Of a stretch of DNA of 64,000 nt, positions 1 to 64,000 are shown piece by piece (the stretch's first letter is position 1; each line of letters begins with the position of its first letter). This DNA is from Isoetes taiwanensis. Its lineage: Eukaryota; Streptophyta; Lycopodiopsida; Isoetales; Isoetaceae. The stretch spans positions 1,968,820 through 2,032,819 of the forward strand of contig JAJEKV010000017.1 in the NCBI GenBank assembly GCA_021234155.1, given 5' to 3'. Made by a program: the position numbers and the translations under genes. Under the pieces are notes generated by a model. That model was not told the origin of the DNA, did no database searches, and saw nothing but the letters and a program-made list of their open reading frames with translations.

Positions 1-385
1 GCGAATCTATGGTTGCAGGGGATCAATCCACCAGTGGGTAGCGTATGACTATGTAAAGAAACGTGCTGCTTTCCCTTCCAACTTGAGGAAACTCAAGGTG
101 TAGAGGCAGGTCTTACAAGTGTAGGACTGGAATGGGCAACTGTTGGTTTGCTAATTATTAATGTCAAAATTTTCGTGTTGTTATTAACTAATTAACCTAG
201 TTCATTATATGGTCGCTTAATGGATGCAAATCAATAAATGGAATGAATGAGGACATGGTAATAGGTAAGGAATGTGGTGACTACGTCATGGCCCGCTATA
301 AGAATCATGGAAGCAAAAATATTATAGAAATCTGTTTTGAAAGTTCAGATAGTTTGATGTTATTTCGATAGACCTAGAGAGTTCA
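1..385. other. No recognisable gene
   Basis: A short frame is open from base 2 to about base 103 on the plus strand (it includes the residues HQWVAYDYVKKRAAFPS) and could be the tail of something that begins before the window. I do not recognise it. The rest is AT-rich with no feature I can support. Confidence 0.3.
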
Positions 386-1588
386 TTGAGTACGAAAATT
401 TTTATGTATTCTCCAGATGAATTACCTCCTAGGGAGCATATATCTAGTCCTCATCATGCTGCTAGTAATGCCAATCGAGAGGAGAGTAGTTTTGAAGCAA
501 TGAGGAAAACTTTAGAATCCTCTATGTTGCAAGCTTTCTTAAGTTTCCAAACAAGCAAACCAACTTACTGATCTAAATCGAGCTGGTGCAGAGCAAATGC
601 AAAAACTGCAAATGCAAATTGAGACACTGTGACAAGAATAAGTTGGAGATCATAAATTTGCAAACTATGTAAAGAGAAAATTTTCTTAATCTTGATTGAA
701 TAAACAGGGAGATGTTGGAGGTCTACAAATAATAAGAACAGATAGTGGGAGAAGCCACCAACGAGAATCCTCTATGCCTCTAAGTGCACTCTAGGCAGAG
801 GAAAAGGAATAAAGAAGATGATATAGCATCATCTATGCCTATGAGCCAAGGGAGGGAAAGTTCTCAGGCACAAAAGAAGTCATCTGCGGTAAAGGAGATT
901 GCCAAGAAATACAAGTTGGAAATATTTGATTGTTTTAATAAGGATAGAGTTAAGATAGAAGCTTGGATTCAGAAGGCTGAAAATTACTTTGTTGCAAGAC
1001 AAGTTCCTAAAGAAGAAAAGGTGGGAGTAGTGGCATTGAGTTTGACTGGAAATGCTTTAATGTGGTGGAATCGTCATAAGATAGCACATAAGGTGACTGA
1101 TGAGGAAGTAGCTTGGGAGACCTTTAAGGAACTCTTCGTAATAAAATATTGCCCACCTTCCTTTCATATCATACAGATGAATAAATTCATGGAGTGTAAA
1201 CAGAAAGGGCAATCATTGGATAACTATATACAAGAATTCTCCACTTTGGAACGACATTATCCAAAGTTAGATTCAAAGTCAAGGAATTATTTCTATTAAG
1301 CAAGCATCATTCTTTAAACGAAGCATTAAAAAAAAATTAGTCTTTAGCTGTAGGAATTAGCTAGTCGCTTCGTGCAAGGACTAGATATGGAGCTTAAAAA
1401 ATTAGTTGGATGTGATCAACTCACCTTCCAAGAAGCGGAGCACAAGGCTCGATATTTCGAGAGTATCCTTAAGTGACATGTAGTGGCAGTATAATATATG
1501 TATTCATACCGTATATTATGCTGGAACGTCACAATAATCCCACTGTCCATTTTGCCAGTGTTTTGGCCACACCCAACAAACTTTACCC
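386..1588 (+). pseudogene. Ty3-type retrotransposon gag remnant
   Basis: The clearest part is the 171-codon frame at 784-1299. It has the signature of the retrotransposon gag family (PF03732 type): an AWIQKAENYF-like stretch, ALSLTGNALMWWNRHK, then WETFKELFVIKYCPP and GQSLDNYIQEFSTLERHYP. This domain builds the capsid of Ty3/gypsy particles. An earlier frame (386-571, with a shift to a glutamine-rich coiled-coil-like stretch near 570-635) probably supplies the N-terminus. After the stop at 1299 the reading resumes in other frames: LEL-type helices at about 1370-1470, then a zinc knuckle at 1544-1588 reading CPFCQCFGHTQQT, whose last cysteine is lost. No protease, reverse transcriptase or LTR follows. 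Several frameshifts and stops make this a dead copy. The family call is firm; the extent of the N-terminus is inference. Confidence 0.8.
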
Positions 1589-2049
1589 CGTGAAGCTCTA
1601 GATATAAGCATTATATGTAGATTTAAATGTTAGATATATCCCTACTATAACATTCTCTAAACTGCAGAACATTTCGGTGCAAATGCAGTCCCAATAACTT
1701 TAAATCTTCAGGGTAAGGGAGTTCTAATGACTTTGTAAATCCAATACATAAGGCTCAACTCCTCTTTATCAAAACTAATAAGCGGGCATATCATTTTTCA
1801 TTTAATTGCTTTGTTTCTCCTCCTCCTCCTCTAGGTTAATGGAACTTATTACCTACAATACAACGAAGAACTCGTAGAAAACTTAAAAGGTGGAGAACAA
1901 CCCATGTAAAGAAATCTCACATGGGAACATCATGTAAGATTTTACTTTTAGCTGCAACATCTCGATTAAGAACACCACCAAGAAAATTCTGGACAAATCA
2001 CTCAATGGAATAATATTGACAATCGTGCATGGAATTTCCTTCCATCGTT
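1589..2049. other. No recognisable gene
   Basis: No frame, repeat or signal I can name. It lies between the gag remnant and the Harbinger transposase and is probably decayed transposon sequence. A short CTC-type run lies near 1817-1833. Confidence 0.3.
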
Positions 2050-3106
2050 CGAAGATGGTATGTAGGATTAGTTCTACAGAATGAAGAGAGGGTCATTTGA
2101 GAAACTAGTTGGTCTGGTTGTACCATACCTTATTAGACCAGGCCAGAAAATCAAACCTCTTGTAGTCCCTCGGATTGATGTAGCTATGGTTCTCTATTTT
2201 CTTGCTCAGTGAGATGCCTTTGCATGTTGGCCAAAGATTTTATGTTGGAATAGCCATTGTCCAGATATATACTAAGAAGGTGACATTATCTTTGGCTTCT
2301 AAGAACATGCTTTACAAGAAATTCATTGCCTTTCCTTGGGCCAGAGACTGATTGTCATCGTAAAGGAATTTGAAGATGCCACAGGTTTGCCTCATATTTT
2401 TGGTGTTGTTGATGGTTCTCACATAGTCTTGTACAGGTTACCATGGACGAAAAACAAAGGGGATGACTACTACAGTAGATATAAGAGGCATTCTTGTCTG
2501 ATGCAAGTTATATTAACACGTTCTCGAATGTTTATTTAACGTTTTCGTTAGTAGAGAGGATTTGTATACGATTTCAATCAGTTTAAGGAGAGTATGTTGT
2601 AAAGAAGCTTGCAACAAAGCAGATTCTGCAGCAACCTGTTATCCACATGAATGGCAAAAAAATTAACCCCGGGGGAGGGGGGGATCCTTGATGCAGATGT
2701 GACAGTCAACATTCCACTAATGCTATTAGGTGATTCAACATATCGGAGTAGAAGGTTTTCATGAAGATCTTTCTAGATGGTACTGGGTCTTTTGGCACGT
2801 TTAACAAGAGGATTTGCAAGGGCAGAGTATGTGTAGAGAATGGTTTCGGGGTTGTGAAAGAGAAATTCAGAATCCTTACGGCTTTGCTTATTCATGTTGG
2901 CAGGGCAGCCAAGATCATTCATGCCACATGTATTCTATAGAACTTCTGCATAATGGAGGATTTGAAAATGGAGATGTTGTCCTTGGAAGCTAACTTGCCA
3001 GACACAAACTATTATGAGCCTAAAGAAATGAAGAAGACAATGAAGAAGGAAGAAGACTTGATCAAAATGTTATCTACCAAAACAGAGATGGCAGAAATAT
3101 AGTTTG
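2050..3106 (+). pseudogene. PIF/Harbinger (HARBI1-like) DDE transposase remnant
   Basis: Pieces in several frames together give the order expected of the DDE_Tnp_4 nuclease family, which cuts and pastes PIF/Harbinger elements. First, near 2090-2210, comes RGSFEKLVGLVVPYLI followed by VPRIDVAMVLYFLA, the usual helical lead-in. At 2336-2539 comes GLPHIFGVVDGSHI, containing the first catalytic Asp, then DDYYSRYKRHSCLMQVI. Near 2690-2760 comes MLLGDSTYRSRRF with the second Asp. Near 2790-2960 comes VCVENGFGVVKEKFRIL with the catalytic Glu, then an ILxNFCIMED end where the usual His codon is a stop. All three acidic residues remain visible, but at least three frameshifts or stops separate them and a G-rich run sits at 2669-2683. 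The protein is dead. A Myb/SANT-like fragment of the sort encoded by the second Harbinger gene lies 4.3 kb away. Confidence 0.85.
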
Positions 3107-6100
3107 ATCATTATTCTAATGTTTTTAGATTCCAAAAATTTGAGATCACATATTTTGATTCGTTCATTCAACTTGATTCATTCATTGTATGGCTTTGAAA
3201 TGTCAAATTGCACAAAATTATTTGATTCTTAACCATTTGTATTCAATTATAAGTGTTTTCCACTTGTGGAAAATTTGCCTTGATGCATGTCAATCTCAGA
3301 TCCAACTATTTGGATTTTTTTTGTGAAATTTTTGTGCAAGTAGATATAGATGATTGGCTGAAATTGCATGTGAAAACTTTATTCAAGTCAGATAAATATT
3401 TTTGGAGATACAAGCATTTGAATGAAAGCCAAATTTTGATCAATGGAGGCCAACTCTATTGGCTACAGAATGTTCACTTCTAGTAGTTGAGTATGACAAT
3501 GAAATCGATTATATATCAAATACATAAGAGTGTGAATTGTTGTATATTGTGAATCACCAATAGTAAGACTGAAGATTCAATCAAAGCAAAAACCTGGGTG
3601 ACAAAAAACAGATAGTTCTTAAAAAATAACAATAGACATAAAATAGAAGTTGAATAGCAACAGTTTATTCATATGATTGAATTGGGTTACAAACAATACA
3701 GCACTGTTATCTGCTATATCAATACTTTTGTGTCAATACTGCTTTGTGTTATCTGATGTGTGAAAGATCTAACACTGTTCTAAACCACAAAAGCTCCATA
3801 AATCTTTGAGATATTTCCATAACATTTCTAAGAAATCACTTGGAAGGTAAAACTTGACTCAAGCTTGCTTACAGAAAACCTGAATCGACATAAAAACCTG
3901 TAACAAGGATATTTAACAAGCCATTAGGCAAAAAACAAGAGTTAAGTGAGTTAAGAGTACATATATAAGCAAAACTTTCATATATGAACAAGTCATACGG
4001 TCATAAAAAGACCATATTCTGCTGGTCTGATTCCTGGAAGCCGATGCGTAGTTTCGTATCATAAGTTTACACAAAAACACACACACACACCCTAAATCCT
4101 CTTAATTAGCCGATTAGAACACTACTTGCAGACATGAAAGAGTCAAGAGTCAGGCAAGGCAGTTCTCACAAGAAATAATTGGGATTTTAACCTTCTAAAG
4201 GCACCATCTGCCATGATGCTTAACATGCACGCACTCCACATAAATTTTCTGTCAGAAAGGTGTTTGTTCCGTCAACCACTAATTCTGGCTTAACATAGAT
4301 GTTGTCGATGGAGAACTAGTCGAGAATCACCCTTTGGCTCATACTAACATGGAAACTCCTATGCTAAAGCTCTTGAACCTCGATAGACTCCACACTTATG
4401 GAGCTTGAAGCATAAGATGCAGCAATTGCCATAACCGAAGAATCAAAAGAAGAGCTTGAAGAGATCACAAGGAAATGGTATTAGACTAAATGTCGACAAG
4501 GGCATGAAACTGAAACCAATAACTAATGGGCAATGCTAAGGTGAAGAGGTAGTGGCCAACTAGTTTTGGAAATACGCAACTAAATTGCTCCTCTATATTC
4601 AGTATACAATTAGAGAAAAAGGATCCAGTAAAATCCTTGTATGTTGGAGTGCTCACATATAAGAAACAACACTCAAGTTTACAATTTTGCAAGCACAAAT
4701 CAGCAACCTACGCATGGATTATTGCAACGGCATTTTCAATACACTGTCCCTATATATCAGATCTTAAATGTTCATCACAATTCAATACTTTATGTGTATT
4801 CTAGAAAAGAACAAGATAACTTGTAACCAATAGTCAATAAAGACTCCATGCTTCTATTTTCTCATAGGTAAAACCTCACCTTTATTAGCCTTTGAATTTT
4901 GAACTGTGCATTCACATTTAAATACTTATCAATTTATGCTTCTTAACAGATTCTTCCTGCATGAAATCAAACTTTCTTTTTTCATGCTCTCCAAAACTAG
5001 TAGCCATATTTGAAATTTCAGTTACTATATCTTCATCTATGTGCATCCGAGACCCCTTTTTGGATGTTGGCTTATGACTAACTTCAGGTTAATTACATGC
5101 AGTTCACCTAGGACTGTTACCAAAAGGGTTATAAGAACTTGGAGTATTCTTACTTGAATATGTAGCATAATAACAGGGGTTTTTTTTTGTGTTTTTGTAC
5201 GCTTTTCACAAAGGTTTTCCTAAGATTTCATGGCGTATTTGAATGGATGTACTAATGCGTACATCTAGAGTGCACCATTTCTTAGTCGTTGATTTAGCCT
5301 TTTTTTTTCAATGGTCCAATATCCAAGGGCTCACAACAAAAGCCCTCTTCCTCGTGGATAGCATTTTAGCGTTTCATTCCTTCTTCGATTCTATTTTCTT
5401 TTTGGAGGGATCGGAAGGTGAAGGCAAAGGGTGAAGGCAAAGGATGAACTCCTTAGTCGGACGAGAGGTTGGGTGTTAGACAAAATAGTTTAAAAAAGGA
5501 CGAGCCATCTGCTCCAATAAAAAACAGGGAAGCAGCTCAAAAGCTTGTTGAAGTTTTGGTGGACGTGAAGCAAAGTGGCAGTGAGGTGAAGGCTAAGAGC
5601 TTAATCGGACGAACTTCACCATCCTGAATCGGTGCAGCAACAAGACCGATTTAGAGTTTTAGATGCTGGCGCTCTTGGTAAAGGTCGGTCACCCAAAGCC
5701 TTCAAAAATTCTTTTGAGCAAAATCCCCTTTTCAAAAAAGCCGTCTTCCATTTTGTTCTTGGCAAATCCGGTCTTCTCTTTTGATTTTTAGCTTGTTAGG
5801 AAATGGTTTCTTGGCTTGCAGGAAAGCAAACAGGGATGTTAAAGCCATGATTAGCCCCAAATCGGGAAGAGAAGCCGGATCTTGGCATGTTGAAGATTTA
5901 GAGATGAGATTGGGGTGTCATTTCTAGTAGAGAAGCGATCGGGGCTGAGAGCTCGCCTTTGCTCTGTTCAACCCAAATCATGGGGTCACGGATCATGTGG
6001 GCGAAAGGGCATTTTGATTTTCGAGATCCGGCAAGAATTGGTTAATCTGTTCTTTGCATTATTTTTTTGTTCAATTATCCGGATTGTACCCACCGGAGTA

Positions 6101-6138
6101 GTCATCACGGGAAGCAATATGCTAATGTCGTCCGGATC
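3107..6138. other. Long stretch without a recognisable gene
   Basis: Short open frames occur on both strands but none has a recognisable motif or a run of coding-like composition. A small (CA)n run lies at about 4076-4091 and homopolymer T runs at about 5180-5188 and 5301-5309. I can support no gene here. Confidence 0.4.
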
Positions 6139-6380
6139 GCTAAGGTATTATCGGCATACTAGCAAACAAGTTGTCTTTTTGTCTCTACTCACATTATATC
6201 TTGATGACTTCATCCCCCGCCATGTAATGAAAAAGGACATATTTTGTCAATCGATTTGACAGAAGATTTTGTCCACTATCTGTAACTTCCTACACAAGTT
6301 TAAACCTCTTATTTTGCAGTGTCCATATTATATTTGCATTGCAATATATAATATTGCATATGCTCAAATCCAGTACCATA
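6139..6380 (+). repeat. Direct repeat, copy 1 (about 240 bp)
   Basis: This block is about 90 percent identical to 6528-6767 by eye, running from GCTAAGGTATTAT to CCAGTACCATA in both. The copies are about 150 bp apart, so this is a local duplication. No coding content is recognised. Confidence 0.9.
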
Positions 6381-6527
6381 CAGGCCCGTACCATCGTGGT
6401 TCATCTTCAATCTGGCTTCATCCGGTGCACGCTTTATTCACCCAGTAGATTTTTAGTTCCAGAGAATATTGTGGCCAATATATTCCAATAGCTCTTTTTT
6501 GTACTATTTTTCCTCGCATCCCGATCT

Positions 6528-6767
6528 GCTAAGGTATTATCAGCATACTAGCAAACAGTTGTCTTTTTGTCTCTACTCTTGTTATATCTTGATGACTTCA
6601 TCCCTGCCATGTAATGAAAAATGACATATTTTGTCGTTCGATTTGACAGAAGATTTTGTCCACTATCTCTAACTTCCTACACAAGTTTAAACCTCTGATT
6701 TTGCAGTGTTCATATTATATTTGCATTGCAATATATAATATTGCATATGCTCAAATCCAGTACCATA
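6528..6767 (+). repeat. Direct repeat, copy 2 (about 240 bp)
   Basis: Second copy of the block at 6139-6380, with scattered substitutions and one-base indels. The two share the same ends, which suggests one duplication event and not two independent insertions. Confidence 0.9.
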
Positions 6768-6787
6768 AACGAGAACAGAAATTTTAG

Positions 6788-6975
6788 GCCCGAAGGGCAA
6801 AAAAATTTTCGATATAACAACCAACACATAGCTATCATTAACATTATTAACATAAACACATAACACATATTGCTACATGTTTTACGTCTGCTTTTTTTTT
6901 ATAGCCCGAAGGGCTAAAAAATTTTTTTAGTATAATAACCAACACATAACTACCATTGACATTAATAAATATAAC
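6788..6975 (+). repeat. Two related 70-bp blocks beginning GCCCGAAGGGC
   Basis: One block is at about 6788-6855 and the other at about 6904-6975. Both read GCCCGAAGGGC, an A-rich/T-rich run, then a CAACACATA-type stretch. The second block runs into the left arm of the inverted-repeat element that begins at 6940, so an older partial copy of that element's border seems to lie beside it. Confidence 0.7.
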
Positions 6976-7388
6976 CATTGGATCCAACACATTTAAATTA
7001 AAATCCCCTTAAACCCCCTTTGGTTTGGGTGCATATTCACACGGGGGTGACGTAGGGCAAAATGAGAGCCCTCATAATTGTATTTTTGGATGTAACAAAT
7101 CAACACCATATAGTATTCCTAGGTTGAAATCTTATAGTATTTTCAAGAATCTTATTATACAAGTTATAGCAAATCTTGTACTTGCATACCCCACAAATGA
7201 GGAACTTTTACGTGCGGTGTAGATTATGGAATAAGGGGCGAATATGCCAATCCGGCGAAACTCGATGTCCCGAGTCACCCCCTCGTGTGAATATGCACCC
7301 AAACCAAAGGGGGTTTAAGGGGGATTTTAATTTAAATGTGTTGGATCCAATGGTTATATTTATTAATGTCAATGGTAGTTATGTGTTG
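6940..7388. mobile_element. Foldback/MITE-like element with 112-bp inverted arms
   Basis: The left arm (6940-7051) and right arm (7274-7388) are near-perfect reverse complements: from the left end CAACACATAACTACCATTG through TTTGGTTTGGGTGCATATTC to GGGTGAC, with only a few differences. They enclose a 222-bp centre that has no recognised coding sequence. The shape fits a non-autonomous DNA element of foldback or MITE type. A clear target-site duplication was not found. The right end abuts the 3' side of the minus-strand Myb/SANT-like fragment. Confidence 0.75.
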
Positions 7389-8006
7389 TCTTGACCATTT
7401 GAGTTCTCTTTGTTGCTGTTTCTTTCATTAACCACAATGCGAACAGGAGCATCATCTACAAGATTTATGAACTCTTTTTCCTTAAAAGCTGCATTTATTT
7501 CAATTATCTCATAAAATGCCTCAAACATATATGTGTTCGGGTACATTCTAGCATTCTCAAATGCCTTTGGTCCAAACTCACCACCATCTCCTGCACCAGG
7601 TATGTCCCTTTCATTAATACTTAAATTTTTCCATTAGAGGCTTCACAACTTGTTTTTTTGGATGCTTCTTTCTCATCCTTGAATTTTATGTGGAATTTAT
7701 CCCATTTATTTCTCAACTGCCGCAGTTCTTCTAGATAATGTACTGTGACTTGTAATTTCAGCATAATCTCTCTCCATTGGCTTGAAGAGAGATTAATACT
7801 TCCATTATTATGCATCTTGTATCCTTTCATGAGTGCAAGCATGGTCAAAATTGCATTATCTTACCAATCCACAGGGTTTTTTCTCTTCTTGACCCGGTTA
7901 AGGACAACCGAACTACTTTGGCGCACAACTATATTTAATTCATTCGGAAGAGGCGTGGATTGGAACTTATGTCTTCAGGCATCCTCTTGGTTCTCCTTGG
8001 AGCCAT
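7389..8006 (-). pseudogene. Myb/SANT-like DNA-binding protein fragment (Harbinger ORF2 type)
   Basis: Read on the minus strand, a frame could begin at 8006 (MAPRRTKRMPED). After frame changes it gives a trihelix-like domain: DW-stop-DNAILTMLALMKGY, then SSSQWREIMLKLQ, then LRQLRNKWDKFHIKFKD. This spacing of tryptophans and the Q-L-RNKWDKF ending are typical of Myb/SANT-like domains (PF12776 type) in the second protein of PIF/Harbinger elements, where it binds DNA and helps bring in the transposase. Further left (7610 to 7389) a continuing frame reads GEFGPKAFENARMYPNTYMFEAFYE before the inverted-repeat element interrupts. The stops and frame changes make it inactive. The domain call is by pattern only; a host trihelix gene is the alternative. 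Confidence 0.6.
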
Positions 8007-10255
8007 TTTTTCGCTTTTAGGGAGGACGAAGAGTTTTGCAGCAATTGGCAAAGTGGCCATTGTCATGATCTTCAACCTAATTTATGAAGAATCAATGGAA
8101 AAACTTGGCCGAAAAGAAAGTGGATTTAATTCGGTAATTCAACAAATTCACTTAAAGAAATGCAACAAAAGCTCACAGGATTGCCAATGGACCCGAATAC
8201 GATGCTTGGAGGAAGAATTAGATCTGCAATTCTTGGAGTCCACTCACCTTGAACAAGGACCAGAATTAAGATCGAAAATCTCGGCCTCCAAATTATTTTT
8301 ACTGATCGTTACCCCCTAACGGCCCAAGCAGTAATGGAGATGCCCCTAGCATCAGTTAGGGGCGAATTGTCTCTTAATGTGTTGCATAACTCCCATTATC
8401 TCTCCTTCCATTTTGCTCGCACATGATCTCTCATTATCTCTCACCAATCATATGACCACCCCTTCTCTCTCTCCCTCTCCCTCTCTCCCTCCATGCCTTC
8501 TCCCGCTATGTCTCTCAAAATCTTTCTATATTTTGAGGTTGGATCAAGTATAATATTGATTGAGAGCTTGATGGTGAAATGGTAGACATATGAGATACAA
8601 ATATATGTTTCCAAAACAAAGCATTTGGATCATGAGCGTCTGAGGCTCCTAGACAAATTTGTTTCAATATGATATGATGATAATACCACTAGAAAGGCCA
8701 AAGGAGACAAAATATTTTCGTGAAATAGTATTGAAGGAATGCCTTGAAGGATCAGAAGGTCGTCGGGGTATATTCAAAACCCTTATTAGGTAGCTAGACA
8801 TTTCTACTGAGTTGTCAGAGGACAAAGAATTTACATGCTCATGGCATTGTGTGTACCTGAAAGACTAGATACAAACATAGAGTCCATGCATTTACTCAGT
8901 GTTGGTTTGCTCGAGCAGGATGGGTGCTCTAGTGAGGATCCAGCAAATGACTTCTTCAATGAAGTTATGTATATGCAGCTCCATGGTGCTATGACAACTA
9001 CTAAAGTTGATTTGATGAAGCCAAATCGTCCACGCCAATTACTTGTTCATTGGAAAGATCTCGAGTGCCACCTTTAAGCGCTTCACCATGGCAGATATCT
9101 TAGAGAGTCTTCCTTTTAGTTCAAGAAGACTTGACACTTTTTCAGCTTTCAATGAAAAGAGGAATTATCTAAAGTCTAAAAACATGATCCAATAGTAAAT
9201 GGGTTGTACTTGATAAATGACCTATAGATTCATGGCTTGGTTACACATAGTAGTTTTTTAAGGCTTCATGCCTTTCGGTTGTCTTTCTTTAATTAGTTGG
9301 CATGTATAACTCTATTTTGTTTTGTTTTATTTGGAATGGGCTTTTGCCCTACTTCTGAGATGGGGCTTTGTCCCCTTGCTTCCTTTGGCCTTCAAGACCT
9401 TGTTCATTGTACCGTCCCATGGCCTTTGGTGATCTTGGTGGACATTAAATGTTTTATCTAGCTATCTATCTAATAGTCTTAGAATAAAAATGTAGTTTCT
9501 ATAGTCTTCTTCCTTAGACGGATGGGAAAACCAATGTAGCTCATAGAACACTAATGTTTATGTTGAAGAGTTGCTATTATGAGCACGTGGGAGAATGGGA
9601 GAATTAAATATTCACTCTGGATCTATCTGGATGAGTAGATCGATGCCTCTTGGTGAACAGCTATGGATCCTAGGAAACCCAGCCCTGGGAAGTGTCTTTG
9701 CGCTCCAGGAGACATTACCTAGCCAATGGACAATACACTAGCCTAACAATATTATATCTCTAGGAAACATAGTATTAGCAGGTATTTGCCCTAATACGTC
9801 GTAATCCGAATCATACGTTGTTCTTTATACATCACCTTTTGGCCAAAACGTGATGGGATAAAAGGCATAAAGGCAAAGGCCAAAATGGAGCTAGATTTCT
9901 ATACAATGAAAAGTCTCCCATTGGAAAGGGGTAGTAAAATTGATAGCAGTTCTTGGACTTTCTCTAAGCTAGCTGTGAGCTTGTAGGTGGTTCACTGGTA
10001 AATTTAAGCAAGTTCCTTTGCAATTTATTCTTCCAATCGAATTCAATCCATCCTTTCCTATACATGCCCTATGCCATACAAAAATGGAAATAGACCTACC
10101 AATTGCTTCCTGAATGTAAAGAACTGCTTTCAATCATGATGATGTTGAAAGTAAACAAAACCCATGGACTGTACAAATGTATCCATCATGTATAGACTCC
10201 CATAGTCAAAAGTAAACTGAATCTACGTCATTTGTAGACTCTCATAGTTTCCACT
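8007..10255. other. No recognisable gene; pyrimidine-rich microsatellite
   Basis: A CTCTCCCT-type run lies at about 8462-8495. A frame at 8835-9077 is open for 80 codons but has no motif I know. The stretch around 9330-9460 (GGCTTTTGCCC, GGGGCTTTGTCCCC) reads like the untranslated tail of a degenerate retroelement, but I cannot prove it. Confidence 0.35.
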
Positions 10256-10500
10256 ACACAGGTCCCAACGCGCAGGTGTCTCATAGCGTTAGGGGATTTC
10301 TAGCAAAGGACCCAAGTTCAAATCCAAGATTCTGTATTGAGCTACTAGGTGACCAAGACCAACGTTGGGAGAACTCTAGGGTATAGAAGGTGGTTGTGGC
10401 ATGTAAGGCTTTTCTGATTGGAAAGTGGAGATTTTTTGTTGAGCTAGTGCATGGCAAGAAGGTTTCCAAAAGATTTTCATGTACTTGTCTATAAGGACAA
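10256..10500 (+). mobile_element. Possible tRNA-derived SINE
   Basis: A pair of motifs resembles the internal RNA polymerase III promoter of tRNA-derived SINEs: TAGCGTTAGGGG at 10284-10295 (A-box like) and AAGTTCAAATCC at 10314-10325 (B-box like). The spacing is shorter than in a tRNA. The next 170 bp have no coding content. The call is weak: no poly(A) tail or target-site duplication was seen. Confidence 0.35.
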
Positions 10501-11494
10501 TACAAATTTCCAATTGGAAATTTGAAATATAATTTTTCTTTGGAAACTTAAAATATTTGAATGTTTAGAGGAACATTAGGAGATTTTCTTGTAGGGTCAA
10601 AAAGTTTTCCAACACTGCCGAAGACTATTAGCTTAATTTAACATTTCTGAAATTAATATTCTGTGGCTTTTACAGAAACAAAAAGGACATTAAAAGACCT
10701 CGTCTTTTCTAAATTTTTCCTAATAATTAGACATAGCTACTTGAAAAGACTTTCAACCAAGTTCAATCTCCTTTCAATTGGTTGATTCAAGATGAGGATT
10801 TAGAATGAACGTCAAATTTATTTCATTCGCGTAAGATGTTCCCTACAATATTAATCAATTTCATTTCATTGCTCAAATCACGCCCAAAGATCGAACAGGG
10901 CCCTGACATTACTACAAATTTATAGCAATTTAAACATGATAGTTTGTGCCTCGACATTCATAGAGCAACTTTCAGCTTGAAGAAACACTTGCTTTAAAAC
11001 ATGTGGCGTATCTGAGAAAATAAAAGCTTGCTTTCCATTCATAACAACAGCAGAGGACATGAGTTCTAGATTGTAAAGTTGGTATTTAAAACGTAACCAC
11101 CTGATTCCGAAGCAAGAACTTTCAAAGGAATTTTTCAAAAAGACATGAAGAAACACTAACACAGCTCTACAAAATGCTAGTGCTTTGAATAATGTCACCT
11201 CCTGAAGCATGCAATACTGTTAGAAGCACGCCAAGAGATGAATAAAAGAATCTCAGTTCCACCTCATAATGTGTACACTGTTGAAGATCCTACATGCATA
11301 ACATTATACATATCAAGACAGAATTTACAGAATCTAGAAGCCATGAATAAAGTAGAAAGTAACATCAGAATTTCAACAAGAGACTAATAATAAAATTGAT
11401 TAAAAAATGAACGTGCTATGCCAAAGCTTTGAACTTTGTTACAGGGACTCTAAAAAACCCCTGCTATTATCTATACCTGCACAGCAAAAAATCG
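10501..11494 (-). other. 3' flank of the casein kinase II beta gene
   Basis: This stretch contains the 3' untranslated region of the minus-strand casein kinase gene, whose stop codon is at 11495-11497. No other gene is recognised. The frame at 10920-11210 on the minus strand (96 codons) has no known motif and may be untranslated or spliced 3' sequence. Confidence 0.4.
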
Positions 11495-13542
11495 CTATCT
11501 AGCAGTCCTGTGGAGCTTAAAACCGAACACCCTTGGTACATAATTCTGTGTTGGTTTGGCCGGCTTCAGGTTTTGATATGTCATCAGAAACAGATGCGGA
11601 AATGTTGTGCCAAAATAAGCACCATCAATATCTGGAAAAGTTAAGATACACATGAAGAGAAGAATATCTTAACAAAGAAGATAAAATAACAAAGGATACT
11701 GCCTTGGTACTTGGACCTTGGGTAATATATGTCTTCACACTTTGGACAATATATTTTCACTGTGCTAGTCCTTTGAATATCTGATTGACCAACAGGCAGA
11801 CATGGCTGCCCTGAACAGTAAACACGGGGACACCGACCAAAGTTGCCGTTTTTATACTTTTCGAGCTACACAAACAGAAAAAACAACAGTTAGGTATTAT
11901 CAGAAACATAGCATTGGCATCAATTCCATCAATTCATGTTCTGCTGCACAAGCATCACCGCACAATTGAAAGCGCACCATAGCTGCCATTCCCTTGCTTG
12001 TCAGTATATAACGCACATGGATTAACCCATAGAGCATCTCAGCAGCAGACTCCACCATCTCATTTTGTTCCTCAGTCAGCAGATCATCTACAATCAACGA
12101 CCAGAAAATACAGAATCAGACATGGTCATTGTTGGCAATCCTACTTCGGAGCACATAGTTAAAAAATAAAGATGACTAGAAACGTGGTTGTTAAATGACA
12201 AGAACCTCACAATAACTAAATGGAGAGACCGGATTACTCTCAGAACCAGCTACAAAATCCAAGAGGTTACAAATGCCCAGGACCATTTTTAGACCACCAG
12301 CATCATGAGTCTTGCTTGTAACATGATGATTACTGCATAACGTTCACTTTTAATGTTGAGGTTCACCGAATTTCTGACTACAATCGAGATTTTACAGCAG
12401 ATATAGTAGGCTATCTGCAGCACTTGTCAATGAGTCATACAGCCTTGTAAAATGTTTGGTTTCTCTTCAACAACTGCTAGTGGGAATTAGTACGACATAC
12501 AACCAAACATGAAGGGTTTAAAAGGGGGTGCTACCACCGAAGCCTCTCTCCTAATCAGTTTTCATGAAGACTTTTTAAAGTCGCCAGTACAACTCAAGCT
12601 AATTTTAGTCAAGCTAATTTTAGCATTAATGCGTAATTGAGTTTTGTTGATCCACATGTACATGAAGCTTATGTTCCTCTTAATTTGGGCCTCAAACAGT
12701 AGTTACAAAGTTGTCAATGGCTTTTGTTAATACATGCAGATGTTGGCTATGCTCCTCATTTTGAATCTCAAATGCTCACAAATTTTTCCATCTGAAATCC
12801 TATTTTTTATAACATCTACATGCCACAAATCTCTCAGGCTAAAACAAGTTACATGCAGAATATTCTGACACTAAACAACATTTCCTTACAGTGCATTGCA
12901 TAAACAGCTGACTTACCACTTGGTGACTCAACGTCTAGAATAAGGTCGAGAGCATAGTCGTAAAAAGGGACTTGGCTACTAAGGCCACTGAGATTGAAGT
13001 CATCTTGAATATATTCTTCATCAACCTCACAAAAAAATTCGTTTCCTCTAAGTCCACAAAACCAAGCTATCCATGGTGTCTCTTCCCCATCCGAGCCACT
13101 GACATCTGCTTCACTGTCCGTTTCAGTTTCATCCCCTGCATGAGCTGCGACAAAATCATCAATAACCTTTCGTTTCATACAAGGCAATACAAGGTCAAAT
13201 GTGGGTAGGTCAATCAGAAGTGCAGCAACACACCACAAATGGAAGAACCTCTAGATATTTGAAATATAAAATGCATGGAAATAACAACTCGAGATGCCAC
13301 TCACCATCATCAGGGTACTTAGACTTCTCAAAGCTACTCTTATTGTCAGAGTTCACATTTCTTCTACTAGCAGATGTAGAGGGAGCTGTAGACTGCTCCT
13401 TAGTAGCATTTCCTTTTGATGTAGAAGGAGATGACCTATCCACCATATCTTCGATTCGTTTCTTTCCCTCTGAAGCATCACGATACTCCAACTTCCCGGC
13501 ACCTCTGCCCTGAGTGGACAACCACCCACGTTCCTTGTACAT
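11495..13542 (-). CDS. CKB: Casein kinase II regulatory (beta) subunit, five exons
   Basis: This is a complete minus-strand gene. Coding exons are 13542-13305, 13144-12917, 12087-11978, 11865-11700 and 11631-11495, with GT-AG introns. Frames join exactly and give 292 residues, normal for a plant CK2 beta. The protein binds and tunes the CK2 alpha catalytic subunits as a dimer in nucleus and cytoplasm. It starts MYKERG, as plant CKB proteins do. A disordered Ser/Lys-rich N-terminus (residues 1-80) is followed by an acidic patch ([15 protein letters not shown]), then [20 protein letters not shown] and [11 protein letters not shown]. The zinc finger needed for dimerisation is present (CPRVYC then CPKC about 30 residues later), followed by [18 protein letters not shown] and the C-terminal RVFGFKLH. 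The donor after exon 3 is GTGCGC and after exon 4 GTATCC, both GT but not consensus. Everything expected is intact, so the gene is probably functional. Confidence 0.97.
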
Positions 13543-14040
13543 GTCCTTAACCCCTTAACACAGAACCACCTCCGCCCACTACCTTCACCCTTCCACATGA
13601 GACTCTATATCTAGAAACAGCACCTCTGATCCACCCTTTGACATTTATACTTGTTTCAACAAAACATCCCGAAGCTGCAGACTAACCTTAAGCTGAAAAC
13701 GGTGGTAATTCCTCGGAACGAACAAATCCGCTTTATTCTGGGCAAAACCGCTCATGGAGAGACGGTGCAAAGGGCAGCTGGAGATCTAAAAAAAGGGGCA
13801 AAGATTTGTAGGGTTTGTGGGCGAGGGCAGGGAGAAGAGGGCGGCATGAAATAGGTTAATGCCGGATTTGGATATGGTGGGAATATGGTGGAACCGAGGC
13901 GAGGAGGAGTGCCGGAATCTCGCCCCCCATAGCCACGCAACAGGCAGCGAGGTGCAGTAATGCCAAAAGGAAAAAAAAACCCAAGCCCTTCCACCGCTCA
14001 TATAAAGGCCTTGCTTCCTTTCCCCATGTGGAATATTGCC
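13543..14040 (-). promoter_or_regulatory. Probable 5' leader and promoter of the CK2 beta gene
   Basis: About 500 bp lies between the start codon and the telo-box pair. It has no recognised coding frame in either direction; the overlapping short frames are compositional. The transcription start was not located. Confidence 0.4.
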
Positions 14041-14064
14041 TTAGGGTTTTCTTCAAACCCTAAG
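14041..14064 (-). promoter_or_regulatory. Pair of inverted telo-boxes
   Basis: TTAGGGTTT (14041-14049) and AAACCCTAA (14055-14063) face each other across 5 bp. AAACCCTA telo-boxes are well-known elements near the transcription start of plant growth and translation genes. They lie about 500 bp upstream of the CK2 beta start codon. A similar pair, with the halves in reverse order, precedes the small gene at 47835. Confidence 0.6.
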
Positions 14065-14118
14065 CTTTTGGCCAATGTTCACACAACTTTAGGTGTAAGT
14101 GTTCCTTTTATACTAGGG

Positions 14119-14175
14119 TCGAGGAGAGTAGAGAGGAATCCTCGTCTCTCCTCGACTCTACTCTACTCTACTCTA
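14119..14175. repeat. Inverted repeat plus CTCTA microsatellite
   Basis: GTCGAGGAGA near 14119 is the reverse complement of TCTCCTCGAC near 14148, forming a 10-bp stem. It is followed by a short TCTAC repeat (about 14156-14174). It may be a mobile-element end; nothing further supports that. Confidence 0.5.
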
Positions 14176-15257
14176 TGGCGAGAGTCCACCCAACCTCATA
14201 CCGTTGCTTTCATACTAGAGTCGGACTCCCCCTCAGGGTGCTTTCCCATGAGATTGGCGACCTGGAAATCTGGGTCCTGGCCAAAAACCTCAGCGTTAAG
14301 AAATGCTTGGTGATTACTTCAGATTCAGGTCAAAAACGTGAGTCTTTGAGGTTGAGGCGCCCACGGGAACCTGCACGCCCTTATCTGGACCTCAAGAAAA
14401 CCTTGAGGTCGGAGATCCATGGGAAAGCACCCTCACTCCCCCTCTCTAGAGTGGAAAGTGGAAAGCATGGCTCCAACCCCAGAGCTCGAAGGAGGAGAGA
14501 CACCTTAGACCACATCTCCAGTCAAAATGTCACAATGTTTTTGACTCTCAGATGTGGTAGGTTCAAGAAAGTACATGTGGAAATGGTATTGCAGACCATT
14601 TCACTTGTCATATTAAGATGATGATGGCCATATTCAGACAATTTTACTTGTATTTAGATGAAAGCTCTATTTTTATTTATGGTTGCATGAAGTGTTTTTT
14701 AATCTCTTCACAAGTCTCTACCGACCATAAAAATCAAAGTCAAATGCCATTGCATCATGCAAATTAGTTGGTTTTTAATGGATATAAAAATGCTTCTATC
14801 ATATTTCTTATTGACATATACATAGCATGTAAAAATTTAAAAAACCCAAGCAGAGGTTCATGAAGTACTCTCCACCCTTTTCTTTAAGTAGTAAAGCAAT
14901 ATATTTTTTACCATGAGAATCTTTCTTCTTGAATTTTATTGACTTATTTCATTTTCTATGTCAAAAGTATTTATTAGCACTCAGTACATTTAATATATCA
15001 AAGTGAAATATTGTTGCAGCTGATATGAAGGCTAAGGGCAATTTTATAACTGCACAATTACGCTAGTTGTATCGATGACTAAACTGATACTAGAAGCTAA
15101 CGAAAAACAATAAACAATAGTCGAGCAAGACGAAGATGATAATCCGAACAATGAACACAACAAGTCAGACAAAAAGAGAAGTCCATTAGCCTTATTCCAA
15201 TGATAATTGAAGGTAAATAATATATATTCTTGAAGATCTACTAAGTCCACTAGAGCA
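14176..15257. other. No recognisable gene
   Basis: A plus-strand frame at 14175-14621 is open for 148 codons, arginine-rich, and matches no family I know. The remainder is AT-rich with no feature. Confidence 0.35.
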
Positions 15258-17290
15258 TAAGAGAGAATAAGAATAAGAATAAAAATGATTTTTTACTGTC
15301 CACTGAGACCAATCGGCCTATGGGACCCAAAAGGAGCGCAGCAAACTTATTACTGTCCGGGTTAAAAAACCCCTGCCCCGAAGGGTTTTCAAAGGAAAAA
15401 CCGTGACAGTAATAAGAATGTTGTCAAACTGTACAAGTATACATCATCATGAAATAAATATATATATACATGTCAAGTGTATGCCTGAGGACATAGTTGA
15501 TCTCGTATGTCCATAACCTCCTGAAGGTATGATCCCAGCACTCGTACGGATGCCGTGCTCAATGTCACATGTAGCGGTGGCGGGGCTGACCAACTTCGGC
15601 ATAAGCGCATCCGGTTTGATCATATCTTTGGGCAACTTTGAAGGGTATGAGATTCATCCTCAATGACTCCCATTTGGCGGTATTAGCCAGCACATCTGGC
15701 GTGGCTCACCAATCCATCTGCGTCTCAAATCGAAGATGATATGCCCCTGTCGCGAATGGAGGCAATGAGTGCATGCCTTTTCATGGGCAAGTGGGTATCG
15801 CGAGTAGCATTGTGGGCCTCGTTCCAATGTGGGATTTATATGGCGGTAGTGTATTGTCTTGACTGTTCAAGGGCACGCGGCATCCCAAAGCTGGCGAGGA
15901 AGCAAGCGTCAAGATATTGCCTCAAGCTATGGCGATCGCCTCTGTTTGCACATGTATGCGCTGTGCTCTTGCACATTCCATCTAGCCAACCATTGAGCTC
16001 TCTTTTCCCTCAGCGGGCCTTGAGGCCCGCCCACGGCCCCATTGCCATGATATAAGCTAGTTTAGGGAGGCGAGCATCGTCCATATTGACCATCTTAAAA
16101 TAGACAATGTGGCAATCAAGGGCCGCCCTCAAGAAGAGGCAAGAATCCCTGTCTTTTGCTTGTTGGAATTTGATATGGGACTGTGGACTTCACCCCTAGT
16201 GCTCGTACCAAGAAGGCTTTCTGCACCTGCTCCAAGTCATTCCAAGTAGCGAGGGGTATTACTGGGCCCCATACTTCAACCTCGTATGAAAGGACAGGCT
16301 CCACTAAGACCTTGAATAGGTATGACTGATGGGCCCAATCATACAACTCCGCTCTATGACTATTGTTTTGAATTGCATATAGTGCCTTCCAGCCCGCCAT
16401 CACTCGTAGCCATATGGATGTGTCCCAGTGCATAGTAGAAGGAAACTCCACTCCCAAATATTTGTATGTGGATGCTACTTCTACATTCTGCCCTCGGTAA
16501 TTGAAGGAGGGAATCCTCGGCTGACGTAAAGATGATATGAAAACCACATTAGTCTTGGCCAGGTTGACACGCATATCAGTTGCTTGGCAGAATGTGTCCA
16601 GGGCATCGAGATGTCGTTGCATGTCTGTTATTGTGTAAGCTAGGAGGTCTACATCATCAGCATATATTAATCTGCACGATAATCGTAGAAAGGTGAGCTC
16701 CATAAGCATTATCGGCAAACCCGACTCTCCAATTGATCAATGTAAAGCCCAAACAATGTTGGGGGAGAGGGCATCCACGGCGAACCCCAGATACTACTAT
16801 CAAATGGTTTGGCTTGCCAACTAACTAACCCGAGCATCTTTCATATAGCACATACTTGCATTACGCAAATCTCGAGGAACCCTCAAGCTAGCCGCAATCT
16901 TGCCCATAGTTTTCGAGGCCGCGATTGTCCAAGCGCCGCCAAAATCCGCGAAGCAACAATATAGATCGGCGGCAGTTCTTCTTTGTCTTCAACCGAATTA
17001 CATAGCGTCAAGATGTGGTCAATGGTTGAGTGTCGAGTGCGAATCACACTGAGTGCGAGCCGCATCTCGGCTGCCTCCTCGCCCGGCCCGTCGGCCTTTC
17101 GAGAATCCCGGCAAGCGGTTTTGCAAACACCGAACTGACCATGATTGTTCGGTAATTGGCTGGGCAGTGCGGGTCACCTGCCTTATAGATGGGAACAACT
17201 CTGCTATTGGTCCACTACATCGGGAGAGAAGAAAAAAAAAGGAGAGAGAATATAAACATTTGGGGGCCTTGCTCAATTTGTAGGAATGAA
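15258..17290 (-). mobile_element. LINE copy A1, reverse transcriptase with YADD, broken
   Basis: On the minus strand a non-LTR reverse transcriptase can be followed through several frames. Near 17220-17150 is NSRVVPIYKAGDP followed by NYRTIMV, the start of the fingers. Near 17065-16883 is RTRHSTIDHI and KLWARLR. In the 200-codon frame 16718-16116 are LIYADDVDLLA with the catalytic YADD, QATDMRVNLAKTNVVF, and the thumb/connection region with YLFKVLVEPVLSYEVEVWGP and VQKAFLVRALGVKSTVPYQI. This enzyme copies element RNA at the target site. The 3' end (left) is the family terminus (near 15288-15308) followed by an (AATAAG)n microsatellite at 15263-15285. There is no endonuclease domain, so the copy is 5'-truncated, and stops and shifts inactivate it. 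Copies A2 and A3 are of the same family. Confidence 0.9.
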
Positions 17291-17940
17291 CATATTTGAC
17301 TATGTCATGTCAGAGATATCAAGGCAAATGAAAAAAAAAAAAAAAAAAAAAAAATCTATAATAATACACAATTGTTAATGCCAGGCATCTATCACTTAGT
17401 AATGGAGATGGTTGGACAAGAAAAAGAAGGAAGAAAGTTTGGAGGATTTAAAGAGAGGCCTTGATATATATCAATAGCTACTAGGAATGTGTGACAGGCA
17501 ATGCCGGGCATTACTCATGAGTAATGCCATGTGGAACGGGTAGACATAATAAAATTTGTAGGTGGAATTAAAGAGATGTAAACCTAATCGTGTCCATAGA
17601 TGTACTGAAATGCCAAGTGCGGACGGTTTAAGGATTAGGGAGGCTGGATATTAATTGTGGATGTCCGGAATGGGTAGAGAGAAACATAGCATGTGTGAAA
17701 TAGAATGGATAGATGATGGAGTATATAGCTAGGCTGGTATGGATTGCATAGAGTTTAGGGTACTAGTTATTGCTTGTGATGGTTTCAGGTTTTGTGGAGG
17801 ATAGCAGATTCAGTGCATAGTCAATTCTAGCAAATGTGTGTCCGAGGTATAAGGTGTGACTATATGAGCTTTTGATGTAATACCAAACATATGTAGGCAT
17901 ATGGGCTTGGTATATGCTCTTGATGTTAATTGGACTCACT
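17291..17940. other. Spacer with poly(A) run
   Basis: A run of about 24 A lies at 17331-17354. The rest is AT-rich with no gene seen. It separates two minus-strand LINE copies. Confidence 0.5.
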
Positions 17941-19070
17941 TTTTTTTTTTTTTTTTTTGGATGAACGTGGACCTTTATTACTTAAAAGAATACAAAGAGT
18001 ACATGGGGGACTCAAAACCCAGTGGAGAAGATATCCACTAGAGCAACACTACCCACCACATACATAACATAGAAAAGCAGAGAACACAGATCACCATGAG
18101 CACAAGTATTTGCTATGAGTAGGTGTGAATCTGAAGATATTGCTCCCAAATGACACTTTTGATATCATCCTTTAAGAAAGAACACTTGTACGCCTTCACA
18201 ATGCGACCACAGGGCATCGCTAAGCACTTGCGTGTCGAAAAAGAGGCTGTCCCTTGAAGATGAAGAGATTTAGTCTCTTCCAGGATGGACGAGATGATCC
18301 AAGCGGATGCTAAGTGGAAAGCCCTCTTTGCCAACTTGTCCCAAGAACTAGGATAGGCCCGACAATAGGACACATTGACTATTCAAGTCACAATGGAAAA
18401 GACTCAAAAGCCACCGCCAAGCAAGTCGAACATGGTGACACAAGAAAAAGCGATCTCGCAATTGTCTCATCCTCGTGTGCAAAGAGGGCGGATCACGCGA
18501 GACTTACGGGCGAAATCGATGAACAACGGTGTTTGCAGATGCGCATCTATGAGTGATCTGCCACTATAAAATTGATAGCTTAGGATGAAGCAATTTATCC
18601 CATACCCATCGCCAGACTGCTTTACGATGAGGCTCGGGGATAACTAAAGGCCACTTTGGCGATGGAGGCAACACCCCAGGTTGAAGCAGGACCACATACA
18701 TCGAGTGCACCAAGTGCTCCTCCTTAACACTGCCATGAACCACCCAGAGCTGGGGAGCCACGTCTTGTGGGTGTGGTGGAAGTGTAGCAGCTATTTTTTC
18801 CCAAATGGCCCGGTCCCACCGAAGGAGAAGGAACCTCAATTCGAACTCATTCCACGTCAACAATCTTGTCTCATTATACCATGCAGATACCATGAGCACA
18901 CCTGCTGCTCGCCACCGACGTTGCATCAATGGATGGACAGAAGAGACCAGAGGACAATCTGCCTGGCCGTCACCCAAAGGGATCCACCAACAACTGGTTG
19001 TAGGATCTGTGTGGGCCATTGGATGGAACTGAAACAAAGTGCGCACAGTCTCCCAAGCAGCTAGCAACCC
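17941..19070 (-). mobile_element. L1-like LINE 3' portion with poly(A) tail
   Basis: The left edge is an 18-base T run, which is the poly(A) tail read on the other strand. Reading minus-strand from 19067, a 167-codon frame (AWETVRTLFQFHPM, SCWWIPLGDGQ, RLLTWNEFELRFLLLRWDRAIW) matches the connection region after the reverse transcriptase in plant L1-type elements. Near 18490-18400 a zf-RVT-like finger appears in broken frames (PLCTREDETIARSLFLCHHVRLAW in pieces), as expected at the C-terminus. A last frame (18373-18113) has a WDKLAKRAFHLASAW stretch. The reverse transcriptase itself is missing (5' truncation). It belongs to a different lineage from the microsatellite-tailed LINEs on either side. 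Confidence 0.75.
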
Positions 19071-21087
19071 CTTGAGGAAAGGAGATGCATTTGCCTACAT
19101 AGTATCTTACAATAGCCATGTTGGAATCGATAGGATCATAATATGCAGAAGAACAAAGTGCATGCCAAATTCTGCACTCAATGCACCCTCTGCAATTGTT
19201 CTATTGCGCATTCTGCAATGCTTTTCCAACTTGCGCCTGCAAATTTAATAATATCATAATCTCAACGCAAAATCAATCACTTTAATACAAGTAGCAAGTT
19301 CATTATTGGAAAGAATGAATTTCAGAGCATGGATGATGTGTGCCATTGTGACTCACAAACTCATACAATAATACATTACAATATGTGGAGATAAGAATTC
19401 TTACAACCTCACTGGGATGTTAATTATATTGGAGGGTATGTAATCCATCTTTCTTCTAGACTCAAGCCATGCAATAAAGCTGCAACCAAAATTGTACACA
19501 ATGGGAACACCTTTTGCTTTCACATGAGTTTGTAGCTATAGCAAATAAAGTCCCAATAAGGTACCTGAATTCTACAGAGGATAACAATATTTGTGCTCAT
19601 CAATCCAAAATCAACCCGCCATGCTCACTCGTTTGAATAACTTAAAGCTCCATCATTACTGGAACTTTAAACTTCGACCTGCAGAAGTACTGTTAACCAA
19701 GTTATACATATCAAATAGATCTGCAACATACTAGCAATCATACTGAGCAACAAATATTATGCTACTTTTCCATAAACATTTGTACACAAATAGGTTGACT
19801 AAGATATCAAGGTTTAGCTATCTATTTCATTCTTACCTAAAGTTCTAGTTGCCAGAAGTTAAAACTGGTGATCTAGATCCTTGTATTAAGCCATAGCCAT
19901 ATCTACCTCTCCACCAATAAACGAAGGAAAGAATTAAGAAAAACATGCATGGACATTCATGTGCAATGACAAATATTAAACCGCAAAAATGAGGAACATC
20001 TTGTTGTTTAAGGTCTAATCTAAGAACTACCTGCTTTTCAAATGTGAAGCTACATATGTTCTAAAGTGTCTTTGCTAGGTATTTCAGATGGTTTCCTTGT
20101 ATAGTTCTGGGGTTGAGTTCTAGTGAGTTATTAGCAACCATCAAACGGGCACAGAGCTATAAGGTGGAACAGAAGTGAAGCAGGAATGAGAAAGAAAGCA
20201 TGGATCTTTGTTTTTAGGTAGTCTTTCTAGTTAGATCTTCTCATCAAATGATTTTTTCCCCTCCTCTTGCTCTTTCTTGCTAGCAGAAAAGTTTACGGAT
20301 ATTTTCTTGAAAGGAGCTAGAGAAGTTCTTGATTTATAATTCTATAGTTTTAAAACAGGATGTCAAATTATTTGAGATTGCCGACTAGGGATTTGTTTGT
20401 ATCCAGGAAGATGCTTCTATATCAAGACTAGATATCATGTCAAACTTTAGAGGGGAGTTTTGGTGGCTAGTTGTGTGTCTAGTTTATTGTAGGTTGGTTG
20501 AATGGCACACAATGACAATGCTGCAACTCCTTTTAATCTCATATTTGATAGTAAAGTTGCAGAATTTGATCATAGTTTGAAGCATATTGCCTTTTTCTTA
20601 ACATTGCAGGAAATTGTTTAGGTTACTCTTTATATTTTTTCTCTTCATTTCTAATTTTGCAAGAGGTTTCTTAGAGCATTCAAGATTGTATGCAGTTTAT
20701 GGAAAATGGGAATGTGACTCTGGTCGTGTTCTATTTAATTGAGATGATGTTGATACTGTAGCATTAGTAGTTGAAAGAGACTTATGAGTACTATAACTGC
20801 AGAAAATAATTTAAATCCGTATGGGATCCTCTATACTTAAATCATATCTGGTCCATGAGGGATCTTTGTATTGTAATTCTTCCAATCTAATCAATACAAA
20901 AAGTTCTTATCTTCCACAAAAGACACACACAAAAAAGGGGGGAAGAAAAACTTATATACAACTTTAGTTGTAGTAGCAAATCTTATAGCATATTTCTTGT
21001 CGATCTGGTTGTCATATTTGATTCTTGATAGGCTTTATTTTTGTCTCTCTTTCCTTTTTGAAAAAAGTAAGTCAAAATACAATTTCA
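19071..21087. other. No recognisable gene
   Basis: Two kilobases of AT-rich sequence with no frame, repeat or signal I can support. Confidence 0.4.
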
Positions 21088-21106
21088 TCTCCAATTTCTT
21101 AAGAGA

Positions 21107-22054
21107 ATAGAATAGAATAGAATATGATTTTATCGTCCACGGAGACCAACTGGCCTATGGGACCCAAGTACAAAGAGAGAGCAGCAGGCGTATTACTACC
21201 AGGATTAAAAAACCCCCGCCCCGAAGGGTTTTCGGGGGAAAAACCTTAGTAGCAATAAGGATCTTTGACATCTTGCCTGATTATATACATAATCACAAAT
21301 GCAAATGAGGTTAATGTCGGACGGGGGGCATAAGCGAGTCCAGCGTATCCATTACCTCCGAGTCACGATCCCAACAAGCCTACAGAGGTCGTGCCCAGTG
21401 GCTCATGCAAGGCCTTTGATGGGGCACAACTAGCAGAAACATCTGAGCCGGGATATGCTCGTCATGGCTGAGGCACGGAGGCGTGACTTTCATCCTCAAT
21501 GGCGCCACTGGTGGCGGCGTGGCCGGACTCTGTCCTCACGCGGCTCCGAATCCATCTCCCCGTCTCAATGCGGAGGTGGTGTGCACTTTGTCTGCGAATG
21601 GAAGCAATCACCTGGCAGCTTTTTCATGGGTAGATGGGTGCGCAGGGTGAGTGGTGTGGGCCCCTCGTGAGCATGGGATTAACTGCTTGTCGATAATTTG
21701 CCACCTTGACATGTGGACAGGGGCCTCTGCATCCCAAAGCTTGGCCATGAAGCAAGCATCAGAAATCTTTGCTTCAAGGCGGCCCAGGTTCCTTCGGTGT
21801 ATGCACCGGGTCCACATCACTGCGTGCTTTGCACATTCCATAGGAGAACCACTGGGCTTGCTTGTCTTTCCAGCAGGCTTTGAGTCGCTGCGGGCCCATC
21901 GCCACTGCCAAAGCAAGGTTGGGCAGCCGGGCTTCATCCATAGCCACCACCTTCTGGAAGTAAATAGAATAGAATGGAATAGAATATAATAGAATAGATT
22001 GGAATAGAATAGAATAGAATAGAATGGTTTTTATCGTCCATGGAGACCAATCAG
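21107..22054 (-). mobile_element. LINE copy A3: composite insertion inside one target-site duplication
   Basis: The segment is bounded by identical 19-bp copies of TCTCCAATTTCTTAAGAGA (21088-21106 and 22055-22073), a convincing target-site duplication. Inside, from left to right, are an (AATAG)n tail and the family 3' terminus (21126-21144), about 800 bp of the C-terminal and 3' untranslated part of the LINE (minus strand, frames broken), a second (AATAG/GAATA) run at 21963-22024, and then a second copy of the terminus (about 22025-22054), only about 30 bp long. There is no reverse transcriptase core, so both parts are 5'-truncated. Two 3' ends within one duplication point to a dimeric or template-switched insertion. 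Confidence 0.85.
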
Positions 22055-22089
22055 TCTCCAATTTCTTAAGAGAGAGGAAAGCGTTAGAT

Positions 22090-22191
22090 AGAATGGAATA
22101 GAATAGAATAGAATAGAATAGAATAGAATAGAATAGAATAGAATAGAATAGAATAGAATAGAATAGAATAGAATAGAATATAATAGAATGG
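22090..22191. repeat. (GAATA)n microsatellite, about 20 units
   Basis: Almost perfect five-base tandem repeat forming the 3' tail of LINE copy A2, which begins immediately to its right. It yields long spurious frames of FYSIL repeats on the minus strand. Confidence 0.95.
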
Positions 22192-23862
22192 TTTTTATCG
22201 TCCATGGAGACCAATCAGCCTACGGGAACGAAGGAGCACAACAGACTTATTACTGTCCTGAATAAAAAAAACACTGCCCCGAAGGGTTTTCGAGGGAAAA
22301 ATCCTGGCATTAATAAGAATGTTGTCAAACTGTATAAATATACATCATAAAATATATATGTATATCAGGTGAGTGTCCGAGGACATAGTTGATCCCCCAT
22401 AGCCATGACCTCCTAAAAGTATGATCCTAGCATCTGTACTGAAGCCGTGCTCAATATCACATGTAATTGGCTGGTTGGGCCTGACCAACGCAGCATAATC
22501 CTCCATAGCTCCTACTTGGCAGTATTGACAAATCCTGTCCTAGCTCGTGGCTCCCCAATCCATCTGCTTATCTCAATTCGGAGACATGTGCACCTACGTG
22601 AATCGAGACAACAAGTATATGTCTTTTCATATGCAAATGGGTATGCAGGTAGCGTTGCGGGCCCCATTTCAATATGGGGTTTATGTGGCGCTGGTAATAT
22701 GATGTCTTGACCTGCTCAAGGGTGCTGGCATCCCATTGCTTTAAGCTATAGCGAGCTACTTCTGTTTGCATCTGTATGTTGTACTCCTCCACATTCTATC
22801 TGGCTAGTCATTGAGCTCTCTTTTTCCTCCAAAGCGGGCCTTTAGGCACTGCGGCTCCATTACCACGGTATAAACCAAGTTAGGGAGATTAGCATCCCAT
22901 ATTGACCACCTTTTGAAAGAGACGATTTGGTGATCAAGGGCCACCCTCTAAAGAGGGAAGAAACCGCATGCAATAGAATTTGATGTGGGACCGTGCAGTT
23001 CAACCCCAGTGCCCATGCTAAGAAGGCTTTTTGCACCTGCTCCAAGTCATTACAGGTAGCGAGGGATGGACAACACTGGACCCCAAACTTCGACTCCATA
23101 TAAAAGGATGGGCTCCAATAGGACCTTGAACAGGTGCGACTGATGGGCCAATCATATAGCGACACTCTGTGGCTATTGTTGTGCATTGCATACTGTGCCA
23201 TCCAGCCTGTTGTCGTTCGTAGCCGGATGGATGTGTCCCAGTGCATAGAAGAAGGAAGCTCCTCTCCCAAAATTTTGTAGGTGGGTGCCACTTTCATATT
23301 TTGCCCCGATAACTAAAGGAGGGAGCCCTTGGCTTATGCAAGAATGATATGGGGACCTCCTTAGTCTTTGCCAGGTTGGCACGCATGTTACTCGCATGGC
23401 AGAATATGTTCAGAACATCGAGATGGCGCTGCATATTTGTTGAGGTGCAGGCAAGGAGGTCCACATCATCAGCATATATTAGCTGCCTGGAGATTTGGTG
23501 CAAAGGTTGAGCTTCGCCGCCCCCATCGTCAGCAAGCCCAAACAGTGTCAGAGAGAGAGGGCATCCCTGGCAGACATCGATATTGCTATCGAATGGTCGG
23601 CCTGTCGACTGCAACCACCCTGAGAATATTTCATACTTGTGCACTGCATTCTGCAGGTCCGGAGGGACCTCCAGATGTCGCAATCTTGCCCATAACTTCT
23701 CTCGACACACAATGTCAAAGGCATTGGCGGAGTCAATGAAGCAACAAAGCAGGTTTTGCTGATGGTTTATGCAATCTTTGACCAGAGTCTGCACCATGGA
23801 AATGTGATCAATGGTTGAGTGCCGGGGCCTGAATCCCGCCTGCATGAGGGCCCACATCTATG
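22192..23862 (-). mobile_element. LINE copy A2, reverse transcriptase with YADD, broken
   Basis: Minus-strand copy of the same family as A1. The 187-codon frame 23857-23294 covers most of the palm: FRPRHSTIDHI, CCFIDSANAFDIVCREKLWARL, DVCQGCPLSLTLFGL (a PLSxxLF-type motif), LIYADDVDLLA and MRANLAKTKEV. A second frame (23297-22860) continues with the region after the palm (WDTSIRLRTTTGWMAQYAMHN, and further right VQKAFLAWALGLNCTVPHQILL). The 3' terminus is at 22190-22212 and the tail is (GAATA)n. The 5' end is cut off where the long terminal repeat begins at 23863, so the LTR element probably landed in this LINE. The two frames overlap out of phase, so the copy is inactive. Confidence 0.9.
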
Positions 23863-25458
23863 TGGTGATGTTCCACTAAAATATAAGGGATAAATAAGCA
23901 TATTTTAAGGCCACATCACCATACAAGCCTACTATGGTAGCCTTGTACACCTCAAGTGGAGTAGGGAAGCATGGCCAAGTTATATTACATAACTTTGCCA
24001 ACCTTAGGATGGAACCATTTCCACATGGCCCCATCCTATTGGGCAACCCGCCACACGGTCACACCCTAGCATGACATGGCAACCCTAACATACTTATTTC
24101 CAAACTCTAACCCTAAGCCACTTTCTTGCTCCTACTGTCTTGGAATCCTAATTCGCCCGAAACTCCGTTTCAAAAACCTTTTGTTGCAGCATAGTACAGA
24201 TCAACAACCCCAGGACTGTTGTCAGAAGGAGTGGGAGCTACCTCGAATCGCTTGCAAGATATGGAGACACCAGGAGCGGATGGAAATTTTTTCGGAGTAG
24301 GTATTTGGAGTATTTCCTAGGTAGATCATCTGGAAGTTAGGACTCCAGATGAACTAGGACTCCAGTAGAACCCGTCTAAAACCCTTAGTTCGGATCTTAA
24401 ACCCTAATCAATGAACCCTAACTGTAAGTTAGATGTATGCGATTATGATTAGATGTTATTCTCATTATTTATCATGTTATGTAGATATATGATGTTGGTT
24501 GATCATGTTTGCACCTCTTGTGTTGGAAAGGGGGGTAGAGACCTAGTAGCCTTGTTTAGATGATGCTTCTAGTTTAGACCCTTTAGTTCCTATTATATGT
24601 GGTTTGTGCATAGAGCCCACCAGGCTATGTAAGTTATGGAGTGACTGAGCACTATATAACACGGGGTCATTGACAAGATAGAGAGGGTCTGTGTTGAGCG
24701 CGATTATTGGGGACCCGGTACGAGCTACGCATATAACCGGTCACTTCGTGAGGGTTGGGTATGGGTCCGACACTTCCTGGATCAATAGTGTCGCCCTGAT
24801 CCTCAAGAGTTGTAGAGTTTGGCCTAGCTCCTGTTTCGGAAAGTACAGTTGGGGACGAACGTGTGTCACCACGTTCTCTAGCCGCCTATCGATGCTCCGA
24901 GAAGGAGGTTCCTCTCTTTCTATCTCATCAAACCGGGGAGATGTAACCCGGATTAGCCTCATACGGTGATACCTTGAGGTCGCATATCTGGCAGGTTACA
25001 GTCACCTCAGAGCTTGGTCTAGCCCATCTGCAAAGTATGCACAGGAGGGGCCGATGGAGTGGTCAACCCTAACCATTGTCTGTAGCCAGTCCTGCCACTG
25101 CTATATCTCGGTCTGCTCTACCTTGAGACCCAGTCGTCAGTCTACTCTCCCTATGCATCTGAGCCTGGATAGGAGCTTGTACGTTTTACGATGTGTTGAT
25201 GTCTATGATGGATGGATGTGCTACCCTTCGTGGTAGTTGATTATGTTGTATTGTTTTGCTAGTCTTGATGTTGTAGTATGCTTTTGCTGTTATAGGAGTC
25301 CATAAGGGACAGGCACACAAGCCACCTTCATGTCTCCCTACCCGCGTCTTGGCCATCCCAAGAATGGGAAAGACGGAGGACCCATATAGATGATGTTGGA
25401 TGGGTATTTCCTATAGAGTATACAGCGGAGCGTCATATACTTTGTGGGGAGTGTCACA
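23863..25458 (+). mobile_element. Long terminal repeat, copy 1
   Basis: This block of about 1.6 kb is homologous along its length to 26238-27867, begins TGGTGATGTTCC, ends GTGTCACA and is followed one base later by a primer binding site. The TG...CA ends and imperfect terminal inversion (TGTGATG/CGTCACA) are those of an LTR. Shared interior landmarks include GCCTTGTACACC, CATTTCCACA, GGCAACCC/GGCACCC, GAACCCTAA and TACCCTTCG. The copies differ by many substitutions and indels, so the insertion is old. Confidence 0.85.
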
Positions 25459-25459
25459 A

Positions 25460-25473
25460 TGGTATCAGAGCAA
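25460..25473 (+). promoter_or_regulatory. Primer binding site, initiator tRNA-Met
   Basis: TGGTATCAGAGCAA directly follows LTR 1. TGGTATCAGAGC is the classical plant retrotransposon primer site, complementary to the 3' end of initiator methionine tRNA. Confidence 0.9.
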
Positions 25474-26237
25474 TATTCTTGGTTGATCAAGGGCTAGCAC
25501 TGGCCATAACCCTAATTTGGTAGATTAACTGGCCTAGTAAGGTAAAAATTCCAACTTTGAACCTCGATAGTGGGAGATTTTTTTTTCCCAAGTAGTAGGG
25601 TCATAGAATTAGGCTAGGTTATAGACTCAAGAGAAAATGAAGTCAAATGAAGATTTAGTAAAACTGGAGTGAAAATTATCATTAACACCAAATTCCACAT
25701 AGAAAGGGTCGAAGAATCGTCCAAATCGGAGAAATTGGTGAAATATGGTGCAAATTCATAATTAAACATCCAAGAACCATTAGAAATTTAAAAATTCAAA
25801 AAACTATAAGGGGATCACTATTAATAACAGTGACTCATTAAAAATGGTACTAATGGAAATGGAATATTCCTTTGCATGTGCAAGCATTTTTTCCTTTTTA
25901 AACACTAATTTAGCCTCATCTTCCTAATTCGCCCTAAACCTACTTTCTTAGGCCCTAAGAAGATCTCTAGCCTAAAGTAATTTTCAGTTTTTCTCGGAAG
26001 ATTAGAAGCCCCAAAAGATATGGCGCAAAGAAGATCCCGAAGCTATGAGTGGGGGTGAGCAAGCATTTCGACTAGGAAGATTAGAAGCCCCATACCATGC
26101 CCAAGCATGGCGTAAGTGGAAATTACCACCTTAGAAGCCATTTCAAGAAGATCCCTATGGGCGAGCACCTCCCATTGGACCAAAATATAGTGAGGGTGAC
26201 GAGCCCAACAGTTCAGACTCCTCTGACGAGTCCTATC
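25474..26237 (+). mobile_element. Short internal region between the two LTRs
   Basis: This is only about 780 bp. Its first half aligns with the leader after LTR 2 (TTCTTGGTTGA, GCACTG, GGAATATTCC, and GATATGGC at the start codon), but the frame starting near 26020 (MAQRRSRSYEWG) stops at once. No polypurine tract precedes LTR 2. The gag and pol genes have been lost or cut off by the second element. Confidence 0.7.
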
Positions 26238-27867
26238 TGTGATGTTCCCCAGAAATATATGCCATAATTGTAGGCCTCATCACCGTACAAGCCTATCATT
26301 ATAGCCTTGTACACCATAGTAAGTGGAAAAAGGGAGATAGCTAATTTATTTATATAACTTAGCCAACCTTAGGCTTAAGGCCATTTCCACAAGACCTCAA
26401 CCTATTGGGCACCCGCCACATGGAAGCATCCCATTGGAGCCACGTGGCAGTGGCATGGAACCCTAACCTATAAATATCCTAACCCTAACCCTAGGCCACT
26501 TTTTGGCTCCACCTACCTTGTGACCTGTTCTTCGCTCAGAACTCCGTTCCGAACACCGTTTGTTGCGGCATAGCTCAAATCGACAGCCCTAAGGCAATGC
26601 GCCCATCAAAAGGAGGAGGAATCACTCGACTCATCGTCAAGTCATGGAGACCTCAGGAGTTGGAGGAATTCGTCTGGAGCAGGTATTCCTTGTAGCTTCA
26701 TAGGTAGATCATCTGGAACCTAGGATTCCAGATGAACTAGTATCTTATCTTATTAGTAGAGCCTTCCTAGAACCCTTAGTCTAGGTTTGGAACCCTAATC
26801 AATGAACCCTAAGTGTAAGTTAGATGCATGTGATTAGGATTAGATATATCTTCATTATTGATCATATTATGTTGATGTATGATGTTGGTTGATCTATGTT
26901 TTCACCTCTTATGTATTGAGAAGGGGGGTAGAGACCTAGTGGCTATTATCTAGATAATGCTTCTAGTTTAGACCCTTAGTTCCTATTATTATGTGGTCTG
27001 TGCATAGGAACCCATCTAGCTACGGGGGTTATGGAGTGACTTAGCACTACACAATGAGGCTAGTGGCAAAGTGGATGGGGGTCCCTGTTGAGCGCAACTA
27101 CTGGGGACCCATTGTGGGCTAGGTCTATAGTCGGTCACTTCATGTGGGCCGGGTATGGATCTGACACTTCCTGGGTCAATGATGTCGCCCTGATCCTCAG
27201 GAGTTGCATGTGCTGGCCTGGCTCTTATTTTTGGGAGTTCAGTCAGGGATGAATCGTGTGTCGCCACGATTCTCTAGCCGCCCATGGAACCACTAGACCT
27301 CGGGAAGGGAACATGGAACTCTTCCTACCTCATTAGACCAAAAAGATACAACTTGGAGTAGTCTCGATGGGTGATACCATGAGACTATGTTCCGGTAGGT
27401 TATAGTCATGCCAGAGCCCAATCTAGCCAGTCTGCAAAGTATGCACAGGAGGGGCGGATGGAGTGGTCAACCCGAGCCATTGTCTATAGCCAGCCCGCCA
27501 TTTTTATATCTCGGTCTGCTCTATCTTGTAGCCCAGTCGTCAGTCTACCTCCTTACGAGCCTGAGCCTGGGTAGGAGCTCCCATGTTTTATGGCATGCTG
27601 ATGTCTTTGTTGGATCTATGGATGTATGGATGTGCTACCCTTCGAGGTAGTTAGATGTATTGGTATTGTTAGTGCTGACATTATGTTATGCTTCCGCTGT
27701 ATAGGAGCCCATAGGCAAAGGGTGTCAAGGCACCTCCGTGTCCCCTTCCCGTACTAGGAGTATCTTGATTGCGGGATAGATGGAGGGCCCATGCGACCAG
27801 AGGGCTGGATGGGGGATTTCCTATGAGATGTATGACTGGCATCGTATATGTAGTAGAGAGCGTCACA
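26238..27867 (+). mobile_element. Long terminal repeat, copy 2
   Basis: Starts TGTGATGTTCCCC and ends GAGCGTCACA, giving a perfect-ended LTR of about 1.63 kb homologous to LTR 1. It is itself followed by a primer binding site and a gag-like frame, so it is the 5' LTR of a second element (or the shared LTR of a tandem), not a terminal 3' LTR. No third LTR was seen within the window. Confidence 0.85.
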
Positions 27868-27868
27868 A

Positions 27869-27882
27869 TGGTATCAGAGCCA
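27869..27882 (+). promoter_or_regulatory. Primer binding site, initiator tRNA-Met
   Basis: TGGTATCAGAGCCA, a perfect 14-base match to the usual plant initiator-tRNA-Met site, begins one base after the end of LTR 2. Confidence 0.95.
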
Positions 27883-28136
27883 TGTTCTTGGTTGACCAAG
27901 AACTAGCACTGACCATATTTCTGGCTAGGTAATAAAGTAATAACTATATATATAATAGGTATATTTAGTAGGGAGGGCAAATTAATAGGGCTATTAATGG
28001 TAAGGGAATATTCCCAGTCCTAAGAGCATCTTTTCGTTTTTAAATATAATTTTACAGTCCCACACTCGCTAACTCACCCCAAACCTCTCTTTCTTGATTT
28101 TCAGCTTAAGCTAATCCATTTCCTTAACCGTAAGAT

Positions 28137-28897
28137 ATGGCACGAACCAAATGCACAACTCGGAAATACAGGAGTCCCAGGCAGAGACCTTCGATGGCGG
28201 AGGCGGCAGCCAGAGGAGGTAAGAAGATCCCGGAGCACCTCAGGCCCGGGAGGGAGGAGGAGCGGAATGAGTCGTCCAGCTCCATGGATGAAACATTTCA
28301 CACCTCCCATGAGCGGGCGCCCAGCAGCTCGTCGGAGGCCACCCAGGGGACGGACTAGACGGTGGAGCTCGGCATGCCTTCGCCGAGCCAGGAGGAGGAG
28401 CAGCTGCAGGGGGATGACCAGCAGGAGGAGGAGCAGTGGCAAGAAGAAGTCGGCCCCAACAAAAAGAAGGGGAAGGAGAAGGTAGCAGAATGGCCGGAAG
28501 ATCGAGCGACGAGGAAAAAGAGGGAGAGGGAAAAAGAGGCAAGGAGGAAGAAGAAGAGGTCCAAGATCGGCCTAGGGAGACCGTGCGTATTGAAGAATCT
28601 CGTCGGGGATCAGCCTTCGAGGAGGAGCACGAGGAGGAAGAGGTGGAAGAAGAAGGCCGCAATGGGGAGGAGGATGAGCCAGAAGGAGACGTCGGGGAGA
28701 CCTTAGACTCAGACACTCGGCCACCTTACCCAAAGTGGTCCAAGCCACCCAAGGTGGTGAAGAAGCAGAAGGTGGGAGAACGCGAGTTCATGCTAAAGCA
28801 GGACCACGAGTTTGAGAGAAGGAAGAAGGCATACCAAGAGTACCTCCGGAGATGGAAGAGATACAATGATTGGTACTGCAAAACAAAACGCGTCTGA
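28137..28897 (+). pseudogene. Gag-like frame with histone H3-like N-terminus
   Basis: The first ATG after the LTR 2 leader opens a frame that begins MARTKCTTRK, matching MARTK-T-RK of the histone H3 tail, then continues basic (YRSPRQRPS). It stops at 28356 (TAG), resumes in the same frame at 28359-28706 as a Glu/Lys/Arg-rich low-complexity region, and from about 28590 the sense runs on in another frame to 28897, ending in a charged helical segment (VKKQKVGEREFMLKQDHEFERRKKAYQEYLRRW). Position right after the primer binding site argues for a gag role, but no canonical gag domain is visible. One stop and one frameshift make it a pseudogene as read. Whether the H3-like start is functional mimicry or chance is not known. 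Confidence 0.6.
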
Positions 28898-29416
28898 AGT
28901 CACGTTTAAGGCTTGAGCCAAAGAATCGGCCAAAGCCACCACTACCCCCCGGCGAGCCTCAGAAGAAGGTTCACCATGGACCCAACTTCGAAGCACGCAG
29001 GGTGTTTCGTGAGATTAAGGACTTTAGCGTGAGGCACTAAGCCCCCGATCTGGAAGGCGCCCATTCGGCTCCTCGAGGAGATTATCAGAGTTCTTGGACC
29101 GACTATAGGGTCACACCCCCTAACGGACCGATCCTTGCAAAAGGTAGCGCGAGGCGTGAGTACGACTCTTCCGAGGAAGGCAACTTGTGTGCCATCCATG
29201 AGAAGGGGGTAACAGTGATGCCCAAGAATCTCCATTTGGCTAGAAGGACCGGAAGGAGAAGCCTTAAGAGCTTGTAATATTGTACGAAGATATTTTTTTT
29301 TATAAAAATACTTTTTGTATAAATCAATTGGGTGTAAAATCTTCACTATTGTAATTAAAATTTTCTTGTTACTAATGCCAGTTTAATTTTTTTCCTTAAG
29401 AATTGACTTTTTGCAT

Positions 29417-29505
29417 CAAATTTGGACCACTCAGGTCTTACCGTACCGAGGAGCCCTGCGTCGCGAATGCAGATGCGTTTCGCACAGTAACATCCAAGTC
29501 ACCCA
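29417..29505 (+). repeat. 88-bp direct repeat, copy 1
   Basis: Homologous to 29618-29706. Both copies hold a GC-rich core (CTGCGTCGCGAA-GCAG) and TTTCGCACAGTAACA. It lies in the internal region of the LTR element. Confidence 0.85.
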
Positions 29506-29617
29506 TTTTTCCCTTTTTACATGTCAGATTGACATGAGATAAGTTGCTAAATAGCCTAGAATAAAGCCAAACTTGCATTTTTGCATCTTACATCTCCTAA
29601 AAATGTTAAATGATAGT

Positions 29618-29706
29618 CAAATTTGACCCATTCGGGTCGTACCGCACCGAGGGACACTGCGTCGCGAACGCAGGCGTGTTTCGCACAGTAACACCCGAGT
29701 TGAACA
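29618..29706 (+). repeat. 88-bp direct repeat, copy 2
   Basis: Second copy about 200 bp from the first. Here the core TGCGTCGCGAACGCA is an almost perfect palindrome and could form a hairpin. Confidence 0.85.
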
Positions 29707-29997
29707 GATTTGACCAAAACTTGCCCAAATTTTAGCTAGTAAACTGCCTTATAGTGTTTCTTGATTTGATTTGCTTAGATTTGCACTTCATATTACCTAG
29801 TTTGGAGATCTATAGCCTTAGCACATATAGATCTACTCGAACAAGAAGTCTTGGGCACGGAAACCTAGATAGCCTTAGTCTGTAAAAAGGAGTCTCATTT
29901 GACATTTTTCTCCACCAAGTTTGCTCTCACCCTCTTAAGCAATCTTTAAGCTCTTTGTCAATCTTTCCCAATTGTTTTCTACCCTAATCTCTGCTCA

Positions 29998-31500
29998 ATG
30001 GTGCCCACAAACTTTGTTGAATGGTACAACAATGCCAACCACATTAGTGAGTTCCCGGTAGAGGAGGCCTTCCATGTCTTCGACCATCTCTTTGATCTCC
30101 ATGCAACCTTGACAAGAACACCCTATTACACAGACATTATATGCCAGTATGACCAATAAGTCTTACCTTGGAAAGTGAGCCTTCCCCCAAGGGACGGCAG
30201 GTGGGTATCCTTGGAGTCATTGAGTCAAGTCTTAGGTGAGGGATCCAGAGTCAAGAGCCGTGGTATAGAACGAAGAACATGCCTGACTACATGAGTTGTA
30301 AGGCTCACAGGCATCGGTAGGTCTCAGCATAAGCGGCTCTATCCTTGTTCATGCACTTCAGAGCCATCAATAAGGTGGGGAGCCTTCGATTCAGCCCATA
30401 GACCTTGCACCCCTCAATACGGGGGTAGAACAGGGCCAAATTCATGAGATTCAGTCCTTGGAGTATGTCTACCACGACACATCAGAAGAAGCACTTCAGA
30501 TCGAAGAAGACTACGAACAGGAAGAAGACGACGACCACGACGAGGAGAGCAGGCTAGCATTAAGGATGGAGAGGCAGATAGCAAGGCATGATAAAGACAT
30601 CAGGAGGGCCAATGAACCGCCTATAGGGATCATAGCACTACCTCCGATAGTGACCGAAGGGGAGGAGTACATTCTTGCATATGACATCCTCCATCTCCCA
30701 TACTGCTTAAAAGAAGGGCTCAGATCATGACTCTTGGGCTTGATTGTAGAAGGACAAAGAGGGACTTCATCACCACTCATACCAAGAAATCCCAAGGGAG
30801 GTAGCACCGCCATTCTTATGCCGGGCTGAACGATGTCCTACATCGCCACATACGAGTATATAAAGGCGTATGTTATCACCAACAAATACCCGCCATTCCG
30901 AGAGGAGGAGTTTCAAGAAATTCAAAGCAGGTTGTACAAACTAGGGAGAGGCCCAAGCTCTAGCCAATTTGTTCGAGCCCGAAGCATGCGGGAGGGGTCC
31001 AGCAACATCAACTTAGACAGTGCAACCACTATGTGGAGGGACCATGAAGGCCTCCAAGCAATAGACATCTACAGTGGAGCGGCTCAAAGGAAGGGCACAG
31101 GGTCGCAGTCGATGGGATTCTAAAAGGGGAAGGCCCTTCGATACTATCTTCCAGTTATAAGCCAGGGCCAAATGATAGTATTCCACAAGGACTTCAGCCC
31201 ATGAGGAGAGGAGGCCGTAGCACTCTTGATCGCAATTTCAGGGTTCGGCTAGCACGCCAAGATAAAGAAGAACACGGATCACGTCATTCTCTTCAAAAGA
31301 TCTGTGGCTCTCTATAGCCTCGACTTCGCTAGGGGTCACCTAAGGGACGCGCCGATGACAATAGTAACGGCTACGGCACCACCGCTCCCACCACCTCAAA
31401 TGGCTCGAGCACTAGAAGGAGGATCATTGCGAAAACATTCCCGCACTTAACGCCGCATTTAAGGTCTCCGAATCAAAAGGACATGAAGAACTTCTTCAAG
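29998..31500 (+). pseudogene. Unrecognised decayed coding region in the LTR element
   Basis: A frame begins at 29998 (MVPTNFVEWYNNANHISEFPVEEAFHVFDHL) and stops at 30159. From 30458 to 31123 one frame is interrupted only by stops near 30728 and 30826: an acidic stretch (EEDYEQEEDDDHDEES), then REEEFQEIQSRLYKLGRG and AIDIYSGAAQRKG. Weaker continuation runs to about 31440. The steady frame implies it once coded for a protein, probably of the retroelement that begins at LTR 2. I do not recognise the family and see no reverse transcriptase, integrase or protease motif. Confidence 0.45.
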
Positions 31501-33490
31501 TCTATGAAGGGCTCGAAGCGATAAAACCTCTACTTGTTCCTCCATTATATATTATATATGTACAAAGATATTTTTTAAATTTCATGTACTCTTATCCATT
31601 TTCTATATAACGTTTCAATCTTCCAATTGTATATTGTTGTATCAACTATCATAACCCATTGTTAACTTATAAGTTGAGTTTCAACTTGATTTCGCTTATG
31701 GCTAACAAGAATTAACATATAAATGACATCATGGTTTATAACTTTGAAATTTGACTTAGCATATCCTTTCCACCAAATCCCCGGCTGGTCCAATCGGGTT
31801 TGTTGTTGCCACCTTTTTATATGCCCCTTATCTTTCATCCCATGAGTTCCCCAAATTCTTCCATCTCGGTCTAACCAAGCTTCCGCCTCCATTCCAGGAC
31901 CTATCTTTGCTTGAGAACTCCAAGCCAACTTTCGGTTTTCCATTACTCATTGCACTATCCACCTTCTTTGATAGTCCCATGTTCTATGGTTCTTGTCCCC
32001 GCCTTGTAGAGGTATCCCACTCACTTTTTAGAACTGCTTCGATCCACTTCCCATAGTGTCCGATCGGGCCGAGCCCCGAGGAGATGGACTCCTTTTTACT
32101 TCTTCTTTTTCTTTTTGTTCTTCTCGTGCACATGGACTACTTCCCGCCTCATTGAGGAGCTTCGCTTTGGTCCTCCTCGGTGGTGGAGGTGGCATTGGTC
32201 CATATTCCTGAGCATGCATCAAAGGGGTAGCCCAATCAGACGCTTGTTCTTGATCCGGGTTCCTCATTTGATTAACCCTTCCGTTGATCACTTCAGCCGC
32301 CATCTCTTGTTCTTAGGCCATGATCCTTAGGAAAGTTCCTAGGGTGCCACTTATCTTGCCGACCACAGACCTTGGGACCCCGAGCCAAAGATTTCGGGCG
32401 TAAGTATTAGTCATCATGGTTGTTTTTATGCTACGCCATTGTCCCTCATTTTCAATTAGGAAATAATCACCTCTTTTCTCGCTTTTTTTGTCGCCTCTTC
32501 CGAATTGGAACCCTAATGGAGTCAGAATTGAATGCCAATTGGTTACATCGCATTAAATCTCTTCAAATAAGAGATTGTGCCCCATGAAGATCTAAAAGAA
32601 GCTTTGGGGTGACAAAGTTCCAAATGATCCTCAAGCTCGCATTTTTCCCCAAATGTTTTGTTCAAACCTAAAAAATTAAGGCTTATGTTTTCTTTGTACG
32701 AGGTTGAAGAATCACGGGCAATGAACAATATAAAAAGTTCATGCAAATTTACAAAGAATTACAGGAAGCCACATACATGTGGGGAATGGATCCGGAACAA
32801 CAATGGCTTATTATCTGTATATAAAAGGGGAGGCCATTTAATTGGAAGAGTTTCTTGGATTATTATAGAACTCCCAATGAGAAAGCAGAGGTTAGTTCTT
32901 CTAGACCCAAGAGAAAAGCATAGGCAAATCCAACATGATGAGCAGGGAAGAAAATAGTAAAAGTGACGGGGATGATGAAGATGATAGGGAAAACCAAATC
33001 GGGCCTCAACTCACAATCAAAATCAAAAAGCAGAGCAATGTTCGAGACTAAAATATGCCACAGGTGTATGTTCAATTATTAGTTGTATTACAATAGAAAG
33101 AACCCTCAGGAAAACCTAGATTGTTTCTATCAACACAAAAAGGTAACCTCAAATCCACTTCAAGAATCAAGTATGTCTACTACCATTTGCATCATGTTGG
33201 ATGTATTGTCATGTTGTGCCTCTATGATGCCATCTATGCATGTGTTATGTGTTCTTGTGTGGGACATTTCGCGGCAATGGCTGCCACAATGATATGAGGT
33301 ATGTGTGTGGTCCGGTGAGTGGTGTGTTGTTAGCATGTTGTTTGTGGTGTAGTGATGAGAGAATAATGCTAGCATTTGTGGTGTGGTGTGTGTGCCTTAA
33401 ATTAGGTGGGAGGTGGGGTGTTGTGGCCGCCAATGATGCTAATAGTGTTGCTACATTGTGGTGCGTGGCATTGGTAGGGTGATAATAGTA
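31501..33490. other. No recognisable gene; weak minus-strand frames
   Basis: Minus-strand frames at 32303-32028 (MAAEVINGRVNQMRNPDQEQ, proline run, basic tail) and 31943-31662 are shaped like retroelement debris, but no domain can be named. The rest holds nothing I can support. Confidence 0.35.
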
Positions 33491-33499
33491 GCAAGTGAG

Positions 33500-33995
33500 G
33501 TGTGGTGTACCCGATTAGCCAGTGGTGTGGTATAGGTTATTATGCCGCTAATAGTGGTGATAGTGCGTACCTATATGTTGTGTGGTGTATGCACCATGTT
33601 GTGTGGTATGTACTGCGGATGTGGTGTGGTGGTTATTGTGCCATCAATAGTGGTGAATGTTGTGTGGTGTATGCACCGTTGTGTGGTATGTACCGTGGTG
33701 TGGCGTGTGGTGTAGTGTAGGTTTTGTGCCGCCAATAGTGGTGAATGTTGTGTGGTGTGTGTGCGCAGTGTGTGTGTAGTGTGTACTATGTTGTGTGGTG
33801 TATGGTGTGGTGTAGGTTTTTTGTCACTTGAGTAGTGGTGATAGTGCACCCTATATTTGTGTATTGCATGCACAAGTGTTGTTTTTGTGTGTGTCTTGTG
33901 TTGTGTGGTGTGTGGTGTCCGGTGTGGTGTAGGTTATTGTGCAGCCAATAGTGGTGATAGTGCAACCTATATGTTGTGTGGGGGTGTAAATTTAT
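33500..33995 (+). repeat. GT-rich degenerate minisatellite, period roughly 90-115 bp
   Basis: About five degenerate units start with GGTTATTGTGCC or GGTTTTGTGCC, followed by AATAGTGGTGATAGTG, a CCTATATG stretch and a long TGTGTGGTGTATG run. The same TGTGGTGTGTG flavour reappears in short patches near 33300-33400, 37800-37860 and 53340-53435. Confidence 0.8.
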
Positions 33996-36900
33996 ATAGG
34001 GTCTTTTTCATGGGCACTTTGGTCTTTTGGGATAGTTGAAAAGTAAAGCACCATGGAAGAAGACATCTCAAATAGCATTTCAATTTGCCTAGGCCTCAGC
34101 AGCCATAAAACCATGAAATTATATTAGAGGAAAACCTTTAGAAGCCAATACTTTATTCAAGTTGTTGCTGAAACTTTTTTTTTTTTTTGAGATTCCACGT
34201 CTTCATCATATCGCATATTGTTAGTGTTTGTGTAAAGCCCACGTACCTAATAAAGATCCCCGTCCCATGAAGTCGACAATACAAGCAAAGCAAAAAAGAA
34301 TACTACTATTAGTCATGAAGGTTACAATATAAGTAAAACAAAGTATGAGAGGTCCTACTTACATGGGCTCATATACATGACATGCCATCGTTGTTCACCC
34401 ACTTATACATTTTACATAGTCAAAGTGAAACCATGGTGCTGATAGGTCTCCGAGGGGCACATTAGGTTGATGGATTAACTTCAAAACATGCTCCAATAGT
34501 GGGCTTATTGAAACTTAATTCTAGAACAACATGTAATTAGTGTGGAAACTTTAAGCCAAATATGAGCTAAGCAACATGATGTTATATCTAAGAAAAAATG
34601 TCGTTATGAATTCTTCCAACCATATGGATAACTAAAGAAAAATAGTAGTCTATAATAATGCAAATTGAAGCCTCAAAGGCTCACCTTATTTGGTTCTAAG
34701 TGCAAAAGAGAAGAACATGTACATATTTTAGAGTCATTTTATCCATATCTTCAACGCCTACTTTCATCATTAGGTTTTACATATTCCTTCTATGGCCACA
34801 TTATTTTGCAATTGTTCCGGGTCTGTGATGCAGAATGAAGTTGGAGGGTTGTCAATCGCATTCTTCGTTTTTTTATTTCCATTCAAGAAAAGCGCTCACC
34901 TAATTGGAGGCATGTACCCCGTGTGTATGACTAGTCTAGTGTCGTTAGCATCGCCAAGTATCATCGCTCTCTTGGCTATCAGTACCTTAAAAGATTGGTT
35001 ACCCACATAGGTAGGAAGGAAGGACAATGAAAAGAAAAAAACAAAAAGGGTTAGCTTCAACAAATGGTACACAAGCTACAACATTCGAGGATTTGCTTTA
35101 GGCTAGGGAGGAAAAAAAATGAAAGAAAAGATTTGCAAAATGCAAAAAGCTTGCAAAGTGCAAAAATTGCTTTTATGGTACTAGTCTAGAGGGGTCTAGA
35201 CTAGAGGTCGAAGACTGGAGACGGCTATCGTGGCGGGCTAGCCTCGAAGAGAGTCCCCGATATTTCAAATTCCTTGGTTGGTTCTGGGATCATTTTTTTA
35301 TGTGTAGACCGCATAGTTTGCATGCCATTGATCATAGTTTCTCTCGACCAGCCTTTTCCAGTGTTTTATGGAAAAAATCCTCCCTTTTTCCTTTTTATCG
35401 GAATGATGGGTGGGCACGACCGGTGTTTGCTATTTAGCATTCTTAAGACATGGCCCTCTGATCCTAGTTTCTCATTACTCGCCTTGCTTGATAATTTTTT
35501 ATCAAGCTTCTAGCTTCGTGATTCGATAAATTTTTAACAAGGTACCGAATTTTGCATTCGAAATGGTGAAAATGCTCTTTATCTGCATTTAATAATTGCT
35601 TTTTGATTTGATAGTATGCAGTTTTTGTTGCACATACATGTAATGATTCACTATTTGGTGCTTGTTACTTCCGACATTTTACTTGCCATTCCAAACTTAA
35701 TAAAAAAGACACAAGACCTAAAAGAAAACGTAATAAATGGAGGGCTAACGAAAACACAAGGTCGAAATAAAGGAGACGCATCACGATTGCGTCGCATCGG
35801 AGGTCGAGGTTTGATGCTTTGATTCGCGTTTTCTTCGGTGAGTTTTTATCAATACGTTTGAGGATGAAAGCTTGCATTTGTTAGGGTCGATTTTGCATTT
35901 TTTGAGTACCATTAATTTGAAGAAATCGGAATGTCTTAAAGCTATAAGATTAAACTTGTGTTTTTTGCCCCAACCGATGTAGAATAAGCTCCATATACCA
36001 CATTCATAGACACTTCTTGATTTTGCCACATTCGTACACACATTTTGGTTTTGTTCTAGGCGTAGATGCTTAACCTGATTTTTGCCCATGCTTTGATCCA
36101 CCCCATAAATGCAGGAGTTTGTGCTTAATGTGAAGTCCAAATTTGTAAGCACAAACCATAGCCATAGCTTCGTCACATTCAAATCGGCCGCCAAAAGGCA
36201 AAAGATTCCTAAGCAATTTGTTTATCCCATCTACCGGCTATGCCGCCATTATAAATATTTCTCTAGCGGGTTATGCACTGAGATTGGAGGAAGGATGTGA
36301 AGGTCGTGAAAAGAGCGGGAATCACATATACAAATGCTACTAAGGCAAATGAAGCTAAGACTTATTTCATGTATTGAGTTGATTTCTCTACTAAGACCCA
36401 TTGGATGCATTGTTGTATTGAGTTGCAAAGCACTTTCTTGATCTCTAAAATCAGGTACAATGCTTTTGCATCACTTCATTGATCTCTAAAAATCGCAGTC
36501 AGGTGCCTTATGGCAAATAATCATTTTGATGACGACATGGTGCGAAACTTGATGACCTGGTCATGCATAGAGTGCATTTGATGAGAGTGTGGAGTTTCAC
36601 GGGCATGTCTTGCAATGCTTTTTATTTGCAAATTGATGCTATGAGCGCTAACTTCTTCATGATGGTTTGCATTTTGATGAGAACTAGCTGCTTGATCAAA
36701 GAAAGAAACCGCCATGATCCATTGACCACATTTTGATTCTATTCCAGACATTATATACTTTCATATTTGGTTCCAATAAATAGGCCTGGTTCTAATAAAT
36801 AAGCCAAGACTTTTTAGGATTATGATTTTGCATAGCTTTTGGCCATGTATATATGGGTACATTATGTAGTTCGGGCTTAAGTAGCTTAGAAATGATATCT

Positions 36901-39900
36901 TTGCTAGTAATTTCTTCGAAAGTGGGTATATAAGATAAACATGTTACGATGGAGGAAATAGATATGGCATTAAAAGTATGCATACAAACTCTTATCTCCT
37001 ACTATTCTTCTAACTTTGTCTTGTACTATGTATCATTGTTTGTCTTTATTTTGAGATCATTGAGGAGGTTAGAATACCAAGGTATGTTCTTAACATATAT
37101 AAGAACTATGGTTTCAAAACTAGTTTTGGCGCTATGCATGAATGCTAATTTAGCATGATGCTTTTCGCGCATTTTAGCACGCAGTAGAGAAGGAGCCGAG
37201 GATATGTTCAAAAACAATCTGAATGATAATGATGAATGGTGGCATGGATGACTGATCAAGGTATTGAAAACCATGGATTTTGATGAAGCTAATGAGGTGT
37301 AGCCATATGATAAAGAAGCTTAGAAGGTTCACAAACAACCTTTTTTCTTTGGATACTCTATATGATCTTCAATGCCAATGAAACTATGGAAGTCCCCCGA
37401 TACCATGCATTTGCCTTCTTATTAAATTATTTTTTCGCAAGTGTTTAATTTATATGTTTGTAAACGCTTAGTGTTTTCAAACATGTACATGATTTTTAGG
37501 ATGAAGAAAACATTATCATAGTCGGTGTAAGTATATATAAAAAAGCACTTAAATAACTTCAACCTAAACTAGAGGTAAGTATGCAACAAAAAGCTCTAAG
37601 ACATCTCATGCACAAAGAATATACTTGAAAAAAGTAGGCTATATAAATTTATATTCTACAAATATCTACATATAAGAATATGTATGTATATTGTATATGT
37701 ATTACACCATGGAAAATTGTAAGTAATACATTAGTGTTAGTGGAAAAATGAAAAAGACCAAGATGCCCAAGTAAAAAGACCTAAGGAAAAAAAATTTCCC
37801 GTTGGTGGTGTGTGCAACGTGTTTTGTAGAGAGTACCTTGTGTTGTGTGGTGTGTGATTGTGGTCTTCCATCAAGACGGGCTTTATTATGTTAGGAGGTC
37901 ACATATATGGAGTGTTTTGTTTTGCGGTATATGGAAGACTTGTGAAGGAATGGTTGGTCGCAACATCGGCTAGGTTTGATAGATGCAAGCAAATTATAAT
38001 AAGGATAGAAAACCGAGCATCAAATAGAAAGATTGGAGTTGATGGAGCATAACACCGTTGTTGTTTACGCATTACAGTATTTTATGTTTACATACGCCCC
38101 ATACCTTCCTCACAAATTTTATAATTACTATACCTATAAGTTGATGTGTCAAATTGAGCTAATGTTTTATTAATACTGCATTTAACGTATTAATTGCATT
38201 AATATATATATAATACTTTAAAAAAAAAAAGTGTCCAATGACATTAGACCAATAGAATTGGTAAAATTATACATTAGAGAAATATGTTATTATATATTAT
38301 AGAATAGAGTAAAAAAATACATTAGGAGACTTTAGACATTACACGGAAATTATGGAATTGTAGGTTAAAAAAAAAAAAAAAACCCCTCGAAGCTAACCTA
38401 GGCAATAACCCATTAGCCCTTCGCACCACCCGGCCAATCCTTTGGTAGTTTTATCAAACCATACAATGATTGAGTCGCCAAAGATGGGACATCTTACCCG
38501 TGGTCAATAAGTCACCGAATTTTAGAAAAGAACTATTCTAGATTACAAATGTTCGAACTATATATTTTAAGTCCAAAAACTTTGTTTATTTGCATGCATG
38601 CATTTACTTTGCATGTGACATGCATTTTGCATGTCCTACGCGCCTTTTATTTGTGAGTCAACCTACCTTGAGTTTAGAGGATCCGTATTATAGCCCCTTT
38701 TAAAAAACCTTTATAATGGAGTCACATGTCCTTTTATGTATGTTTCATTTGAAACCAAATATCTATCCTCATATTAATTGTTGATTCTTAAACCGGAAAA
38801 CAAGCATTATTCAAGAGCTTTTAGAATGTAAACTTGAACCATTTGTATAAACCCAAAGAATATTTATCATTACATCCGAAAAACAAGTCTATCACAACCT
38901 TCCCTCTTTTTTTAAAAAAAAAGAAAAACCAAGAACTTTTAATTTAATATAAGCACATATCATGTCGAAGTTATGGCTTCCAGAAAAATACTTGCTTAGG
39001 TCTTTGAAAATATGAGCACTTCTACTTCATTATGCTCAACAAGTACATCACCGCTTTTAAGCACTTCAAACCATATGTTTAACTATAATGTATATCATAT
39101 CATATTGTTTTTTTTCACCCCAGACCTAAGTGCTTAGTACAAAACCTCCTATACATCAAGCACATATTTATAATATTCGCCACAAAACAAAACATTCGCT
39201 ACGAATGCTAGTCCCATCCCATCCTATTGCAAAATCCCATACATAACGAAGAAAAAGAGAACAATGACAGTAAAAACCACCCGCGCACCTACACCCCAAA
39301 CAATGCATGAATTAGCATGATAATGGTAAAACAACAAGGCCAAAAGGTACATTGGGTGGTTTTGGCTCTTCGCCCTTCACGCATTGTACTCCTTTTGCCC
39401 TTGTATCGATAATGCCTAAATAGGAAAAAGAACTTAATGCAATTATCACAAGCAAAAAAAATGTAATTTGAATCTAAATATTAGACCAAAAGCATACTTA
39501 GCATTTAAATTTTCCTTGCAGAATCCTTACACTCTATACTCAATTTTGGAGTGTATACTACCATTTAATGATGTCAAAACATATCCAAAAAGATGAGATC
39601 CGGATATACATCCTTTCATTCTAGGTCGCCCAGAATCCACCCTTTGTTTTAACCTTATCTTTATGGAGAAACCAAGCATTTGATCTTGGTTTTTGCTCTC
39701 TATTTTATAAATTAAATCTCGTAAGCTTGCATATAAACCTAGATAGTACCTGGATTTCGCCTTAGGCACGGGCATATATTTTCCTCATCCATTTGAGTTT
39801 AAGGGACATATTGCTCATTTGAGTTATTTCCCTTGTAAAAGTTATGTTGTCTTCTCATTGAAATTTCCGCCTTTTCTTATTCATGTAGCCCTAACTACCA

Positions 39901-42122
39901 TCAAATCCCTCTTTAGCTACATAACCTCTGGCCATGCACCACGCTTAATGCTACCCATTTGTAGAGCTTCCAATCTAACGTAGTAATCACACCATAAGAG
40001 TTCTTGGTCCACTCGGTTGTAGGGAGCCAAGTATTCCTCGGCTTCTTGGCCGCTTGAGTCACAATCGGAAAGTAACCCGCCTAGCTATAGAACTGTACTT
40101 GGGAGCCGATATTAAGAGGAGTAAATATTGGTCGCACTTACTATGCAAATGAATGCTCATACTTTGGTTCCAAAACCAAGGTCCCTATCTGTGGATATCT
40201 CCTCGCATACCCTAATAAATGAGGCTTTCGCCATTTTCTAGGTTAGATCGCTGCCCTATTATATCATCCTTCATTAAAAAAAAAACCATCCAACATTTTT
40301 AAACCATCTAAGAAAATAAGAATCCAATGGTATTTTTGGCAACGTAATCACCATATCAGTATATTGGTATATCCTCCTCTAATCATTCCATTTAGTTAAA
40401 GGTTTTATACCCCCTGTAAAAAACAATTTTCTTGCAAATAAAACCCAAAACCTCTCGCGTCTTCCTCCTCTTCTTCTTACCCTAGTCGAATCCGAATGGA
40501 GATGGAGATGCACTATCTTTTTCCCTTGTTTTGTCATGGCAAGAGGTAGACCTTCTCCTTAATACTTCGAATCCTGTGCATTCATGCCGTGAAAAAGAAA
40601 TACAATGGCCAACAATGGTTAATACCTTCGGATGCAACAAATGAGCAACAATTACTTAAATTTATTTGTCTCAGGGTAAAAATTGAAAATTAGAATATGA
40701 GGAGATATAACTCTTAAATACACATATTTTGGATCAAGACTTTTGAGAAATACTTAATTTTTCTAGACTAATATATTCTCGGTTCATTATTTAAAACTTG
40801 CGCTTCTTCATACTAGTTGTTATTGCAAACTATTTCAATCGCAAAACAAGAAATAATAGTCCTAAAAAAATTATAGGAAGGACTTAATATATCTTTATGC
40901 GAAGTACGTATTTTATGTATTTAATAAGTATTTTATAATACCAAAAAACGTATTTAAAAGTAATTTTAAATGAGAGGTATGCATACGATATTAACATGTT
41001 AATGACGATAATACCCATACTATAGTAAACGTGCTGCATAAACACCCATAACGATCGAAATTAGAGAGTCGATTTGGTACTGATGGCGGTCCAATCATGA
41101 CGACAAATCCGGGAAGCCAGAGGGTGTTCTGGTTGTTTAACTAAAGGATGAAGAGCCAAATGGTACAAAGTTGCTTAGGGCCTAATCAATTGAGTAAGGA
41201 ACTAGTAAAATCTATATTGAGCTAAAGGCATGTGAAGCCTTACTTCTTTGAGTCAACCTCGAATGCAAAGATTTTGAGATTTTCTCTCAACGTAGTGGCC
41301 ATGACACTCCTTTTAGATCCTCGCAGACTTCCAATGCTTCCTCGATGCTCTAAGAAGGGGTGACGCTGTTGTCTATATTGTGGACCCGGTTCCAAAATGG
41401 GAGGATAAATTGTTGCCGCTATGATAGCGAGAATGCGCCACCAAGATTTACATTCCATGTCTCATCACCCCATTTGAGGTAAACATTATCATCTCTAACC
41501 TCGTTTGGACTCTATTGATATTGGATTTGTTTTATAGACACTCTAGAACTGTTGCATCCCCTACAGCCTTACATTATGTCCGGAGATATGGCTTTTGGCT
41601 TTTGGTGTTTGAGTGGTACCACAAGAACCAATAAAAACACAAGTAAGTACCTTTTAACTAATGTTTATTAATGTTGTCACATGTCCCATCGACTTAGTAT
41701 TTGCAAAATCTAAGTAAATTTGAGACCAAGGATATCCAACAATTATCCACACCTCATAGTTATGAGACCGCAAGATACCTCCCCGAAAGTGCACCTAGAA
41801 TTCACCCCATTTGATACTTCAAAGCTCCACTCCTAGTTGTTGACAATAACGGGAGAATCCAAAACGAAATTTGATAATGAATCAATGCAAATGTCAAGTA
41901 AGTACCAATGCCACATACATGTATTTTATTTCCCCATTTCAATTATGTTCGTGAGATAAATAAGACTGCAAGCCATCAATTAAGAGATTCCCAAAGGCAT
42001 CTGCTTTTAGGAGGGAAAATTAATTCCCCGAGACGATTCTCATGGGATCCACGCACTGCACAAAGTTTTGTTCGCGAACATGAGCCACGTAGATGCAGTG
42101 ATGAAGTTGACAAAGAAACCCC
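33996..42122. other. Eight kilobases without a recognisable gene
   Basis: AT-rich sequence with many short frames on both strands. The longest (35781-36194 minus, 137 codons; 39527-39775 minus, 82 codons; 41240-41458 minus, 72 codons) contain no motif I can name and have no supporting neighbours. Poly(A/T) runs lie near 34182, 38219 and 38369. I can support no gene or element here. Confidence 0.4.
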
Positions 42123-42770
42123 GTGATCCCTAACAAGATAAGGCTGCTCATCAAGGCAATACAACCTCAACCAAGAAAAACCAAGAAGTTAACTGAAATT
42201 CTCCTTGTTCTGGATTTTAATGTGGTTTTAGGCAAGTTTTATGACTTGAAAGAGAGAATCCCTGCATCGACTGAGCCAGAATTGACCCTCCAGAAATTGA
42301 ACCTTCAAACGGCAGCAATTTCCAGGCCTAGATTACAGGAGTTCTTAGAATGGTGTTTTTCAAGATTTGAGATTGCATTGTGGTCCAGCATGACTAAGAG
42401 TAATATTGACTTGTTGGTGAGAAAGTTGTTGCAAGAATATAAGGGCAGATTTCTTTTTATTTGGAATCAGGATGACTGCACCAACACAACGTTAAAAGTG
42501 GTTAATAAGCCAATTTTCCTTAAGGATCTGTCCAAAGTGTACCACAAATACTAGAAATACCAAGTGAAAAACGCATTGTTGATAGATGACAGCAGATATA
42601 AGGGTTCTGCCAACTAGTTGAACACCATGATATGTTCAAATAGTTTTGTTCCGGACAGATTGGATTCCAATTTCCTTTTGGAGCAACTCAAACCATGGGC
42701 GAAGGACTTAAAAGTCGCAGAAAAGTGTGCTGCCTATGTGAAGGAAAATGTGGAACATGTGGGATTCTGA
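42123..42770 (+). pseudogene. FCP1/NIF-type phosphatase-like processed pseudogene
   Basis: A single reading frame of 216 codons is broken only by two TAG stops (42552-42554 and 42615-42617). It aligns with the plant FCP1-homology (HAD phosphatase) proteins. LTEILLVLDFNVVL stands where the active-site DxD loop belongs, with Asn in place of the second Asp. Then come RPRLQEFLEWCFSRFEIALWSSMTKSN, YKGRFLFIWNQDDCTNT, NKPIFLKDLSKV, NALLIDDSRYKGSAN (the DDS motif III), NSFVPDRLDSNFL and a C-terminal helix to AYVKENVEHVGF. The absence of introns across a normally split domain suggests a retrocopy. Active members dephosphorylate proteins such as the RNA polymerase II tail, but the missing Asp and the stops argue against activity. 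The upstream 41908-42122 region is out of frame and unrecognised. Confidence 0.8.
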
Positions 42771-43547
42771 AGAGTCGCACAACTGCATGAAAATACTCGA
42801 CAAGTATTTTCATAAATGAATCTTGTAAAACTCTTTGAAAGTCAATATAAGTAAAAAAATTTCTATGATATATGTTGTACTTTTGATTTAAAATATTTGA
42901 ATGGATTGTGAGCAAATGTTCTCGTGTGTATTTAGAACTAGAGATGATAGAGCTTCGGCGTCCTGTCCTATCTAAAAGCCACATACACATTTGGAAGTGG
43001 TGTTGAGTGAAACTGAAACGGTCGTGATTAGCTCCACCGATATCAAAATTTTGGAAGCTGGTATGCAGTGGTTCAATGATCAATTGATCCTCCTCTTCTT
43101 AAGGTGATACATTCATCTGATTTGTATACATACGTTTGCAGATACATGGAATACTACGTGATGCTCCAAGGAATGAGTCATCCCTTCATTTCTTTGAATT
43201 TCTTTTTCACTCGATATTGTCCAAGGACATAAATAGTTACAAAACAATAAGGAAACGTGTGAATCTAGATAAAAGCTGGAACTGAGAGAAACATATGCAT
43301 TGGGAAGTATGTAGGTGCATGAGTCACCTCGTACTTTCAAATCACTGTATATCTTTCTTATGTACATAATTGTTACTGTAACCTCGATTTATTTAAATGA
43401 AAATTCATATTGAATTATATGTTCTTTGTCATAAAATACGGCATCAAGTGTTCAAAAGAATTCAAATCTTCAAAAGAAATCAAGACAACTCATTTTCACA
43501 TCTGAAGCACAAAACTTCAGATGAGTTCTGAAAATTACAGAATGGTT
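42771..43547. other. No recognisable gene
   Basis: AT-rich spacer between two pseudogenes. The minus-strand frame at 42688-43083 is largely the antisense of the phosphatase pseudogene and its flank. Confidence 0.4.
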
Positions 43548-44875
43548 TTACATTTCATCCTCATCAGAAAGAACTTCGGGTAAATTCTGTAAAATTTTCT
43601 CCTCATCTAAAGGATCCAGCCTATATACAGTCCTGTTTTTACGTTTAGTTGGTGGCACGTGAAGTCTGATTGCACATAATACTATGCCTAAGGCGTCTTT
43701 ATTGCAAAGATCATAGCTGATGGTTGATCTTGCGCCCTTCTTGTAATACATACCTTCTATAAAGCATCGGCAATGAGAACACAAGTATTAAGAAATAAAT
43801 AAAATGAGATAGATTCACCTACTTCAATGCTTTAAATTGTCTCTTCATGGACTCATGCTCCATTGAGTTGGAAGTCTTTCTCCACTATCCATTTTGGTTT
43901 TGCGCACCTCAGAATCCAAAATTCAGCACCCTCATCATTCCCTTTCGGAGCAACGACAGTAAAATTATCACCAACTCTAAGTGCCTCTGCTAACATCGTG
44001 GGATTGGAGGAGAACATGGTTTTACGGTCCTCCTCAATGTCAGCATGCACATTGGAGGATGGTACAATAATTTGAAGTTTTCAATCATCAACATAGTGCT
44101 TGTTCACACAACTGTCCCATATGCCATCCAAGCAATAGTTGCAGAAGCATGAAAGTTCCCTCATGTGCAACTGCAATAGAGATTCAGAATTCAATGCATG
44201 TACACAATGGATTTGCCTAGTGTTCAAAATCCTTTCTGCACCCCATGCTTTCTTTCTATCTATATCCTCCACCTTGACTTCCCAAAAGAACCTTTTTATA
44301 TTTTTCCTCTTGCTGATTTCAGATGTGTTCATCCACTCGGATGTTCCACAAATAAACATCTTTTCAGCAACTTCTACCACCATGAGCATTATCCAATTTT
44401 ATGTTGCTGTATTTCAATTGCAGTTGTCTTAACCATCTCTTCAACTCAACAGCCTTGCCATCGTGTTCACCTTTCCCATGGTTAGAACCAAAAAAATTCC
44501 ACATCATATAGACTTCATTGTCGTTTGTGTACTTAGCCACAAAGTAAAATGGTCTAGAAGCCTTGAATTGAGATGCTGCACCATCTGAAAACACATAACG
44601 TCTCTTTAACACCCTTCCTTTCTGCTCCAGATATTTGTGGTGCTTCATGAAGCAGTGTTGCACGAACAAAGTATCGTGTTCCCTATCATCTGATATATAG
44701 TAATGTGTTTGATAATCTCATCTGCCACTGAGTCATACTGATATATTTTTTGAATCAAAATAGTAATCTGGTTATTGACCCAGCGCATCGACTGCATCTC
44801 CTCTTGTTCCTTGAATGTATAGTTCGCCCTCCCGCAATATGAAACAAATTGTGCAAACTTAATGGGGACGAACAT
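43548..44875 (-). pseudogene. Transposase-like protein with DG-x4-FK and HGKG-x2-DG motifs, broken
   Basis: Minus strand, right to left. The 44875-44645 frame gives an N-terminal helical part (VSYCGRANYTFKEQEEMQS). A shift leads into 44669-44364 with ISDDREHDTLFVQH, RRYVFSDGAASQFKASRPFYFVAKYT and WNFFGSNHGKGEHDGKAV. One more frame change leads to 44389-43853 with FICGTSEW, MRELSCFCNYCLDGIWDSC and HYVDD, where a TGA stands for the expected Trp, then LRVGDNFTVVAPKG. The last piece (43784-43548) reads YYKKGARSTISYD and ends in an acidic tail. The SDG...QFK and HGKG-DG blocks followed by a Cys-rich SCFCxxC block are familiar from uncharacterised transposon-derived proteins of plants and animals, so a DDE-like nuclease is my inference. 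Two frameshifts and a stop show decay. A short intron may lie near 43775-43815. Confidence 0.55.
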
Positions 44876-45689
44876 TCATTGGATTATGAACATTCCTTAG
44901 GGAAATGGGGTACAAATGAATACTTTTCCAAACTAGAGGATATTTGTTTACAAAATCATAAATGGGGGATTGGCCAAAAAATATAAGAGGATATAACTTT
45001 ACAAAATCACAAAGGAGGGATTTGGCAGATACCCATATATTAAAAGCATTTTCATTTCCCATTTCTTATAAGAAAAAAGGGGATTTTTAGCTTTTCCTCG
45101 CGGGCATTTTGAGGAGGATGTGGGCATCATTTTTTTTTCTAGGCATGATTTTCATAATAGAAAAACCATTACAAGACCTCATTTCAGGCTCCACAATAGC
45201 TAGATAGGAAGGATCAAATGCATATTGTGTGATTGTTGGTGTCGATTCAAATGCACATGGGCATAATTTTTGGTGTGATTGTATATGGAAATAATTTATA
45301 TCATCTTCCATCGTTGGTTTGATTCCATTATTCAAGATAAACATTTTCAACTGATCCAACGAATCTTCGACGATGTAGTGCCTGATAACACTTGGACCAT
45401 GTTTTACAAAGGACCAATATGTTATAATATGTTGGTGCATTGAATGGTCACAAACAAAGACTTTGATACTTCACGAGAATACAATGGCATGATACAAATC
45501 CAATACTTCCTACAATTGTTTATGACTCCATGATATATCAACATTAGAAATTTTACATCTATACATACTCTCCTGAATGTGGTCATGTTAAATTCAAGTC
45601 TATTGTGTCTTATATTCAAATATAAATATGGCATCTATATACACGTTCTAGAAATGTCATCGTTGTCTTATTTACAAATAGAACTCAAT
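44876..45689 (-). other. Unrecognised minus-strand frames
   Basis: A 117-codon frame (45440-45087) and a 70-codon frame (45634-45422) are open on the minus strand, next to the transposase-like pseudogene. They show no known motif and may be its decayed upstream part or chance. Confidence 0.3.
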
Positions 45690-45760
45690 GATTATATTGA
45701 ATTGAATTGATTTTATCGTCCACGAAGACCAATCGGCCATGGGACCCGACTTTTACACAA
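45690..45760 (-). mobile_element. LINE family A 3' end, short fragment
   Basis: The terminus GATTTTATCGTCCACGAAG (45709-45727) is followed by CCAATCGGCC and GGGACCC, as in copies A1-A3, with a (TTGAA)n tail to the left (about 45693-45710). It is only about 60 bp long, an extreme 5' truncation just beyond the 3' end of the exostosin gene. Confidence 0.8.
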
Positions 45761-45781
45761 AATGTAAGGATTGTAATCCAA

Positions 45782-47156
45782 TTAAAATGCAGAGAAGGCT
45801 CCCATAAATCTGACTTTGAGGGCTCTAATGGAACTTTCCAAGAGAAGCTCATTGGATGCAAAGTAACTCTCATAAATATGCAAGCAACTTACTTGTCTTC
45901 TCTCTACGTCCTCCTTATTCATAGACCTAAGAGTGGGAACGATCCGGTGCATCTCCCCAGAAGGAAATTGCAACAAACATAGATGCCATTGTATTAAGGC
46001 ATCGAAAGGTTTCACATAATTATCTACTATGATAACAGGGATTACGCCTGCACTCAGTACCTCCAAAAGTCTATAAGAATTGGGTTGGATGCCTGCAGGA
46101 CAAAGACCAAAAGTAGTATTCATGAGCATCTTGAAGCTATAATTAGCATACACCTTTTCATCCTCATCACAAAAGGCACCCAAGGATGCATCTTTTCTTA
46201 TGTTCTCTTGGACTATAGGATGGCTACATGATGTAGCCACAATAATGTCCTTGCCATTATGCATTTCTCGAAATGAAGGCAAGCTTCTAAGTGTACCTTC
46301 TTCATTCCCCACATAGCGCAAACCTCTAAAAGTTAGGAAGTATTGCCTCTCAAATGGCTTAATGCTTTGTAGTTCTATAAATCTTAGATATGGTGGCAAA
46401 GGAAGACTAATATCAAATCCTGACCTATGTGTAGTCTCATGCAAATCTGAGGCCATGATTGATGCAAATCCAATCTTTTCGTCTGGTGGCCCTTTCATTC
46501 GCCATAGGTCTGCAAAAGTAATTAGTACGTGGTTCATACCTCCATTCCAAAATGGGGGTGCTAAGAGGTCAACCTTGCAAGCCCAAGAAGGACAATCTAA
46601 GAAGAAGAAGAAAAGGCAAGCCTTGTTGGGATCTGACGTGTGCCATTTTGTAGTATTGAACCCAAAGAAAGTAATGAGGTGGATGATATGGTGAATCATA
46701 ACTATAAACGAGCATCTCCTCCATGCCATCACAACGAGAGTAATTGAAGCAAGAGTCCATAGAGCAACGTGGAAACCTTGATGGGTAATGCCATACTTTA
46801 CCTTCTGCCCACCATGGTTCCTCTTTCACAACTTTTATACACCTCTACAACTTTTTTGTTCTTTCTTTCATGATCTCTTTCATTGTTTCATTACGCAATG
46901 ATTCCTTACATTCCTGAGATGAGAAACTACAATTCACCTTGTGATCTGCACTGGGCAATGAGTTGTTCAATTTGCAGTTGCAATCGCTGGGTCGAGATTG
47001 GAAGATGATTTGTTGTGAAGATCTCATGCCGATAGGCGAGTAGACTGATAGGGAATTGAAGAAGACAAATGTTATGATGCATACGAGCACCAGTATGGGC
47101 AAGATGTAAGAGCGGAAGGAAGGGCTCATTGTAGGTGATTGATGAAATTCAACCAT
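45782..47156 (-). pseudogene. EXT1-like exostosin glycosyltransferase, two lesions
   Basis: A minus-strand type II membrane protein of the GT47/exostosin family, whose members add sugars to cell-wall or matrix glycans in the Golgi. The N-terminal frame (47156-46845) has a short cytosolic stretch, a signal anchor (SYILPILVLVCIITFVFFNS) and a Ser/Asn-rich stem. It stops with TAG at 46845, but the same frame continues (RCSMDSCFNYSRCDGMEEMLVYSYDS), the conserved Cys-x3-SCF-x-YSRC start of the catalytic domain. A frameshift near 46650 leads into the 316-codon frame 46732-45782: TSDPNKACLFFFFLD, WNGGMNHVLITF, GFASIMASD, RSGFDISLPLPP, LTFRGLRYVGNEEG, HNGKDIIVATSCSH, NTTFGLCPAGIQPNSYRLLEVLSAGVIPVII and FDALIQW. 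These fit EXT1-type more than the common angiosperm arabinosyl- or galactosyltransferase types. With no introns it could be a retrocopy. The two lesions could also be assembly errors. Confidence 0.85.
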
Positions 47157-47796
47157 AGGGGGTCATATAAAAATGCACCATTTTCATTAAAACAGAGCGC
47201 AAATATCGGGTGCCCTGTGTAAAGTACTGTAAAAAATTACACTCCCGACGACTTTAGGGCGACTTTAGCTATTTCGAACATGGCTGCATATCAGGCAACA
47301 AGTGCGATTTTTCTTGCCAGGTGCGAACTTTCTTGCCTGGTATGATGTGTTCTTGATCTTTCCGCTACCGCTTGAGTGGCTGCTATTAGAAAAAAAAGAC
47401 CTGGATCATCGAGATTTGCTGAGAATGAAAAAACCATTTTTTATTTTCTTATTGCAGGACATGCACAGAGGTGCTACGTGTTTGATATTTTTATAACCGA
47501 TCAGATTGTAAGATACACCTTTATCTACCGTAAAGATACAACTCTAGTTACGATTATCATGTGAATTTCCTACAAGTTTGATTTCCCCAGCTAATCTACA
47601 AATCTAACTAGCTGTTTCTTGAAGTTTGTAAAGCGAACCCTGTTTTACAGTGCAAAAGTTTTCTGCAAGTTGCAGGCTACTCAGTTAAGAGTACTCCAGA
47701 ATTCCGAATAATCAATCTTTGATTTTTAATAACCAAACATCACGCCCGAAGAGGTATGCTTAGCAAGAATGTGACCCTTGATTTGCTCAACAAGCA

Positions 47797-47816
47797 AAAC
47801 CCTAAAATAAGGGTTT
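47797..47816 (+). promoter_or_regulatory. Pair of inverted telo-boxes
   Basis: AAACCCTAA (47797-47805) and AGGGTTT (47810-47816) lie 18-38 bp upstream of the ATG of the small split gene. Telo-boxes mark promoters or leaders of many plant housekeeping genes, which supports the reality of the gene that follows. Confidence 0.6.
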
Positions 47817-47834
47817 CCTGACATCTCGCCGAAG

Positions 47835-49284
47835 ATGGCTGCGGTTCTACTGCAGCTAAACAGAAGGATGATAACGCAATTGAGGTATAAAGCATCACAA
47901 AAATTGACATTTTTCTTGGCATTCTATCATGCTGTAAAAGCTAAACAGAGTTTCATAGGTGAACCAATCTTTCCCTAGCTTTCAGAACGATTGGGTACAG
48001 AAATAGTTGTAAAGGTCTGCCCTTGTGGGTTATCTATATAATATTACGTTATTTTGGCATTTTAGCCTTAGGCATGTGATGAGAAATGGAACCTTCAAAA
48101 GATGTAATGTATCTCTAAAAGACGTAGTCCATGTGAACATCTTATGCGGACTACTCTCTCGCCCTCTCTTTCATGCAAAAGCATTTTACTTGCTGTAGGA
48201 ATGGTGATCAATGCTGCAAAAGCTTACCAGGTTACTGCTCATGAGCACAGTTTTTCGTGCCAACTTCTCTAGATCTCAAAGCTTACAAATTGCTGGAGCC
48301 ACAGGAGCACCAGTATGTCCCCGATTTGTGATGTTGAATCCACAATATATGTAGCTGTGGGTAGGAAAGTTGGAAAGCATTTTACGAGAGCTTTTGCAAT
48401 CATGTATTATTTGTTGTGTAGTTGTGAAGGGATATGATAGGAAGTTGACGGAGATGGCTCTACATATATGTGACTTGATTATATTTGTCACTTTTCAGAG
48501 AGAAATGAGCTCCCATTTTTCATAGTAAAGGGTATGGTAAAATTTATTAGTATTGACATGTTTTGTAATACAATTCAAATTCTGTAGGTTCAAAGACTAC
48601 AAGTTGCTATTGCAGAATTGAGCAGTTTGCCATCTATGAGGGTAAGGTCTGTTCCTTTTCTGCTAGTATTAAATTCTGTACGATGTCTATCCTTCACATC
48701 CGTCAGGCTTTTAGGTTTTCTAAAAAGCTCTTTGTTTAATTATGTTAGTACTAGTTAGTTTCGTTGGCATATTTTACAACATGAAATATGTTTTTCTAAT
48801 TTTCATGGTCCTATGCAGGCTGTATATAGAAGACAGGGAAACATCTTTTTCGAACACAGATCAAAAACGGCCTTGGATCGCCAACAGAGTATGTTCTCTT
48901 CCCTCAGATGCTAAACTTTTTACATCTAAATGAATTTGACTGCTTCGTCCCTCAGATGCTAAACTTTTTACATCAAAATGAATATGACTGCTCTTAATCA
49001 GCTCCCTCACCCTGTCAAATTCCTAACACTGAATAGGAAGGAGTCAGTTTAATTGCTTCCCTTTCTTTCCTCCTGGTAATGGCTTAATAAGCATAGGTTG
49101 TTGGCATCAAAGAAGCCAACAGACCAAATAGTGACTGATACACCTTAAAATTATACTCCATTTAACACAAACATTTTTTGAAGTCATTTTTTAACATGTA
49201 TAAAAGGAAACCAGATCAATTTTTTTTTATGTGATCAATGCAGAGGATCTTGAGAAGCTAAAGGCCCAATCTTCAAAAACATGA
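47835..49284 (+). CDS. Small five-exon gene, 84-residue putative mitochondrial protein
   Basis: The gene was assembled from splice sites; every exon is too short to stand out as an open frame. Exons are 47835-47884, 48273-48312, 48588-48641, 48819-48888 and 49244-49284, all with GT-AG introns (donors GTATAA, GTATGT, GTAAGG, GTATGT). Phases agree and the total is 85 codons including TGA. The protein starts MAAVLLQLNRRMITQLRSQ, an arginine-rich, acid-free amphipathic start like a mitochondrial presequence. A helical stretch (VQRLQVAIAELSSLPS) follows, then the distinctive MRAVYRRQGNIFFEHRSKTA and a final charged helix (DRQQKDLEKLKAQSSKT) of coiled-coil type. I have no firm family name; prefoldin-beta-like small proteins are one possibility. 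It diverges from the exostosin gene across about 680 bp. Intron 4 carries a 46-bp tandem duplication. The consistent frame over five exons makes the gene very likely real. Confidence 0.8.
48900..48993. repeat. Tandem duplication (period 48) in intron 4 of the small gene
   Basis: Two copies starting TCCCTCAGATGCTAAAC, at 48900-48945 and 48948-48993, differ at only a few bases. It lies entirely within the intron. Confidence 0.9.
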
Positions 49285-50859
49285 AACTAAGTTCATTGAA
49301 GACCATCAGCAATGGTTTTGTCATGATCGAGCCATGGGGTTACTGTTCCTGAAACTTATGATTTTCTATGTTCTAAAATGTGTGTCAATTCAAAAAAAGA
49401 TAGTTTTCATGGGGTATACTAAATCAGTGAAGAATTTCATGGGTTATACTAAATCAGTGAAGAAGAATGCTATATGTTTAAGCATTTCAATGTGAAGATG
49501 GGATTAAGCGAGACCATTAACTACATATGACCATTAACAACTACTTATGACGGATCAAGACATCATGAGCAGAACGGTCTGGTTATTATTTTTCTATGTA
49601 TTGCATTGATTCAATAGTTGGGTTATACTAAAAGGAACAAGAAATGCTGGCTGTTCTGTTCTCTTCTTCCAGAAGATAAACTAAAGCTTGAAGCTGGTTG
49701 CCCAACGAACTCTTGAAGTGTAGGTTATCTTCATAACACACCAATTGCATACGCTAGGGTACGAACATGTGAGCCAGATACTAAAGATCAACAAGTATGG
49801 AAGTAATCTTATAATGAACTATGCTCCTGGCTATACATGATAAGTAAGATTGTTTTTAGTAAGATCCACATAAGAACTTCCTATAAGATCCATGTGGGAT
49901 TATTGATGTAATTCTTCCATATCATCATCATCCTATCAATCTAGTAAAAAAGCGGTTTCATTCCTTATAAAAATATACGAAGTTTGAACATCGGGTTAAA
50001 AGTCAAGCCCCAATTTGTTGAGAATTTCCTAGTGGAACATGTTATAAAAAAATTTCCTAGTGGAACATGTTATAAACTTCCCCGCTTTTTTGTTTTACGT
50101 GTATTTGGAATGCAATGGTGTGGAGTAAGATTTAAACTTGTGTATAGTATGGAAACCATATATTTTAGGGGCTTTGAGGAGCTTCTTGCCATTTAGATGA
50201 TCTGTGCGGAACAATATTTTATTAGAATAGAATATGCACCTGTCTTTATTCTCCTTTTCCAAGTATTATCCGCCCCTCCCACGGCCGCAAATGGTGACAA
50301 CCGCTATCGTGGGTTTTCACGCCATCGAGAGACACATTCGCTTCCATTTGTCATTTGTGGAAGAAATTGTACTGGCCGCCATGCTCCATCATGATGCCGA
50401 ATTTTGTACTCTCAGTTTTCTTCAATGATGATCCCGAGATGCCCTATACATTCTGTTCAATCCCTATCCGCCGAATCGCTTTCTTGAGTTAGAAGCGGAT
50501 GCTCCCTTCTTTTTTGGTCGGGTAGCGGAAAGGCGGTATGGCGATGAAGAGGTATGGCGATGAAGGGAGGTATGGCGATGAAGGTAGGTAGAGACCGTGA
50601 AGAAGCCTGCTGTGATGCTATGGCGGTTTGTGGTTTGTGGTTTATGGCTATGGCGGTTTAGGTATGGCGCTAATTTGTGGCTATGGTGGTCGGGTTTCTT
50701 TGTCGCTTGAGCAGATAAGGCGTGAGAGAGTAGGCAAAACTTCTTATGGTGAGGATTGCAAAGCTTCTTCGCGGTGAGGCAAAGCTTGTTGCAAAGCGTA
50801 GGTTGTTTAATAGGGCTCTAGCGGTGCGCATGGTCTACGTAAAATAGGATATGCATGGT
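49285..50859. other. No recognisable gene; two short tandem duplications
   Basis: A 30-bp unit is doubled at 49405-49464 (TTTCATGGG-TATACTAAATC) and a 28-bp unit at 50023-50076 (AATTTCCTAGTGGAACATG). Around 50530-50680 a GGTATGGCGATGAAG phrase recurs three or four times. No gene is recognised. Confidence 0.6.
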
Positions 50860-51586
50860 CTAAATGGCAAGTTTATTTCTTATGGAGACCTTAGGAAATG
50901 GCGGGCCATTTTCCTCCAAAAAGATGTTGGTCAACACCGCATCGTACCTGGATATTATCCGATCCACTACCAGATTCACCCTCACAAACCTAACCCATAA
51001 TACTTGGAAAAGCATTTATACAACCATTATCTTAAAACATGTTATAAAACCTCGCTACACATCTCTCACACGAAGAAACGGAGAGCTATTGCCGCCATAA
51101 GGACGGGTTCCCATTACCTCGCATCTGGAGATGTGTCACTTTGGGGTGAATGGCGGCACGGGATCCCCTGGGAGGAGAGGATATGTCGTTGTTGTGAGAT
51201 GCACGTGATAGAGGATGAGCACCATGCCCTCCAAATGGTGCCCAAAGATATGCCCATGTCCGAAAGCGCACACCGATCTTAGATGCTCTCGACACATATC
51301 GCTACATCGCCATCGCATCACCTATGGTAGCGCCGACCGAGCTTACATCCTCGGTTTCTGGGCCGACTTGCTCTTCTCCGGGGCATGGTATTTGAGAGCC
51401 TATCAAGTAGGGTTTTTCCTCCCAAGTGGGGTTTTTTCATCCCTAGTAGGGTTCTACCGTATGCTTACATTGTTTGTTTTGGTGTTGGGGTTTTTGGCTT
51501 TTTGCTCGCTTCAATGGTGCCGCCTCATAGGCCTCGCCTCCTCCGTGGACGTTAAAATAAACTTCCTTCCTTCCTTCCTTCCTTAA
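50860..51586 (+). mobile_element. LINE C, 3' end with C-terminal Cys/His finger and CTTC tail
   Basis: Plus-strand remnant of a non-LTR element. Frames at 50864-51100 and 51004-51282 give the region after the reverse transcriptase, ending in the typical C-terminal block: RTGSHYLASGDVSLWGEW followed by RICRCCEMHVIEDEHHAL, a Cys-x2-Cys...His-type finger. The untranslated part ends TCCGTGGACGTTAAAATAAA (51542-51561), the same terminus found in LINE family A, followed by a (CTTC)n tail at 51562-51585. There is no reverse transcriptase core, so the copy is 5'-truncated. Confidence 0.8.
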
Positions 51587-51589
51587 AAC

Positions 51590-54500
51590 TCAAACATTTA
51601 ATATTGAGTTCACCATTTGTTTTTTCGCTTAAAATTTGGGAATTTGAAAAAAAGGTTGGCCCTTGATTTGTCTCTCTTCTTCAATTGTTGGACTCATTTG
51701 AGTTGATCACTCATTTTTGGTTTGTTTTGCCATGTGGTAGAGCCGTCAAATGCAAAGGATAAGAAGGATAAAGATACAAGTTCTCATGCAGCATCCATTT
51801 TGATGTGCAAAGCTTCAATGCAGCAAAATTGACTGCGATGATTGAGGTGGATCCAATTTCTTATAGTAGCTGCATAGCGCAGGTTATATCTCCAGATGAC
51901 TGTGTTATCCCAATCAGCTTCCCACAAGGTTGTTTGATCTGCAAAAAAGCGCCGCTCTAATGGTAGTCCTTTGCATCAATATTTAGATAGATGAAAACTA
52001 AATTCGGTGCATGTCTGAACACATGCAACATTGTTTTGTAAAGGTCACTTCCAAATCTTTTGTCTCACGAGCAGCTTAGAACCAACAACAGAACAACAAC
52101 CCACTTAGAATGACAGCGTCACGACGAGCAAATAGCCACTTAAACGCTTCCAGGAGCGGGTCATGTTTGTTCTTCTCCAACAATTACTCCTCCAATACTA
52201 AGTGTGGCCGCACCTTTGGGTAATTTGGGTCCTTCCTTTTCGTCCAACTCCTTTGGGTTTGCCTTGGGGAATTTGAGCAATTTGGTTTCTTCATCTTCAT
52301 CAAGGGGTAAGATATATGCCACGTCAGATGGGGTTTCAAAATGACTCCCTGTTTTGGGTTTTAGTTGCCAACTCACCTTTGACTTCTCAACTGTGTATCT
52401 TTGCAATATTCTATACTACAAAATATGGATACTTTCATTGCCAAAGCAAAAATTGGACGCAACTTGCCCATCTTCTACATCTTCTACATTGAAACACATC
52501 TTCTACATTGAAACACCTTCAATTTGAACCTCATCATTTGAAAAACAAAATTGAACGAAGTTCTTATGTGTTATTTGAGCACTGCACATATTATGCTGGG
52601 TATGTATTGATGTCACATGTAGAGCATAAATGTAATAACAATAACTTCTTAATGATATTTTGATTAGGCAACTTTAAAAAACAAACAGTTCTAGTCCAAG
52701 CTACATAACTTTACCTATGGCCATCTTGGGGCACGTTTCTATGAGGCCGAACACACCTTAAGAAGGGAAGTCGGAGTTGGAGTCATCCTGTACCCATGCA
52801 ACTAGACTTTGAAGCCTACTCTAGAGTCGAATTCATTCTTTTAGAAATAAGGAGGTATTTCTAAAATCTTCGGTATGCGGTTTTAGTTTCTAAGAGTCGA
52901 AGTTGAAATCGAGTTAAGTTCATGGGAACATGCTCTTAGCCATAAAATATAGGTGCAACTTATAGCATCACTAACTTTTTTACCTGCAATTATTTGTCAA
53001 TGCTATTTACCTAATTGTCTATCTTGTTGTTCTAATTCCACAAGAATAAAGCTAAATATTGCTTTATTGAAATTCTCCCCAATCATTTCCCTTCTTCCCC
53101 TTCTTCTAAAAGGAGAGAAAAACAAAAAACTTATCTTAACATATATTAAGAATTTAGCTTTTGGTCAAGCGCCTTTTATGGACCACTAGGACCCGAACCT
53201 AAGTGCGTGAGATGTAGAAGAAGCATCGATCCCCATGTATTAAGATATATTTATTGTAGCAAATAGAAACTCAAAAACGCCAAGGAATATTTGTACTGTG
53301 TGAAAGTGGTCAACTAAGACGTGCTTGTAATCTTCACAATTTAACGGTTGGGTAGTGGTCGTATTGCGGCGTGGTGGTCAGATTTATGTGCTATAGTGTG
53401 TAGTGCATGTTGTGTGTAGTGCATGTGCAACCTATTCTAATTGGAGCGTTAAAATGTTAGCTTATAATGAGAGTATGTGAAGTGTTGTCCATAGGTTGTA
53501 TAGTGAAGGCATGAAGTTAAATTAGGATACCTATTAAATTGTACTCACCTTGGGGCCCCTTGTTTTTTGCTATTGATTGATCTTGGGTATGCTGGTCTTC
53601 AGCACTATGTCCTTCAATGGCAATACAGATTAATGTGCAATCACATTATTCCTATATCAATATTCTAATATGATATCATAACATTTGACTACACTCTTGC
53701 ATGAACCTTTTATTGCGCTTGACAATGGGAGGATAGATTGGTCGAAGGCACGTGAAGTAATAAAAGATTTAGAGCCCGATTGTAAGAAATCCCAACAACA
53801 GTCAAGTACCCAACAAAAAGTTGAGGTTGCAAAAATACTGAGCTAGCATTGAACGGCAATACAAATGGGGTCGAAATACCATTGGGTCTAGTCGTGAGAG
53901 TCATTTTCTCAACCACTTCATCTTCATTTAACAGACTTCTTGTTTTTCTTGACTTCATCTTCATTTAGCAAACTTGCTATTTTCGCCAATAAAAGATGAC
54001 GACCAGTATTTCTAGGCTATAGTTCATCCAAGCGCTTTGTAGATGGATGCCTTCATCTACGAGTAGGTGCTTTTGCCTTATTATGCAATTGTCTCATCTG
54101 AGACATATTATCAAGCATGTTAAAGATAGTTAGTTCTATGGACCAGCTTATAAAAATCCATGGAAGCATTTAACATCCTCCAGAGAGCCACATTTTACAT
54201 GCATAATTACTAATGCATGCATGTTCTCTATTTAGAGCTGGATTTCTAGCATGTGAATAAAAAATAAGTGGTCACTACATGTACATTGCAGCATTTTGTT
54301 TGAAAGAGTTGGAAACATAACATTTTAAAAAATCTAATTGCATTATGACAGGTTTTTTTTCAAAACTAAGTAATCATCGTAGTCCAAGAAACAATACTTC
54401 TTTGGGGCATTTGTTGGAAAAAATCAAATGGCCTGGTACGTGGACAACGCGTCATGCCATAATATTCAACAAAGATTAATTAGAAATCTCCATCAAGCAT

Positions 54501-55122
54501 CTCATCATCAACCACCATGTGCCATTCCTTCATGACAATGTACAACGGCACAATCGGTCTTCTTGAGCACAATCTAATTATTCGAGGACAGAGATCATGT
54601 CAAGGATGGAAGAATTAACCAACTTGGAAGCAATAGAAGCATCAATGGCAAAGTCGACAGTGCATAACCCATTTTCATTCCAATCATGGCAAGCAAGACT
54701 TTTTTCAGAATCATTAAATTATGTTGCAAGTACTACTGCATTATAGACAAAAAATAAACCTCATTCCATCACATCCATAAATATGCCTTCAATTCTTGAC
54801 ATAAGGAGTTCATCTTATGTAGCGATGGATGCAGGCAGGTTTTTGGCTAGGGATCTCAGAATTCCAGACTAGGTTGGATCAAAAGCATGGCAGGCAGTCG
54901 GTTTTAAAGCAGGATTCAGCAGATCCCAATATATCTAGGCAGACATTGGAAGGAATGGTACCACGAATCAACATCTTGTTTGATGGCTTTCTTCAGGCAT
55001 AACTTGCAGGCATCATAGCATATTGCTTGACAATTTGGTAAGGTATATTTTCTGATCATCATTCTGTTGCATGCCATTCAGAAAGGCGATAAAAGTAATG
55101 TCTCATTTTAAGAAAGTCACAA
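51590..55122. other. No recognisable gene
   Basis: Several short frames, the most coding-like at 52406-52161 on the minus strand (81 codons, Lys/Glu-rich, no known motif). A GTGTGTAGTGCATGT patch lies at 53390-53430. Nothing else can be supported. Confidence 0.35.
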
Positions 55123-55870
55123 TTGATATTACCTCAAACGCAAGTTTATGTGATTCATCGGCTGTGCATCCCATGGAGTTCGTCAGCTTCATCGAAAAGG
55201 CGTATCTATGTGAATGGACCAAATGAATTAGAATGTTATATTCTAAAGTTCCAGCTGTCTATTAATAAAAAACCTCACAAATCAATACAAAACATTCTGT
55301 ATCTGGCCGGAAATAATGGGTAACTTCATGTTTCAGCAGATAAACTATCCTAAAGAATTGCAAGCAGAAATTTTGGTCTATGCAAGTATTTGATAAGAAT
55401 AAATATGCCAAAATATTCTTATGTATACCCAAAACTTTGATGCTAAAAATTAGTTTGGTACAACCCATTGCAAAGCAACACAGTTTTGCAATCTCTGAAA
55501 GCTTGAAGTTTGCCATAGGGCATGAATTGACAGTAAATAAATACCTCTGTATTTGTAAGCCCAACCTGCAAATTGTTTGACGCACGCATTCAGTGGAACA
55601 GTCCTGCAAAGACACAAATTAAACAAACACATGGATTTGGAGCCGAAAGCGTCAACGTATTTTGATGAGGGGCAGACACAGACCAAGTTATGATTGGTCA
55701 GCTCAACTGCCTTTGGATTTGCAGAAAAAGAAATGGAAGAAAAAAGAAGCAACAACGCAGCTTTCCTTGAAGTGATGTTGGCCATATTTTCAAATGCCGA
55801 AGTGACAAAATTGCCATAGCTGCTCTTAATCCACACCGACCTTGCTAAACTAGCCTCTGTTAAGAAATGT
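55123..55870 (-). other. Possible minus-strand exons of a plastid- or secretory-targeted protein
   Basis: Reading leftwards from a possible acceptor at about 55863 (TTAACAG), a frame gives EASLARSVWIKSSYGNF and MANITSRKAALLLLFSSISF, followed by SANPKAVELTN, which resembles a thylakoid-lumen or secretory signal with an A-x-A-like cleavage region. A short stretch bounded by AG and GT near 55557-55577 would read VGLTNTE. I cannot complete the gene or name it; this is a weak reading. Confidence 0.25.
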
Positions 55871-57975
55871 CAGTATCTTTGTTGCCGTTGCCGTTTACGA
55901 ATTTAGTCCCTCAGAAATTTTGTTGTGGAACTACAATGGAAATGTAGCCATGGCTTCAAAGCTGCGCCCATGCATCGAAAAACGTAGACGATTCCAAAAA
56001 TCAATTTTAGTCTGCATTTTTTTTCCCAGAAAGTAGATATACGACGGCAAGAACGGCTTCATAGCCTAGCCAGCGGAAACTAGCAGTATGCAGCTCGAGC
56101 TCATAATATAGATCCTTCTGGCACACAAAGGAGTTGTTTGCCAGTTTTGGAGAAAAAGGATGTCAAAATCTTGAGAAGAGCACAAAATTGTATTCATATG
56201 CATCAGTCTACATCTCTGGAAGGGCGATGACACCTAGGAGGGGAGCCAATGTTTCAATTAAGGACAGGCCAAACTCAAAGCAAACTTGCGCAGACCAAGA
56301 AGCTAGCTTGATGCTATGGTGGCGGCGTTATGCAAGCAAGCATGTGAAGCCGCTACATGCTACTACAAACGGGGTAAATGATCTCCACGTCTTCCCGGGA
56401 AATACAGCCGGAAAATTCATTCCAAAAAGTCACTAATTCCAAATTTTTTTTTTGCTAGTAATCTTATATATAGGAAAGAAATTTTGTTTTTTTTGCTAGT
56501 AATCTTATATATAGGAAAGATAAGTATTATAGGACGATTCTTTTAGAATATTACTGATTGATGCTGTATTAAAAAATTGACGCCTCAGCATTTTTTGTGC
56601 GCAACACTTCTATTCAAAGTTTTATGACACGTATCAGATTAAGATAAGGTTTAGGCCTTCTGGTTTGTGAGGTGTGGCTATGGCGACAGGATTCCTACGC
56701 GGCGCCAAGACGCAACCATTGGGTCCGCCATGCCCAACTGCTCAGATTGAGAAACCCAAAACCCACAAAGAATTTTGCAAAAATTAAGTAGCAGGAAGGA
56801 ATTCAATGATAATCCACAGAAAGATCTCACATGTTTAACCATCCCAAAAACTAATCGACGAAGAATTCAAGCACAGAAAGGAATAATCCAAAGACAAGGA
56901 ATTTTATTGGAAAGCTTTGGTCATACAAATGTCTGACAAAAAAAAGAGCAAAACTAGATTGTCGTTGAACATAAAAGAAGGCACGATAAGAATTTGAGGA
57001 AAAAAGAAGGAGCGCCGTATTCCTACTCCGAGAAGTGGTAAACCCGGGCAGGAATTCGTGGTAAGCTCGGCCATGGATCCGGTAGCCATCGCCTCATGCA
57101 TCCGAGACCAGGATGGCCCATTTCATGTCCAGCATGCACCAATGCATGCATCCGTGAGCCCATCCTTGGATTCGATGGATGGGGGCTAAGATAGATAGAC
57201 TGCACAACTATACCTGCCAATCTGTACCGGTCTGATCTAATTCCCTTCCACTTTTAATTTTCACCGCTTCCAAATTGCATCTACGCATTCAATCGCTACT
57301 CATGTATTCAACCGCTTCTTTCCCACACAATTCAAAACCCAACACACTCCACTTCAATGACCATTCGAAATTGGCCTTTGCCTGAGCCCCTTTTTCGCTT
57401 TTCTCAAGTCGTAAGGCGGGGCCGGAGTGCAAGAACTTCTGGACCTCCCAAGAACTCGCTATCCAAGCTTGAAGGAGCGCCTTCGCCATGACTTGAAGGT
57501 CAATGGAGGCAGATCATCGTCCGATAGGGTGGACCCCGATGTCGCCTGTGTGAGTTCGAATCCTTAAACCTTACTCCAAAACCTTAGCATTTGAAGAAAA
57601 TTTAATACTCATTCCTCCTTTGACATGATCTGCGGGCGTAGGCTTAGCTTGATCCGCGATTCAAGCAGCCCCCCTCCCCGGTTCATTTACAAGAGATGCT
57701 CGATTTGCAATTGGAGTTGCATCCAAGGCCAAATGCAATTGAGCCGCTCCCCGCATCAATTTTCCTTTGATGATGAGGAGCAATCTTTAATTCGTGTACA
57801 CATGTTTCATCCCAACAACTAGGGTTGCGACTTTATAAAAGGCGAGGAGAACCGGCCCAGTGGTCCCATACAAATTTTTACAAGCGTGATTCTCGGTACA
57901 GGAAACCAGGGCAGCTCAAGAGATTGGCAGATGAGAATTCCTACCTAAGCTTTGTCAAGTAAGTAATTTTCCTGC
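55871..57975. other. No recognisable gene; 41-bp tandem duplication
   Basis: A T-run plus GCTAGTAATCTTATATATAGG unit is doubled at about 56440-56522. The 100-codon frame at 56134-56436 has no known motif. The left end of the MULE that follows may lie in the right part of this stretch but no terminal inverted repeat was identified. Confidence 0.4.
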
Positions 57976-59722
57976 ATGACCACGAAAAATGAATCTTGCC
58001 AATGTAAGTTACAACTTGCCTACAATTCAGCTAACCTTGGCTGTTATGTGACAGCTATTGGTGCACCTTTGGGCCACAAGATCAGAGGGACCATCCTCCT
58101 CCACTTGCAAACCAATCACGCAGGAGGAAAACCAATTTTAAACGGGGATGCTTGTGCCACTTCCAAGCAAAGCAGTTGTACCTAAAGCATGAGTGCACCA
58201 AGTTAACTTTCTATGAGATGAACCATATTGATAGCAAGGAGCAGGTTTGCCATGGTAGTGGAGATTCAACATGCAAGAACACAAGGCTTAAGCTTGCACC
58301 TCGTTTGTCCAAGGAGAAGAAGGATTGGGCTAAGGATTTGATACAACAAAATCATTCAAATTCAACAGTCATGAGCAAGCACGAAAGAGCATTGGAGCTT
58401 ACAAAAGCAAATTAATCCAGATAGACCAAGACATAGAGATGAATTTCTTGCCATGGATGACCTTCACAACTTATCTCGCAAGGTTGCTAGATCCACTTGG
58501 ATGTTGCATCGAGATGTTGCTTTGTCAGAATGTGGGTTTCTCTTCATCCTGAGAGCGTGTTTATGTATCAAGAGGGCAGGCCCTTTACTTTGGGTATAAT
58601 GACTCCATTCTAGCTGAAAACTCTTTTGGAGCATGGAAAAGGTGAGGCAATTGCCATGGACTCCACTTTCAAAACCAATGACCATTGCTACAGTTTGTAC
58701 ACATGGTTGCTTTATGACAGCCATGGGAATGGTGTTCCAGTAGCTTGGGTTCTCATATCTAGTCAAGAGGAAGAGGAGTCCGACCATGGCTTGTGGCCAT
58801 GAACACATCCATAATAATGATCCCACTTGGTCCCCTTCTTGCTTCATTGTGGATGATGCCCAGGCCGAGATCAATGCTTTGAGGGATGTTTGGCCCATGT
58901 CACGTATCCAATTGTGCTTGTGGCATGTGAGATGAAACTGGTTGAAGATGTTGGTGAAGCGGGTTAAAGATAAGAAGCGCAGGGCCCAAATGTTCAAGGA
59001 ATTAGGAGATATCATGTATGGTATTCATGTTGATGGGGATGGTAGATATGGGCAAGACTACATAGACTCATGTAAGGAAGAGGGATTAAGACGCTTGGAA
59101 GAGTTCAAGGAAAGGCACAAGGTCTACAAGAAAGTTGTGAAATACATGAGCAAGGTGTGGACAAAGAACATTACTTCCTGGATTGTGCTACTCGGATGTA
59201 TCCCCATGCAAACCAAGAGACAAATGCAAGCATAGAGTCATATCATGCCACTATGAAGAGGAGGCTTGGTCTCTCCAAGCATTCATTGAGAGGGCGCAGG
59301 ATTGATTGGTTGCTTTACATGTTGACATGCATAATGGAGACGCATATATATCCTTTGATAGGTTCAAGAAAGACTATGATTTTAAGATCAACCGCAGACA
59401 GGAACAAGTTATCGAGACAGCAATCATTGGAGCAAAAAAGATTCCTGATGCAGCAGTGAGGTGGCTAGACTACCAACAAGGAAGGGCTGAAGTTTGGAGC
59501 CAAAACATGGATGCTTGGGATGAGAATAGAGAGGCCCTTCCATACATGGTAGTTGTGGCAAATGAGAATTGGGCTTGCTGCGATTGCCCATGGGGTATGA
59601 AGGGTAACATGTGCAAGCATCAAATTAAAGTGATTCAAATGATGGGCAGCTATAGGGATGAAGACATATTGAGAGTGTGTGGAACTCTTTACGGTTCCCA
59701 AGCTGGTGGTTTCAAAACTTGA
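57976..59722 (+). pseudogene. Mutator-like (MULE) transposase with SWIM zinc finger, broken
   Basis: The N-terminal part (57976-58415, two frames) is Cys/Lys-rich (ESCQCKLQLAYNSANLGC, then DSTCKNTRLKLAPRLSKEKKDW), like the DNA-binding region of MULE transposases. The DDE core follows. The first catalytic Asp is in EAIAMDSTFKTND (58659-58661), the second in CFIVDDAQAEINALRDVWP (58852-58854), followed by LCLWHVR and a stop where the next residue should be. The Glu is in ETNASIESYHATMKRRLG (59235-59237). The C-terminal SWIM finger CDCPWGMKGNMCKH lies at about 59576-59617. All catalytic residues survive, but the parts lie in at least three frames with several stops, so the enzyme is dead as read. 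A convergent Ulp1-type protease gene lies 2.3 kb away on the other side of a minisatellite. Confidence 0.88.
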
Positions 59723-60558
59723 GATCTATTGCAGAGGATTATGAGGGTGGATGAGTGTAGCGATGACGTGCGGCCTTCTACTTTGACCTCAACAAGCCTT
59801 ATTGATGTGGAGTTGGAGCCTCATGTGGAGAAGTGCTTCGCTTGACCCTACACGTAGACATGTTGGAGAGTATAGATGCTAGCCTTCATAACATAAGGGA
59901 TACATTAAGTAGCAACCCTCACATCATTCGTGGAAGTTTATTTCCTTCTTCGAGAGCTCACCCAAAAGTTAGAGAATTTGAAGTCCTCTCTTTGCTCAAA
60001 GAGGTGTTGCACCTTGCATGCCAACAACAAAGGACTTCAATGGGAGCACCATAGCTAGGCCAATTCCTTTCATAGAATGCCATAAGAGGAAGAAGAAAGT
60101 GGTGGGGATACCGTGGTTTGCACGCGGAATGTGCACGACACCTTGAAGAGTAAATTTTTCTTAATGCTTGACTTGTGGATCTTCTATTTTATGAGATACC
60201 TTACTTGGAGTTTGCTTTAATCCTTCACTTGTGGATGTTCTACAATAAACTTCTACTATTATACTTGGATTTTGCTTAGTCCACTTAACCACTAAACTAG
60301 GCTGTCCGTGTTAACCATTGGAGATGTCCAGGTTAACCACCTTGGTTACACATTTTTACCACTAGACTTAGATGTCTAAGCACTCCCTCAAATAAGAAGA
60401 AACCAAGTGTAAATTTGAAAAAAACAATACATTATGAGAAACCTTAGACCATTAGACTATGAAAAAACAACGAGTCAATCTGAACCATAGGACTTCACCC
60501 GAACAACTCTCTGTATTCCTCTCGAGCTCGACTCACGGTTTCTAGTGTGAAGTCCTAG
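59723..60558 (+). other. Transposase C-terminal tail and spacer
   Basis: A 73-codon frame (59833-60054; MLESIDASLHNIRDTLSSNP, REFEVLSLLKEVLHLAC) may be a shifted continuation of the transposase C-terminus. Near 60310-60380, phrases such as GTTAACCA and GATGTC already resemble the minisatellite units that follow. Confidence 0.4.
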
Positions 60559-61365
60559 ACATGTAAGTCTAGTGGTAAACCTAGACATGTAAGTCTAGTG
60601 GTAAACCTAGACATGCAACTCTAGTGGTAAACCTCGACATCCATGTAAAGTGGTTAACCTAGACATGCAACTCTAGTGGTAAACCTGGACATGTAAGTCT
60701 AGTGCTAAACCTGGACATGTAAGTGTAGTGGTAAACCTAGACATGTAAGTCTAGTGGTAAACCTAGACATGCAACTCTAGTGGTAAACCTGGACATCAAT
60801 GTGAAGTGGTTAACCTAGACATGTAACTCTAGTGGTAAACCTGGACATGCAACTCTAGTGCTAAACCTGGACATGTAAGTGTAGTGGTAAACCTAGACAT
60901 GTGAGTGACATGTAAGTCTAGTGGTAAACCTAGACATGCAACTCTAGTGGTAAACATGGACATCCATGTAAAGTGGTTAACCTAGACATGCAACTCTAGT
61001 GGTAAACGTGGACATGTAAGTCTAGTGGTAAACCTAGACATGTAAGTCTAGTGGTAAACCTAGACATGCAACTCTAGTGGTAAACCTGGACATCCATGTA
61101 AAGTGGTTAACCTAGACATGCAACTCTAGTGGTAAACCTGGACATGCAACTCTAGTGGTAAACCTAGACATGTAAGTCTAGTGGTAAACCTAGACATGCA
61201 ACTCTAGTGGTAAACCTGGACATCCATGTAAAGTGGTTAACCTAGACATGCAACTCTAGTGGTAAACCTAGACATGTAAGTCTAGTGGTAAACCTAGACA
61301 TGCAACTCTAGTGGTAAACCTGGACATCCATGTAAAGTGGTTAACCTAGACAAGTAAGTCTAGTG
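60559..61365. repeat. 26-bp minisatellite with higher-order structure, about 31 units
   Basis: Three unit types, all 26 bp: A (ACATGTAAGTCTAGTGG...), B (ACATGCAACTCTAGTGG...) and C (ACATCCATGTAAAGTGG...). Order is not random: C always follows a B and is usually followed by B, giving repeated A-B-C-B blocks of 104 bp. Unit A with the preceding CCTAG forms a short hairpin (CTAGAC-ATGTAA-GTCTAG). One unit is truncated near 60900. The array lies between the MULE transposase and the convergent protease gene. Confidence 0.95.
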
Positions 61366-61620
61366 GTCTAGTGTTTACAAGATATATTTACATGATGTTT
61401 AGAAATATATACTTGATATGTGCACATGATGTTTACTTTATGTTTACAGGATATGTTTACTTTATGTTTACAAGATATGTTTACATGATGTGTAGAACTA
61501 TACTTTATTATCTTACTTATTATAATTTTACATGATGTGTAGAACTTAATATGTTTACATTATGTTTGGAATTTTATGTTTACATGATATGTTTGCACGA
61601 TATGTTCAAATCAAGCCAAA
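61366..61620. repeat. AT-rich degenerate repeat (TTTACATGATATG phrases)
   Basis: Phrases such as ATGTTTACATGAT, GTTTACTTTATG and GTTTACAAGATATG recur about ten times with no fixed period. It follows directly on the 26-bp array. Confidence 0.7.
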
Positions 61621-61984
61621 AGGACATCAGCTTTTCATATAAAAGGCACCGAAACCGATACAAATACAAAGGCACCCTGGCACGATACAAAGGCCTGATA
61701 CAAACTTTCTATCAAGAACGTAAAACCGTATTTTCGGATAATCTGTTTTTAGAGCGAAATTTTCGATTATTGTTCTCATTCAACCTTGTCTTTGGAGCTG
61801 GAGTCTTCCTTGGCGTTTGACTGTCACTATAGCCCGTGCGGTTTACCTAGCATAAAGGAAAAGGACTTCCCCGCAATTGGCCATCAATAAATGGTAAACC
61901 ATTTTTTGGTTACCGAAAGGAGAGCGGAATGCAAGGTCAATTTGGACCCCATAAACAATTGTTAACAAAACAATATATGACTTT

Positions 61985-64000
61985 TTACTTGCCTTCTCGA
62001 TAGGGTTCCTCGGCCTTCTTCAAAATGAAATCCTGGAGAAAATACTTGGCATACAATATAGTGTAGATGCCACAATCAGATCCATTGTCTTCTTTGGAGA
62101 CATAGCACACGAAGAAGAGGACATCTGCACCAAAGTGCCATTTAAGCGGACCATGACTCGTGAACTTTCTTGAGAACACTAAAGCAAATCAAAAGAATTT
62201 CAGATTGTGATGACTAAACCAATACACAAATGGAATAACACAAATGACCCGACTTGATGGCAAAGATTTTCAAGGTTGAATGGTAGCCACTAACACACGT
62301 CAAAGTGGAGCAACGAGGGTGTGTTCGTCCCAAGAGCTTTGCAGATCTCGACATCATGGCAGAATACATACAAACTCCAATGGCCACTACCGTGTGCAAA
62401 AATCAGTGCTTGAGGGTAAAAGAAAACACACTAATGGGAAATAGAAATGGTCAACTTACCTTGACATACCCAAATACCAAAATATTTCTTCTATTAGATC
62501 TTAAATCCTTCATTTGAATCTCGCTCTTCTTCTTACCTTCAATGGAGCTGGTGGGGAGTGGGAGGCGACTTCTCGAAGAGGTGATCATGTTTGCGAGATA
62601 CTGAGACCCATCAAACTAGGATGTATCCAAAGAATGATGCTTCCTCTGATCAATGGGAATTGCATGGGATAGAATCCTGTTTTGAATGCATGAAAGCAAA
62701 TAAATCTGAATGCATATGAAATCTGAAAGCATATGAAATCTGAATGCCTATAAATCTGAAATGCATGAAATAAATCTGACTTACATTAAATATGCCCCAA
62801 CAGATTCCTCGTTCACCCATGATTTAAACATCTTTTCGGGATCGTCCCGTGTGCTGTCCGGCTCAAAGCACTCTCCTTTTGGTGCAGCTTCTATCATGAA
62901 TTCACCTCTCTTGACAGAACCCCAAACCCATATTGGGCTCTTGGCGTGAATGGGCCATTGGCAGTTGTATGAAAGCACAATTTTCTTCCCGGATTTAGGC
63001 CTCCCAGTCCCAGCCATGGTAAACAGGTCCTCTATCTGTTGTAAGGTGTGGAAATCAAGCTTATAGTCTGGACCTAGGCTCAGCATTGGTCTCATGGGGC
63101 GGACCCTCTCATTGGTTTTGATGGTGTAATCATATCGCATCTTCTATTACAAAGATGGGGCAGCGAGAGAGAGAAGGAAAAGGGGAATGCTGATTCTCAT
63201 GGCTAGTTGAAGGACACGGACTTACCCGGCTGCCCGAGGGCTCTGCACGATGGTGGCTCCTCCGGCACAAAACAGATCTGGAGGATTTCTTCATTTAGAT
63301 CTGCCATGACACGGTTAACTTGGGAATTCCACTCGGATTCTCTTGTCTGCTTGTCGTCGACAGCCAAGGGATTCCACTCTTGCTCTTCAACACCCTCCAA
63401 GCCATAAACAGTTGCTATAGTCTTCGTATATCTGGCAATTCTAGCCTCCCTGTCTTTTTCCCACTCAGCATTCCTCCTGGCAACATACTCTTCAAAGATA
63501 TTTCTTGGTCACCTCCTTATCTCCTATCAACCCCTTCATTTCCCTAACCCGTTCCCAACCAATCTTCATTGCATGGTCTTGGCACCTTCTCAAATATCTT
63601 CTCTGATTTCTCAAGTACCTGTACTCGGGGTCCATTCTGTAGGAAATATGATATCCCGAAAGGTCGCGGTTTGTCCTTCTCTTACTTTTGTTTGTTGTTG
63701 CACAGCGTCTACCAATTTGGTGCTCCTTCCACAACAACTGCAAGGTTATGCACATTGCTCATATGTGCCTGCAACCTCAACCTTTTTTCAGTGTCCCATA
63801 CACACCCGGGGACTAAGCAGCAATGCCTCTTTTTCTTGAGGGAGTAGTAGTATGCTTGCTTCATGTGATGCTCCTCTATTTCAGAGTCGTCATCACTGAA
63901 AGCTGCTTCAACCTCAGGAGGTAAACGCTCCCCTGTGCCTTCTTCCCCTTCTTCTGCCTGTGCTTTCTTGGCAGATCCCTTCTTTGCCCCCTTGGCAGAT
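61985..64000 (-). pseudogene. C2H2 finger plus Ulp1-type (C48) cysteine protease, broken, runs off the window
   Basis: Minus strand, right to left. From 64000, a Lys/Glu-rich entry (SAKGAKKGSAKKAQAEE) leads to a C2H2-like finger, CLVPGCVWDTEKRLRLQAHMSNVH (C-x4-C-x12-H-x4-H; described in parts: Cys pair in CLVPGC, His pair in HMSNVH), at about 63840-63765. Then come a basic helical part (63755-63492; DPEYRYLRNQRRYLRRCQDH), after a shift EEYVARRNAEWEKDREARI and WNPLAVDDKQ (to 63203), and a further frame 63140-62781 (GRPKSGKKIVLSYNCQWP, VWGSVKRGEFM). The protease core follows: GHWSLYVFCHDVE with the catalytic His at about 62380, LLHFDVC with the Asp at about 62300, and EDNGSDCGIYTILYAKYFLQD (in parts) with the Cys at 62072-62074. 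Ulp1 proteases cut SUMO-like tags. Frameshifts near 63720, 63500 and 62295 suggest decay; some gaps may be introns. The gene start is outside the window. Confidence 0.75.

Follow-up and report, generated by a model that had tools for sequence, protein, structure and literature searches.

ULP domains turn up repeatedly in plant transposons, and the pairing of a MULE transposase with such a domain is itself already known from flowering plants. According to the available portion of PMC2528002, the ULP domain of KI-MULEs is reverse to mudrA, whereas in grapevine MULEs, with terminal inverted repeats (TIRs) or of the non-TIR kind, ULP lies downstream of the transposase and may point either way. Excerpts of further work describe KIU as a VANC gene carrying Ulp1 (PMC13317346) and report antisense second ORFs for several MULE groups (PMC6446971). 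The capture of ULP by non-TIR MULEs has been placed at the monocot/eudicot separation, and the precise function of ULP domains in these plant elements is given as unknown in the accessible text of the same source (PMC13317346). The VANC/KIU anti-silencing systems act on short motifs repeated in tandem within the noncoding DNA of transposons; excerpts of PMC5735166 and PMC10398659 describe such repeats for VANDAL elements. Among the literature matches listed, whose titles and abstract beginnings were covered and which leave out most subscription literature, we recognised no report of ULP-bearing MULEs outside flowering plants. Here we describe the right-hand end of a stretch of 64,000 nucleotides (the window) of probable land-plant origin, where two decayed coding relics, a MULE transposase and a ULP gene, face each other across a tandem array.

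Two facing coding relics and the repeats between them

The plus-strand relic comprises the following features.

About 57801-60145, plus strand: MULE transposase, whole relic, opposite the ULP relic across the 26-bp array
57801-57958, plus strand: probable N-terminal exon, spliced to 58055, single frame open over 57801-58412
57959-58054, plus strand: intron of 96 nt, GTAAGT...ACAG (GT-AG)
58055-59719, plus strand: transposase body, six frame blocks, two in-frame stops (58611-58613, 58933-58935)
58659-58661, plus strand: first catalytic Asp (DSTF, motif 58659-58670)
58852-58857, plus strand: second catalytic Asp, presumably one of the two D of VDD (motif 58849-58857)
59235-59237, plus strand: catalytic Glu (NASIES, motif 59223-59240)
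59576-59620, plus strand: SWIM-type zinc finger CxC..CxH (PF04434, below cut-off)
59857-60145, plus strand: probable C-terminal tail in further frames, one block at 59857-60039, without family match

Its sequence identifies this region as a genuine MULE transposase in a decayed state. In Pfam, the read-through translation matched the MULE DDE domain PF10551 (E 6.2e-17, 62.3 bits) and PF21056 (E 2.3e-8). Single frames matched PF10551 as well, once below the cut-off of 27.6 bits (E 7.3e-6, 26.8 bits) and once above it (E 1.4e-6, 29.1 bits); these matches, which count for the identity of the gene, do not need any reading through. The SWIM domain PF04434 gave E values of 0.013 and, read through, 0.0039 (17.1 bits against a cut-off of 19.6). 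The roles of the DSTF Asp and the NASIES Glu are those that we assume from the MULE motif. An earlier sequence-only reading had proposed a MULE transposase with all three DDE residues and a SWIM finger. These residues are indeed present, but they are held across five frame changes (frame order 2-0-2-0-2-1 in the core) and the two stops, and each single frame of the region (525 codons) contains 24, 28 or 22 stops. The start given in that reading, 57976, lies too far right, as the upstream exon and the GT-AG intron extend the transposase leftwards; position 57801 is where the open-frame test began and is not taken as the start. A PDB search with the transposase returned three ribosomal proteins (E 0.12 to 0.5), which we read as chance matches.

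Between the two genes lie three repeat features.

60285-60380, minus strand: inverted 26-bp unit, two copies (60285-60310, 60355-60380)
60554-61367, plus strand: 31 tandem copies of the 26-bp unit, organised over 60907-61352 into a 130-bp higher order
61372-61606, no strand assigned: A+T-rich degenerate repeat, period about 24-27

The tandem array bears out the satellite that had been reported between the genes. When the degenerate repeat was compared with the 26-bp unit, its score was equalled by 4 of 200 shuffles in inverted orientation and by 173 of 200 in forward orientation, which is suggestive only of an inverted relic of the array. Rfam gave 0 matches in the whole window.

The minus-strand relic is read from right to left.

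64000 to about 61988, minus strand: ULP gene, whole relic, seven blocks, leaving the window at its right edge
63748-64000, minus strand: block A, one CX4CX12HX4H finger (63819-63748), frameshift before block B, no Pfam match
63224-63725, minus strand: charged stretch made up of blocks B and C, frame shifted near 63500
62784-63143, minus strand: block D, 120 aa open, unassigned domain ending in WVNEESVGAYLM, no Pfam match
62460-62615, minus strand: block E (FDGSQYL...FGYVK), block end aligning weakly to SENP7
62299-62403, minus strand: block F, GHW (His 62382-62380) and HFD (Asp 62301-62299)
61988-62176, minus strand: block G, SDCGIY (Cys 62074-62072; position -6 is Glu, 62092-62090)

As judged from motifs and matches, this region is a genuine coding relic of an Ulp1-type protease gene, likewise decayed. 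The GHW, HFD and SDCG motifs provide His, Asp and Cys in the Ulp1 order. In a PDB search with the ULP sequence, SENP/Ulp1 proteins made up 6 of the 7 matches, the best being SENP7 (whole-sequence E 3.3e-4, best single stretch E 0.038), and the reversed sequence used as a control gave 0 matches. Four read-through composites of the broken gene reached E 0.019-0.087 and 13.1-15.3 bits with PF02902 (Peptidase_C48), against a cut-off of 20.7 bits. Pfam gave no match for the protein outside its protease part, nor did NCBIfam for the ULP part, and the structure prediction for block D had a mean pLDDT of 38, so that its fold was unusable. In Ulp1/C48 peptidases a catalytic Gln stands at position -6 relative to the Cys; the residue aligned here with the Gln of SENP7 is Glu. 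The proposal of an Ulp1-type protease with His, Asp and Cys thus stands for the motifs and their order, but the gene is broken, its Gln position is substituted and its Pfam scores stay below the cut-off. The extra C2H2 finger proposed for the protease was recovered in block A.

Two of the six junctions between the blocks are frameshifts too short for introns, one lacks an in-frame GT-AG solution and three have at least one; blocks A, B and C are joined by frameshifts only. The idea of an intact ULP gene with ordinary introns was dropped on these grounds.

One element or two

Repeat-finding in 52-64 kb gave 99 inverted pairs, the 25 longest of which all lie inside the array region. The best local alignment score for TIRs was 24, compared with 18-24 in 20 shuffles. 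When everything left of 58.03 kb was compared by blastn with 59.73-64 kb, the best match had an E of 0.060 in inverted and of 0.011 in direct orientation (an 18-bp match at 53090), and no element end emerged from either. The earlier statement that no TIRs were identified was therefore upheld, with no pair above chance, including around the transposase alone, in a search limited to the sequence up to 64 kb; the presumed right end of the element lies beyond the window. The lack of TIRs flanking just the transposase carries little weight, since there are non-TIR MULEs as well as decayed TIRs.

In the search for other copies within the window (blastn, tblastn), tblastn returned only the loci themselves. 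Relatives were not confirmed in viral contigs (proteins and 26-bp unit), prokaryote genome contigs or plasmids (transposase DNA): protein scans of the viral and prokaryote contigs gave 2, 4, 2 and 9 pattern matches, none of which encoded a relative. As these collections consist of viral, prokaryote and plasmid records, they are uninformative on the distribution in plants.

We consider it rather probable that both relics and the array are the decayed remnant of a single two-gene Mutator-like element with convergent genes. In its favour we counted the Pfam matches of the transposase, the SENP/Ulp1 matches and the His-Asp-Cys order of the protease, that both genes are broken, that no inverted-repeat pair above chance surrounds the transposase alone, that antisense second ORFs are listed for several MULE groups (PMC6446971), and that a transposase followed by a reverse ULP is the layout of KI-MULEs and some grapevine MULEs in the available part of PMC2528002. 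Against it we counted the missing TIR and target-site duplication, a window with neither the right end nor a second copy, the C48 and SWIM scores under the Pfam cut-offs, the E of 0.038 for the best single stretch of the SENP7 match, the doubtful junctions of the ULP gene and the Glu at its Gln position. The likeness of the facing arrangement to known ULP-MULEs, which the sequence-only reading had pointed out, is thus borne out by the same excerpt (PMC2528002).

A possible though doubtful alternative is that two unrelated neighbours meet here, namely a MULE that stops short of the repeats or inside them and a separate ULP transposon, CACTA or another ULP-bearing type, running off to the right. 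A boundary could hide in the repeat-rich 60.28-61.61 kb, and among the features tested none links both genes. Moreover, ULP domains also occur in CACTA elements (PMC2528002), and a paper on Ginger transposons names ulp1 21 times (PMC2836005). However, the arrangement agrees with known ULP-MULEs, inverted repeats shared by the flanks do not exceed chance, and within the window a screen of all three plus-strand frames of 57900-60160 and all three minus-strand frames of 61849-64000 brought up no CACTA transposase domain.

It is improbable that the protease is a host gene, or a retained former host gene, of ULP2-like type adjoining a decayed MULE. The best PDB match, SENP7, is a ULP2-type protease. 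SPF-like ULP2 proteases are restricted to bryophytes, lycophytes and ferns according to the accessible part of PMC11371177. Nevertheless, a gene that the host requires should be unbroken, whereas this one has at least two frameshifts and lacks the Gln; the extra finger and the long charged N-terminal part also speak against a host origin. That the frameshifts are assembly errors in an intact, possibly active element is hardly credible: the frame changes are of the small size that indels in error-prone long-read assemblies have, but a GT47 frame of 347 aa (45785-46825) is open in the same assembly and speaks against frequent indels, and in-frame stops besides the frame changes as well as the substituted Gln position are found.

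A possible role for the second gene

If transposase and ULP belong to one element, as we infer, the left-hand DDE/SWIM transposase gene would provide mobility by cut-and-paste, the transposase cutting at the element ends. The second, convergent gene would encode a C2H2-finger protein with an Ulp1-type (SUMO protease-like) domain, and the 26-bp tandem array would occupy the 3' space common to both genes. The C2H2-ULP protein may have served as an accessory factor, most plausibly acting on chromatin silencing of the element.

By analogy with VANC/KIU, the convergent gene could encode an independently assembled, sequence-specific anti-silencing factor in which a C2H2 finger is fused to a ULP domain and which is aimed at the element's own central 26-bp array, a reading that we regard as unlikely. 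The C2H2 finger would recognise DNA and the ULP domain would strip silencing proteins of SUMO or, given the Glu in place of Gln, would only bind them. The 31 units between the genes would be the candidate VANC-like target. Such a factor would mean that the VANC/KIU strategy had arisen a second time, possibly in a lineage other than flowering plants. With a candidate DNA-binding finger of its own and a compact array, a ULP-MULE would let the anti-silencing idea be tested directly. Furthermore, should the host lie outside flowering plants, ULP capture would be earlier than the monocot/eudicot separation, or independent; the deep case raised by the sequence-only reading is unsupported at present.

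Comparison with known systems

Maize MuDR has two convergent genes, mudrA and mudrB, and mudrB is not a protease. The locus described here shares the convergent gene pair but differs in that no TIR was found and the second gene is protease-like. With CACTA elements that contain ULP domains it has in common a transposon-borne plant ULP domain (PMC2528002, in part), but the transposase here is that of a MULE and not Tnp2. VANDAL elements with VANC are similar in being MULEs with a second gene and with tandem short motifs in noncoding DNA (excerpts of PMC5735166 and PMC10398659). However, the term 'ulp' is absent from the main text of both papers, and the 26-bp unit is unlike the motifs printed in the parts of them that were available, as compared by eye.

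The Kaonashi (KI) MULEs, which are non-TIR elements, and KIU of Arabidopsis resemble this locus in combining a MULE with a reverse Ulp1-type gene (PMC2528002, PMC13317346, PMC6117577, all available in part). Here, in contrast, the protease carries a C2H2 finger, the genes are decayed and no VANC-type region was recognised; the likeness to the Kaonashi type that the sequence-only reading had proposed is one of layout. Among the ULP-MULEs of melon, rice and grapevine (MuDR-like, Jittery-like), those of grapevine share the position of ULP downstream of the transposase (PMC2528002). The available portion of that paper mentions neither a finger on the protease nor a central array, both of which are present here.

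The transposase and protease genes

The facing transposase and Ulp1-type protease (ULP) genes are probably the degraded remains of a single ULP-carrying MULE. On the plus strand, Pfam MULE was matched without read-through in two single frames, one covering the VDDAQ part (E 1.4e-6, 29.1 bits, over the cut-off) and one the DSTF part (E 7.3e-6, 26.8 bits, just under it). When the coding blocks were read through as one protein, the match to MULE reached E 6.2e-17 and that to the ZSWIM1-3 RNaseH-like domain E 2.3e-8, and SWIM appeared under its cut-off (E 0.0039). A 96-nt GT-AG intron at 57959-58054 links an upstream exon to the gene, leaving a single frame open over 57801-58412. Downstream, the following coding blocks were delimited:

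58143-58412, plus strand, transposase block 1, frame 2
58411-58536, plus strand, transposase block 2, frame 0
58539-58799, plus strand, transposase block 3, frame 2
58795-59172, plus strand, transposase block 4, frame 0
59166-59327, plus strand, transposase block 5, frame 2
59339-59719, plus strand, transposase block 6, frame 1

The six blocks involve five frame changes, with in-frame stops at 58611-58613 and 58933-58935. Over 525 codons each, the three frames taken singly contain 24, 28 and 22 stops. The transposase gene was once real and is now a pseudogene, barring assembly errors behind the indels; such errors are very improbable, and a 347-aa GT47 frame that is open in the same window disfavours their being numerous.

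None of the single minus-strand frames matched Pfam up to E 5, and Peptidase_C48 was found in four joined composites under the cut-off (E 0.019 to 0.087). Among PDB sequences the 184-residue composite matched SENP7 (whole-sequence E 3.3e-4, best single stretch 0.038); six of the seven sequences found up to E 5 were SENP or Ulp1, as were six of nine for a 105-residue version, and the reversed 184-residue control gave none. The motifs GHW, HFD and NGSDCGIY follow the expected order, with Glu replacing the Gln that SENP7 carries six residues ahead of the Cys. Ahead of this domain the protein has a single CX4CX12HX4H finger, which Pfam did not recognise, then a charged region, then an open block of 120 aa that likewise had no Pfam match. 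The seven ULP blocks meet at six junctions: two of these are frameshifts, a third offers no in-frame GT-AG solution, and each of the other three allows one or more. Therefore, the ULP gene is also broken, like the transposase gene. A sequence-only reading had described a MULE transposase and a Ulp1-type protease with His, Asp and Cys; both family assignments stand, but neither gene is intact and Peptidase_C48 stays under its cut-off.

The 26-bp array

The satellite that the same reading had placed between the genes was recovered as 31 tandem units of 26 bp filling 60554-61367. Six units are of a variant type returning every four to six units, and TRF reported a 130-bp period at 60907-61352. 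Twelve of the 26 columns are invariant across all 31 units, five of them by construction since they sit in the AGTG-T stretch anchoring the units. A short way left of the array are two inverted units (60285-60310 and 60355-60380), forming an inverted junction on that side; the unit at 60285 scores 14.4, barely above the maxima of ten simulated windows (0 to 13.1). Elsewhere in the window the unit was not found (next best score 6.6, inside the simulated range).

The surrounding window

Ten ORFs from other parts of the window were scanned. Matches comprised a casein kinase II beta exon, the GT47 frame, a NIF-phosphatase-like frame, a Ty3-type gag and two reverse transcriptases, of which one fell narrowly short of its cut-off; four ORFs had no match. 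The exon is likely a host gene, and it suggests a land plant as host:

12852-13250, minus strand, casein kinase II beta exon, E 2.4e-16

An inverted repeat at 6940-7388 (arms 90 nt, 92% complementary, spacer 269 nt) resembles a MITE or foldback element. Two related LINE-like reverse-transcriptase copies occupy 15364-23857 on the minus strand; their matching segments are 77-88% alike and lie about 6.8-6.9 kb from each other, and an AATAG-type satellite sits at 21963-22189. The interval 24364-27917 holds one stretch in two copies about 2.4 kb apart (76-85% alike among the segments listed, repeat families D6, D12, D14, D17, D18 and D20). Minus-strand ORFs at 44367-45470 bear motifs such as SDGAASQFK and FFGSNHGKGEHDGK and matched nothing in Pfam up to E 0.1; by their appearance they may be parts of a DDE-type transposon protein.

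A probable single element and its known relatives

As in the sequence-only reading, no terminal inverted repeats emerged above chance: comparison of 55.0-58.03 kb with 60.1-64.0 kb gave a best score of 24 (20 shuffles: 18 to 24), and a blastn comparison of all sequence left of 58.03 kb with 59.73-64 kb gave E 0.060 (inverted) and 0.011 (direct, 18 bp) at best. The result counts neither for nor against one element, since the right end falls outside the window and some MULEs have no TIRs. What favours one element is the gene layout, which makes it the more likely reading. According to PMC2528002, mudrA and ULP have opposite orientation in Kaonashi-type MULEs (KI-MULEs), in grapevine TIR and non-TIR MULEs ULP follows the transposase in either orientation, and CACTA elements also carry ULP. 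The label Kaonashi is not earned here, nor can a deep case be claimed.

The transposase would have the role of its family. KIU genes, as reported in PMC13317346, are VANC anti-silencing genes with a Ulp1 domain which lift silencing via noncoding motifs of related elements, and VANC targets are described as short motifs tandemly repeated in noncoding element DNA (PMC5735166, PMC10398659). The C2H2-ULP protein and central array may fit this pattern, as an analogy rather than evidence of function. Against it, the main text of those two VANC papers names no Ulp domain, and PMC6117577 reports that activity of KI proteins towards SUMO is unlikely. The array could instead be an unrelated minisatellite: in aphid Phantom elements one is listed after the transposase ORF, in a survey whose main text mentions no ULP and no protease (PMC6446971). 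Any likeness to KIU/VANC would lie in the tandem array between the genes and the ULP on a second protein, here with a C2H2 finger, and the probable ULP-carrying MULE would be a further member of a kind already known from flowering plants.
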